This document shows positions 1-64,000 of a DNA stretch of 64,000 nt, piece by piece. The stretch is from positions 5,048,001 through 5,112,000 of the forward strand of contig NC_089735.1 in NCBI RefSeq assembly GCF_035083965.1. Direction: 5' to 3'. The stretch is from Branchiostoma lanceolatum. Taxonomy: Eukaryota > Chordata > Leptocardii > Amphioxiformes > Branchiostomatidae. The position numbers and the translations under genes were made by a program. The notes below the pieces were generated by a model, which saw only the letters and a list, made by a program, of their open reading frames with translations, was not told where the DNA came from and made no database searches. Within the stretch, counting starts at the first letter, position 1, and each line of letters starts with the position of its first letter.

Positions 1-2290
1 AGGGTTTGAAAGGATTTTTTCTTCACAGTGAAAGGGTGTGGTCAAAAATGAGAGTATAAGACCCTGTTCATACTAAGCCTAATGTAACTGGTTAAAAGTC
101 TCAGCAAAAATTATGTGAGTTAGCAGTTATGAAAGACAGAACTTCATACTTGTAGATCAATCCATAACCTACTTCAGTCAGCCACAGGCACCTGGTTACA
201 GGTAAGTTGCCCCGAGTATCCCTCTGTTTGGCGTTGCTACGAAACATCAATAGAGTTGCGTTATTTTTGTTTGTTTGATTGATGTGATTTTAATTCGACT
301 TTGCCTATTAGACACATGCTTTCTCAAACCATGTTGAACTTTGCACATGCAACAAATGAATTGTACCTGTAGCATTCAGCCATGTCTTTGGAACCACATT
401 CTCTGACATATTCTTATGAGATGTCAAAAGAAACCTCAAGCATATCTAAATCCTTTTCATAGCACAGTATGTCACAGAATTTCATAAAAGGCGAAGAAGA
501 AGATGGAAACTGCAGAGAAAAAAGTGCAAGAAGAGTTGATTGAAACTTTGCTTGTTGGAATAATATCACATGTACTGTAGGTTGAGAGAAATGGGGCTCT
601 AGAGATTTAAACATTGTAGAAGACTTATAAAATGGGATTTCATAATGCATGTAAGAGAATCAACCAAAAGTGATGGATTATTTTTGTCAGATGCAGAGGC
701 CTCTGCTAAAATTGGAATATTAATAATTTAGCAGGCTTTAGAATCTTCATGATTCATTTCTTAAAGCTCATATTGGTTTGAAATGTGATTTTTGTAAATC
801 TAGTCTGCTGATTAGTCATCCTTAGAAGATAGGAAATACACGTTATAATTGAGTTTGTTAGCTTGGAGCAGCCACACCCACACCCACACCCTAGCATTTC
901 TCCCAGACCTTGGTTCAAAGCACAACCTTCTTATTCTTGAGACAGGCAAAAATTAAAACATCACAGAGACAAGTTGCTAGGCAGTTTTGAATGTGAATTT
1001 TCACTGAATAGGTAGGTGCTGTGGTTTTGTATAGCTGTAACGTTATAGCTTCTAGCAGCCCCTCCCCTGGTCAGGGCCCAATATGCCTCAACAGCGAGAG
1101 ATTTGTGTAACACAGGCTGTAAAACAAATAATTATTGTTGTATGCATTGTTGACAACAAGAGCAAGGTAAACAGGTGTCAGTCCCCTTTCTTTATAAACT
1201 GTTAAAGGGAAGAAAGGGTTTTACAGGGTTAGTGCATTTGAATGGTGGCGATTTTGTTTGTCCGTCAACTGCTTGTCCTGTAGTATGCATGTATGTATTG
1301 TGTTTGTAAGTTATACATGTACTTATAGGGCTAGGGGCTTGTGTACCTGTCCTGCTTATGTTACTGCTTTAATACTGTAGCTTGACTAAATAGCGTTCTG
1401 CCAGCCCCACCAGTGGGAGCTTGGAGCTTGTGTTCAACACAGGCTACTGCTTACTGCCCGGTTGTGGGGGGCATGTGCTTTGCTTATGTCGTATGGCTGT
1501 AAATGAAATACATTTGTACATGTAGTCATTATCTACTTCTAGTATTTGACTTTTATTGTGCATGTACATGTCCTACCTGACAAATTGTTAACTTTGTGTT
1601 CCCTATAGGACCCACATGTCATCAATGTAGGTAGTACTACTAATGTTTGATTTGTATGGTCAACACTTGTTTGTGTGTGTGTGTGTTAGGGTCAATGTAT
1701 ATTATAAAGAATATTAGAGCTTTGTTAAATTTTTTCTGTCCTTTGTCCCCTTATTGTTAGAAAAGAACTGTGACAAGCTATTTGCGGGACTTAAATGATG
1801 ATTTTTCCATTTCTAGTGTAATAACTGAACCCAACCAATATGATATCCTTGACCCAAGAGTCAACACAGTAGAATGATTTCTAAAACTGTAGAATGACCT
1901 TGGGCACAGTTGGAGTTTTGCTGTGTTTACTTGGACTTTCGCCAATCACGTAGTATGTGTCTTACTTTTGTACTTTGATTTTATGCACGATTTCCGTCCT
2001 TTTTATTTTTGCTTCACAAGCGGCTGAAACGCAAGTCACGATTCCCCCCCCCTTTTGCCCCCAGCTGTTGAAACAACTGTCAATTTGGTACAGTACTATG
2101 CCCTTTACCTCTCCCACCATTCTCTCTGAATAACACTAAAAGCTTTGTATGCAACTCATACAAGCATGGCCTTTAACAGATGATGGTGGACACCTATCAC
2201 GTGATTTTTTTATCCAATCAGGTCGCTTAGTCTCTACCAACACACTGTAAGGCGTGCTATGTGTATTGCTCTCGAATTTTCTATCTTGTG
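1..2290. other. Non-genic stretch, left edge
   Basis: I see no convincing exon here on either strand. The sequence is AT-rich with short open frames that look random. It has a small CCCACA-type simple repeat near 868-892 and a TG run near 1670-1685. It may be intron or 3' flank of a gene lying to the left of the window, but nothing in the sequence shows that. Confidence 0.5.
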
Positions 2291-2379
2291 AAGAATTGAT
2301 ATTGTTCTAAAAGACCCAAGTTCCACCAAACCGACACAGAGGGATATCTTCGTCGCTGGAAGGAGTTTCTTGTGCCCAG
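2291..2379 (+). other. Possible noncoding first exon
   Basis: The end of this stretch, GTGCCCAG followed by GTACGT, is a good splice donor. No long open frame precedes it, so it could be a 5' untranslated exon of a + strand transcript. SAMD8 is the next + strand gene, but the 6 kb gap makes the link speculative. A small exon-like ORF after a TTGCTAG acceptor (3321-3455) could be joined to it instead. The left boundary is a guess. Confidence 0.25.
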
Positions 2380-3320
2380 GTACGTCTGAACGTGTCGATT
2401 TTCACGTAGAAACATGTGCGACTTTGTACCTGCTTATAGCGAATTTCTCAATTTTAGCAATTTTACGTAGTTTTCAGCGGTCCAGTTTTCATTTTTCCAG
2501 CGTGGTCCGTTACAAAATTTTTGTCTCAGCGCAAAGTTAGTGTCTTTAACTTCTCAAAACTCAAATTGAACCACAGCGAACCACCCACAGATAACTCGCT
2601 AGAAGCGGTTGAACTCGACAAGGTTCAAGCCGCCTTTGAGAATATCCAAGATGGCGGCGTTGTTTACGAAGCTCTGTGCCATGTTTTGCATGCGTGAATG
2701 TTTCGGACTTTCCTTAATCATTGATCGATTCGATGATTACAAGGGATGCTTGGGCTCGACTGTGACGAAATTCAGACTATATAAAGTCTTGTTTGTTTCA
2801 TAAATATGATTAAATTCGACTGGAAATGCGTGTTTTGTAATGACGCCAGATGGGGGAGGGGGGCATGAACTCGTACGAATACATGTTCACCACGCGTATA
2901 CACCACACCATTTGTTACTAGTAATAATGTTTTATCTGTGTGCATGTGCTTACATAATGGACACATCTAGACCTTCTGGTGAAACGGTGTTGGTTTCCAG
3001 GATAGTTGGCCATTCTTACGGGAAACTTCAAACATATACAAAGAAGAATGGTATAAAGGTTGAGCCTCGTATGTGTATGCCTTGTTGCTGTGATTTATTA
3101 TGTTATAATATTTGTGTGTATGATCTAAGGATAACAGTATGGCTATTTCTGGAGAGAAAAGAATTGTGTAATGAACGTGGCAAACATGAACACATGCTAC
3201 ATAATTTGATCCCAGTTTGCACATGAAAACATTTCGATTTAGTTACATTTTATTTATTCATCAGCTTTCACTGTTGCTCGTCAATATATGTGTATATTTT
3301 TTTTCTTCTTTGCTAGTTTT

Positions 3321-3455
3321 ATGGATGCCAGCAATAAAGTGGCTGGGCCATATCTGCGAGTCAAGGACTGGAGTCAGATGCCACTAAGAACTGTTGACTC
3401 TGAGCGAAATTCTACAAGTCTGTGGAGCAGCTTCAACCTTCCATGGACATGTTAA
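3321..3455 (+). CDS. Small ORF, 44 codons, uncertain
   Basis: This ATG-to-TAA frame of 44 codons begins a few bases after a pyrimidine-rich tract ending in TTGCTAG, a plausible splice acceptor. It could follow the candidate exon near 2300. I do not recognise the peptide, which has no signal sequence or membrane segment. An AATAAA lies inside the frame at about 3334. It may be chance or an upstream ORF in an untranslated exon. Confidence 0.15.
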   Translation: MDASNKVAGPYLRVKDWSQMPLRTVDSERNSTSLWSSFNLPWTC

Positions 3456-3756
3456 CTGTTTTTGTGTAACTGAAGACTTTCAAATTTTTCAATGCAATTT
3501 CAGTAGGTGTATACATGATAGTGAACACTGTAACTAGTATAAGTATAAAGGTATGTACCATACGTTTGGTGTTCGGAACTTCCCCTCCAACCCCTGCGTT
3601 TTGACTTCAGTAGTTCTTTCTAGGATGTGTTGACTACTGTATTTTGACAAGATAACACAAATATGTTTCCTTCAATTTTAGCCTCACATCATTGCCTTGT
3701 CTAAGATTCAACTTTAGGCATGTAAGAAACCACGGTTTTCTTATATAAGTAAGGTA

Positions 3757-5790
3757 TTTATTGCACAAGAAAAATACTATTAGTGTTGAAGCCTTTTGCA
3801 TAGAATATGTTAACTATTATAGTGTAATTATTATTAAAAATCCATTTCCTGCAACTTCATGCCTCAGTCCGATTGATATGAGACACATGGGAAATCCCCC
3901 AAGTTCTTCTTACATATTGATAATAACTTTTACTCTACTAGTACATTGCATTGCACAGTACATTGAAGGTACAGCAGCATTCTTCACAAAGCACAATCTT
4001 CATCTTTAATGGGAATGGAAAATACACTCTAAGGTCTATTCATATACTACAATGATGGATCTACATGTACAGTCTGTCACAAACTGAAAGTGACCAAAGC
4101 GTACATGTATATTGAAACACAAAGTATTTTTAAATAAGAATAAGTATAATAAGAATAGGTAAGAACCTCTACACAACATCCCACTACATGTATTAGTACA
4201 TAATTAGATCAAGTTCAGAGAACACACACAGAGATCACACCTTTATCATTTACTCATGATTCATTCAATATCACTGGTCGGAATAAGTATGATACAGGCA
4301 ACAAAGGACATTCTAGGCTACACCATCATGCTCATATTTTCTAAACAATGACATCATCTGCATAGATACAACTAGATTGAAGAATCATAGCTTCTTATGA
4401 AGAGACTGAGTGTTGTGAAACATTACATGAAATGGATCAATTTTCATTTACATGTACTAGCTATTCATTCAATTCATTTACCCTGAGGAATCCAACACTT
4501 ACAAAATATTCTACAATCATTTGCAAATACAAAAATTTTGTTCACATCAAACTTAATTATCTACAATATTATAAAGCACCAGGTATATCAGGTACGCATA
4601 TCAAATAAGAACACATACTTCGATGTGCTTACTGATACTTGTATCCAGCAGGGATGAAAATCAACATGTTTTCATTGCTTCAGAAAGCACTAAACTGTCA
4701 ATGTGTGTTGTTTCAAAGACATTATAATTTATATACATATCCTTGGTTCAACCGTTGGTTGAAAGACTTTGACACATGCATGTGCATATGCATGACATTC
4801 ATCCTTGTGTAGACAGCATGATGCATCAACAGCTACATTGTATGGTCATAGCACTCATAGGTGCTGTGTAGATGCAGCAAGGGCTGGTAAAATCCCTACA
4901 GTGCCGATCCTCTGGAGCATACTATTAGTAAGAAACAAGGAAAATGCGTTCAAATGGACATAACAACAATTCCCAGTGGCAACAAGGTAAGTTATTCAAA
5001 ATGTCTAAAAGCCTATGAATAATACGTGGTAAATTTACACGCTATGCATATTTTTACAAACCTGAGAAAAACATGCCAGCCAGCAAGGACAAGTAATTTT
5101 AATCTTCGTCTGGAATCTGGATAGATATTCCTTTCAAACTAATGCACGATCATACAAATTTATACTCGCTAAGGTCTCTTAACAAACAGAATAAGAAACA
5201 CAAATTTATTTTTGTGGCTTCCTGGGTTCGTATCAATATAATTTAGACTACAAAAATCGTGTCCGAACTTGCACATGGTCGCGCCGGCCGTTCGCCCCCC
5301 TCCCCATTCCCCTCACTGACTACGGAGCAAAACTATCGCACGTTTGTACATTTTAACAATTCATATCAACGAAAATTGAACCACATATCACATCATTGAT
5401 CGTCTCAAGTTGTTAGAACGTAAAGTGAAGAGTTCCTCGATAGCTAGCTCGGCACGCAATTTGCGTAGTTTTGTAATCTTCCGAACGATACGGCTGCATT
5501 ACGATTTACATTCTATAAAGTGCCGATTAAACATGCAACTCTAAAATTATTACAACGTGAAAAAGTCAACACAAACCTGGTATATCCTGGGGACACGTAG
5601 CTGATCAGAAAACGCGTACAAGACGGTGAAAACAAGGACGTAAACAGCGATCACCGAGCGGCAGCCATTTTGAAAGTGTCACGGGAGCTCTGACGGACGA
5701 CCGCTCTCCGCGGTGACAAACAGCTCGAATGAGCGCGCCGGGCGTTTGACCGGGGAAACTTCCCGCCATGCATTGCGAGGCTTCCCCCAT
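3757..5790 (-). ncRNA. Possible two-exon minus-strand transcript from CpG promoter
   Basis: A GC-rich, CpG-rich block lies at 5280-5310 and 5640-5790. Reading the - strand from there, a donor (CCAG followed by GTTTGTG) ends a first exon at 5577. A pyrimidine tract ending in ACTAATAG gives an acceptor before 4921. TTTATT at 3757-3762 is AATAAA on the - strand and could end the transcript. The first exon has an ATG in good context, but it stops after five codons. A hydrophobic frame in the same exon has no in-frame ATG. I therefore call it noncoding or unresolved rather than a protein gene. Confidence 0.25.
5280..5790. promoter_or_regulatory. CpG-rich promoter-like block
   Basis: Base composition switches from AT-rich flanks to GC-rich sequence with many CpGs, for example CGCGCCGGCCG-type runs near 5280 and 5730. 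In animal genomes of this kind that usually marks a promoter. The nearest supported exon structures are the tentative - strand transcript to the left and SAMD8 to the right, so it could serve either or both. Confidence 0.4.
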
Positions 5791-8749
5791 CATCTGGCCT
5801 TTAACTTCTCAAGGTTCACCCCAGGCACCATTTTACCAAAATGACTTGACAGGTGCATCGATATCCAAGCAACAGGCAAAGCAGGGAATCTCTCACCTTT
5901 GAACTTTTTTGTATTTTTAGGCAAGCTAGACTACTTTTCCCTGAAGGAGTTTGGTACATGTAGCAGTGTTTTCATATTTTCCCTAAAGAAGTTTGGTAGC
6001 AGTGTTTTCATGGACCGCAGCACTCCCCCGGAATGAGTACAGTTCAAAGGTTTCATTCAAATGAGGTTGATGATACTTTGCATAAGGCAGCAGAAGTGTT
6101 TTGTCAGCACTGGTTGCACTAATAATGACATCATTCTCCCTGCTTTGGTAAACATGCCCTCTTTTATGTAATGGTGCGTAAAATATCTGACTACGCTACC
6201 AGGAAAACTACTTGATGAAGATAAAGATTAGAAAGTAAGTACCTGTAGCTGATCTTGATAGCTGCTAGGCACTGTGGCTGCAAGGTGCCTCTTCCTAGAT
6301 CCTTAACTGGATTCCAAGTAAGTTTTGAACATACAGTGCTGGTGGCATTAGTCATGCTTGCGCTGTTGATAAGTAAGAACAGCCTGATTTGGCATTTTGG
6401 TAGAAAGCAAGGATAGCTTTATCCTTAGGTGGCAGTTTGTTTTTCACTTGTTACACAAACCTGGTTACTGTATATGTTTGCATATTGGTTTTACCAATGA
6501 CTGTTGTTCAAAATGGGCAACGATGCCACAGTGACAGATATACCAGCTACTGGTATATCTGTTACTGTGGCATCGTTGCCCATTCACAAGTAAACCGCAA
6601 ATGGAAAAGTCACCCATGAGCTTTTCGTAAAATTTCTCCAAAAGGAGGGAATATGATTTGATTTTAGACAATGTGGTCTAGAAAAGCTGTCGTGCGTGTC
6701 AAATCTGTGTGGCCTAGTTCTACAAAAGATGTCGCCTGCATCATATGTGTGTGTCTTAGTTCTGAATGTAGGTTTTGAATGCTTGTTTGCACAGTTGCCT
6801 CTTAAGAGTTGAAGGCAGAACAAAAGATGCATTCTGTCTGGCATAGAAGTACCCTCAGAATAGTCCTACTTCCAGAAGTACCCATGCTTGCTTGAAGTTC
6901 CTTCATATTGTACCCATGTACTTAAAAAGTCAGGAATGTAGGATCCTTAAGTTGCTGGTCTGCGTGCTGCTAAGGAAAGGAAAATGTTGCTGGGGTAGTC
7001 TGGAAATGCCAGTAAGTGCTATAGATAATCAACAAGAACTTTCATATTGACTGTAGCCTCTACCAGGCCCCGCGGATGGCTGGAAAAATAGTAGAAATTG
7101 GCCAAATAGAGTGAATAGTATGCTAAGGTAAGGGAGTCAGCTACCGAGAGAGGGTGCAATATGCCATCCCCGGGTAGTTCAAACTTTGTGTCATACAGAA
7201 CTTGTGCTGTCAAGATATCAATGGTTATTCCCATACCGAAAGGGAAATCATTGTAGCAAGGATATGTCTTCAATGTCATTGGCAAGCAGGATAAGTAAAA
7301 ATAGAATGAATTGATTAAGAATTGATGAAATGAAGAAGAAAATTCAGCTTTTCTGTCTTAAAACGTTATGTGGAAGTTTTTGTTTACTTCAGCATGGGCT
7401 GCCAACTGTTAAACCTGTCCAGTGTCCAGAGTTGATTGGGCTTCAGCAGCATACATGCAATTGTTCTGTGAAACTGGTGGACCTCTATGAGTAGAGTATG
7501 GGTCTGATTCACCCTAAATGAAATATATATTACTATCAGTTTATTTGCCTGTAACACTGTTCACAAGCTAAGCAACTAACAGACAAACATATGCTGGTGA
7601 AAACATAGCTCCCCCGAGGACTTAGTACTTATGGTAGTTATGTACAAAAGGCCTTGTAGACTACTTGTTTTGTTTTCTGTCTTCTTGCTACAGGGTAGAG
7701 CCTACAGGTATGAATTACGAGTGTTTTGTATCAAGCTTATCTGTATGTTTCCTTTTGTTGTCTTCTACCATTCTGAGAATGTTTTGCTTTAGTCCTGTGG
7801 AAAGAGGAAGATTTTGTTTATAGAATTGAGTATCCATTGAATGTGCGCAGACATTAACACTTACTGAAACACAAGAAAGTAGACAACACACCGTTGAAGT
7901 AAACTGGTTACTCACAACAAGATTGGGCCTAAAAATACACTTAAAACTGATTTTTTTCCTGACCCTTGAAAATTCTCCTGGTGATATTTTTAGTAGCTTT
8001 TGGCAGATGTAATTATAACATGTGCCCAAAGATATTCCATATTTTCAGTGTTCAAGAAAGTGGCATTACTGTCATATCAAAATCCACCATCTTTCTTGGA
8101 AACCATTGATTGTATAACTATATGCACCACACCATACAAGAGGTCGTGGGTCAGTGGTATCGTTTACCTGTGTGTTCTAAAAGATATACATGTATATGTC
8201 TACCTTGCATAAACTAGGTATTACTTTAGGCAACATCAACACCGCTAGGGCTGTATTTATTGTCTGTGTTCCTCCTTTGAAATATTGATGTTTTTAGGTC
8301 GACGTATTTAGCATTCTGTATGCAGCCAGCTATACTTTCATAATAGACCATGCATGATAGATTAGCAATAGCAGATTCTTTTTTTGTCCCAACCACAAAA
8401 ACTTGATGACATAAGTATTAGATGACGCACCACACAGACTGCATGTCTTAAGAAGTTGGGAATGTTTATGCCGCATATATTATAACATTAACTTTTGGCC
8501 AGCATCTATTACAGGGAGCTTTTAGCCAGTTCAAATGGTTGATTCTGGACTCATTATTGTCAACAGATGCAGCTTACTGCTGAATGTGATTTCATTTTCC
8601 TACCATGTCATTCTTGTATGATCTATTGTGCTAAAGCCTAAAGTCATATTTACCTTGTATGTGTATGTATCTGTTATCAGGTATCTTGCATCATCCCCAG
8701 CTTGCAGTTTTTTACTGACCCTTGTACTATTGTATCTCCACAGTTATCC
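5791..8749. other. Non-genic stretch before SAMD8
   Basis: No exon is supported here except possibly unrecognised 5' untranslated sequence of SAMD8. The main structure is the long hairpin at 6512-6584, listed separately. The remaining open frames are short and have no family resemblance that I recognise. Confidence 0.4.
6512..6584. repeat. Perfect-looking 35-bp-stem hairpin
   Basis: Two arms of 35 bases (6512-6546 and 6550-6584) are reverse complements with a single mismatch and a loop of about 3 bases. The arms include TGCCACAGT and its complement. This is either a tiny palindromic MITE or a candidate small-RNA hairpin. The near-zero loop argues for a palindrome or foldback element rather than an animal pre-miRNA, which normally has a loop of 8 or more bases. 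Confidence 0.75.
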
Positions 8750-8809
8750 CATGACGTGGCCATTGTAAACAGGGGAGGTGAAAGGTTTCCACACGTCCCA
8801 GTCATCGCG

Positions 8810-11800
8810 ATGCAAACCTCGTTGGACGTCGAGGCAGGGGGGTCGCCCATCATGTTGTCGGCAGACGTCACAGAGTGGAGCACGGACGACGTCCGCCGGT
8901 GGATGGTGGAGAAGGGCTTCCAAGAGTACACGGAATTGTTATGCGACAGACATCGGCTGAACGGGGTAGCCCTGCTGTCGCTGACGGAAGAAGACTTGAG
9001 AGAGCCCCCGATTTCTATGCATGTGCTGGGCGACTTGAAGCGCCTGGTGGATGCTATAACGCAGCTTCGCCATGACACCTTCACGTTCCGCCCGAACATC
9101 CCAGATGGCCGCTCTAGCAGCGGAGATTCTAGCCCAACGCGATCGGACAGCCCGCGAGACATCTCGAAAACTCTGGAAACCCTGTCAGTCAAAATCAACA
9201 TGACTGACGCGGCGGAGAAGCCACACTTTCCGTCAGAGAAGTGGAAGACCTTTGTGGCGTTAGTCTACTTTTGTGGTATGATGATGCTGAACCCAATTTT
9301 TATAAATATAATTCATGAACGTGTTCCGGACAAGTCTGTGGAACCGCCGCTTCCAGATGTGTTCTTTGATTACTTCGACAGAGTTGTCTGGGCGTTCTCT
9401 GTGTGCGAAATTGCGGGAATGATAAACTCAGCACTTTTGCTAATAGTCTGGTTTCTTCACAAACACAAGTAAGTGATTTTATTTGTTTTCCCACAATTTT
9501 GCTTGTGAATATACTGTAAATGTTGAATTGTTTGCGGTGGTTTGATATTCACAGTTTTCAAGATGACCTCTTCAACGCAAACTTCAAAGCACCGCAAAAA
9601 GGCTTGTTCTGTCTTCTGCCCGCCTACCCCATTGTTTCAGCCACAAACTTTAAACCACCGCAAACACTCCATCTTCTCCATTCTGCGAAATTAAATCCTT
9701 GCGAACTTAGAGGCAGGTTGTTTGCACATGACGTCAGAGCTGCCATTCTGGTTGGTTGAAACTTGAACCTGGAAGAGTTAGGCCTATAGTTATAATGTAT
9801 ATTTAAATTTTGCATGTGTGTAAAATTAAGATGATGGGACTGATAAATATTCAAATTTCCAAGGTTTAGCCATCCAGCAATATTTATGTGGCATCATCAG
9901 TTGGAACTAACAAGTGAAGTCCCAACAAAATAAAGACATTGTGCCTTTTCCTTACTTGTTGGAGATCGTAACAATTACAACTTTGCTCAGCTGTGTTCTT
10001 TGCACTTTTGACCTTTTGACTTTGGTTTTTGGTTCTGATTATTTGTCAAGGCAAACTAGAATAAATCTTGCTCACATTTTATGTTGTTACATTGTGCTTA
10101 CATCTGTTTGCCCATCTAGCTATTATCCATCTAACTATAGGAGTGTCAAAAGTTGTCTTTCTCTGTATCCTACGTTCCTAGTACTTCTTAAGGGTTTTTG
10201 CTCAAGGTGTGGAAATCTCTATCTCCCACAGCATCGTTTCTACATGTAGCATTTCAGCAATCAGTGTAGTATTTGCTTTTTGGTTAATGTTCAACTAGTT
10301 GCACAATGGTCTTAGTTGGCTACTGAATTCAGAAAGGTTTGCATGATCACAGCTACCAGTATTTCACAAGTGTTACCCTCCCATGACATGGTAAACTGGA
10401 ACGTCTGAGTAACATGTTACAAGTGTCAGAAAAAAAGAGATTATTCTGGCCTTGGATCTGAAAACTGTCTGAAAGATATCTTAAACATTGTGAAGGTTGA
10501 TTGATCACTGATGGTTAATCATCTCGTATTGCAATAGGGATGATAGTTTGCTTTCTGAAACAAGTTTTAACTGTAATTTCCAACACAAAAATTGGACTTA
10601 ACCAAATTTTCGTCTGTACAACACCAGTCTTTGTCAAGGAATGAGCAAAAGTTTGATTTGTTTGATATTGTATGGTGTCATTGGTGTGTTTGCAGTAATG
10701 TAACTTTTAACATACCAAAATGTGTGATAACCTACTCTTCCATGTCAAGAAATGTTCCTCACTTGTATTTCTGTCAACATGCAAAATTTTTTACTCTACA
10801 TATAATTTAGAATTCCAGATGATGAATTAGTTATTTTCTAGAGTCTCTGAATCATTGTCCATTAACCATCACCATCTTGGATCTATGCACTCCACCAGCA
10901 TGGCAGAAGTGATGTATTTGTAAGTTGTGATCAGGTATTTAGGGATGTTCCTGTATCTCAATTGGTAGCAGCCTCACAGTTGAGCTCCTGATTGCCAATA
11001 ACTGGGAAACCCAGGTTCAAACCCTGGGTCAGAACATCTCAGTTGAGGCTGCAACCATCTTTAAGCTGGCGTCACAATTCATGCGAGCATCGGCCGATTT
11101 TGTAGATCGCCGGGAGCTCGCCGAATTTTTAATTCGCCCGAGCGTCGACCGTATTTTTCGCTGAAAACCTGCCCCGTCACAAATTGAACGGAGCTCGGGC
11201 GACGTCCGTCGAACACTAATAATCATAAATCCCACATGAGACAGTACCATCTCTTGGACATGGACGAGGTCAGAATCAAATGGCCTGGTAACAATCTCAA
11301 ATTTGGACCAACTTTACTTTCTGAGTTGTGGCAAATCTGTAGGACACAAGTGAAGTAGGTGGGCACACTGAAAATAATAACATAAACAGGAATTTTGTTA
11401 AAGACCAATCAAAATACAAGCGCAGGAGCCACAAAGTCAACAGATCAGTCGTTTAACCCCGATCCAAACATTTTCACCAAATAGAAATCGACCGAAGCTC
11501 GGGCGAACGCCGTCCGAGCTTCGACCGACCGTTGATAAGCCTATCGACGCCCTGCCGACGCCTGGGCGTGCCTCGGCAGACAAACATAGATCTATAATGA
11601 CTCAGTGGACTTTCAACTAGTCATTTTGTGGAGAAATGAGAAAGGAAGTGAAGTCAAACCTCAAAAGTCAAGCCCCAGTTCATTAATATACAAATTGAAA
11701 CATCCAAACCAATACCAAAAAAGAAACAATAAGCATTGTCTTCGGTGTCCACATTTTATTTATAATAATTTTTTCAATGAAAATTTAACTTTGCATTGAA

Positions 11801-14800
11801 TTGTCTTTCATTAGAAAGGTTTGGCAGCATTCTCTGTCAAGTTGATATTAGTATTAGTTAATATTACAGTATCATTTATCATCTTATGTTATAAACCAAA
11901 CTGTCGTTTCCTTTTATCTATAAACAAGAAGGAGTTCGGCCGAGGCCCGTCCAAGCTCCCATCAACACCTGCACAACGCTCGCCCGAAGCACGCCTTACT
12001 TTTCATGAGTCGGCCGGAACACTGACGACGGTCGTCCGATTATTGTACAAGGCCCGTGCGAGGCTCGCACGAGGCCGAAGAGTTCGGGCGACCTCCGACC
12101 GACCAAAAATCGGGTCTAAAATCCTCAGATGCCCGCCCGAATATTGGCTGAGCGCTGGGCGTTGCTCGGGCGAGCTACGGGCAAACTGTTGACGAGCTGT
12201 GCGAGTTCAAAAATCGTCGCTGAGGCCTCGCTGAATTTAAGCGCAGCTTCCAGTGACACGCGAACGTCGGCCGAGCTCCGAAAATTTGCCCGAAGCCCGT
12301 AGAATCGACAGGACGTCGGTCGTACTTCGCCCGAAAATCGCCATTTGGAGCTCGCCGACAAGTCGGCTGAGCTAAATTCTTGATTTGTGACGGGGGCTTT
12401 AGGAAGATGGGGTTCCCGTGTTCAAAGAGGTTCCTCGAGCACGCTAAAGGGGAAAGGCTAGCAACTTCTCCCTGTAAAAATATACCCTGCTACTGAAAGA
12501 TCAAGGAGAGTTACTGCCTAATGTGCCACTGGGCACTACAAGGGTCTGAAGGAACGAGTGAACGACATCATCTTGCTAACGTATGTGTATCTTTCCTTGT
12601 CTCCTGCAGATGGATAGTCCTCAGGAGGTACTGTCTGATCGTGGGGACTCTCTACCTGCTGAGGTGTATCACCATGTATGTCACCACCCTGCCTGTACCA
12701 GGCATGCACTTCCGCTGTTCTCCTAAGGTAAGAAGAACAAGTGGGCGCTTTCAGTAGGGGTCGCTTGAAGTTTGAAAATATTCTGGCAATTGCAAAAAGT
12801 CTATGAAAACTATTGTAATATGAGTTTAAATTAAAGACACCATAATATACAAAAATGCATGTTCTTTTTTTAACGAACACAGGAAACTCCTGTACAAGTG
12901 TTTTTCCACTTGCAACATTTGCTGTACATGTTGTAGAGGAGGATTTTTCATAGAGCAGCATTTAATGTTTAGTTTTTGCATATTTATGATAACTGTCACC
13001 TCACAAAATAATACATTTTGATGATATATATATCAATGATAACTAATATTGTATCTCCCACTCTGTTCTCTCCACCCAGATCCATGGTAATTTATCAGCA
13101 ATGTTTGATCGTGCGATGACAATGATGTTTGGCCTGGGTCTGTCCATCACGGGTTCCCACCACCTGTGTGGGGACTACCTGTTCAGCGGCCACACAGTCA
13201 TCCTCACCATCACCTACCTCTTCATAAGGGAGTGTAAGTACTGTAATTCACTTAAGGCCACACCAATTTATTTTCTTGGTTAACGGAATGAAAACAAGAG
13301 CTTTTAAAAAAAGCTGGCGTTTCGGCTACGTTTATAAGTGTGAATTGTCTTTTCCCTTTACTTGAAGTAAAATCTGCCAGAGGAAGTCACTCAAGGGCTG
13401 TTCAGTCTATAAGAAAAATTGTCATTTTGGGAAATGAGTACTGTTTTAATAGAGAAAGGCAGATTGGGGAAAGCAATTTTGAAGTTACGTCACTTAACTT
13501 AAGTGCTTTTGAAAAAGCTGGTCTTGGCCTACAACTTGTACTTATTTGTAAAATGTATAATAGGCTCATTATAAAAGCTATCAATGTAATTATGTACATG
13601 GCACGCAATAAAACATAAAATTTGAAAAAGCACCATTGAATCATCAGCACTATGGTAATTAAGTGAAATAGAAGTTCATAACAGCTAAGGTTCTATCTAA
13701 AATGACTACCAAATGTCAAACAAATCAACAGCTACCTCATCCGTATTATTCTGGTTTCCGCATTTACAACATTTCTTCCTTATTTTCCTGGGTAATTTTG
13801 CTAAAATTCATGAAAATTCCCATAGTTTTGTGCCGAGGGGCGCCACTTTCCACGTCCGTGTTGTCTGAATGAAGTCGATACTGAACAATGGAGCATTTGC
13901 TACTGTAACAAAGAATCGCTGTTTTGCAAACAACATCAAGAGCCTCTGTTTACATCGGGGATAGTAGTTTAGTGGCGAGTGTTTTGCAAGAATCATCTTA
14001 CCGCGCATAGGAGCCGCTGCACGGTATTTTCCATTACAATGAACAGAAAAATTCGAATGCCGGGTTTGGAATCTATATATATATTCCACGAACACATTAT
14101 CTTCGCCAAATAATCAAGGCTTATCATGGAGAGTGATTAATATTTACGTGCTTATCACCCCCTGCAAATTTGATCATGCACCATACCATTTGGAAGTTAT
14201 GATGGGGCGAATGAGTCCAGTCTAGATATGGTTAAAAATCATTCGGTGGTACAGGACTAGTATATGTGTAGAGTGTGCTGATATATGTTATAACTGGTCA
14301 TGAAAATATATGAGTATGTTGATATTATATGGGCCACAAAGGTTCGATATTGCAGTGTTGTAAGTTGAAAGTGATGATGAAATAGTACAGTCAATATATA
14401 TGAATAGAATAAAGCTGGCTGGTTGTTGACGTGTTTTTAGGTGTTTTAGGTGTTTTTGTCAGGCTTTCTATTTTGTCCCTATTTCGTTATGTCGCCAACC
14501 GTGTTGAACAAAAATGCTTAAAATGAACGCGTTAAACCAGCAGGACCCACACCTCTGCTTGGAGAATAGTTTATTTATTTGACCTACATGTACGTTTATG
14601 CATGGCCATTTGTTTACATGACCTGACACTGTCCCATGTCCCATTGAAATGCAGTAGGTTAACAAACTTTCCTTACTAATTATGCAAATTAGCTCCTGAT
14701 TTGCATAATTAGTCATTGATAATGTAAAGCACAATCTGAGCTCTCTACATACCAAACATCACGACGATCTGTCGACCCCTTCTCAAGTTATTCATGTCCG

Positions 14801-16774
14801 AATGTCAAAACAAAAACACCCACTGCAGTTCTTAACAAGCCGCTAGGGAGCCAAAATTTACAGAACTTACTTTCTGTGGCATGAACTATCTACCACACAA
14901 AAATTATGACCATAGCACTTTCAGAAAATATGCCCTTAAATTTTGAAGCTTAGCTGCAGTACCTTAGGTACCCGCTAGAAGGCCCATTATCGAACTTGAC
15001 CTTCATTTCTGTAAACCCTACCCATCCACTAAATATCATACGGACCCATCAACAGCTTCTCGAGTTATGCTGGCGACATACAAATACACATCCACACAAA
15101 GCCCGCTGCAGTACCAATGGAAAATACCAGGGCAACCATTTTTGAACTTGACCCCCGTTTCCACAACATCTACACACCTGCAAAAAATCATGAAGATCTA
15201 TCAACGTTTCCGTCACTTTTTTTGCCTACATACAAACACAAAAAAATGTAAAGTCTGCTGCAGTACTGTTGAATAACGCAAGGTGAACCATTTTCAAACT
15301 TGACTTTCCTTTGCACAACCACTACACACCTACCAAAAATCATAAAGATTCATTGAAGCTTTCTTGAGTTATGCTCCTGACATACATTCAGACCCACCCA
15401 ACATATTTTTCAACCGAAAACATAATCTTCTCCGAGTACAAGTACTCGGCGAAGATAAAAATAACAAATATAAAATATTTCTTTATTTATTAATGAAAAA
15501 AAAATGATATTCATAAATATGATATTGATAGATTAATATAATATCAATATATATTTTTGATATTCAATATCTAAAAAGAAAAAAAAATCCATGCACGGAC
15601 ACGAACCCGGATCTTCTGGGTCCGAGGTGCTTCGCGTTGCCAGATCGGCCAAGCTGCGGTACGTACCAAGTCATCCCGGACGTAATGCTATAACCTCACT
15701 ATATGGTATCATTTATGCCGATTTTTGGTCGTTTTCTTGACGAAATCATTTTTTTTCTTCTGCAATCTTGTGGAATAGATGTAATATGGTCATTTTTCAG
15801 GATATCAAAGTCCGAAACCACAATGCAATGATATTTCCGAACAGTTGTAGCAGTTACATGCGGTCGCCGTCCTGTGTCACATGCAAATCTAGCCTGCCTG
15901 CCTTTTCGTGCTCTCTTGCCATATAAGGCAACAGCTATACAAGGATTTAGGAACGTATTGCCATATAAGGTCTTATTGTGTGCGACACAGTGTTGAACCA
16001 AGCTTCCCTGGTTCCTGCCTGCAAGGTAAAAGCCAGGACAATGCGACAATCTCAGGGGAATGTTTTTACTTTGGTGCACACAGTATCAGGGAGTGAACAG
16101 GGTCAGGTGCAAGTTTTCACCCCAGCCTTCTGTTTTTATGATTTTTTTTATATCTATATGGGTTGCACATTACAGAGCCTCTATGTGGGTCCCGTATATG
16201 TTCGGGTTGGGTGTATTGTTTAGCTTAACTCATCACACCACAGCTAAACGTACCGAATGCAGAAGTAACTATGCCACAGCAGTCAGAGAAAGTCAAGGGC
16301 CAATAATCTGGTTAGGAAATCAAATTAATGAAATAGATTGCGTTAAAAAAAAATTGGGTTAAAGCATATGTTCTGAGCCTTAGAAGCTATTTAGATTAAT
16401 CCTGTTTTTCCTCTCCCATCACCTCAGATTCTCCGCGCGGCTGGTTCATTCTCCACTGGTGCACGTGGCTCGTCTCCTGTATTGGCATCTTCTGTATCCT
16501 CCTGGCGCACGACCACTACACGATAGACGTGGTCGTGGCTTACTTCATCACCACGCGATTGTTCTGGATCTACCACACGCTGGCGAACCACGAGGCGCTG
16601 AAGAAACCCAGCCCGGCGCACCACCTGTCCCGGACGTGGTGGTTCCCCATGTTCAGGGTGGCCGAGGGCAACGTTGGGGGGGTCCTGCCCCGCGAGTACG
16701 CCTGGCCCCTGCCCTGGCCGAAGCGTTTCCATGACACAAGGTTTCATTACATGGGGGTGTGCAAACAAGTGTGA
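8810..16774 (+). CDS. SAMD8: Sphingomyelin synthase-related protein 1 (SAMD8/SMSr)
   Basis: The protein belongs to the family of ER membrane enzymes that transfer a phospho-head group to ceramide; SMSr makes ceramide phosphoethanolamine and monitors ER ceramide. Coding exons are 8810-9468, 12610-12727, 13080-13233 and 16428-16774. Phases agree at every junction and give 425 aa (human 415). A SAM domain spans about residues 22-84. Hydrophobic segments begin near residue 155. The lipid phosphatase-type active site is present: CGDYLFSGHT with His297, and HYTIDV with His339 and Asp343. The motif HERVPD and the ending REYAWP also match the family. The start is the ATG just before the SAM domain. 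The upstream in-frame stretch back to 8702 is probably 5' untranslated, since a CTCCACAG acceptor lies at about 8750. Introns are 3.1, 0.35 and 3.2 kb. Confidence 0.95.
9515..9700. repeat. Dispersed repeat with inverted GCGGTGGTTT motifs
   Basis: The segment carries TGTAAATG, then TTGCGGTGGTTTG, then ACGCAAACTTCAAAGCACCGC and AAACTTTAAACCACCGCAA. Related copies lie at 40080-40230 and 53340-53520, each beginning near a TGTAAATGCAGAAA-like string. The family is therefore dispersed and partly inverted internally. It is non-autonomous and codes for nothing. Confidence 0.6.
10941..12530 (+). mobile_element. tRNA-derived SINE interrupted by a transposon
   Basis: The head (10941-11062) has a polymerase III A-box-like string (TCTCAATTGGTAGCAG) and a B-box-like string (GGTTCAAACCC). 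The tail (12401-12530) has GGTTCCCGTGTT and ATATACCCTG. Other copies keep head and tail contiguous: 26677-26865 on the + strand and about 50930-51135 on the - strand. The element was therefore split here by the insertion at 11065-12397. Confidence 0.7.
11065..12397. mobile_element. GC-rich non-autonomous DNA transposon with short inverted ends
   Basis: The left end reads GCTGGCGTCACAATTC and the right end, on the other strand, reads GCCCCCGTCACAAATC, so the termini are imperfect inverted repeats. TTTA flanks both sides and may be the target duplication. The interior is rich in CGGGCGA, GAGCTCG and GTCGACC-type words on both strands, quite unlike its AT-rich surroundings. No transposase frame is visible. 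It sits inside a SINE, so it inserted later than the SINE. Confidence 0.6.
13234..16427 (+). other. SAMD8 intron 3 with degenerate repeats
   Basis: The intron contains one arm of the GGCCACACCAATTTA repeat (13255-13290) and a block of repeated sequence at 14430-15445, listed separately. It also has a very AT-rich stretch (15465-15595) and a tRNA-like segment on the - strand near 15596-15665. No additional exon is supported. Confidence 0.6.
14430..15462. repeat. Degenerate tandem repeat block, about 130-bp period
   Basis: The phrase GCTGCAGTAC (or CTGCAGTTC), then AACTTGAC, then ATCATGAAGAT-like, then GAGTTATGCT, then GACATAC recurs about four times, each roughly 120-140 bases apart (near 14810, 14955, 15100 and 15250). 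The block ends in a small hairpin, CCGAGTACAAGTACTCGG, and GGCGAAGATA. ATCTTCGCC at about 14101 is an inverted match to that end, so the repeat may be the body of a larger inverted-end element. Confidence 0.45.
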
Positions 16775-17355
16775 CATGTCAGTAACACATCTGTACCTGA
16801 TGATATCTGTATGTCAATCTGTGAGGAACTGTGATAGTGTAGAATAGTCATCTTACTGGTGAAGACAAAGGTCTCCTCAATTTTACATTGAGTGCAACAT
16901 GTTTGCCTATCTGTCTTCATAATATTTCTATATTTCTTAGTGTTAAGTACTAGCAGTGCAATGCCATAAGTTGCAGCTCTTGTATTTGTACTAACAGCAT
17001 AAGTCTGCAAGTTAATTCTGGTCATTCTCGATTTTGAAAGATACAGTGTATTGGAAATTCAGAAAACCTTGTAAAGTTCCCAGTGAAATATGTTTACAGG
17101 CTTGCCTAAAGCAAAGATACCATGATATACATTTTGTACGTGAAGTGGGAATCATGCTCTTAGGTTGACTTGTAAAATTTACTGTACAGTTAGTAAGAAG
17201 TTTCTTTTATAAATATAATACATGTAATTAGATTTTCCAAATCCCTAGTATATTTTCAAACTCATTGTTAGGAGATACTTTTCTTTCGGGTGCATTGATG
17301 AGGTAATTTTAGGGAAGTTCAGTTGGAACAGACAAATAAATGCACTGGAATGTAG
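16775..17355 (+). other. SAMD8 3' untranslated region (probable)
   Basis: After the stop codon there is no further coding sequence. The first good AATAAA is at 17335-17340, which would give a 3' UTR of roughly 580 bases. The end is inferred from this signal only. Confidence 0.45.
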
Positions 17356-18483
17356 TGCAGGGAGCACTGCAAAATGTAGGTATTTGTGATGACAACTGTT
17401 CATTGACTTGTATGTCTTGTATTCTTACTTGATTGCCTCTTTGGGAATATCTAGTCCAGGAAATGTACTACTACAGGCCAAGGAGTGCTGTCTCTTTTTA
17501 ACATGCAAGTCAGTTTTGGTTTCTCTTTGTTTGTAGAAGTCAGATATGAAGTGCTTCAGTAATGATTCTAACCAAAGCTAATAATCAGGCAAGAGATTTC
17601 AATGGTAGCAACAGCAAATTAAGTTGCTTCTTCTTGCAGACATACTGGCTATAGGGAAAATGCCATCATGACCATCAAATGTGCCCCCCCACCTCGTTAA
17701 AAGAAAAGAAACAACAAAAATAGTTTTCAAATGTTCCTTTTTTCACCTCAGTAAGAATCAAAATTGTCATTGTTTTAAACTTTTGAGACGTGATAGCGTT
17801 AGATATATCATCTTGTATGTTCTGAACATTCAGTTGCTGAAGATGTTACAAAAGGACATTTGTGGTCTCAAAGTGAAACTGTAATAGTAGTTGACACTTA
17901 TCACAGTACTGAACACTAGAGTATTTTGTTACTGGTCCCCAGACTGCACCTTTGTGGGTGATGATGTTAAAACTCTCCATGATATTTTCCCTGTAGCTGT
18001 GCAAGACTGCTGCTGGTATATATGGGTGGGATAATCAGTTGATAAGCTAACCACATGCCTAGCTGCATGATATGTGCCATGTGTGATTGCCAGGGCTTTG
18101 TCTTACTAACATAGTGCAATGTACATGATTGTGGAAAGCAGAAAAAATACAGGAAGCAAAATTGTAGGGTTTATTTTTGCTCTGTGACATTGTTCCATTT
18201 CACAAGATAACCTGAAAATGCTACACAGTGATGCTACTGCAAGACAGTATTATTACAGATAACGTGATGTGTGTTGTCACCGTCCCACAGCAATCTTAGT
18301 GACGAACAAATCTTGTGGGACACTTGTAAAGAGTGTACAGAAGTATGATGATGATGCAAGAAAACTTTGTATAAACCCTCTTCTGCAGCAGAATGTGTGC
18401 ATCATTTACACAACAGAAAAAACTGTTGCAAAGATAGAGATTTCTACCTATCTTACATTGAATTGTAACTGTGGCATTGTGTT

Positions 18484-18725
18484 GGCATGATGGTTAGGGT
18501 GTTTGGCCCGGAACCCAGAGGTCCCGGGTTCAAATCCTCTGATATGCCACCAATGCTGTGCCCTTGGGAAAAGCACTTAAACATGACTTTCCTCACTCCA
18601 CCCAGGTGTAAAAATGGGTACCTGACTTCGGTTCACCGTTGGGGATGTAAAAGGCGGTGGAAGGAGAGGGTTGGGCTCCGCCCTCCAATACCGTGCCCTA
18701 GACACAAACTCATGATGTGTCTCAT
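18484..18725 (+). mobile_element. tRNA-derived SINE
   Basis: The head carries GATGGTTAGGGTGTTTGG and GGGTTCAAATCC, which match polymerase III A and B boxes. It is followed by the body motif TGCCCTTGGGAAAAGCACTT. The same body motif occurs in the copies at 42392-42600 (+) and 43640-43880 (-) within BMS1 introns. No intact tRNA cloverleaf is expected or seen. Confidence 0.7.
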
Positions 18726-19784
18726 TTCTCAAAAGTTTGAAGGATGAAATTACAGAACAGACAATGGCCTGTCATATCTACTTGCATTGATATTTTACAT
18801 CATTGTCTAAGTGTCTTCCATAGTAATGTAATATTTTGTTCTTACTAAACAATTCTTGCAATATGAAAATCAGTGAATTGTTATTAGCATATCTGTTGTA
18901 TTGGTGTATGTTAGCAGGAAGAATGGTATTGCTCTCACAATCGGTAAATGCCTACTTTATATGTGGAATTTGTAACAGCACTAAATGCCATTGTTAACAC
19001 ATTTAAGTGGGTCCAATGTTTTAAGTATTATACAAACTATTATGTTTAAGTACATAGTTTTATTAATGAGGAGACAAATTAATTGGTGCAGAAAGAACAC
19101 AATGCTAACAAGCACATAGAGGTAAACATCTTAATAAAAGTAAAAAAAACATTAGAATTTGTTTTCTTGATTGGATAACAATGTATTGTCCATGTTTCAT
19201 TTGCTCATTTGCTATCAATTTATGTTTGGAAACAAATCCATCAGCTGATCCTATCCAGGCGGCAAAGACAGAAAAATACACCTGAATATGACCTTCTGAC
19301 TTGTCAAAGTGCATGGGAAGTTTCTGATTACCGTAGGTCACACATGAATTTGTGCACACATAAATTTGTTCGTAAACCACGGCTGTCTCCAGATTGACAT
19401 TTTTTTCTGCCGACGTCCCACTCATTGTTTCGGAGTACCCAGGTATTAAAATACACAATCCAAAGGTTACTCCAGCAACTGGATAGATTTTGTATATGGT
19501 CACTGAAATTTGATTTCTGGTAAAAGATAAATAAACACCTTTTCTTTACTTGCTATAAAACACTACTTGGACTGAACAGAGATGCAATTTGTGTGGGTCA
19601 ATATTTTTACTTCTTTAAATTACCACTTATCAAAAATGCACTTTCCACACCTGGCACCACATACAACCCATGATTCCGTTGCTGCATGGGCATGTTAAGT
19701 TAGCCTGAGTGTCATCCTGTTCCAGGCTCTAAAAATAAATTGTCTGTGATTCCACACCTTACATCAAGATCCATTTCATGCATT

Positions 19785-19907
19785 TAGGCCACACCAATTT
19801 AATTTCTTGGTTAACATATTTTTTTTTTAAATTTAGAATGAAAAAAAATTTCTTTTCAGCCTTTGAAAATCCGTTAACGAGGAAATTAAATTGGTGTGGC
19901 CTTATCC
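19785..19907. repeat. Palindromic MITE-like element
   Basis: The left arm (TTAGGCCACACCAATTTAA and on into TTCTTGGTTAAC) is mirrored by the right arm (GTTAACGAGGAAATTAAATTGGTGTGGCC) around an A/T-rich centre. Single arms of the same family lie at 13255-13290, inside SAMD8 intron 3, and at 22700-22735, just upstream of the last CUB-gene exon. Confidence 0.7.
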
Positions 19908-20669
19908 TACAACTGAGCAGGTCACTAGCAAAGGAAATTAACTAACACCTCACCCACACTAGTGTACACACCATAAATACTTCACGGAAAATTGTGTCCT
20001 CTTGTTTTCTTATTGTTGGCTGAGAATAAGAGAGAGAAAGTTGTTTCCTCATTGTTAACTTCATATCTCATACGTCCTTCTGGGTGAATGCTTTCCCGAG
20101 ACACTGTGAGCTGCCTTTGGTGCCATTAGAATGGTCAAGAAATGCCATTGGTGTGGACATCAGTTTCAAAGAAATCCTGACTAATCCTTTTCATGTTTGA
20201 GTACAAAGCCAAGTAAATCTGTTACCATAACAAAGCCATTTTGATCTTTGTGTATTGCCAGCTTTAGTGGCATACTAGTACATGCATTTTTTTTATTTTG
20301 TGCCAAATTTCTTGTTGGTTTTGACTATGGCCAAACTTTTTAAAAATCTATTTCTTTGCTGTAGAGCTTTTTTTCACAGGTCTCAGTCTTACGTCATAAA
20401 GTTACACTTCTTTGCTACATTCTTTGTCTCAATAGCAGGCAACCTTCTGTCCTTTTCATTCAAATGTCAAGGTCATCATGGGGATGGGTTAAATCTAAGC
20501 ACCTCAAAGAACCCACCACACACAATGAGATTAAGGGTCCATTGGTCTTGGCTAAGCCTCACAAGTCTATGAACCAGCCAGACCAATTCAGTCTGTGTTT
20601 ATGTGTTTTGACTCAGTCCATTCAAACAGTACAATCAGCCCATGAGAGAAGGAGTACAGAAAGATGAGA

Positions 20670-21310
20670 AGATTTTCCACTAAGGCTGGAGACCACAGAA
20701 TGGCACGGGTCTTTTACCATAGATTAAAGGTGGAGTTGGTGCATAGAAGGTTCTTTAGTACTAAATACAGGGTAGGTTCTTCAGTTCAAAGAGCAGGGTG
20801 TGGGGAAGGTTTGCCAGCACCAAGGGCAGGGCAAGGGAAGGTTCTTCAGCACTAAGGACAGGGTAAAGATTATTTTGCACTGGGTACAGGGAAGGTCCTT
20901 CAGCACAATGGACAGGGACAGTGGGGGTTCTTCATCACTAAGGACAGGAGACAGTAATCTCCAAGCAGATCTACACGGGGCACGAAAATCATATATGCTA
21001 GCCAGAGAAGGTCCAGTCAGCCAGATAAGCTATCCCGTGTAGATCTGCTTGGATATTAAGGAGACAGGTTCTTCAGCTCTAAGGACAGGGTATGGGAAGG
21101 TTCTTCAGTACTAAGGACAGCATACATGGAAGGTTTTTCAGCTCCGAGGACAGGATACAGGGAAGGGTCTTCAGTTCACAGAGCAGGGTGTGGGAAAGGT
21201 ATTTCAGCACCGAGGGAAGTGCATGGGAAGGCTCTTCAGCACTAACAACAGGGAAGGTCCTTCAGCACTAAGGACAGGAGACAGAGGAGAGTTCTTCAGA
21301 ACTTAGCCTG
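20670..21310 (+). repeat. Minisatellite block A (about 30-40 bp unit)
   Basis: Imperfect copies of a unit containing GAAGGTTCTTCAGCACTAAGG and ACAGGGTA follow each other. Spacing varies and some units are partly deleted. The block is interrupted by a MITE at 20955-21058. Block B of the same family and orientation lies at 27690-28300. The open frames in these blocks, which contain repeated FSTKD-like words, are by-products of the repeat. Confidence 0.85.
20955..21058. mobile_element. 104-bp MITE with 25-bp inverted ends and 9-bp target duplication
   Basis: The ends TAATCTCCAAGCAGATCTAC and its partner TAATATCCAAGCAGATCTAC (read on the other strand) are inverted repeats of about 25 bases with one mismatch. 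AGGAGACAG flanks both sides as a direct repeat (20946-20954 and 21059-21067). Since the host is itself a repeat array, part of that duplication could be the array unit. A true target duplication of 8-9 bases would suit hAT-like transposition. Confidence 0.7.
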
Positions 21311-22283
21311 GGCAGAGGATTATGTGCAGCTACAGTTATAATCTCATTGCATGAAATCCATAACAGTGGATATAAGTTATACACATTTTTTAATGCTTTA
21401 TTTCCTCCATGGTCAGCATGAACAAATATCCTACAGAGACTTACACTTGCATCAGCACTAGTGCTGCGTACCTAAACGAAACATCAGGTACAAGTACCGG
21501 TACAGAGGTTTAGGTACGGGTCTGGACCTAGACCTGGACCTAAACAATTTAGAAAATTAAGATGTGTTTTTCTGAACTTCTTCCATAATGACAGAAACAT
21601 AAATAAAGTGTATACAACTTGTCAGTATCTTTAGTCAAAGAATATAACTAGGTTTCCTACTGCCAGACTCCATTGGCTTTGCTATCAAAACTCCCGGCCT
21701 GCCTGAAGGATCTGTGGCATATTAGTTAAGCTGTTCCAATGTGTCACTTTGGTCACGTTTGGTGTTGCATGAGCCCATGACGTTAGGAGATCAGTCAAAA
21801 AACAGCACACACTTAGTGTAAATTTATATTGGCACAGTACCGGTACTTCATGATCCGGTATTTTGGACCTGTACCTAATCAATTTTTACGGTACATTTGT
21901 ATCGGCACAGTTATTCAATGTGCAGTCCCGTACTCAAAACCTCTCATCTTCATCTGTTATCCTCTCAATAAGGAACTGACTTATCATGCTGTTCACCTAC
22001 TACAGCAAGTCTACATTAACTGTTATCAACTGATTCTTTTCAAGCTTCACACAAGAACTAACTTATAACATCGCTGTAACACTAGCCAAAACAGACGTTT
22101 CCGATTTCTATTCAAAAACAATGTCAAACATGAATATGTGGTAACCAGGGCACATTGAGACTCTGTAAATACATTAAACAAACATTCATGTATTTGCTGC
22201 ACAGCTGTTGTAAGTCATATTGACAATTTACAAAGACAGAGGTTTGCCAAATATGTCATATATAACATAAGCTTATACAAGTT
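21311..22283. other. Intergenic stretch
   Basis: No gene is seen. There is a GGTACCGGTACAGAGG-like simple palindromic segment around 21480-21550 (GTACAAGTACCGGTAC), and related CGGTACTTC/ACGGTAC words near 21838-21905. Both look like remnants of a dispersed repeat. The - strand polyadenylation signal of the CUB gene closes the stretch. Confidence 0.5.
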
Positions 22284-22289
22284 TTTATT
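22284..22289 (-). promoter_or_regulatory. Polyadenylation signal of the CUB gene
   Basis: TTTATT on the + strand reads AATAAA on the gene's strand. It lies about 195 bases beyond the stop codon, a normal distance for a short 3' UTR. Confidence 0.55.
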
Positions 22290-22483
22290 GAGCAGTTACC
22301 TCTCAACTTATGTTAGTAAGTTAGGAAAACGAAAAGCTCATTACTTTCCAAACTGTATTGTATTGAACCAATTCACCTTACACGTACAGTATTTCCAACG
22401 TTATTAAATGATCTTTACATTGTATGCAAAATTTTGCGGAATGCTAGAATGGATGTCATCCATATAATCAGGTCAGAGTAGCC

Positions 22484-25400
22484 TTATGGACCTGGTTTTG
22501 GCAGATTGTTGTTGATGTTTGGCAGCCTTGACAAGGCACTGTTGAGACAATATTTCAGCTGAGTCTGCTGGATGTGGTCTGGATACACCAGCATCTGAAA
22601 TCCAGTGAACTGCCGGTCTCTCTTGCCTGCAGGGTTGAAGATAACGCTGAAGGACGTGCCAGCTAACTTGATTGTTTCTGAGGGGAAATTCATCCACAAT
22701 TAGGCCACACCAATTTAATTTGTTGGTTTTCGGAATCGCCCAATCCCCCCAAAAAAATTTCACAATGCCTCCCATTCAGGAAATTTTTACTCACTACATT
22801 ATTATGAAGCCATTCAACAATTTTCTAGTACAGTATAGCAAAATGGCCTAAATGCCTTTTGCCTGCCAATGTTTTTATTTCAGTTGTTTCTTAAAGAACC
22901 AGGAATGCAGATGTTTAAAGTCTGATACTAATCAAAGTTGTTGATATAAACTATTGGCAGTTGGGAAAATATACAATATCTTCCTTTCCCCATTCCCCAC
23001 TGAACTTCACATTTGGGCATTAAAAAAACTATCATTCAATCTAAATCCAATCAAGACAATACTATGGACCTACAACAAATTCCCTATATCAATACGAGCC
23101 AGTCACTCACCGAGTTTGTTGGAGTTGGTGTTGAAGGAACGACTGCCTCCATCATTGTTAATCCGTAAGTCATCATCTCCAGAAAGGGTGAGGTTGAGGA
23201 ACTTGATGAACAGAGCCTTTGCTGTAGAGCAACATGTTAACATGGGCTTGATATGAAGATAGCAATAGGAAGAAACATACTACATAAAATACTGGGATTA
23301 GATAGAATCTGCACTAGCAATTGGAGTACTACAATGGTAGCCTGGTATCCAAACCTATTATACCGGCAGCTCCCGAGTCTTCTCTCTGCAAGGAGACTTG
23401 GGAGCTATAATAGATTTGCATACCAGGCTACAGGAATGGGCTGGAATCCTGTCCTACATATATTTGCACTAAACCCAGATTTACATACTACAGGAGCCCT
23501 TGACCATGTTATAGAATCATAATTCTATTGTCAGCTCAACAGAATGTCCCTTACCATTCTCACCCTGTGCTGCCACATTACAAGACTTCATAGGTGGATG
23601 TGGCTGAGTTCCATAGCCAAGAGTCTGAATGATGTAGGGAGGCTTGATGTCCGCTTTTTTTAGTTCAGAACACAGCTCGAGTACAGGGCATTGGGTCAGA
23701 GGAGGCATGGTCTCGCTTGGCTGTTCTGATAGTTTTAAAAAAAACATTCAACAAAAAAAACATCACGATTCAAATGTTGACTGCATTGCTCTTGCTATTC
23801 TTTGTCATGTTATATCACTGTCTTAGATAATTGAAAACACTGTACAATACATAATATAAGAAACATTGTAAATTTTATATGAATCAGCAAACATTCTAAC
23901 AAATTTGACAACAGTCAAAATGAAATCAAAGTGATTGAATAAGCCAGATAAAGATTAACCCAAAGACAGCTATACCAAAACGTTCAATGCAGATACATGT
24001 AATAACAATTCTAGAACTGTTACTGGCTCCAATTTTACATAACTTAGTCATCTCTTGCTCAAACTGCTTGCAGTAAAAGGATTTCCTAAGCCACACTTTC
24101 TTAGGCTGTATTGCTTGATTTGTCCATATGTATGAAATTACTGATTTAGGTCATTGGCTATGTGTAGGGCGTTTATGTTTTCTGTTTGTTTGTTTGTCTT
24201 GGTGTGTGTTCGAGTTTGTCCCAACTGGTCCAACAAGAGTGGCAGGAAGTCAGTGAGAGGGAAGATGACCACAAAGGTCAGACTTGCTGAAGTGACAGGA
24301 AATAGAGGTCAGAGTTGGTTGAAAGTCCAGGTCATTGGAGAGGCTACTAATTCAAAGGGGGTTTATTGTTTTTTGTCTGTCTGTCTGTCTGTCTGCATTT
24401 TTGTAGCTACTAGTAGCCATTTGATAGTTAACATAATTGTCACTCCAGTTCTGATGACAGCAGAATGCCAAAGAACTGGTCACGTACCGGTACTTGGTGT
24501 GTCCACTGCTGGTGTGGCGTTCAGGAATGTGAGCTCTGCCTCACCTGGCTGGACGGACATTATGAATATCTTTAACCACAAATCTAACCTGTGGACTACA
24601 GGAAAGCAAACACCAAAGCATGGTCAACTATGCCCATCATATCAGACTGCTGTCCATCTTATTCTAGTGTTCTTGCCAGCCTGAAGTGATGCTCATTAGA
24701 AAACATGAATTGGAAAAAGTGGCAATGCAAAGATTCAAGGAATCTACTGTGCAGGCTCAGGTACATTAACAACATCACATACTGAAGTAGGGAGAATCTG
24801 CTTTTTGAACACAATGTTGTCTCCAGTTCCCATCTTAAGCTGGAGAAAATGCCACGACACTGACACGTTGTGGTGCTTGTCGGTACTCTCCCTTGCTTCA
24901 GTTAGACTGTCGGATGCACAAACAGCACAATAATTAAAGCATTTTATAATGAACTGGTCTGAAATCCTGTCAATAACCCCAGTCTGCATGGATCAATCAT
25001 TTTAGAAATATTATTAAAGTCGGTGGTACTAGTTTAAGGAGAGTCAAATTCAATATAAACTAATCAGACTTATCAATAAGAGTGGGACATCTTACACTCT
25101 AATCAAGCTGATTGGTCCCAGGTTACCAGTATATGATCAAAGTCTCAGAAATATAACTCAACAGCCAACAAGAATCAAGAATTTCATTATTTCAGCAGAT
25201 CAAATATAAGGAAATGCTTTTAAGTCATGAAAGAGCCTCATGCATACTTTAATAAGAGGGCCCAGGAAATTGTCTATGCAAAGCTATGTAACATTATTAG
25301 ACTTACATAACGCAATGGCGCCTTTCAACACTAATGTACATGTGCATCTACTGATTATAAAGACCCTGAATTATCTGAACAGAATTCAATGAAACCATCA

Positions 25401-26005
25401 ACATTTTCATTTGAAGTTCTGAGTACTTTGTGGCCGTCATTTTATAGCACAAAACAGTCTAACAGTTAGTAGGGCTCAACAACAAATGTTTTAAATTGCC
25501 ATCAAATGTACAGTCAAATTTTAATGTTACAACTTACATGCAGCATTTTTTTGTCTGTGTCCATTTGGGTTTAGTGGTGACTAATATCTAGCCCACCAAA
25601 ATATTCTCTTGCATTTTCTGGCATATTGCATGGCATTTGATATCTATCCGATTAACTATGTAGATATTAACTGATAATGAGCACATAAAACCCTCTACAT
25701 TTTTTCCACAGTAAAAGTAACCAAATGCTTGTAGACTTGAGGGTTTATGGAATATTATCTATCAGGTTAACTGTTTTAATTTTGATTTGAAAGTGACCAG
25801 TCTTACTTCATATGTATGCATGTGACTGTATTTATTTCTTTTACATGTATAACCAATTTCAGGTCTACCCCCATAGAGCCATACAAATAGACAGTTGGTA
25901 AAATAAAAATGAAGGTCCTCACCCAGCATGGTCCGTTGCAGCAGGTGTCCTGCTGGAAAACACTAGCAAGACCCAGATGATGACCAGCAGAAAAAAGAGT
26001 TTCAT
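22484..26005 (-). CDS. Secreted CUB-domain protein, five exons, not recognised
   Basis: I assembled this gene from the - strand. Coding exons in order are 26005-25923, 24906-24783, 23720-23555, 23221-23111 and 22677-22484. All junctions are GT-AG, the phases agree (2, 0, 1, 1) and the product is 225 aa. Residues 1-23 form a signal peptide (charged start MK, then LFFLLVIIWVLLVF, then a polar region). Residues about 86-194 read as a CUB domain: Cys86 and Cys116 around GYGTQPHPP, a strand LFIKFLNLTL followed by acidic DDDL, and the closing FTGFQMLVYP. The usual second cysteine pair is not evident. NVS and NLT sequons support secretion. AATAAA on the - strand at 22289-22284 lies 200 bases past the stop. 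CUB domains bind proteins or glycans; the partner is unknown. The gene lies between two minisatellite blocks. Confidence 0.75.
23337..23431. repeat. Palindromic MITE-like element in CUB-gene intron 3
   Basis: The outer arms (GTAGCCTGGTATCCAAACC on one side, ATTTGCATACCAGGCTAC on the other) and the inner arms (AGCTCCCGAGTCTT against GAGACTTGGGAGCT) pair over roughly 45 bases each. The element fills much of the intron between exons 3 and 4. No clear target duplication is seen. Confidence 0.65.
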
Positions 26006-27689
26006 CCTTTTCCAACTCTTGTTTTGTAGAGTATGCCACCACAGGTAATTCTCTGCTAGATACTGCTTTCCAAGAAAGAATACACAGTGAGAAATTGCAA
26101 TTTAGTGAAACTCCTTTTTTGTAGAAAGGGGGGAAATTAGGCAGATGTAGAGTGTTTTTGGTGGTTCTATCCTGCAAACATCTTTGAAATAAATATTCTT
26201 GCAGCAAGGCAAATTGTGTGTCATTTGTCAGATACCACTGGTAGTTAGAATTACCCTTAGATGTTTTTTCTGAAATCAAATACAATTGAAACAAACTCTG
26301 GCATGCAAACAAATACATGTTCGTTTGCTCATGACTTTCTCTGCAGTACCTTTGATATACATTTAGTACTCTGAGACCTTTTCTTTGTTGATGATCTTTA
26401 GGAGACAAGAAAAGACTAAAGAATACCAATATGTCTGCTATCTATGCCAAATGACACTACGCCCAGGCTACGTCTAACCTTCAACAACGTGTCTATTCTC
26501 TAGTGCCAACATTTCAATAACATGGCACAACCCCATTTTTATGGAAAACATCTACAGTTGCATTTGACTTTGGCTCCTTTCTTGGAAGATATCTTGAACT
26601 GACTGGTGTCAATGAAGGACGATGCTTACATCCTCGCATGAAGTTTTCCAAAATTGATGTCCACTATGGGCTTTCTTGGGATGTTTCTGTAGCTCAACTG
26701 GTAGCAGCCTCACACTGGGAAGGGTATCTCTCTTGGAAGGGAATTAAAATGGGGGTCCCGTGTTTGAGGAGGTGCCTGGAGCATGTTAAAGTTACAGGGG
26801 AAGGGCTAGCAACCCCCTCCCCGTAGAAATATACCCTGATACTGAGACAGCAAGGAAACTGTCATCTTTGTGAAACCTCTTTTCGTTTTCTTGTTCATGA
26901 CCACATCTTTATCCAAGGAATCTAAATAGTCCGAAGTACACACTCAGATACTTCAAATCATGGATTATATCATTTATATGTACAAAATGTAATTTCCAAA
27001 GAAAAACACATCTTCAATTACTACAGAATTCACCCTTTTTCCTACGGTTAGACCTTGTTACCAATACAGGTATGGTGGTATGAAGCTTCCTCAGGAGAAT
27101 GTAGAAACAGAGTGTGGAAATGTTTACAGATTGACTTAAATCTGAACTATATCCAGACAATTTCCTTTTCAGGCTCAAAAGAAACAGAAACGTCAAGCAA
27201 TGGGTCTAGTTACATGGTTACCATTGAGGAGAAATCCGTCACAATAACAAAAGTGTAATGCAAACTCTACCGTCTGAAGCTGCCCTTGTCTTAGCGGGCC
27301 ACTACAAGTGCAATTTCATCAGGCTACCATAACGAGACTTGTTTCGACAAATAAACCATTTTAGCAAAGCTGGAAACACAACTTACCCCTGCTGCAACAG
27401 AGCTGACTCTTGTCAAGACTGGCAAATAGGGAAATTTACATCAAAATGCATTAATGGGTATGTGGAATGTTGGGACAAAGCTAACTTTGGCTTTTAAGCA
27501 TACGTCACTGATATTTGAGCCAGACTCATTTACCATACCTATGCAAAGTGCATGCTTTGCTACACTAAGTGCAAGCTTTGCGTAGGTAAACATGCTCTTT
27601 AACATGCAGGAAGTGTACGTACAAGTCAGACAATTTCCCACTAGGGCAAGGGAACTGAGGAAACTAGTTTTACAGAACTGTGGGGAATA
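26006..27689. other. Intergenic stretch upstream of the CUB gene
   Basis: The CUB promoter and any 5' untranslated sequence should lie at its left end; a TTGGAAAG acceptor just upstream of the ATG suggests a noncoding first exon further right. It also contains a SINE at 26677-26865 (GTAGCTCAACTGGTAGCAG head, ATATACCCTGATACTGA tail). The long - strand open frame 25803-26429 overlaps coding exon 1 in a different frame and is not itself a gene. Confidence 0.5.
26677..26865 (+). mobile_element. tRNA-derived SINE copy
   Basis: It has the same head (CTGTAGCTCAACTGGTAGCAG) and tail (GTGTTTGAGGAGGTGCCTGG, ATATACCCTG) as the interrupted copy in SAMD8 intron 1. Because it is uninterrupted, it shows where the GC-rich transposon went into the other copy. 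Confidence 0.65.
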
Positions 27690-28300
27690 CAGTAGGGGTT
27701 AGATCCGTGAGTGCTGAGGCTGGGGAGAAGGAAGGTCTTTCAGCACTAAGGACGGGGAAGTTCTTTCAATACTAAGTGCAGAGGACAGGGTAATGTCCTC
27801 TGGCGCTGAGAATAGGGGACAGCAAGGGTCCTTCAGCACTAAGGACAGGGTACAAGGAATGCCCTTCAGTACTAAGGACTGGGTACAGGGAAGATTATTC
27901 AGCACTAAGGACATGGTACAGGGAATGTCCTCCAGTACTAAGGACAGGGAACAGGGAAGGTTCTTCAGCACAAAGGACGGTACAGGGAATTCCCTTCAGT
28001 GCTAAGATCAGGAAACAGGGAAGGTACTTCAGCACTAAGGTCAGGGGTAAAGGGAAATCCCTCCGGCACTACAGGTAGGGAAGGTTCTGCAGCAATATAT
28101 ACAGGGTATAACTACAAGGGAGGCATTCAGAACTTAGGACATGGAAAGTCCTTCAGCACTGAGAAAGGGTATAAGGAGGGTCATTCAGCACTAAGGAAAA
28201 GGGGTAGGGGATATCCTTCAGCACTAAGCAATTTTTCCAGCACTAAGGACAGGGGCAAGGAAGGTCTTTCAGCATTAAGAACATGTGACAGGAAAGTATA
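27690..28300 (+). repeat. Minisatellite block B (same family as block A)
   Basis: About fifteen imperfect units contain CTTCAGCACTAAGGACAGGG and variants, separated by GTACAGGGAAGGTTC or similar. Orientation and unit match block A about 7 kb to the left. The frames 27699-27971 (-) and 27793-28005 (+) are translations of the repeat. Confidence 0.85.
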
Positions 28301-28763
28301 AAGGGTCTAGCCTGGAGTCAAGCCTTGTTAGCTTTGGTCTGCTCCCAACGTCACCACCCTGGTTTTTATTGTGACAGTCCCTTTTTGCTGATTTCATACT
28401 GTTTGATACCATACCGGTGTCATACACATATACTGCCTATGACATAGATATTTCAACAATAATGTGGCATGACAAACATGTTTTGTTTTGCTTGTACATA
28501 TATGTTATCTCTACACATGGCAGAATTTTCTTAAGACTATATTCTAATATGAAAATGATAACAAAATTACATACATCAATAGGTCCACAAAGGCAAGACA
28601 ACTGTTAAGAATGTGCATGTACATGTACATATACTAGCTTTCTACATGTACTTACTCAGTCATCATCCTTACAATGGTATTATGAAGGCAACAAAGGTGT
28701 CAAGTTAACAAAAACACTGTGTCCTACAAAATGCAATAGTTGTACCTACAGCAGTGGTTACAA

Positions 28764-30142
28764 CTATGATCCCATGAAGGAGATTCCTCTTTCAGTCACA
28801 GTGAATTCACATTTATGTCCTCCTGGCTTTATTGTAGTTGCACTAAAAGTAGTCATCTCTTTACCCCCTTGTTCTGTAGATATATCCTGTTTCACAGCTC
28901 TTGAGAATACATATCGATATTTTATGAGATTTTGCCAAGCATGGGACATGTACTCATAGTGCTCCACATTTTCAACTTTTGTTTTCTCAACTTTTGGGGA
29001 CAATGATGTGGAGTCTTCCTTTTGGCTCTTCCTACTTTTGTGACCAAACAAAGCTTGCTTAGTAGCAATGAGGACAATCCCATAGTCACTGAGGTATCTA
29101 GACAGAATGTCAACACATCGTCTCTGGTTTAGCTCCTGCCCAGATATGCTGTCGTCCGTGCTCCTGTCCAGCCAGTAGAAAGCTGAGATGCTGTCCACTA
29201 TCAGTAAAGACACCTCAGAGGAGGATGCAATGATGTGTTCCAATGAGTGCAGAGTGATCACTAACTGTTCACTGCTGTTGCACCTCACAATGTACAGTCT
29301 GCGCAGGCACTGTTTCACCCTGTCCTCGTCTGTAGTCTCTAACCTGCCTTCAAGTACTGTAACGAGCCGGAGGATGTCAAAGTGGTAGTCAGTGTCAACG
29401 AACACCACGCCAGCCTCCAGCCCTCCCTGGGACGTTGGCAGGATGCACCTGGCTGTCAGGTGCAGCAGCATCTCCGTCTTGGCCGTTCCTTCTGGTCCGT
29501 AGAATTCTATGGCATCTCCCGACTTCGGGCCCGCGTCAGCCCTGAAGAGGGATGTCTCCAGCTGGATCAGTGAAGGTCTGCTGCCCAGCCTAGCCAGCAG
29601 CTGCAACAAGAACAGGGGTACGACTATGAAAATTATGCATTTCATTTCTGGTTATTATTTATTCTACCCTGGAATGAATACGAGTCGCATGCATGAGTTG
29701 AGTACAGTAGAGTTTACGGTCAGGTACTCAGGTGGCATTATAACGTTATGTGTACGTCATGCTTCACAGTGAGTGAGTGAGTGACTGAGTGACTGAGTGT
29801 ACTTATAAACAGACATTTTGTGGAATGCACTTGTTTCTGTAACACAAGCTAAACTACAATTGTGATAGTGTTCAGATATATTGCCAAGACGGATTGACCT
29901 AGGTGGGATATATTTGTGTGTGTTGGGGGTTGAATAATAAAACAAACACAAGCAGAACGTGAAGTTTAGACCTAAGAAACAACACTGTGGATGAGTGTCA
30001 GTCCAATATCTTCATCCCAAACGTTACCTTGTATTATCCTTTGTATAAAATGCTCACATTTCTTCAACGTTTTCTCCAGGAAATAGCTAAAAAGTAGGAT
30101 TTTCTCACGAACCTGTGCTCCACTCTCCCTGGACGCCGCCAT
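28764..30142 (-). CDS. XRCC2: DNA repair protein XRCC2 (RAD51 paralogue)
   Basis: XRCC2 is part of the BCDX2 complex (RAD51B-RAD51C-RAD51D-XRCC2), which supports RAD51 filament assembly in homologous recombination in the nucleus. Coding exons are 30142-30113 (ten codons, MAASRESGAQ) and 29600-28764, with a phase 0 junction; the product is 288 aa (human 280). The second exon opens with LLARLGSR as in vertebrates. It contains a Walker A region GPEGTAKTE (residues 45-53, Lys51), then RCILPTSQGGLE and DTDYHFDILRLVT, then a Walker B region SLLIVDSISAFYW with Asp146. The glycine before the Walker A lysine is alanine here. Human XRCC2 has three exons; exons 2 and 3 are fused here. The ATG lies in GC-rich sequence (GGCGGCGTCC). 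A - strand AATAAA lies at 28370-28365. Confidence 0.95.
29601..30112 (-). other. XRCC2 intron 1
   Basis: This single intron has donor CAG followed by GTTCGTGAG and acceptor TTCTTGTTGCAG. It contains a GAGT/GACT simple repeat near 29770-29800. No other gene is seen in it. Confidence 0.8.
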
Positions 30143-30660
30143 GTTGGGAGGGGCGAGCGCGCCTGTGCAGCCCGCTGCATGCCGGGAAGGTTGGCCATAA
30201 TTAGCGGGAGGACATGTTGGACTTGTCGGAACTTCCTGCTGAAAATCATGGCAAATTTCACGTCTTCTGAGACACCTTCGCTACCTTCTTCCACCCACAC
30301 CGACTCTACAGACGCTTGAGGCCGCCTGGGAGCTGTAGAGACGCCGTGTTCCTGCGATGTCCGTGGCGACAAGGGTTAGCGAGTAGGACTAGCCGTTGAG
30401 GTGGGGACCAGTTCACAAGATTTTTTAGCCAGAGGGTTGGGCAAAGTGACGCCAAAGGAGCCAAAAAATATTGATTTTCTGCGAATTCTCGAGACGCTGT
30501 ACGCCCTCGTACCCTACTAACCTAGTGCGTTCTCTAGTATAAGAGTATTCTGTGCTTGATTTTCTGTATTTGGTGTTGACAGTTCCGTGATAATGATTTC
30601 CTGTGCGTGTGTGAGGGGAGGGGGGGAGAGAGATGGCACGTTTCGCCATATTCTGTCCAC
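30143..30660. promoter_or_regulatory. XRCC2 promoter region, possibly bidirectional
   Basis: The sequence right of the XRCC2 start is relatively GC-rich with CpGs and contains no ORF of note. The CRK/CRKL coding exon on the opposite strand begins at a splice acceptor, so its noncoding first exon must lie somewhere to the left. This block is one candidate place, but I could not fix a donor site. Confidence 0.35.
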
Positions 30661-33600
30661 AGTTTGGTCACGTTTTCTGCTCATACCATCAACTCAGCTT
30701 CATACCGACCCCCGTTTATCCTCCTAGTAGCCAACAGCATCACCAAGACCATTTTAGACATCTGTTTGTGCTTTGGGAGGTTATGATAAAAACTGCTCAA
30801 CTAGAGCACTGTCATATTTCTCATAAGCATGTGTCCATGTATGAAATATAATTTTTATCATGTCACTTACAACAACAACTTACAAGACAAAGAACAAAGT
30901 CATAGTTTTCTTTCTGTCGTTGCTTATGAGACTGTGTACAGAAATGTAGAGCATCTAAGGGATGCTTTCACATTTGATTCTGTTTTATTTTCTGTGCATG
31001 CATAGATACAGTACTACAAAATTATGTCTCACTTCCTGGGTGTCATGTACTTTGGAGCTATGATTTTCTGTAGACAGTGGTTGCATTGACATTATCAATA
31101 AATATTAACTATGTGGGAAATGAAACGGGAGTGAGTCAACTGGTCACTCTGAATTTACAATCTTGAGCTAGGGCAATATCTGATTAGTTTTAATCCCTAT
31201 ATAAATTATAATAGTATACAATATTACTAATTTTTCCGGAATCAGGATGTTTCCCCATCAGGGCATTTCCCAGTTGGCATGGACGTTTTCTGCAATGCAG
31301 ATATTTCCCCATCGTATGCACAATCTATTTTGCTACACGAGACTATATGTTGCAGTTAAGAGTAACATTTGTCTTCAATAGCATTATTTCTTTTACCTCT
31401 TGATGAATTTTCCTGATTTTCGAGGAACGCACCACTTGATGTTGATGCTCACTAAAGTATGTTCATTTACCAGCTTAAGAGGAGAAGAATTCTATGTTTC
31501 TGCACATTTTTTCCAACACACACATGACCGGGAAATGAGACAGTTACTTACAGGGAAACGGAATGTGTATGATGGGGAAACATAGAAATCCTTTTTCCTG
31601 CAAGTACAGTGATATGTCAAATGTCTATTGAACGAGCATCCCTCCCTCTTTATTATGGTATCTTCATTTCTGTTGGAACTTCAGGGTTCTCCCAATACTG
31701 CTAGCTTAGCACCACTATAGCAAACTTCCCAATTTAGGGTGTCTCTTCCCCAATTTCCAAATTATTTTGAAATTCTTCAAAATTCGAAAAGGCTCCTGCC
31801 TACAGCACCAGTATACAGACTGTACTCTAAATTTCTGGGAAGAACCCTAGGCCTGTAACTTAGTTTTTGTTCAACAGCAAATGTGCCTTGCTCTAGGCAT
31901 TGTGTTCATGTTGCCCTTTTCAGTTTTTGTTTCTTCAGTTTCTGTTCCTCAGCAGGACAGGTGTCAGTTTCTGTGAATCTGAATCACATAAATATGACAC
32001 ATGTAATTAGGAGTTACATCTTACTTAAAGATGATCATACAGTCTTTATGATCTTCGAAAACTACTGATGTGTAGAAAAAAATTCATTATTTCAAAGACA
32101 TTTCAAGATATTCTAAACTGATTGACTCAATACAGTATATGAAGTATAAGTGGCCCAGCGACAGTGTTCTTGTGCAAATAAATTTTGTTTGACAAAAGTC
32201 AAACAATCAATCAAACACAGATACTGTGAGGTACGGGTTGCATTACAAGCAGCCCATTATTGTTACAAATGCCTTATCAGCCACCCATTATTGTGTGTCA
32301 TACTGAACCCAAAATTTCCAGTAGTTTGGGCAGTATATGTCTCTGTTTAGAAGATATTGGCTGACTCCAAGTAAGAATCACAAGTGGGACGTGGGGACCT
32401 TAATTTTTATTCAAGTGGTTCTCTGCAATCATGCCTGATAAAAGTACAGTCCCTATCCATGTAATAGAAAACAGATTCGGGCATGTCCCAAGCTCCAGAG
32501 ACAAGAAGCAGACAATATGAAACAATTAGGATCCATAATTCACTTACATGCCTCATTGGTCTAAGCCATATATCATTAGGAAGCACAAATCAAATTTCAC
32601 ATTAAAATTGAAGATTCATGTCCCTTGATGAGGTAGTGAAATCACCAGTTGCCCTTGACCAGGGATCTTCCTGAAGAGGTTAGTACCAAGGTCAAGTCGT
32701 AGGTCTTCATTGTTGCAAATGTCTCAGCCAGTTGTGTGGTAGCTCCTCATGGGTCACGGGCTTTCCTGACGGCTGAAAACTGGAAACATTTGTGGCATGA
32801 ACATCTATATAGAGAAGGAACAGTCTTCAGGAAGGTTTTCATTTTTGATTTAGAATACCAATTTGTTTCCATTGTCTGTTGTTGCTAAATGATTCTAAGA
32901 GATTCATAATGCTGTTCTCAATATTTAAGAAGAAATCAAATTAATAATTAAAGCTACTAATTGCTAGCAAGAGAAATGGAATGTGAAAGGGATTTTTTAA
33001 TGAAATTTGATTTCCAGGTATATTTATCAATGCATGGTATTAAAATGGCAAGAGATGTCCTTGCATTAATATTACATTCTTTATGTATAACAGTCCTTTT
33101 CTATGTCATATTTCTGGACTAACAGCTGCTATAGCTAGCCTGAGTGTCATCCCTGTTAGTTCCAGGGCTCCTATACTCCCCTTGGGAACCCTGGAACTAA
33201 CAAGAATGAAACCCAGGCTAGCTATAACAACAAGAGGGATCAAAAAATGTATTCAATTTTGTAAAATCATTTTAAAATGTCCTGTTTCATAAGTTTTGTC
33301 AGTGGGAACACCCTTATGATTCAAATTTGCACTTACTATTCATCTGTCATGATGTCATCCTTACCTGATTCACTTTCTTCATTCTTAACTGCTCCTAGTG
33401 GTGCCGTATATCAGAATTAACATAATCTAACTATGTAATTTGCCAGTGACTGTGCACTTGATAGCCCAGCCCCAGATGCACTTTGTGAATTTCCCAGAAG
33501 GCAAGCCTCTGTCTATTGAAATAAATTTAGAGGTATGTATGCATTGAGAGGCTTGCATTCTTGGATGCCAATGACTGTTTTCGCACAAACATTGGAAATT

Positions 33601-34553
33601 TTTGGGACTCTTTCAACACAAAGAACTGAACATTCAATGCCAAACAATTGACAGACATAAATGCTATGTGGTGTATGCTGATCATCATCATCAGTCGACG
33701 TGCTTACGTATGCTGATAGTTGTTTAGTAAAACTAAAAGAACTACATGTTCTCCCTAAAGGAGAACAAATCTACTGGAATGTTCCATCCATCTTTCAATC
33801 AGGATAGGTATAAAGGCAGTTAACTTATACTCACAGGAACCATTTTCTTAGCAGTACCTCAATCTTGAATGCCTATCATTGGTCTGTATCCATGATTAAA
33901 GATTCTGTGAGGAAAAATGTGAGTGCAACTTTGAGTTTGAAGTTCACTGTCAGTGAATTGCAGGGTCTTGATGACATCTTGATTGAAAGATTCAAAATAA
34001 GTTAAGGGAAAGGGTGCCTTTTTGGGAGGAGTTAATCAGTCCAGTTGTTGAGTAGAAGAGAACAGCTGTGTCACAGAGGAAAGGATGTTGTTGGTTCTTA
34101 TCTGGTGGGACTGTCCTGTAGCTGATGATTGGTTCTGATTGTAAGAGGATGTCACATCTTCCTGTGTTTGGGAGGTAGAACTGAAATCAGACATTTGCTC
34201 TTAACTGTGTATGGACTTTGGATATTTATGCACTGTAACATGTTTTTGTTTTTGATTAATTGTGGATGATGTTGTGTATAGTGCTTGTGTAAAAATCGAC
34301 ACAATTCAGCTTTTATGTAACGCTGCAAGGTTGATTTAATAAACTGAATTGAATTGAATGTAGCCAAGGCTGCCCTACTATCATTACAGAATATGCTGTG
34401 AAATATGTAATATCCTCTTCATGTGGCTCTCCTCAGACATGTCACTCCCACCTTAACCCCCGCTCTGAAGGAACATATTATACCGGTAGTTTAAGTTTTG
34501 TTATGCTGATGATGACTGTTGTTTTCTTTCTTGTCTTCCCACTTTCTCTGCCC
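30661..34553. other. Intergenic stretch or 5' intron of CRK/CRKL
   Basis: No exon is recognised. It contains a 97-base palindromic element (33130-33226) and otherwise AT-rich, unstructured sequence. If the CRK/CRKL first exon lies near the XRCC2 promoter, most of this stretch is its intron. Confidence 0.5.
33130..33226. repeat. Palindromic MITE-like element
   Basis: The arms TATAGCTAGCCTGAGTG through AGTTCCAGGG and CCCTGGAACTAACAAG through AGGCTAGCTATA pair over about 45 bases with several mismatches. Related arms appear near 19700 and at about 39765-39840, so it belongs to a dispersed AGCCTGAGTGTCATC family. Confidence 0.7.
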
Positions 34554-34570
34554 AGAAACCAATTAAGATG

Positions 34571-35500
34571 GCAGCATCCAACTTCAACCCCCATGACATG
34601 GGGCAGTGGTACTTTAAGAATATCCCCCGCCAGCAAACAGAGGACATACTACAGGGAAAGATGCATGGGACATTCCTAGTACGCGACAGTAAAAGCTGTC
34701 CCGGGGACTACGTGCTCTCAGTCAGTGAAAACACCAAAGTCAGCCACTACATCATCAACAGACTCCAGAAGGGCTTCCGGATTGGTGACCAGGATTTCGA
34801 TGACCTGCCGGCTTTGATCGAGTTCTACAAGATACACTACCTTGACACGACCACGTTGATTATTCCGGCACAACGCCCGCCCGGGGGACCCGCAGAACCC
34901 CTGCGTCCGTCTCACGCGCCAGCTCCCGCCGTCATGGAGGAATGCGTTAGAGCGCTGTACGACTTTGACGGAAACGATCCCGAGGACTTGCCTTTCAAGA
35001 AGAACGAAATACTGGTAGTCGTTAGAAAGGACGAAGACCAGTGGTGGACTGTACGCAACAAGGACGGCAGAGAGGGTTCGATTCCCGTTCCGTACGTTCA
35101 AGTGCTGCCACCTGGTCCAACAGCCCGTGCAGGCGCTGCGCCATCTCACCCCCAGCAGCCTCACTCCCCTCCCGGCTACCACGACCCACAGGCGGCTGGT
35201 GTAAGAAGTGATTCAGGACCGTCTTCTACAGCAGCGCCTGCAGCAGCGTCGACACCCCACCCCCTGCCCAACCCACAGAACGGCCCCGTGTACGCGCGCG
35301 TCATACAACAGAAAATCCCCAGTCCTTATGACACGACGGCGTTGACCCTGGAAGTAGGCGACATCATCCGGGTAACCAAGATCAATGCCAGCGGGCAGTG
35401 GGAAGGAGAACTCAAGGGGAAAACAGGACATTTCCCCTTCAATCATGTTAAAATTATCGACCCTAGTAATCCTGAGGAAAATGATTCATCTTGGAGCTAA
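34571..35500 (+). CDS. CRKL: CRK/CRKL adapter protein (SH2-SH3-SH3), partial start alternative
   Basis: This is a cytoplasmic adapter that links tyrosine-phosphorylated scaffolds to guanine-nucleotide exchange factors and ABL. The frame opens at ATG 34568, one codon before the start given here; taking that first ATG gives 310 aa. The SH2 domain covers about residues 12-100, with WYFKNI and the phosphotyrosine-binding FLVRD (Arg39). The first SH3 covers about 125-180 (ALYDF, WW, PVPYV) and the second about 240-298 (VYARVI, GQWEGE, GHFPFNHVK). The whole coding region is in one exon, unlike vertebrate CRK and CRKL; a CTCTGCCCAG acceptor 15 bases upstream shows an intron in the 5' UTR. The linker holds Tyr204 in GYHDP, a YxxP motif. 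CRK and CRKL split within vertebrates, so the symbol stands for the shared ancestor. AATAAA is at 36289-36294. Confidence 0.95.
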   Translation, partial: AASNFNPHDMGQWYFKNIPRQQTEDILQGKMHGTFLVRDSKSCPGDYVLSVSENTKVSHYIINRLQKGFRIGDQDFDDLPALIEFYKIHYLDTTTLIIPAQRPPGGPAEPLRPSHAPAPAVMEECVRALYDFDGNDPEDLPFKKNEILVVVRKDEDQWWTVRNKDGREGSIPVPYVQVLPPGPTARAGAAPSHPQQPHSPPGYHDPQAAGVRSDSGPSSTAAPAAASTPHPLPNPQNGPVYARVIQQKIPSPYDTTALTLEVGDIIRVTKINASGQWEGELKGKTGHFPFNHVKIIDPSNPEENDSSWS

Positions 35501-36310
35501 GCAGCTCTGGAAATAGATTTAAACACACTTAGAAAAAGCAGAAGCAAAGAAGAAACTTGGAGGCTAACAAGTTGTTAGAGCGTTCCATACAAAAATGTGA
35601 CAGGTAAAAAGTTGGACTAACAAACTGCCAAGTGAAGAATGGTGAAGGGTAGCATTTTACGTTTTGTGTACATCTACTAATTGGTTTTGTGAAAAGCAAA
35701 AGAAAGCAAAGTTACAGTGCAGAAATGAATGTGAATAGCTTACTTGTAAATGTAGCTAGGAGGGTTAATTGGAAGACAGTAGAGACAGATGTTTTACATG
35801 TAGCTGAGTGGCCAGGTCATTAAAGTTTAGCAGTACACTGTGCAGATCCACTATTATCATGAAGTCAAACTTTTTTTTGGCCACAGTAGTCTTTACTACA
35901 AGGCAACAAAACTACAAACTATAGTATAAGCTATGCTCCTCTACTGATACAAAAGTTATTTTCTTAAGCTAGGAAATCTTGGTAGCAAAGCAATCCCAGA
36001 AAAAGAAAATTCTTATCAAGCTGTTGTTGAAATTTCGCTTTATTTTTCAAAGATTCTGAATCACCTCAGATACTTGCAATTGCTGTTGATAATTATAAAA
36101 CCAAGTCCTCTACAATCTACATTGAGATAGCCACATGGTAGAAGAGCTGAGATGTACAATGTACTACTGTAGAGATGTGTTGCTCATGTTAAAAACATTT
36201 TGAAGTCTGTGTTTTGCACTCTTCTCTTGCTTTCTCAAAAATTTTGCATTTTCTCTACCTTCCTATTTGAGATGAACGGCATGTGTTGAATAAATATAAT
36301 CTTATTTTGA
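35501..36310 (+). other. CRK/CRKL 3' untranslated region
   Basis: After the stop codon the sequence is AT-rich and noncoding up to AATAAA at 36289-36294 (TGTTGAATAAATAT), which gives a 3' UTR of about 800 bases. Confidence 0.6.
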
Positions 36311-39300
36311 CATATATATGTAATGAAAAAGGCAAAAGATGCAGTGGATTCGAAAGCCAGGAATGTTAACTATGTGGAATTTTGGCAAGCTAAGCTACCT
36401 TGGGATCTGCTCATATGAAGGTAATAATGACTTGACTTGTGTGACAAAGGTGAAAACAGTTTTTTGCCATGCCATTGGGACTATGTATTGCAATAAATTT
36501 GCAAGCAGTATCATATCATGTATAAGTTCCTGATAGTTCACGTTTTGCTGTGGTACAGATATACTACAAATTGTTTAATTATAAGATAAACTTTTGTAAG
36601 CTCAAAACATCCTTTTTTTTGCGTTTCGCTTTCGGCTAAAGATATTTTTGATTATACTTGTCAAAAGTTCCCTGCAGAAAGATGTGTAGAAATTATGTAC
36701 AGTTATGTTCCGATATTGTTTTGTTCATACCTCTGTATTGATATATTATGTTAAATAATATTGTTGACTTGATTCTAAGAAATTGTAAGCAATGTTATAT
36801 GGTATGTAAGACTTACATCGTACTTGTACTACCAACATGATCAAAAGCCTCCTGGCTCTTGTATTATAGCCAGCTTCTTTGTAGAGTAGTTAACTCGTTG
36901 TTTTACTTATACTTGAAAATTTCCTTTGAATCACCAGATACAGTTCTTACTCGTTCTTAGTAGATGATAGAGTAATGTGCTATGATATTGCAGATGTAAT
37001 AACATGTATATCTGGGACAGATATAAACTATTGAGTATTGGTTGAAAATAATTGAATTTTGTATTTCTATTGAATTTTGTTTAGCACTTTTTGAACAGAA
37101 CAGTTTTTTTGTCACAATGGCCTCAATAGGTAAGATATTATTTCCCAATGCCACTGAAACATAGTGCTCTTATAACATTCATTGATGAACACAGCTGGTC
37201 TCAAACAATGTAAAGGCCAAGTAAATGTTGTCACAGTGTGCTGCATCTCTAAAAAAAGTCGCTTTTGTGTGAAGAAATGGCTGACCACTAACACTCGTTT
37301 CTTCAAAGTAGAATTGACACTGGAAATTCGGAAACCATAAGTTTTACATCAAACATCAACATAAATATGGAAGTAATGACTGAAAAAAGAGGTACCAAGA
37401 TATGTGAGAAGGCATGCTCTTTCAATCTATGTGCGTGACTTGATAAAAGCTGATTTTTAGAAATTGCATTTTTAAAAACTACATTTTTGGTTTGTTTTAA
37501 ATTTGAAGTGGACAGTTATATCATTGCAAGGTATCAACTGTTTATGCACTCCAGAGGTTATACAACATGCAAGTTGCTGCAGGACAAAGATTGGTTAGAA
37601 AAGTATACAAGGCATGATGGGTAACTGAAAAGTATGATGGGATTGAAGCGGCTCTCTTGTCCCTCCATCCTTCACTTTGGCTAGACGTGCAATGAATGGA
37701 GACAGTTGGTGGCAGCGACGATTCGTAACTTCCGGGATTTTCTGTGTTTGGCATAGAAGCAAGTGGCATTTGAGGGTCTAAAAGGAACTAGACTGCCAGG
37801 CTAGTTGCTTCCTGTGAGAACGCTACATATTAATATCTTCATCTTGAATCTTGTAGGTTATGTGTCTATGTGTAGTGACTAGTTTACAAAGTGCACGGTG
37901 CTATAGTGTATGATGTCAAGTCATTGTCATTCATAATTGCTTTGTGACTTTAGGCTGCTCTTAGTTATACTCTGCTGTCATGTCACTGGTCAGTTTCTAT
38001 AAGGAAAATACCAAATTTAGTAAAATCTAATCAAACGTAAGTCAACTATCAACATGCTACTGGATATATAAGGCTTGACTTGTCAAATGTTAGAACATGC
38101 GTCCTACTTCATTATGGTATATGTGTAATTCTGCTATAGCTTCCAGGTACATGTAGTTATAACTTACAAACATATCTTACTGGTATGTAAAGATAAGTTT
38201 GATTTTCCAAATTGGCAATACTTTTGCAAATTCAAAGGGAATAAGTGTAGATCTACCGGTATCAGCACTATTTTGTGTATGTCCTTGACTTTGGTGTAAT
38301 TGTGTAGAAAACTGGTGTTGTTCATCATTGTTAGAAGAACACACTGAACATAGATCACAGTACTCTTTACATGCTCTTTCGTCGGCCTGTTCAACTGAGA
38401 AGCAAAAGCATGTTATGTTCTAGGTGCAGTGGTGCACAATGCAAAACATTTAATACTTAGCTCATCAATAACAAATTAGCAAGTACACTATTGAAACTTC
38501 ATTCTATTTTGAGTAAAACTCTTTTGGCATTTTTTGTCACCCAAGAGCTCTGATGTACTTGTTGCCAATCAATGCAAAGTGGTTGGCAATTAGGTGGCAT
38601 TTAGAAATGCACTTGAGTTTGTCTGAAATCATATAGCTTGCCCTTGTTACATTCAAAGCATAGACAAAATTAATACTGGGTTGGAAAATTTCAAAACGTT
38701 TTAGAGTGTTGTTCAGTACATGATGAAATAGATACCAGCTGTCTAACTGTATCAATGTTGAAAGCTTGTCATGTTAGGTCGGTATGTAAACATGATTGAT
38801 TGCTCATAGATATGACAGTTACTAAATCAACAAAGGAATTCAATGACTACATTTGTAATTGTATTAAAAAATCATTGTGTTAGAATTAAAAGGTAATCCA
38901 CTCAAGGTTCACAACGTTACATATGAAGTTCATGATGCATTAGAGGTTTAGGATACTTAGTCTTACCTGCATAGCTTTTAGTATTTAGTGCAGAGTTCAA
39001 GCATTCTACAAGTAAGGAAGCATGTGGCTTCCTTTTATGTGTGTAATATGTGATATAGCCCAATAACATCCTACTCTGTGTTCACTACTGTGCGTATCTG
39101 CCCTGTGTATAAATGTCTGTTTCCTCTCGCTTATTTCAATGAGGTGAATGTATCACATATTTGTTACCATGTTAATGAGCAAAACCAATAAAGGCTTTTG
39201 CATGAACTACGCATTGAATTCTGTTGTTTGTTGGTCTGAAGTTCTCTTGGTTTGGGTCATTGTGTGTACAGTGGTCAGTTTTACATAGCTTTGTGATCTT

Positions 39301-39520
39301 TATGTTGACTATGTTTTTGGTAGTTTTGTGTGGTTTTTGGTTTGAAATAAAGGTCACTCGTAACGTTAACTTCTGTGATTTGCAAAAGTTTCAATGCATG
39401 TTTCATAAATCAAAGAGTTTGGAATAGAAATGAGAAGTCCAGAACAAAAGACAAGAAGTCCTCGTGGACTCCCCCCCCCCCCCCCCACCGTGACAATGTA
39501 ACATTCCTATTCTTCCGGAT
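36311..39520. other. Intergenic stretch between CRK/CRKL and BMS1
   Basis: No gene is recognised on either strand; the longest open frames are under 80 codons and look random. The stretch ends in a run of 16 C at 39471-39486 just before the BMS1 first exon. Confidence 0.6.
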
Positions 39521-39529
39521 ATCCCAGCA

Positions 39530-39650
39530 TTCTTTGGAAAGCAACATGGCGGCGGCCATGTGTTTGGAAAAGTTTGTGTAGATTTACCTTCGATTTTTCA
39601 GAAATGCTGCCCACAGTATCAATGTAATTTACATCGGAGGGGTCTAACCG
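39530..39650 (+). other. BMS1 noncoding first exon with short upstream ORF
   Basis: A strong donor (AACCG followed by GTAAGG) ends this exon at 39650. The BMS1 coding exon starts with a TTTTTCGCAG acceptor at 40446, six bases before its ATG. The exon contains its own ATG in good context (39546-39548, AACATGGCGGCGGCC). That frame stops at 39579-39581 after 11 codons, so it is an upstream ORF. The 5' end is approximate. Confidence 0.6.
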
Positions 39651-40451
39651 GTAAGGATGAACGATAGATTGTATCTGCTGATGACCTTCTTACCGTATAT
39701 CAGACGTTTTATACTCTTAAAGACCGATCTGTTTTAGGGGAGGGGGCGCACATGTTTAAACTGTTTAGTTCCAGGCTCTGCATTTTCGATGAAGGCAGAG
39801 CCTGGAGGAACTACTAGTATACAGAATGACACTCAGGCTAACACATGTGTGACTGAGTCGTTAGAAAGACTTGTTTATTTACTACAAATTAATTTATTGT
39901 TCAGAACGCGCGCGATTCTCTCTTATCACAATATTTGCGGTAGTACAAAGGCCATCAAGAAGATACAATATTATACTAACTTCTTATTGAACCTCCCTGG
40001 CTCCATCCAAAGAAATGCAACACCAGAAGTGTAAAGAAAAAAAGAGCATCAACGATCTAGTCATAACTCTTACTGTAAAAGCAGAAATGTTCACAAAGGT
40101 TTAATGTTTGCAGTTTTTGCGATGAATTATTCACAGCGAACTTGAAACCGCTCAAAAATGTTCTGTTTTCTGACTATGGTCCTTTTTTTTTGTCTCTAAT
40201 GCAAACTTAAATCCACCACGTTCACTTTGACTTCATACTCTCCTTACCATGAAGTTAATTCCCTGTGTGCAATGTACAGTACTGTTTATTTATTTATTTA
40301 TTAATCTTTAGGGTAGTCCCTTCAGTTGTGTGGCTATTGGGAGGTTTAATTATTTGCCATGGGAATTTTACTGAACATCACCCCTTAGTTGGGGTAAAAC
40401 GTTCTCTGTAACTTAGTGTAAGAAATTGATGTCAATTTTTCGCAGTGAAAA

Positions 40452-43400
40452 ATGAGTGAGTTTGAAGCCGCCAGTCAGAAGCCCCACAGGGCACGCCAAC
40501 ATGGCCGCAAGCAGGAGAAGAAGAAGGCAAAAACTACGCAGGATGAAAACCTGTCGGCCAAACAACGGAACCCCAAGGCCTTCACCGCACAGTCAGCCGT
40601 GCGCATGGCCAGGCAATACAGGAGGTAACTGGTCTGTTTGTATGTAGCTTTGATACAATGTGTGGATTTGTGAACAATTCCCACAAGAAAGGTACAATGT
40701 ATATACAATGTGTATGACTCAGTTATAACAGATATTATCCTATATGATATAGGTAGGATATAGAGCAATAGTAATAGTGTTATAAGTTACTTAGAATAAA
40801 TTATAAACTTGGGTGCATTACCACATTGTCCTTGTCTCTGTTGAAAAGCAAGTGAAAACAGGATTTTAAAAACCTTGTAAGGTTACATTGCACTAAGATG
40901 ACCATTATTCCTACCGACAGGGCTCAAGATGTGAAGACCAAGAAACAGCATATCCCGTACGTGGATAGAACCCCCCTGGAGCCCCCTCCCATCGTGGTAG
41001 GGATTGTGGGACCCCCCAAGGTGGGCAAGTCTACCCTGATGCAGTGTCTGATCAAGAACTTCACTAAGCAGAAACTGTCCAATGTCCAGGGACCTGTCAC
41101 TATTGTGTCTGGTAAGGGAATAGTGCATCTCTGCTAGAGAATAACTGTTGTCACTTTAAAGGTTATTAGATATTTGAAAAATGTATCACTGCATATTATT
41201 TTATGTGTTGCAATTATTTCAAAGTCAAGTACTTCAAAATCTTACACTTACAGTCTATACACATCATGTCAAAAGTGATACCTGTAACCATAACACTAAC
41301 AGACACTAAACTAATGCAAAGATAAAGAGGACACTCAGAATTGTGATCATCGGTCTTTTATATCTACATCGATTAGTGTGTTTTTATGCAAGTGTCTCTT
41401 TTGGCAGATTGTCTTTGACACTTTAGGTATGACTCATGAGTTGGTTAGAAAATAAGAGTGACTATATGGTTAGAAGTGTAATGAGAATTTAATGTTTCTT
41501 ATGACTTATTCAGAAAGTCAATTTTAAATCCACACAGACCTAACCAGTGCCTATTTCTACCAGTACTCAGAAGTATATTGATTCAGTTATGTTGTGTTAT
41601 GTTGTGTTGTGTTAAAGTTGAAAAATTTTCCCACCAGGCAAAAAGAGGAGACTGACTCTGTTTGAATGTGGGAATGACATCAGCTCCATGATAGACATCG
41701 CCAAGGTTGCTGACCTGGTAGGTACTTTATGTCCTGGGTGGTTTGACAGTTTTATTATCTCCATGAAAAATGGAGATATAGTTTTGGGTGTGTCTGTGTG
41801 TGTGTGTGTGTGTGTGTGTTTGTTTCCGGACAACTGTAATCAGCATAACACAAGAACCTCTTTATGGATTACAATGAAATTTGGTCTGTGGGCGGGTGTT
41901 GTGAAGCCAAAATTCAAGGTCGATTTTGAGCCCCCCGGTATGTGACCTTAATACTGCAGCAGAACTTCTTTTTTTCTATCTTTTGACCTGGACATGCTAT
42001 GGTCTTGATTTTTTGGTGGCAGATAGCTTGTGATGTAATGAAGACTTGGTGTGGGTTTGGGCCCCCTAGCAGCTTGTTCTGGAACTGCAGGGGCGTTATT
42101 GTGAAAATCTTCTAAGGAGAATAACTGAACAGAGGAACGTTGGATTTCCATGATATTTGGTATGCAGGTAGCTTGTTCAGAAACAGGACCTCATGGACCT
42201 GGAACAACCAAACCACATCCTCTTTACAAAAGGTTTATGAATAGGTACATAACCAGTGGAAGCTAGATTAAGATATTTAGAATATTATTCAATAGATGAA
42301 ACCAATTTCTTTTGTGACATTTGCACAGGGACATATATGGGTTTTACTGATTAATTGTATTGCCATTGGGTGCCATGTTATTTAGTTTAGTGACGTCGGT
42401 GTGGCTCAGTGGTTAGAGCGTTGGACTTTAAACCAATAGTTCACGGGTTCGATGCTCACCATGCCCAGACGTTGTGCCCTTGGTAAAGGCACTTAACACG
42501 TCCTTCCCTGGCTCTTCAGGTACTCAGTCTAAAAGTGTGCCAAAAATACACTACAGATTTTGGTTGCTGATGTGCTATCATCTAGCACATTTGCTATTCA
42601 ATGTAATGAATTGAATGTGATCCATTATTTCAGGTTCTCCTGCTGATCGATGCCAGTTTTGGTTTTGAGATGGAGATTTTTGAGTTCCTGAACATTTGCC
42701 AAGTGCACGGCTTCCCCAAGATCATGGGCGTGCTCACCCACCTGGACCACTTCAAGAACAACAAGCAGCTCAGGAACACCAAGAAGAGACTCAAGCACAG
42801 GTTCTGGACAGATGTCTATCCTGTGAGTTAGCCTTTCTAAGAGGAACAGATCAGGACCAGTCCTGACTCAATTAGCAGTTCAACCAATGATAACATGGCA
42901 ATTAGCAGTTCAAACAATGCGAGAGCGACTTTGCATGGCTGTCAAATGTCTTGTATTTCTATGTTTTATTTTTGCAGACCTAAATGGGCAGGCCTAAGGG
43001 ATTGGCCTATTATCCACAACCTGGGGTATAGAGTATCACAGGTCACTGGGCATTTGAAAATCTCACTAACTTGAAAGGTGTAGAGGTTATGACAAAAATG
43101 AAGACATCATATAGAGTAAAGCATGCACTTTTGTCAAACATAACTACACATCCAAGTTGAAGTACACATTTTAAGGCTTTTAAAATGTTGATTGGGATTT
43201 CCAATATCTTCTGACTTACCAAACTTAAAGGTGACTAGTTTTTACCCTGTTATTATCTAGCCTTAGCTGATCTCCATAACAATGAGGGAAAATTACTAGT
43301 ATTGTCCCTGATATATTTTGATATATTTCTGTGACTATGGTGTTGGTATCACTTTTTGCATAACCTTTTGTGTAATTGTTGTTATAGGGTGCGAAGTTGT

Positions 43401-46400
43401 TCTACCTGTCTGGTATGGTGTATGGAGAGTACCAGAAGACTGAGATTCACAACCTCGGCCGCTTCATCTCCGTGATGAAGTTCCGCCAGCTCCAGTGGAG
43501 AACAACCCACCCCTACGTCCTCGCAGACAGGTGGGTCCTGCATAACAGACTCATGAACATGCTTTTGTGTGCTACTCTCTCTCTCTCCAATTTTACGTCT
43601 TTTATTCCCCATCATATGAATGGGGGAGCCCCAGAACTCCTCATCAAGTGCAAGTCTTTTTTGTAGCAAGAGTTTTTATGGCTGGATGCCCTTCCTAACG
43701 CCTACCCAAACCCTACTTCTGGGCTTAGGACATGGGAAATATGTTTTAAGTGCCTTTCCCAAGGGCACAACGTCTGGGTGCATGTCCGGACATGTCTGGG
43801 TACTCCACTGGGGATTGAACCTGGGTCTCGTTGGTTCATAGCCAGATGCTCTGCCACTATGCCACACAGATGCCACATGCAGTCAAAAGACAGGTTGACA
43901 TATGGATGACATGCATGCAACTTGTGTAACTGCAACTCGTGTATTCTCGCTGAAACAATCGTTGATACAACACCTACCAATGACACCAGACAGGGAAGCA
44001 TGTTCTTTTAGTTGACCTTTGATTGAGACTTTCAGCAATAAATTGAAATAAAAATCTTAGGGTTAATTGCGTATTCTCAAAATTACATTTGTTTTTTTTA
44101 GTCCTTAGTGGCTAGTGTTACTTAGATCTATTTTGTCGTTGTTTTTCATGTAGGATGGAAGATCTAACAGGCCCAGAAGATGTGAGACAGAACCCGAAGT
44201 GCGACAGGACGGTGGCGCTGTACGGTTTTCTACGTGGGGCTCACATGAGAGCCAACAGCAGTGTGCACATTCCAGGTAACTCTTCTATAACAATGGGATT
44301 TTCCCCATAACTATCATGGATAAATTGTGGTCAAGTATAGTAGGAGCATCCTTAGTTACAGAATGGAGGAAAGTGCTGCTATGGTGGTTGCTGTCTTTCT
44401 ATTCATTCATTCATTCATTCATTGAGATTTACCACATTTATGGAAGGATTGACCTAACAGGTGACTATCACCTTTGCATGAAGTTATTCCAGAGACCAGG
44501 CTGAAAGGTTTGATCGACCCACAGTGTGATAGACTCCTTATGAATAAGTATGGTGGAGTCTTTAACATGTCTTAGGTGTGACTCTCCTCAAACAAATTGA
44601 AGACTTCCAGCTTTACTTCCCATCCAAGAGGATGTCTTAAGGATGTCTCTAGCTACTCATTTTCACCTGAGTCAAGTGAAGAATTCGGTGGAAAGTGCTT
44701 TTATCAAAGGGCACACCACTGGGGCCTACCAGGGATTTGAACCCCAAACCCAACATCCCTAACCACAAGCAACCCTGCCACCTTTCCAGGTTGTGGCGAC
44801 TTTGTGGTTCAAGACGTCAGCATGCTCCACGACCCTTGTCCCCTCCCCGACAAGGAGAAGAAGCGAGCGCTAAACCAGAAGGAGCGACTGATCTACGCTC
44901 CCTTCTCCGGGGTGGGGGGGATCGTGTACGACAAGGACGCTGTGTACATAGACCTGGGAGGGAGCCACCATCATCAGAAGGAACCTGAGCAGGTAAAGGC
45001 TGTCAAGTTTGAATGATATGCAGATTTCTACATTATGTATGTAAAGGTGACATGATCCTGTATATATATATACACATGTACAGGGGTTCATCTAAATCAA
45101 GAAAGAGGGGCGCTGTGCCCTCTTGTCTCAGCCCAGTGCCCCCTTGTCAAATTCAGATTTTAGCTTAATATCTAGCATACACATATAATTCGCTCCCTCG
45201 CCTGTGTGTGCTCCCTCTTATTCAATTTTTCTAGAAAAACCCCTGCATGTATATATATTGATGTATGTTTGTTCTGGTATGCTAACAGTCTTCCATTGCT
45301 TTAACAATCACAATATTTTCTTGAAAGAAATTGAATAGAAGTTATTTGGATCATACATTCTGATAAATCAGGAAAGCTCTGGCCAGCCCCAAAGAAAACT
45401 TTTCCTTTTGTGAAGTGATTGTACCATGAAGCAATGAATCCTTGTCTGATTACAATGGAAAATTTCCTTCATCCTTAGATCACCCCTGGTTCCACCCATG
45501 AGTTGGTATCTTCCATCATTGACACCAAACACACTATTGACACCAAGATGGCTGCCAGCGAAGTCAGCATCTTCAGGGGATCTGTGCCAGTCACGTCCAC
45601 ACAAGTGGAAAGGTAAACTGTAGCACCTGAAGCAGTATAAAGTAGAATGGATTCATTCCTCAAGCTAACCGACATCTTTCATACTGCAGTCGTCCCTCAG
45701 TAAGACATCTGGAGCCGCATAGTTCTCGTCTAGAACTTTTATTCAGTCTGTTACCAGGACTAGGGGGCCTAAAATCATAGCAGTACCCAACAAGTCAAAT
45801 ATGAAAATGTGATCAACTTACACAACCATGTGTTTTTACCTAGCCGACGTTTTGATGACTGTCTGCCAACTTCCTCAGGGCAATAATGACTGGTTCCATT
45901 TTGCTAGATGTCACTGCTGCAGTGTGAAGAATTGATGGATGTCATCCATATAAGTCAGTGTGACCTTAGTTTCCAAAGCAGAAATGACATCTAATGTTAG
46001 TTTCCAAAGCAGAAATGACATCTAATGTTAGTTTCCAAAGCAGAGATGACATCTAATGTTAGTTTCCAAAGCAGAGATGACATCTAATGTTAGTTTCCAA
46101 AGCAGAAATGACATCTAATGTTAGTTTCCAAAGCAGAAATGACATCTAATGTTTGTTTCTGTGATGTGCAGCTCAGCATCAGGACCACAGGAAGAGATGG
46201 TGACCGATGAGACAACAGGAAGGACCCGGAGGAGGGCAGTGTTTGAGGAGGAGGAGGAGGGAGGAGAGAATAGCAGTGAGGAGGAGAGAGATGATGAAGA
46301 GGTATGTGAAGAGGTAGCTGATGACAACAAGATACCATGTACTTGTCTTGTGTGTAAAAATGTTAACATTACAGTACTGTACAGTGCCCAGTTATCAGTT

Positions 46401-49400
46401 TGCTGACTACGGTTGTTCAGGGATAACTGTCTAGTGGAGAGGGGGCCTAAAGGAAGATAGATTGTTGATATATCCCAAACACTGAAGAGGTTTGTTGATG
46501 AAGGTCTAAATTTCTTTCTGTTCAGGATGAAGATGGAATGACACAGGTGGATCCAGAGGTGTCTTTCAGAACACCTGGAGATGGACATGCTTCAAAGAAA
46601 AGAAAAGTGGTAAGAGTTTGAAAAGTCTGTATGATACAGAATAAATGTCTTATTCAAATGTTCTATTTTTATCTCACTCTCAATATTGTATTCTAATTAG
46701 CAACACTACGTACAAAAAATTTGTTCTTGTGACTCACTATCTATGTTCCTAAAACTTAAATGAGATTTTTAAAAATTCTCAGAATCAAAAATTGACCATG
46801 TTGTCACTATGAAGTTGGTTTTGAGGTTTTCCACCTTTGCTGTCGTTATTGTTGTGTTTATTTGTCATTGAGATAAATGTACTCATAAGTCTTTCATTGT
46901 ATATTTTTTGGCCCAGACGGGACAGGAAAAAGATGGGTACACTTTTGCCGACAGCGACGACGACCTGGAAGTGGATTGGGACATCCTGCACCCTCCTGGA
47001 AAAACACCAGTCCCCAAAATGACTGCCACCTCAAAAACTGTGAAAACAACAGAAGAAGAAGACAACACTGACAAAGACGATGATTCAGAGGATGATGATG
47101 GAGATGAGGAGATGGATGTTGCCATGGAAACTACTAAGGAGAAAAATCCTTCCACACAGTTGGGGAGAGACTCATTAAGGACAAAGAACGCACCCAGAGA
47201 AACCACTACAGAAGTTGATGTTCCCAAAACAATGGCCAACTTAAAACAGGATGAAGGTTCTGCTGGCATTGTGGAACAGAAAGCAAAGAAGGTGGATTCC
47301 AAGGCTGAGAAATCTGATTCTGAAATGAATAGCAACATGTCTGATTCCTCTGGTGGAGAGGATGTGGATGAGGATGCAGGGAGTGAGTTAGATGATGATG
47401 ATGATGATGGAGATAGTGATGATGAGGTGGATGAAGAAGAGGATGATGATGAGGACGAGGAGGAGGACAGTTCTATTGAGGAGTATGGAGATGAGGAGGA
47501 GAAAGATGAGAGGATCACACCAGACGAAACAAGTGCAGTTCTACCCTTGGAGACAGAGGGCGCATTGAAGTGGAAGGAAAATCTTTCCCAGAAGGCGACC
47601 GATGCATTCCTGCGTCGCCAAGCGGACACACCCAACCTGAGGAAACTGGTCTATGGTAGAGTGGCTGAGGACCAGTCTTCAGGTAGGACTTCTAAATTAT
47701 ACTGGTCACTCATTACAACTCCACAGTTTGGAGAAACACTGGAATTGGTGAAACCTAACTTAAATATATGCTTAATATCAACTTCTGATGTCATGATTAT
47801 TGGTTGATTGCTTGATTGCTTGCTTGCTTGCTTGATTGATTGATTGATTGATTGATTGATCTTTCCACAGATGAGGAAGATGATGAACTTGGTGGACTGT
47901 TCAAAAGAACAACGAAAAAGAGTGAGGGAAGGAGGGGAGGACCCAATGATCTGGACTGTGCCAAGTTTCCCATTACAACGGGGGAGGCCAGGGAGTTTGA
48001 AGAGGTGAAGATTCCATTTGTTTGGTTCAGATGACGTGTAAAGCTCTTTATCAAGGAATAACCTATCAGTTTTAAGAACTTAACTGAATGCTTGCATATT
48101 TTCTACAATTTCTGAGTTTCAATGTGAAACCACTTTCACTGCTCACTATTGTCCTGCAAAACAAAGATTTTCTATTAAAGCTTGGCACCTAAACAGGTTT
48201 GAATTTGTGTTCATAGTATGATGGGAGATATCAAGAGGCCAAACAAAGTTTTTTTGTGTTAAGAATCTTCAACCTTTTCACTGATGCCTAACCCTGTAGC
48301 TAATGCTAATTTGGTGTCTAAAGGATTCATTAGCAAGGAGCGTATTAAGTTACTGTAATTCAGGCTCTCAAAGATTTATCTACATTTCCCCCTCTTTTAT
48401 TATTTGTTACCTTCTAGATCTACGACTTGATCAAGGACTGTTTCGTGACTGGAGACTGGGGTACCCAGGATGCAAAGAGGCAGCTGGAGGAGGACGAGGC
48501 TCTGTATGGGGACTTTGAGGATCTTGAAACCGGGGAGACCCATACTGCACAGACAGAAGAGAAGGAGGAGGAGGGTGGTGAAGACCAGAAGGATAACCAG
48601 GAGGACCAGAACAGTGGAGAGGTGGTTTGAGGAGCTACACACATATGCACCTCTCTCTTGATTTATTGTTGTAGTTGCATGGTATTGTTATTTCATTGCT
48701 GAAGACAGTTGACAGTATAGTTGAAGACATATTTAACTCACACAGAATATTTACAAAATTTATCTTTTTCTTAAATCCCTCTTTCTTAACCACAGACAGT
48801 TGACAGTATAGTTGAAGACATATTTAACTCACACAGAATATTTACAAAATTTATCTTTTTCTTAAATCCCTCTTTCTTAACCACAGACAACGTCGGTAGA
48901 CAAGACGGCACAAGAGAAGCTACTTGAGAAGAAGAGGAAACTGAAGGAGTTGTTCAATGCTGAGTACGACAATGAGGAGGGAGGAGAGTCTTATTACGAC
49001 AGCCTGAAACAGGAGTTAGAGCAGCAAGCACAGGTAAGGGGGCACACCCCATGGCCAGTTTGGGGCACAGTCACATTCGTGAAAGGTTGTTGTAGTACTT
49101 GCACGATTTTGATGTCGTAAGATTTTCAAGAAGGCAGTGACAGAACCATCATCATCATCATCGGTCTTCCTCTTACGAGGTGAAGCAAATAAAGTTCGTT
49201 TTCCAGAATTTCTTGTCATTCATTACAGAAAGGAGTTCCTGTCCTTCCAAATTAGTTTCAGTTTCTATGAGTTTCTTGAGAGTTGTGATTGGTCGACCAA
49301 TCCTTCTGTTTGCGTCTGGGTTCCAAAGCAGAAGCTTTCCCGCTGTGACAGAACCAATTGACAACAACTCCGTTGGCAAGGATCTACGACAGCATCTTCA

Positions 49401-52400
49401 TCAGCAAGACAGCTAAATTTTGTACACCACATGCACGACGATCCCAAGAATTCCTGTAGCGAGTGTAGGAGCCCCAATAGTAATCGGATGGCACCCAGGC
49501 TAGACAGTGACAAGTGACCGTACCAATTCAATTTTCTTTCCTGTGGTTAGGAGTTCTTCATACAGACTGATGTTTTGCTTGACTCTTTTTCATACCTCAT
49601 CATTTATTATGACTCAAGAACACAATGTTGACTACAAACACTGTTTAGATGAACCGGGCGGAGTTTGAGGACATGGATGCGGAGACGCGTGCCCAGTACG
49701 AGGGTTACCGACCGGGGATGTACGTGCGCCTGGAGGTACCTGGCATGCCCTGTGAGTTTGTCACCAACTTCGACGCCTCCTACCCGGTGATCGTTGGTGC
49801 CTTGATGAGTGGTGAGGACAGTGTAGGATATGTGCAGGTGAGATCACTTGTAGTCACACCATGTAAGCCTAATACTGCAATATACGTGAATGTTATTTAT
49901 CACAATGCCTCTGTATAAAGATGGGAAAGTCTTTAAACAGGCTGTGAAATCAGGACCTATCTGACCTTGGCTCTCATTATGATTTTGAGTTGTGTTTCGA
50001 AAATAATTTAATCAGGTTGGTAGAACATAGGATATTTAGAGTTTCTTTTATCACAACCGCAAAAGCGCCACCTGCATCAGCTACTTATAGCGGTGAGAAG
50101 CAGTACTCCAGTCAGAAGCTCTGAAGAAGGTGTCTGACAGACACCGAAACGTCAGCAGGTGAGATTACCTGGTTGTGATAAAAGAAACTCTAAATATCCT
50201 GAGTTGTGTTTGTTTGAGTTATTTCTATAAGTTATTACCCTCATGTTCAATGGTTGCTACTTTATGTTAAATTGTTGTGAATGTATGATTTGGTAAGATT
50301 ATGTTTTGGAATTTTCTTTTGTATCGTGATTTGTTATAATTTTGTGACGTTACACTATTTGTACAGTTACACTGGAAATGACAAAACTTAACAATTTCCT
50401 TTAAGATGCGGCTGAAGAAGCATCGCTGGCACAAGAGGATCTTAAAGACGCGTGACCCCCTGATCTTCTCTGTCGGCTGGAGAAGATTTCAGAGCGTGCC
50501 GCTGTACAGCATCCAGGACCACAACATGCGTAACCGCCTGCTGAAGTACACTCCAGAGCACCTGCACTGCAGCACCACCATCTGGGGTATGTTGGTACTG
50601 CAGCTGTTTGTTTGTTTTGTTGATTGAACATAATATATAACTAGTTCCATCTGGTTAGAAAGGAAATGATTAAATGAAATGATGAGCAGAGGCAGCCAGA
50701 AACCTGGTGTATGCAAGTGTTTTTTTCCCGCACAAATGATTTAATGACATCAAACTGGCATGTTAGTCTCAATCAATCAATCACTCAAACTTGTACATGT
50801 ATGTATTGATTCTGTTTTCAAGAAGGAAGTGTGGGCCCCTTAGATTTTAGCCAGATTAGCAATGATTGTTCTGTAAATGATAGGATGTTGTTGCTTTTTG
50901 CCATGTAGTGCCTAGTAGCACTTTGGTCTGCAAGTTTCCTTGGTTGTTAACCCTTCCCCTTTTAACATACTCAATGTACCACCTCAAACACAGGACTGCC
51001 ATTTTACGTCCCTTCCGATGGGTGGTTGCAGCCCCAAACTTCCCAGGATTTGAACTGTGTTTTTCAGTTCCCAACTAATTGGAACCAGGAGCTCAACTGT
51101 GAGGCTGCTACCAGTTGAGCTACAGGGACATCCCCACAAGAATGGTAGGAACATGATAGGAAATGATCTGGTCCAACCAACCGTGCCTTCTGTCCACTCC
51201 CAGGTCCCATCACCCCACAGGGCACAGGCATCCTGTGTGTCCAGTCCGTCGGGGATCGGTCGTCAGACTTCAGGATAGCCACCACGGGAGTCGTGGTGGA
51301 ACTGGACAAGTCTGTCAACATTGTGAAGAAACTCAAGCTGACGGGATACCCGCTCAAGATATACAAGAACACAGCATTTATCAAGGTATTCTTATAATTA
51401 CCACCCTTTAAGACACCATTTTAGTCTTTTACATTCCAAACATTAAAAAAAATTCCTGATACCGCCCTTTTAGTATTTTACATTCCAAACGTTGAAAAAA
51501 ATTCCTGATACCACCCTTTTAGTCTTTTACATTCCAAACATTGAAAAAAATTCCTGATACCACACTTTTAGTCTTACATTCCAAACATTGAAAAAAATTC
51601 CTGATACCGCCCTTTTAGTCTTTTACATTCCAAACATTGAAAATAATTCCTGATACCTCCCTTTTAGTATTTTACATTCCAAACATTGAAAAAAAATCCT
51701 GATTTCCAGTTCTTAGGATGGGATGCTTGTTTGTTTATCTATTTGCACAACAAGAAATGACATGATATGATAAACAATGTGCAGAAAGAGGGAAGAAGCA
51801 TACATGTCTTATACAACCCCCTCCTCCATTATGCTAATTGAAATTGACAATAGTACTAAGGCATGATCAGGTTCATTGTGCCTGTTGAGACATGTTTCGT
51901 TTTTGCTCGTGCAGGACATGTTTAACTCCATCCTGGAGGTGGCCAAGTTTGAAGGAGCCACGGTGAGGACAGTGAGTGGAATAAGGGGGACCATCAAGAA
52001 AGCTATCAAGGCTCCGGAAGGGGCCTTCAGGGCCACGTTTGAGGACAAAATCAAACTGAGCGGTACGTTATCACGAAAGCACATCTGTGTTAGTAGGTTA
52101 CTAGTACATGATTTAAGTTAAGATTTGCCATTGAACTTGGAAATTGTGTGGCCTCAATCTCAATTCTACATGTATTTGTGTTTGTATATAGTATAGGACT
52201 CAAGGTAGAATAGTAATCATGATATAGTATGTTTGTGCATATCTGGTGCCCAGTCCGCAACACTAAAGCCCCCATTACCACATGTTCTACCCCACAGATA
52301 TGCCCAGTCCAAGTTCCCAGACTGTACAACCCTCTGACCAACCTCTCTATCCCACAGAATGATATAGTATTTGTGCATATCTGGTACCCAGTCCGCAACA

Positions 52401-54503
52401 CTAAAGCCCCCTTACCACCTTCTGTTCTATCTCACAGATATAACATTTGTGCATACATGGTGCCCCGTCCAAGTTCCCCCATAGTACAGCCCTTTCACCA
52501 CCCTCTGTTCTATTCCACACAGATATAGTGTTTGTGCGTACATGGTGCCCCGTCCAAGTTCCCCCATAGTACAGCCCTTTCACCACCCTCTGTTCTATTC
52601 CACACAGATATAGTGTTTGTGCATACATGGTACCCAGTCCAAGATCCCCCATAGTAGCCCTTTCACCACCCTCTGTTCTATTCCTCACAGATATAGTGTT
52701 TGTGCATACATGGTGCCCCGTCCAAGATCCCCCATAGTAGCCCTTTCACCACCCTCTGTTCTATTCCACACAGATATAGTGTTTGTGCGTACATGGTGCC
52801 CCGTCCAAGTTCCCCCATAGTACAGCCCTTTCACCACCCTCTGTTCTATTCCTCACAGATATAGTGTTTGTGCGTACATGGTGCCCAGTCCAAGTGCCCA
52901 GACTGTACAACCCCCTGACCACCCTCCTGTTGGCTGAGAAGGACAAGTGGTCTGGGATGAAGACTGTAGGACAGCTCAAGTTTGAGAGGAGCATCAGGAA
53001 CAACCCCAGTCAGGACTCGCTCTACAAGGTGAAGACTGGTTCGGTTTAGTTTAGTTCATGTTTCAAAACTGCAGAGTAGTTTCTATCAAGATACGCCTCC
53101 ACAGTGTGTTCAAATATGGATTAAGATAACTTGCAGTGTTGACATTCTTGCATTGTTTAGTAAAATACTGGAGTTTACTTCTTTCTATTCGTTTTGATTT
53201 GAATAATCCGTCATTGGCAACAAATAAAAAAGCTGTAGAAGACAATGATGGCCAGCCTCAGTGCTAAGCATTGACATGCAGCAAGGATGATGATGTTTGT
53301 TTATTTAGAAGATCTCCATTAGGGACAGTACATGATATATACTGTAAATGCAGAAAGGTTTGAGGTGCCGTGGTTTTATGTTCGTGGTTTTTGCGTTGAA
53401 ATCTTTACCGCAAACTTAAAACCACCGCGAAAAGCTATTCCATTGTGTGGCTGTAGCACTACCATTGTTTCAAAAGCAAACTCAACATTTCAAAAACATT
53501 TCTGCATGTACAGTATTTCACAAATCTTCCTGGAGTCGTATGATGATGATTTGTTTTTTTTTTCAGAGCAAAAGTTGTGACTATGACTATGTGATAACTC
53601 TTTCTTGATTCTGTCCCTCCCTGTAGCCCGTAGAGAGAAAGCCCCAGAGGTTCCGGCCCCTGAGAGTGCCAGTTAAGCTTCAGCAGCACCTTCCCTTCAA
53701 AACCAAACCTAAACAGAACCCTGCCAAACCAGTCAAGGTTATGGACAGGCCCGTTGTCATCATGGAACCGCACGAGAGAAAGGTAGGATAATCTTTTTTT
53801 TTTTTATTGTTAGACATTCAGAAAAATAATAAGACTTAGTGACTGTATAAACTGTCTAATTAAAGCCCTAGTTACACAGTCAGGATCTTCCCACGACTTT
53901 GCTCTTGGCAAGTCCCCAACCAGAGATGGTGCTGGGTTGGGAGTAGCCTGGAATCCATCCTATTCTAGCTCCAGTTTGATTGCATCTTAGAAGAACATGA
54001 CTTTCCCAACTTTGATTTGCCGAAATTCATAGTCGGCTGGCACAGACAACATTTAAAGACTAGTGGGCAACCTCCCAGACGAACTCCTTGACCTTGCTTA
54101 CGATAACCTTGCTCTGGACTAAGTCCCAACCATGGTCTGGAGAAGGTCGGGAGCCAATGCACTACAGGGGCTTAGAGTGAAGTAGGTGGTGTACTACCGG
54201 GAAATTTTTTGTCAAGTCTCTCCCTGCAGTGCAGTTCTCATATTCTTCCATTTGTTCCAGGTGGCAGCTCTGATGAAGGCCCTACGATCTGTCCACAAGG
54301 ACAAGAAAGCCCAGGAGAAGCAAAAGGTCAAAGAACGATACCAGAACTACAGAAAGCTCCTGGAAAAGGAGACTGCCAAAAGGGAAGCACGCGAGAAACA
54401 GTCCAAGAAGAAGGTCTACTCCATGATGACTCAGATGGAGACAAAAAGGAAAAAGAAACAGGGACTCAGTCATGATGTGCCTAAAATGGGCAAGTTTGAA
54501 TAG
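40452..54503 (+). CDS. BMS1: Ribosome biogenesis GTPase BMS1
   Basis: BMS1 is the nucleolar GTPase of the small-subunit processome; with RCL1 it drives early 40S assembly. Coding exons end to end: 40452-40624, 40921-41111, 41638-41717, 42634-42822, 43388-43530, 44154-44275, 44790-44992, 45479-45612, 46172-46301, 46526-46609, 46917-47682, 47871-48004, 48418-48621, 48887-49033, 49649-49837, 50406-50586, 51204-51385, 51915-52062, 52859-53028, 53627-53782 and 54261-54503. All phases agree and give 1322 aa (human 1282). The G1 loop is GPPKVGKST (residues 88-96), followed by [14 protein letters not shown] and DASFGFEME. The large exon at 46917 encodes an Asp/Glu-rich middle. The C-terminal part keeps [29 protein letters not shown] and a Lys-rich tail. 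AATAAA is at 54657-54662. Confidence 0.97.
41730..42600. other. BMS1 intron 3 repeats, including a SINE
   Basis: From about 41750 there is a dispersed repeat with ATGGAGATATAGTTTTGGGTGTG, a TG run and TTCCGGACAACTG. A tRNA-derived SINE (+) occupies 42392-42600: GTGGCTCAGTGGTTAGAGCG is A-box-like, GGGTTCGATGC is B-box-like, and TGCCCTTGGTAAAGGCACTT is in the body. Confidence 0.6.
43540..43880 (-). mobile_element. SINE copy in BMS1 intron 5, reverse orientation
   Basis: Read on the - strand this shows the body motif TGCCCTTGGGAAAGGCACTT, with a B-box-like GGTTCAATCC upstream of it. The part nearer 43650-43690 (GGCTGGATGCCCTTCC on the + strand) is its 3' tail. A shorter related fragment in the same orientation lies at about 44690-44785, right against the next exon. 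Confidence 0.6.
45966..46151 (+). repeat. 31-bp tandem repeat, six copies, next to a BMS1 splice acceptor
   Basis: The unit TTAGTTTCCAAAGCAGAAAT followed by GACATCTAATG is repeated six times with only A/G changes at one position. The array ends 20 bases before the exon that begins at 46172, so the last intronic bases are repeat plus a short TTTGTTTCTGTGATGTGCAG acceptor. Confidence 0.95.
48705..48886 (+). repeat. Perfect 91-bp duplication of an intron 3' end
   Basis: Bases 48705-48795 and 48796-48886 are identical as far as I can compare them. Each copy ends in TCTTTCTTAACCACAG, so the splice acceptor of the BMS1 exon at 48887 is present twice, 91 bases apart. Use of the upstream one would add 91 bases and shift the frame. 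Confidence 0.95.
49150..49400 (-). mobile_element. LINE reverse-transcriptase C-terminal remnant
   Basis: The - strand frame contains [15 protein letters not shown], then TTL, then a KKFWKT segment. This resembles the end of non-LTR retrotransposon polymerases, where an RRxGRP motif precedes a helical segment with a closing W. Just downstream on the same strand is a GATGATGATGATGATGG run, like the simple-repeat 3' tails of some LINEs. No further polymerase domain is visible, so this would be a 5'-truncated dead copy in a BMS1 intron. Confidence 0.4.
50029..50200. mobile_element. 172-bp MITE with perfect 30-bp inverted ends
   Basis: The ends 50029-50058 (AGGATATTTAGAGTTTCTTT and on) and 50171-50200 are exact reverse complements. 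The interior has a small stem, GGTGTCTGACAGACACC, followed by GAAACGTC. It lies in a BMS1 intron. No target duplication is obvious. Confidence 0.85.
50930..51135 (-). mobile_element. tRNA-derived SINE copy, reverse orientation
   Basis: Read on the - strand it starts GGGGATGTCCCTGTAGCTCA, then TGGTAGCAGCCTCAC, then AGTTCAAATCCTGGG. This is the same family as the copies at 10941 and 26677, here in a BMS1 intron close to the exon at 51204. Confidence 0.65.
51398..51705 (+). repeat. About 50-bp tandem repeat, six copies, in a BMS1 intron
   Basis: The unit contains CCCTTTTAGTCTTTTACATT, then CCAAACATTGAAAAAAATTC, then CTGATACC. It begins a few bases after the donor of the exon ending at 51385. 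Copies differ by single bases and small length changes. Confidence 0.9.
52230..52858 (+). repeat. 83-85-bp array made from the next exon's 5' end plus acceptor
   Basis: Units read CTGTTCTATTCCACACAG, then ATATAGTGTTTGTGCATACA, then TGGTGCCCCGTCCAAG. That is the acceptor and first codons of the true BMS1 exon at 52859. Copies of the acceptor AG end at 52437, 52522, 52607, 52690 and 52773, with more diverged ones at 52297 and 52357, before the real one at 52858. In-frame use of the 52690 site (168 bases) would meet a stop codon, so the array looks like pseudo-exons, not coding sequence. Confidence 0.9.
53340..53520. repeat. Dispersed repeat copy in a BMS1 intron
   Basis: TACTGTAAATGCAGAAAGG, GTGCCGTGGTTTTATG and AACTTAAAACCACCGCGAAA mark the same family as 9515-9700 and 40080-40230. 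Confidence 0.6.
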
Positions 54504-56351
54504 ATGAGAACCCTCAGGAAAGGTTTATTTGCCTTGGTTCCAGAATATATAGGGTAGAGATTGTAATCTGGCAGAATTGCAGATTTTACCAATAGGTATC
54601 CAGATCAGAGTCTCTGTCAACAGAATGCTAGGAATGTGATAGGATGGTCTCCCATTAATAAATGCAATGTTTATTTCAATAGAACAGCAGATGCAGATAT
54701 TATCTTGTGGAGTAAACAAATGATCATCTCAAATAGCAACAGATTGTAAACTTCCCAGTATGTTTTCCAAACCTTTTCAAATTTTCTACAAGCTCAAAGG
54801 CAACTGAGAACAGGCGTCAGAAATAGAATTCATCCCCATGATCTACAATTGACAATTTAAGAGACTCAATCATGACATAAAGCTTTTACTACATGTGGTA
54901 TTGGCAGGTGTTGAAGTGTAAACTGAGATATTAAATGATTCGACAATGTACATGTTATGTTGTAGACTGGTTGGATTCTTTAGTTGAGCTAATCTTACAT
55001 AGATACTGGACTCAATATTACTACCTAACAGAGTGGACAAATGTAGAACCATTGTTGTGACCAAAGAGCATCAAGGAGTGGTATAGTCATGCTTACACTG
55101 AGGAGAAATTACTCCGGGAAGGAGGATGACCGTAAAATTCATAAAAGTATTGGAAATGCTTTTGTTTGCACGTTCGCAGCTAGAACTCACGTTCCCGTCG
55201 TCGCATTGGTGTGTTACTTGGCATATCGTTTGCTAGGTTGGGCGTGGTGATGCACGGTGTCTTTGTTACACCGTAACTGCTTTTATCGTCAATTCAATAT
55301 CGTAATTGCACCCCTATATTGACGCGCAAGTAGAACTGCCCTCCCATAGAGACCGTGCTTAAAGCCGGTCCGCTGTCGCCCAATGTCGTAAGCAGATATA
55401 GGGTAGATTCTTTCGCTACTTGCTGTGATTGTATAGTCACTGTTACAAACACCTTACCCACAATGTGCACACTATAAATACTTCAAGGAGAATTGTGTTA
55501 CGCAACATTACCATATCAGGAGCAATGTCGCGCAAGATGGCCAAAATGAGGGAAAATTTCACGCATCAGAAGGTGCGCATTTGCTCAAAGCAAACAATAG
55601 AACCAGGCGTGGCAGTACTAGAAAACTGGACGTGACCGGTTTTGTTAGTCTCTTAGCACAGACAGATAGGTGCAGCGATACCACAAGTCTGGGTGAACAG
55701 GCTCTGGTGCTGATATTAACCCTAGTAGCGCGGAACCCCAGCAGTGGGGGCATGTTTTGGTATAGAACTCCAGCAGGACTTAACAATTTCCACAGTCGGG
55801 AGAGAAAATAAAGCCAGGGTCTGACTCTGATATAGGTTAATTCGTAATGGTAACTTTATGGTCGGGTTGTTGAATGAAGCTGTTTCTTAAACGGTATTTG
55901 GCCATTCGCAACACTGAACTGCAACATAAGCATTACTGTTTTTCAATTAAAACAAGAACAGGCTGACAGCTTGATTGTTACAAACAGCCTGAGGTCTATC
56001 CCTGTGTGAGTTAAGTCCATTCTACGTGTGGTTGCCCTTCCAACGATTGCAGCAAACATAACTGCAGAAGTCTTGATGTCAGGCTATGTTGTTAATCACT
56101 TGTTGACTTGAAAAATTCCAAGGTTGCTCCCGCCCTGGGGGATAATTACCGAACGGAATGAAGAACTGGTTTAGGCCTCACTGCAACCTCTTTTTAAGGC
56201 GTTGTTCATATCACAAAGTACGGTGGCATCATTTGAACCAAGTTACAGCCTACGCAGGGTTTCTGAAACTCCTGGCCTTTAATCTGGTGAGAACTGTGCA
56301 TCACGATTTTAATCCTACTTTCAAGTTCGAGTTACTTCAACCTCCAGCACG
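54504..56351. other. BMS1 3' UTR and intergenic stretch
   Basis: The BMS1 3' UTR probably ends soon after AATAAA at 54657-54662. The rest has no exon that I can support. A copy of the short repeat with ACTATAAATACTTCAAGGAGAATTGTGT lies at about 55467-55500. The promoter and 5' UTR of the amidase gene should lie at the right end. Confidence 0.5.
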
Positions 56352-58484
56352 ATGAAGGCAACTATGTGGCTGATAGCAGTGGTTCTCGCCTGCGGTTGGC
56401 GCGAAGGCAGATCATGTAACACGAGACCGAGACCGGGTGAGTTTTCTATACTCAATAATGGGGCATTCAAAAGGAACTCTATACCTGATAACAAGGGTAG
56501 CTTCATAAATGTGGGGCCTCACCCGGAAAAATTATGATCAATTTAATCAAATGGCGCGCATGTGTCTTCCCAAAAAGTCTTTTATGCGCAGTTTGATACA
56601 ATGTCAGTTCTTCGCAGTGCCTGCGTCATGAGTATAAAGAACTACTAGTATTCGACAAGACTACGTGTCAAACATGTCGGCCTCAGGCCAATAGTTCAGT
56701 AATCACCTGATATCATTCTAAGTCTGATATACAAAGCGTGAATTTATCTCCGAATTTTTTAATTATCCAGTTGTAGAGTTTGAATCCTCTCATATATTGT
56801 TTACCAGGATGTCTAACATTCGCAAACGTAACACTTCTAAAAGTTTAGAACCGGTTGACTGACACGGAAACGAATTGCATTAGATTGACCATTCTTTGAA
56901 CATACATCAGGGGAATAGAGACGATTAATCTATGACGATGTCTGGCATGCATGTACACAGCACATTACAAAATCACCATATCTTGCACAATTCTACATTG
57001 GACCAAATCCTACCATACGTAATACTGAAATATGATGGTTGTTTTGTTCATGACAGGCTACAATACGGGCAATAGAAAACCGGAGGAGTGACCGTGCACG
57101 AAATCACAATTTTGTCGTCTTTTATTCTGTCAAGGGTGGCCGAGCTTTTCTCAGCTACTAAACAACTACCCTAGTTACCAGTCCATCAGTTGGGACGGCC
57201 TGGTGGACCAGGAGGGTCTTCCTGCCTGGCTGAAGGGGGTGTCGGACAAGAACACGTGCGCCATGAGGGTCAGCCGTGCGCTCACTCACGCGGGTAAGGG
57301 CTAAGGCAGTTACTCTCTATAAACAGCCTGGAAAAAATTATTAGACGTAATTACTGTTTCTATTGTCGAAATAGACAATCAATGTTATCACATTCTTGAA
57401 GAATATTGGCTGATTACAGTGTACAACATGTGCTCACACTCAACAAACTACCAATGCGCATGGTTGTAAGATACACTTTTTCACGCATTCCCAAGGACAA
57501 CACAGTTATATGAGCAGTAGCTTCTGCTGTGTAGATACGGTTACTGATCGCCCGGTAGACGCCAGAAGCTATTATACAGCATCAATACTGGAGTGCCCAA
57601 AGGATCCATTCTCGGGCCAATAATCTTTCTAATCTACATTTAAATCGATATTCCCTCGCAAATCCCCTGAGCTCCAAATCCCCTGTGCCTCCCTGACTCC
57701 GAGCTTTCACACCAAGGACACGCTTTGCAACTTCCACAGGGGCAAGTCATCCTTTCCGCTTCTTCCATACTCAACATTATAGAAGAAAGTTACACGCTAA
57801 AAATTTATTTCCTCGTGAATTATATCTCTATGGATCAAGCTCACTCGTGGTAGCTTCTCTGATGGGTGTAATCTAAAAATTAAAGATTTTTAAGGCTAAG
57901 GAAACAGACAGCTGTGATCGCAATGAGCTTCGTTTTCGTTTTGTAGCACTAAGATATTGTCCCTTCATAGGAAGGACGATTGCGCCATGGTCCTGCGTTA
58001 ACTGGTCCGGCGTGAGAGACAGCCAGAGCCGGCCCTACATCATCCGTGTTGCCACCATGCGCTGTTACCTGGAGGACCAGTACGGCCCTGCTGACGTCAC
58101 CGGAAGTAGTGAAAGCGCTTTCATGGTAAGAGTAAAGTGAGAAAAGTAAAATTGCAGCCATTTATGCCTTTCAGTACCTACAAGAGGCTCCGAAGCATGG
58201 GCAGAGAACAGCATGCAAAATAAAACTGAAATGTGGATGACTTATCTGAACATTGTTTTGTCCGTATCATAATCATTGCTTAATATAACTTTTGAAAAGT
58301 TCTACGAACCTTCATGTCATGTCAAGTTACTGTAGGACGTCACGAGCTCACCAACAGGATATAGGAGTAGTCTCTTTAGTTGTCATCTGTGTATTTTTCG
58401 TCCTAACAGGGAACCAGGGGTATTATCGTGTTCCAAACCTGCGGGTTCCAGGCAGCGACCGGGCACGGGGAACTGTTACTTTAG
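56352..58484 (+). CDS. dae4: Domesticated Tae4-type amidase effector (secreted), 3' frame broken
   Basis: Tae4 enzymes are bacterial type VI secretion effectors that cleave peptidoglycan stem peptides; animals, including lancelets, acquired such genes and use them against bacteria (dae genes). Exons are 56352-56436, 57135-57293, 57947-58125 (or from 57971; both acceptors are in frame) and 58410 onward, with phases 1, 1 and 0. Residues 1-22 form a signal peptide (MKATMWLIAVVLACGW). Exon 2 has WPSFSQL and the nucleophile region NTCAMRVSRAL with Cys70. Exon 3 has YIIRVATM and YLEDQYGPAD. Exon 4 has RGIIVFQTCGF and ATGHG with the catalytic His (about residue 160). The frame then stops at 58482-58484, only five residues after the His. 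A second frame, shifted by one base, stays open over 58474-58518 and looks like the family's C-terminal end. The break could be an assembly error, an allele or real decay. Confidence 0.8.
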
Positions 58485-58518
58485 CGACTGTAGTGACATC
58501 AGGCTGTTCGAATTCTAA

Positions 58519-61500
58519 AACAAATCGATGGCCGTTTGCACTACTACCTGCCACAGCATTAGTTCAGCTGTGATTTGTGTTAGACGCTAACATCGTCAAG
58601 TTTGTAGCAAATGACATTACAACATAACGATGCTGTTTGTAGATGAAAGCGCTTACTAGTAGTCATTTTAGCATTTCAACGGAATATTAGTTTTTTTTCT
58701 GTATGCAGAAATATCAAGTATTGTCTCTAACCAACTTATCACATGAGGACATGCTTCCCTACTATAACAGCTGTTGGTTGTTAAGTCCCGTTGTGCCTTC
58801 AAATAGTCCACATCACTACAAAACGCCCGCATTAGACTTTATCGTGTTTCAGGAAGCGAAGGACAAGAGTTAGATAACATCCGAAATGATTATAAGTAGT
58901 GGTGTAAATCTACATGTAATAATTTTTTAAAACTTTCGTTTCTCGTTACATATTAATTAAGATAAGATGATAAACGCATGATAATTTGCTGTATTTGCGT
59001 CTCTATTGCTTAATATCTTGCTATGTTTATTGCAAGTACATGCCCGGAGGCTAATTGCAAATGCATAATACATGGGTATAATGGTATTGAGGACTAGTTT
59101 CTACTACAGTCAACTAACTTTTAAATTCTAGAATATACATCGATCTAGTTATGTTGGGTTTGGCTTCTTCTCTTGAGGCAGTGGAATACGAATTTACCCC
59201 CTTCTTCTGTAATATGTGGGTTCCTTGATTTTAATAGAAGTATTGACGTTTATTCAAGTCAGTATGAGTTAACGTTGCATATTAACATTGTTTAGTTTAG
59301 GTTAAGTTTGGGAGGAATAATTGTTTTCTACTTATAGACCAACCGTTGTGTGGCTTGGTTATTATATCGAAAAATGACTTCTTTGGGCGCGAACTTACCA
59401 AAACCAAACCAAACATGGCAATAAAACGTATTGCCATGGCGACGATTGAGTGGTTATATGTAAGTGGTGTACGATTAACATTTTTATGCTATCTTTGACA
59501 TGTGCTATTTTAGGGCTCCTCCCGTTAAATGGAAACAGGTTTTAAAGTAATTGTTCAGTACAGTAAAGAGGGTTTCAAATACCATTAAAACAAAAGCACA
59601 CACCACTAACACCATAAATAACTTCACGGAGGTTTGTGTCCAACGGACTATTGTTGTCTTTGATTGCATGGATCAAAATCGACTTCCATTGATCACTATT
59701 AGTACTGCAGCAGTATTGCTAGGTTCAGACACATGTAATTAATGGAAAGATTGCTCCAACTTCAGTAAATTGTGGGGCGGTACTGGCGAAAATCAATGAG
59801 CATGGATGTCATCCATAAGATGTGGCCTAAGCAATGGATACACAAAATCACAACGTATGTCTGTGTTGCACAAATACACTAGAATATAGGGAATCAAAAA
59901 CACCTTTAACTTATTACGGTTTATGTGTTTTTGCATAGAATGATGAAATCAAATCTTAACACCGCATATCATATAACCTTCTAACGGATAAAAGACTTTC
60001 CTATCTCTGAAAAAAGCTGACGTCATGCGTGTGGTAAACAACACAAAATCCTCCAGCGAAAGAATCTTCAACAACATAATAAAAGCAAGTTCCAACATTC
60101 TGCTAAAGTCAAAGAAATCAACTTGCCAATTAAATAATACTGTCGATGTGCAAGCAACAAAAACATATTTAAGTGCTACATTACACCATTATCTATAGGA
60201 GAAAAGAAATTCCTATATATACCAAATCTGCCTACTGCTACATATAGTACAGTCAAACTTGCCAAAGTCTGGTCTATGTGGACAGGTGGTCACTATAGAT
60301 AGAATTCTTTTAAGAATTAAAATCCTTGTGTCAATGGGAAAAGTTATCTAAGGGACCACCAAAAAGGTACAAAACTGGTGGTCCTCATATAGAGGGAATC
60401 ACTTGACAGTACTGTTTCACTACAAGTTTATAAACATTGTCTAGTACATGAACACCAAACATGACAGACATACACAATATTCAGTCTTGTTCACTTCAAG
60501 TACAATATTACACCACACTGTGACATATTGTCATATTGCATACCTCTTTGGTCACATTACTATAGCAACAACAAGATACTCGTACATTCACAATATACTC
60601 GCACATTCCAAACATCATCAAAAGCTTTTGGCAAATGCACAGGTCTGACTTCATAAATCCACCTTTTGGATAAAAAAAAAAACTATCTAGGAAGCCCAGA
60701 GGGATATTTTGATGGAAAACATTGGTCCTATGGAAAAATACTGTCCCACAAACTAGACTTAACATAATCTGGAGACCCCTAATTGGGTTTAAGGGTAAAC
60801 ATACAAGGTCAAGCCGGTTCATTATACAGTCTGTTGTACAACATGCATTCATTTACTATTACACAGCAGTTACAACATGTTCTCTCATGGTCACAGTACT
60901 AGTGTTGCCTGCTTCAAAGGTACGGTATATCATTGTCTGAATGTCAAACAGACAAAATTCAATAAAAATCCATTCACCTAAAATCAGCATTGCTTGCCAG
61001 CTCTCTCCAGAGTGAAAAAGTCAAACCGTACATGAACACTTGTGTCGCTGTTATACTTAATATGCAGTTTGGACCCAAACCTTAATAATAAAATAGACAT
61101 TGATACACTCGATAGTCTAATACTCTGCAAAGAACTCATATTAAAACTTTGTCCACCAGGGACACACACAGTAAAGTGTAACACAACCATACTCAACATC
61201 AAAATAACAATAGCTATCCACCCATAACAACATCTAATATACATCTTTCTCCATGCAAACATCGTACTGTCTAGATGGCACCAGAGGAATACGGTAAGAT
61301 ACAGGGCACATCTTCAAGCTGGTACTCAGTACTACATGTATTGAATTTCTAGCTGAGGTACAACACTTTCAGAACATTACGCAGACTTTCCGAGCCATAT
61401 CTCCTATGTACACAGGAAAAGCATGTGGCCATCTGAACCACTTGTTTTCTTTAAAATTCATATTCTGTTTAAGGTGCAAACAGTCGATGATGTAAAAAGA
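58519..61500. other. Intergenic stretch right of the amidase gene
   Basis: No exon is recognised. It contains an AATAAA at 59420-59425, which could serve the amidase transcript only with a long 3' UTR. A copy of the CACCATAAATAACTTCACGG short repeat lies near 59600, and ATGGATGTCATCCATAAG at about 59800. Confidence 0.5.
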
Positions 61501-62520
61501 TTTATTCACTGAAGTACAAAGTTTCACCATTGTAACTGTGATATCGTTCTTAATGGTACCTGTAGATATAAATCCAGCACTGGTCACTTTGAACTTGGAG
61601 GGACACTGGGAATCTAACAAAATCTAACACAGCTGAATTCGAAATACAACATTGCAGATAGCTAATAATTTATGACAGAAATAATCACAACAGGAAAGCA
61701 CTAAGCTATTTCAATCAATTATGGAACTTTTGCACATTCACCAAAACTTGACCATTACAGCTCACAGCAAATTCAGATTTTTCCGATCCCAAGTGTCCTG
61801 ACAAATCTAAGGTCACCAGTTATTTCCATAATATCCAACCTTGACGGAGTATATTGTAGAGAATACTCCTCACATGACCTTTTCATACCAGTGAAGAGAA
61901 ATTTTAGACAAACCAAAGTTACCTAGCAACTGATGCTGTCAAATCAGTGCCATTTGCATTTCATTGAATTGTAGCTCAAGCGTACACATCATCTTTGTGT
62001 TTATTGAAAGTTCTTTAATACTCTGTGAACTTCTTTAATCCTTAACCACTTTATACAAAGTGGTTACAGAGTATTGGACTTTCCCTTCAAGTCGAGCTAT
62101 AATTCTAAGATGCAAATAGAGATCTGGCAGTGACACATCTTGTGAAAATGCTCAGGCCTGAAAAATGTAATGTTGTGTTTCCATTACTAACGTTACAGTC
62201 CTGAAAAAAATTAGATAGGTAGGTAGGGATTCTCTCTTTTTTTTAGATTTCAGCCGTCAACACAATAGGCTGTCATGACCAAGGGGACCTAGGTTTGGTG
62301 GGTCTGTTCATATGATCATATTACTAATATTTCAACAGAAATAAGAAGAATACTAATAATATTATGGAAAACGTTTCTACAATGTTTTCATCACTCAGAT
62401 CATGTCAGATTGAAAATTATGTCCCTTGTCAGCAGTCGACCCCCCAAAAAGGCAGATTGTTGCTAGGGTTGTTTGGGAAACACAACGTTTTCTTCCTTGT
62501 CTTCATCGCTTGTTTCATCT
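61501..62520 (-). other. Probable 3' UTR of the minus-strand gene at the right edge
   Basis: From the stop codon at 62521 leftward the - strand is noncoding. TTTATT at 61501-61506 is AATAAA on that strand and would give a 3' UTR of about 1 kb. Confidence 0.35.
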
Positions 62521-62854
62521 TCACAGCAGGGTGATGGGAACCCCCTTGGCATCATAACTTCCCTTCGGCCTCTCATCCCCCTGACCGGCAGGGGGGGCAG
62601 ACTGCGTACTTTGGTGAGGTTGGGAGGTCGGACCTTCGTATGGAACGATGTCTGGATCCTCCGTTGCCGTTGTTGGTGCCTTGAAGGTGCTCATCATGGT
62701 TGATTGGTACTTTGTAGTTGGGTTCATTTGGACATCGTGGCTGCCCCTAAAAGCTGTGGACTCCACCTCCACATCTGCAACTTCATCGTACGGTGTGATC
62801 TGCGGCTCATCTTCTGAGATCAAGCGTTGCTCGCTCCTGTTGTCCACAAAGGAT
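62521..62854 (-). CDS. Last coding exon of an unidentified gene (C-terminal 110 residues)
   Basis: On the - strand a good acceptor (TCATTCTCTCAG) opens a frame at 62854 that runs 110 codons to a stop at 62521. The first base completes a codon begun in the previous exon. The peptide is hydrophilic and rich in Pro, Thr, Ser and Gln. It starts SFVDNRSEQRLISEDEPQ, contains two tyrosine motifs (TPYDEV and VPYEG) and ends VPITLL. This composition is typical of a cytoplasmic tail of a membrane protein, but I do not recognise the family. Upstream exons should lie to the right. A splice-donor-like GTAAATG on the - strand at about 63713 may end one of them, but its reading frame could not be settled. 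Confidence 0.55.
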
Positions 62855-64000
62855 CTGAGAGAATGAGACCAAACGTACAAAGTTACATCACACTTCACAC
62901 ATGCACATTTGAAACATTGCTTTGAATATCAAACAATCTCCAGCATTCATTTTTTATTACTGTGCCTTCAACAGATTGATTCCTTCATACCCATTATCAT
63001 GGATTAAATGTTTCCATTGTTGATGTTAGTCTTCAGGCACCATGCAAATCATGAAATAGAAAGTTAGTTTGAAGCAGCTTTAACATGATATAATTTGATC
63101 AATCAGGCTCCTTAAACCGGACATGATACACTGTCAAGTTTTTAAACTGGACATCTGAAATTAAATTTACACTGTGTGTTAGATACCTACTAGCATGAAG
63201 AACAAATAATGAGAAGCAAAAAATGATCATTAGCCATTGCAGCTTATTTCCCATATACAGATGTACTTCATACCACTAGTCATGTCACATTTGGAAAGAC
63301 ACTAGAAAATCAGAAAATCTAAATTCCCTCTAAGCCTTATATTTCAACTTTCTGTTGAATACAAAGGAAAGTTTGGTGAGATTTTTGAGAAAAGTAATGC
63401 TTTCATCAAGGCACAGTAATTTGAAAATTCAATTCTGCCATAACTTTAATAGTGACAGAAATTTGGACTAAGTCATATATTTTCCAAGTTCCAAATGTTT
63501 CCAAATTTTCAGTGCCTTAAAGGTTTCAAATACAAAGTAAGCAGAGTATAATAGTATTGTGATAGGCTCAGAAATACCAGCCCTTTGGGAATGGAACTGC
63601 ATGTGCGATGCTGTAAAAATGTGTGAGTGGTTAGCCGTGGATACATGAACGATGCCCAATATTCTTCCACCACCAGCTTTCCCTGTGAGTACCAAGAAAC
63701 AACAACATTTACCTGCAAATCTTAGTCTTCTCCTGTCAAGGACATGTCCAGAGAGCAGAGGGAAAAGAGTAGAAGATGCAGAATATCAGTTGTACAGCTT
63801 AGTCAGTGCACACAGACAGCAAAGAAATACACAATTGTTTAATACTGCAGATCACTTATTCACCAGTCTGAGAGCTAGCCCTGTTTAGTTTGTGTGCTCC
63901 AGCTGTGGCTACCTTACAACTGTTGACGGGCTATTAGAGCTTGGAGCAGAAACAGGCTAAATATGGCTGGATCTCAGAAGACTTCTTCACATTTTGTGTT
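62855..64000. other. Right edge, probably intron of the minus-strand gene
   Basis: No exon can be assigned with confidence. The two overlapping - strand frames around 63470-63720 have no recognisable domain. Confidence 0.4.

What the first reader, a model, noticed from the sequence alone, without database searches (positions are those of the whole stretch)
56352..58518. A bacterial type VI amidase gene living in an animal genome, with introns and a signal peptide
The four exons show the Tae4 hallmarks (Cys in NTCAMRVS, His in ATGHG) joined to a eukaryotic secretion signal by consistent splice phases. It sits 2 kb from BMS1, so it is not bacterial contamination. Established knowledge: tae genes were transferred to several animals as dae genes used in antibacterial defence, and dae4 is reported in lancelets. 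What is new here is the full local gene model, including a separate signal-peptide exon and two in-frame acceptors for exon 3.
Basis: partly seen in the sequence, partly recalled or inferred. Interest (0 to 1): 0.85.

Follow-up and report, generated by a model that had tools for sequence, protein, structure and literature searches.

The report
Broken lancelet copy of bacterial amidase
This lancelet gene descends from a bacterial cell-wall-cutting weapon and has animal introns and a secretion-like leader, but this copy has lost part of its last exon and probably no longer makes a working enzyme.

Summary
The gene is real. Four exons at 56352-58484 encode a 157-residue protein with a signal-like N-terminus and a Tae4 domain (Pfam PF14113, 52.6 bits against a cut-off of 27). 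The protein is identical to an NCBI "uncharacterized protein" of Branchiostoma lanceolatum on an 18.5 Mb contig.

The frame carrying ATGH stops at TAG 58482-58484. All 22 other animal-clade relatives found read [GS]HVD..[DN]G..C here; this copy is about 29 nt short. It loses the Asp two residues after the catalytic His, the cysteine loop and the last strand. The rest is not decayed: 1 of 60 conserved columns changed, against 1-8 in relatives. The break therefore looks recent.

Relatives in lancelets, hemichordates and sea anemones form one clade (100/100). This fits the known domesticated dae4 family (recalled from Chou et al. 2015, not held). Most likely this is a recently disabled, possibly segregating, copy of that antibacterial family.

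The parts
56352..56436 (+). exon 1: start codon, signal-peptide-like leader MKATMWLIAVVLACGW and linker; intron phase 1
   Evidence: hydrophobic core up to 2.9 Kyte-Doolittle over residues 7-15; same kind of N-terminus in P0002, P0004, P0005, P0006, P0008
57135..57293 (+). exon 2: start of the amidase domain with the catalytic Cys (KNTCAMRVSRAL); intron phase 1
   Evidence: tblastn with P0004, 71.7% identity
57257..57259 (+). codon of the predicted nucleophile Cys (residue 70)
   Evidence: invariant Cys in all 29 rows; corresponds to Cys44 of Salmonella Tae4 by alignment
57971..58125 (+). exon 3 as in the NCBI protein; intron phase 0
57947..57970 (+). 24 nt between the two in-phase exon-3 acceptors; would add 8 residues; no support from relatives
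58410..58484 (+). exon 4, coding part: GIIVFQTCGFQAATGHGELLL then TAG at 58482-58484
   Evidence: NCBI protein P0001 ends at the same residue
58464..58466 (+). codon of the predicted catalytic His (residue 152)
   Evidence: invariant in the 29 rows
58467..58470 (+). deletion junction: 4 nt where relatives P0004 and P0003 have 33 nt (11 codons), so about 29 nt missing and the frame broken
   Evidence: residue counts
58468..58518 (+). stranded remnant of the old C-terminus in another frame: GNCYFSDCSDIRLFEF then TAA
   Evidence: tblastn with P0004, 82% identity in this frame
40856..52118 (+). BMS1 exons upstream (animal chromosomal context); only 40856-41134, 49649-49915 and 51867-52118 were tested

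Best explanation
The locus is a Branchiostoma lanceolatum member of the animal Tae4 family (dae4-type): a bacterial peptidoglycan endopeptidase gene taken up long ago, fitted with introns and a secretion leader, and duplicated in lancelets. Intact members most likely work as secreted papain-fold cysteine peptidases that cut the gamma-D-Glu-mDAP bond of bacterial cell walls with a Cys-His-Asp triad whose Asp lies two residues after the His, the Serratia/Agrobacterium arrangement. This copy has been disabled by an out-of-frame loss of about 29 nt just after the His codon. The early stop is in the last exon, so the mRNA would probably escape decay, but the short product lacks the acid residue, the cysteine loop and the last strand, and is expected to be inactive or unfolded. 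Shown: family, exon structure, frame break, conservation of the missing part in 22 of 22 animal relatives, unspoiled remainder. Inferred: secretion, substrate, loss of activity, recency.
For: Identity with NCBI protein P0001 of B. lanceolatum, 157 of 157 residues. Pfam Tae4 52.6 bits. 22 of 22 other animal-clade proteins keep HVD..[DN]G..C. tblastn places the last two pieces of relatives in two different frames, with the piece between them missing. H+11, where Salmonella and Enterobacter Tae4 have their Asp, is Gly in 21 and Asn in 1 of 22, while H+2 is Asp in 22 of 22; the two triad types are described in PMC6277958 (passages). In Salmonella Tae4, single mutants of Cys44, His126 or Asp137 lost toxicity, and so did single Cys135 or Cys139 mutants (PMC3695027, passages). 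The AlphaFold model of P0004 (pLDDT 83.9) puts strands at 169-174 and 190-195; the second has no counterpart here. Private changes at columns conserved in the other lancelets: 1 of 60, others 1-8 of 46-67. Animal clade 100/100.
Against: NCBI's pipeline kept this model as a protein rather than a pseudogene (what transcript support it had was not visible). Chance has put a Glu at H+2, so some activity cannot be excluded. A legend in PMC3695027 says that replacing Cys135 and Cys139 did not affect growth relative to wild type, against its text. The structure job for this copy failed, and the tool was then off. No lancelet DNA other than the window was available, so recency rests on protein conservation alone.
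Confidence: 0.75

Rival explanations
1. Segregating null allele: B. lanceolatum carries both intact and broken alleles at this locus, and the assembled haplotype happens to hold the broken one. This is a sub-case of the best explanation.
For: Unspoiled remainder of the gene. Very high polymorphism in the species: one haplotype of a B. lanceolatum assembly covers only about 61% of the k-mers, both together 99.84% (PMC11907188, passages).
Against: No second haplotype was available; the only other record of this locus, P0001, is probably from the same assembly.
Confidence: 0.4
2. Assembly or sequencing error: the real gene is intact.
For: A single disabling lesion in an otherwise conserved gene.
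Against: About 29 nt is missing cleanly, not a homopolymer slip, and the flanks read well on both sides. NCBI's record has the same end, although it may derive from the same assembly.
Confidence: 0.1
3. The short form is a working protein: it keeps Cys and His, with Glu in the place of Asp, or has a non-catalytic role such as binding peptidoglycan.
For: Conserved body, annotated as protein-coding, Glu at H+2. In Tse1 a Cys at the position equivalent to Asp137 is described as having no effect on activity (PMC3695027, passages).
Against: 22 of 22 animal relatives keep the missing part; the last strand and the cysteine loop are gone.
Confidence: 0.08
4. Bacterial contamination in an animal assembly.
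For: The Tae4 domain is otherwise bacterial.
Against: Introns, relatives in several lancelet, hemichordate and anemone assemblies, an 18.5 Mb contig, BMS1 exons on the same strand.
Confidence: 0.01
5. The animal genes come from several separate transfers, or spread between animals, rather than from one old acquisition.
For: In one search hemichordates group with anemones (95/81) and lancelets stand outside, which is not the species tree; cnidarian rows are not one clade. Found only in three animal groups among the hits listed.
Against: All 23 animal rows are one side of a branch at 100/100 against 41 bacterial rows. An anemone-like ORF (P0030) joins the family exactly where window exon 4 begins, hinting at a shared intron position.
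Confidence: 0.25

Closest known systems
dae4 (domesticated amidase effector 4) genes of animals, Chou et al. 2015 (recalled; paper not held)
   Same: Tae4 domain, animal genome, introns, secretion-like leader; lancelets recalled as one of the reported hosts
   Different: This copy is frame-broken in the last exon and lacks the Asp, the cysteine loop and the last strand
Branchiostoma relatives P0002-P0007 and P0009-P0012 (NCBI/UniRef; B. belcheri, B. floridae, B. lanceolatum, B. floridae x japonicum)
   Same: Up to 80% identity (P0002), same leader type, same domain
   Different: All keep the full C-terminus HVD..[DN]G..C...IRLFEF-like
Bacterial Tae4 of Enterobacter and Salmonella (PDB 4hfk, 4j30, 4jur)
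   Same: Papain-like fold family; Cys and His aligned
   Different: Their third residue Asp lies 11 residues after the His; the animal proteins have Gly or Asn there and Asp at H+2
Bacterial Tae4 of Agrobacterium (PDB 6ijf) and Serratia
   Same: Asp two residues after the His, as in the intact animal proteins (PMC6277958, passages; alignment)
   Different: Low similarity (6ijf E 2.9e-7 with P0004); no leader or introns
Tae4 of Giardia muris (PMC7641422, passages)
   Same: Another eukaryote that took up a Tae4 gene
   Different: Protist; described as a recent acquisition there; no sequence comparison made here
Dae2 of Ixodes ticks (PMC11347951 and PMC5986905, passages)
   Same: Bacterial amidase gene turned into an animal antibacterial factor
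   Different: Belongs to the Tae2 family (recalled), not compared here; functional in ticks

Membership tests
Tae4 family (PF14113) | profile score above the curated cut-off | tested here: met
   52.6 bits against 27, E 6.1e-14, profile 2-98 of 125
Tae4 family (PF14113) | catalytic Cys and His | tested here: met
   Cys70 and His152 align with invariant columns
Tae4 family (PF14113) | third catalytic residue Asp (H+11 or H+2) | tested here: not met
   Glu at H+2, no residue at H+11 because the chain ends at H+5
Tae4 family (PF14113) | complete C-terminus with the cysteine loop and last strand | tested here: not met
   chain ends; remnant lies in another frame
functional dae4 (animal antibacterial amidase) | introns and location in an animal chromosome | tested here: met
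functional dae4 (animal antibacterial amidase) | secretion signal | tested here: inconclusive
   hydrophobic leader conserved in kind; no signal-peptide predictor or experiment
functional dae4 (animal antibacterial amidase) | descent from bacterial tae4, in the animal clade | tested here: met
   one animal clade 100/100 that holds the window protein; quick tree 100
functional dae4 (animal antibacterial amidase) | intact open reading frame | tested here: not met
functional dae4 (animal antibacterial amidase) | peptidoglycan cleavage and antibacterial effect | not testable with these tools
   needs protein or animals
functional dae4 (animal antibacterial amidase) | spliced transcripts across the three introns | not testable with these tools
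   no transcriptome collection; only the agreement with NCBI's protein

The most novel reading that the evidence does not exclude
The short secreted protein is made, because its early stop lies in the last exon, and has been kept for a non-catalytic job such as binding peptidoglycan or modulating its active paralogs, or it forms a balanced loss-of-function polymorphism in a horizontally acquired immune gene.
Probability: 0.1. Interest if true: 0.6.

Novelty: new member of a known kind. Interest (0 to 1): 0.32.

Why it matters
It corrects an apparently intact horizontally acquired immune gene into a broken copy, and shows how such genes can be lost as well as gained. If the deletion segregates, lancelets offer natural knock-outs to test whether a captured bacterial amidase matters for immunity. 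The comparison also suggests that the animal proteins use the Serratia/Agrobacterium-type Asp (H+2), which can be tested by mutating an intact relative.

Tried and rejected
Bacterial contamination was rejected. A second copy in the window: tblastn with ten relatives found strong matches only at this locus. A splice solution that would save the frame: nine AG positions in 58330-58440 were tried, and none joins ATGH and the tail; other donors were not tried. Own genome: none held. First genome-contig scan: 2 stretches matched, none confirmed; the second, with a bacterial alignment, gave 36 loci, of which 35 were translated and 18 and 16 used in the two trees. Non-animal proteins used: 32 and 25 of the 123 then held. 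Rows dropped from the second tree were long or near-identical ones. P0030 was left out of both trees as a gene-model artefact. NCBIfam gave no match, though for a query with two wrong letters. The structure job for the window protein failed; the fold search could not run. The protein search listed 120 of 181 hits, so further animal relatives may exist among the 61 unlisted ones. Literature: dae4 with amidase, 0 papers; Tae4 with amphioxus, 0 papers; a five-term search, 0 papers; none of the 20 listed of 2,708 papers held 'dae4'; some searches gave only tick, bacterial and unrelated work in their listings. Chou et al. 2015 is not held.

Full report
What is there. The window holds a four-exon gene on the + strand: 56352-56436, 57135-57293, 57971-58125 and 58410-58484, with GT..AG introns in phases 1, 1 and 0. 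For exon 2, 57135 is the acceptor that gives an open, phased frame; 57057 is in phase but meets a stop (from the frames printed). The 157-residue product has a hydrophobic leader and a Tae4 domain (PF14113, 52.6 bits, cut-off 27). It is identical, residue for residue, to an NCBI 'uncharacterized protein' of Branchiostoma lanceolatum on a contig of 18.5 Mb. That identifies the organism and confirms the gene model, including acceptor 57971. It does not prove transcription, since the support behind NCBI's model was not visible.

The correction. The frame that carries the catalytic His (ATGH, codon 58464-58466) stops earlier, at TAG 58482-58484. The sequence up to 58518 belongs to a different frame, which still encodes GNCYFSDCSDIRLFEF, the family's C-terminus. 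With relative P0004, tblastn splits exon 4 into a piece at 58398-58475 in frame 3 and a piece at 58465-58515 in frame 1, and the residues between them are missing. P0004 and P0003 have 11 residues (33 nt) where the window has 4 nt, so about 29 nt are gone. Among the other animal-clade proteins found, 22 of 22 read [GS]HVD..[DN]G..C at this place, so the window's state is the derived one. Of nine AG positions between 58330 and 58440, none unites ATGH and the tail in one frame; 58336 reaches the tail but loses the His.

What is lost. Published work on bacterial Tae4 says that the family has two kinds of Cys-His-Asp triad: the Asp lies 11 residues after the His in Enterobacter and Salmonella, or two residues after it in Serratia and Agrobacterium (PMC6277958, passages). 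In Salmonella Tae4, alanine at Cys44, His126 or Asp137 abolished toxicity, and single serine replacements of Cys135 or Cys139 did so too according to the text, while a figure legend says the cysteine replacements had no effect (PMC3695027, passages). In the 22 animal relatives the H+2 residue is Asp in 22; the H+11 residue is Gly in 21 and Asn in 1; a Cys stands at H+9 in 22 and at H+13 in 18. I infer that intact animal proteins use the Serratia/Agrobacterium kind of triad. The window protein has Glu at H+2 and ends at H+5. In the AlphaFold model of P0004 (mean pLDDT 83.9, pTM 0.76) the last strand is residues 190-195, which has no counterpart in the window protein. The model of the window protein itself could not be made.

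How old the break is. At columns up to the His where the other lancelet proteins agree, the window protein differs in 1 of 60; the eight others differ in 1-8 of 46-67 under the same count. Its end branch, 0.14 in one tree and 0.18 in the other, is in the range of the other lancelet rows. The stranded tail is also still readable. So nothing but the one lesion suggests decay; I infer that the break is recent. One haplotype of a published B. lanceolatum assembly covers about 61% of k-mers, both 99.84% (PMC11907188, passages), so a segregating allele is quite possible. No other lancelet DNA could be searched here.

Descent. Profile searches found relatives in lancelets, hemichordates (Ptychodera, Glandiceps, Saccoglossus) and sea anemones (Exaiptasia, Actinia, Actinostola, Nematostella), then bacteria (the latter listed 120 of 181 hits). 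In a tree of 64 rows the 23 animal-clade rows, two of them from unnamed sources, form one side of a branch with 100/100 support; a quicker tree of 73 rows agrees. Within animals the order does not follow the species tree: hemichordates join most anemones (95/81) and cnidarian rows are not one clade, so vertical descent alone is not shown. An anemone-like ORF from an unnamed contig (P0030) becomes alike to Exaiptasia exactly at the residue where window exon 4 begins (42 of 46 identical), which hints at a shared intron position.

Surroundings. A BMS1 GTPase exon (40856-41134; human BMS1 E 2.2e-30) and two Tsr1/BMS1 C-terminal exons lie upstream on the same strand. The nearest of these ends 4.2 kb before the gene. 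No second Tae4 copy lies in the window.

Most likely working. Intact members: leader-guided secretion, a papain-like fold, cleavage of the gamma-D-Glu-mDAP bond of bacterial walls (the bond as stated for Tae4 in PMC7641422, passages). This copy: the stop is in the last exon, so by the usual rule the mRNA escapes nonsense-mediated decay, and a short, probably inactive protein may be made. These steps are inferred.

Known or new. Domesticated amidase genes in animals are known (Dae2 in ticks: PMC11347951 and PMC5986905, passages; dae4 in lancelets recalled from Chou et al. 2015, not held). Two searches of the held library for dae4 with amidase and Tae4 with amphioxus found no paper. The gene is thus a new, broken member of a known kind.

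Noticed in passing
window 8642-9469 (+) and 16400-16771 (+): A SAM-domain exon (Pfam SAM_1) and a PAP2_C exon (Pfam), probably one gene of the SAMD8/sphingomyelin-synthase kind (name recalled).
   Followed up: partly
window 28767-29651 (-): An exon with a Rad51-family domain (Pfam, E 2.4e-13), XRCC2-like by recall.
   Followed up: partly
window 34490-35497 (+): An uninterrupted SH2-SH3-SH3 reading frame (Pfam), CRK-like by recall.
   Followed up: partly
window 52414-52899: Tandem array, period 85, 5.8 copies, 93% matches, between BMS1 exons; further arrays at 27827-28056, 45966-46159, 48703-48889 and 51414-51703.
   Followed up: no
protein P0011 (B. floridae): Named a C-type lectin domain protein by UniRef but matching only Tae4 in Pfam; it holds a second, partial Tae4-like stretch before the full domain. 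A lectin-amidase fusion or a gene-model error.
   Followed up: partly
protein P0010 (B. floridae x japonicum): About 20 extra residues exactly at the exon 3/exon 4 junction of the window gene, as from a partly retained intron or another donor; suggests that the intron position is shared.
   Followed up: no
protein P0030 (ENA contig, source unnamed): ORF whose last 46 residues are 91% identical to Exaiptasia Tae4 after an unrelated, intron-like stretch; probably sea-anemone DNA in a metagenome collection.
   Followed up: partly
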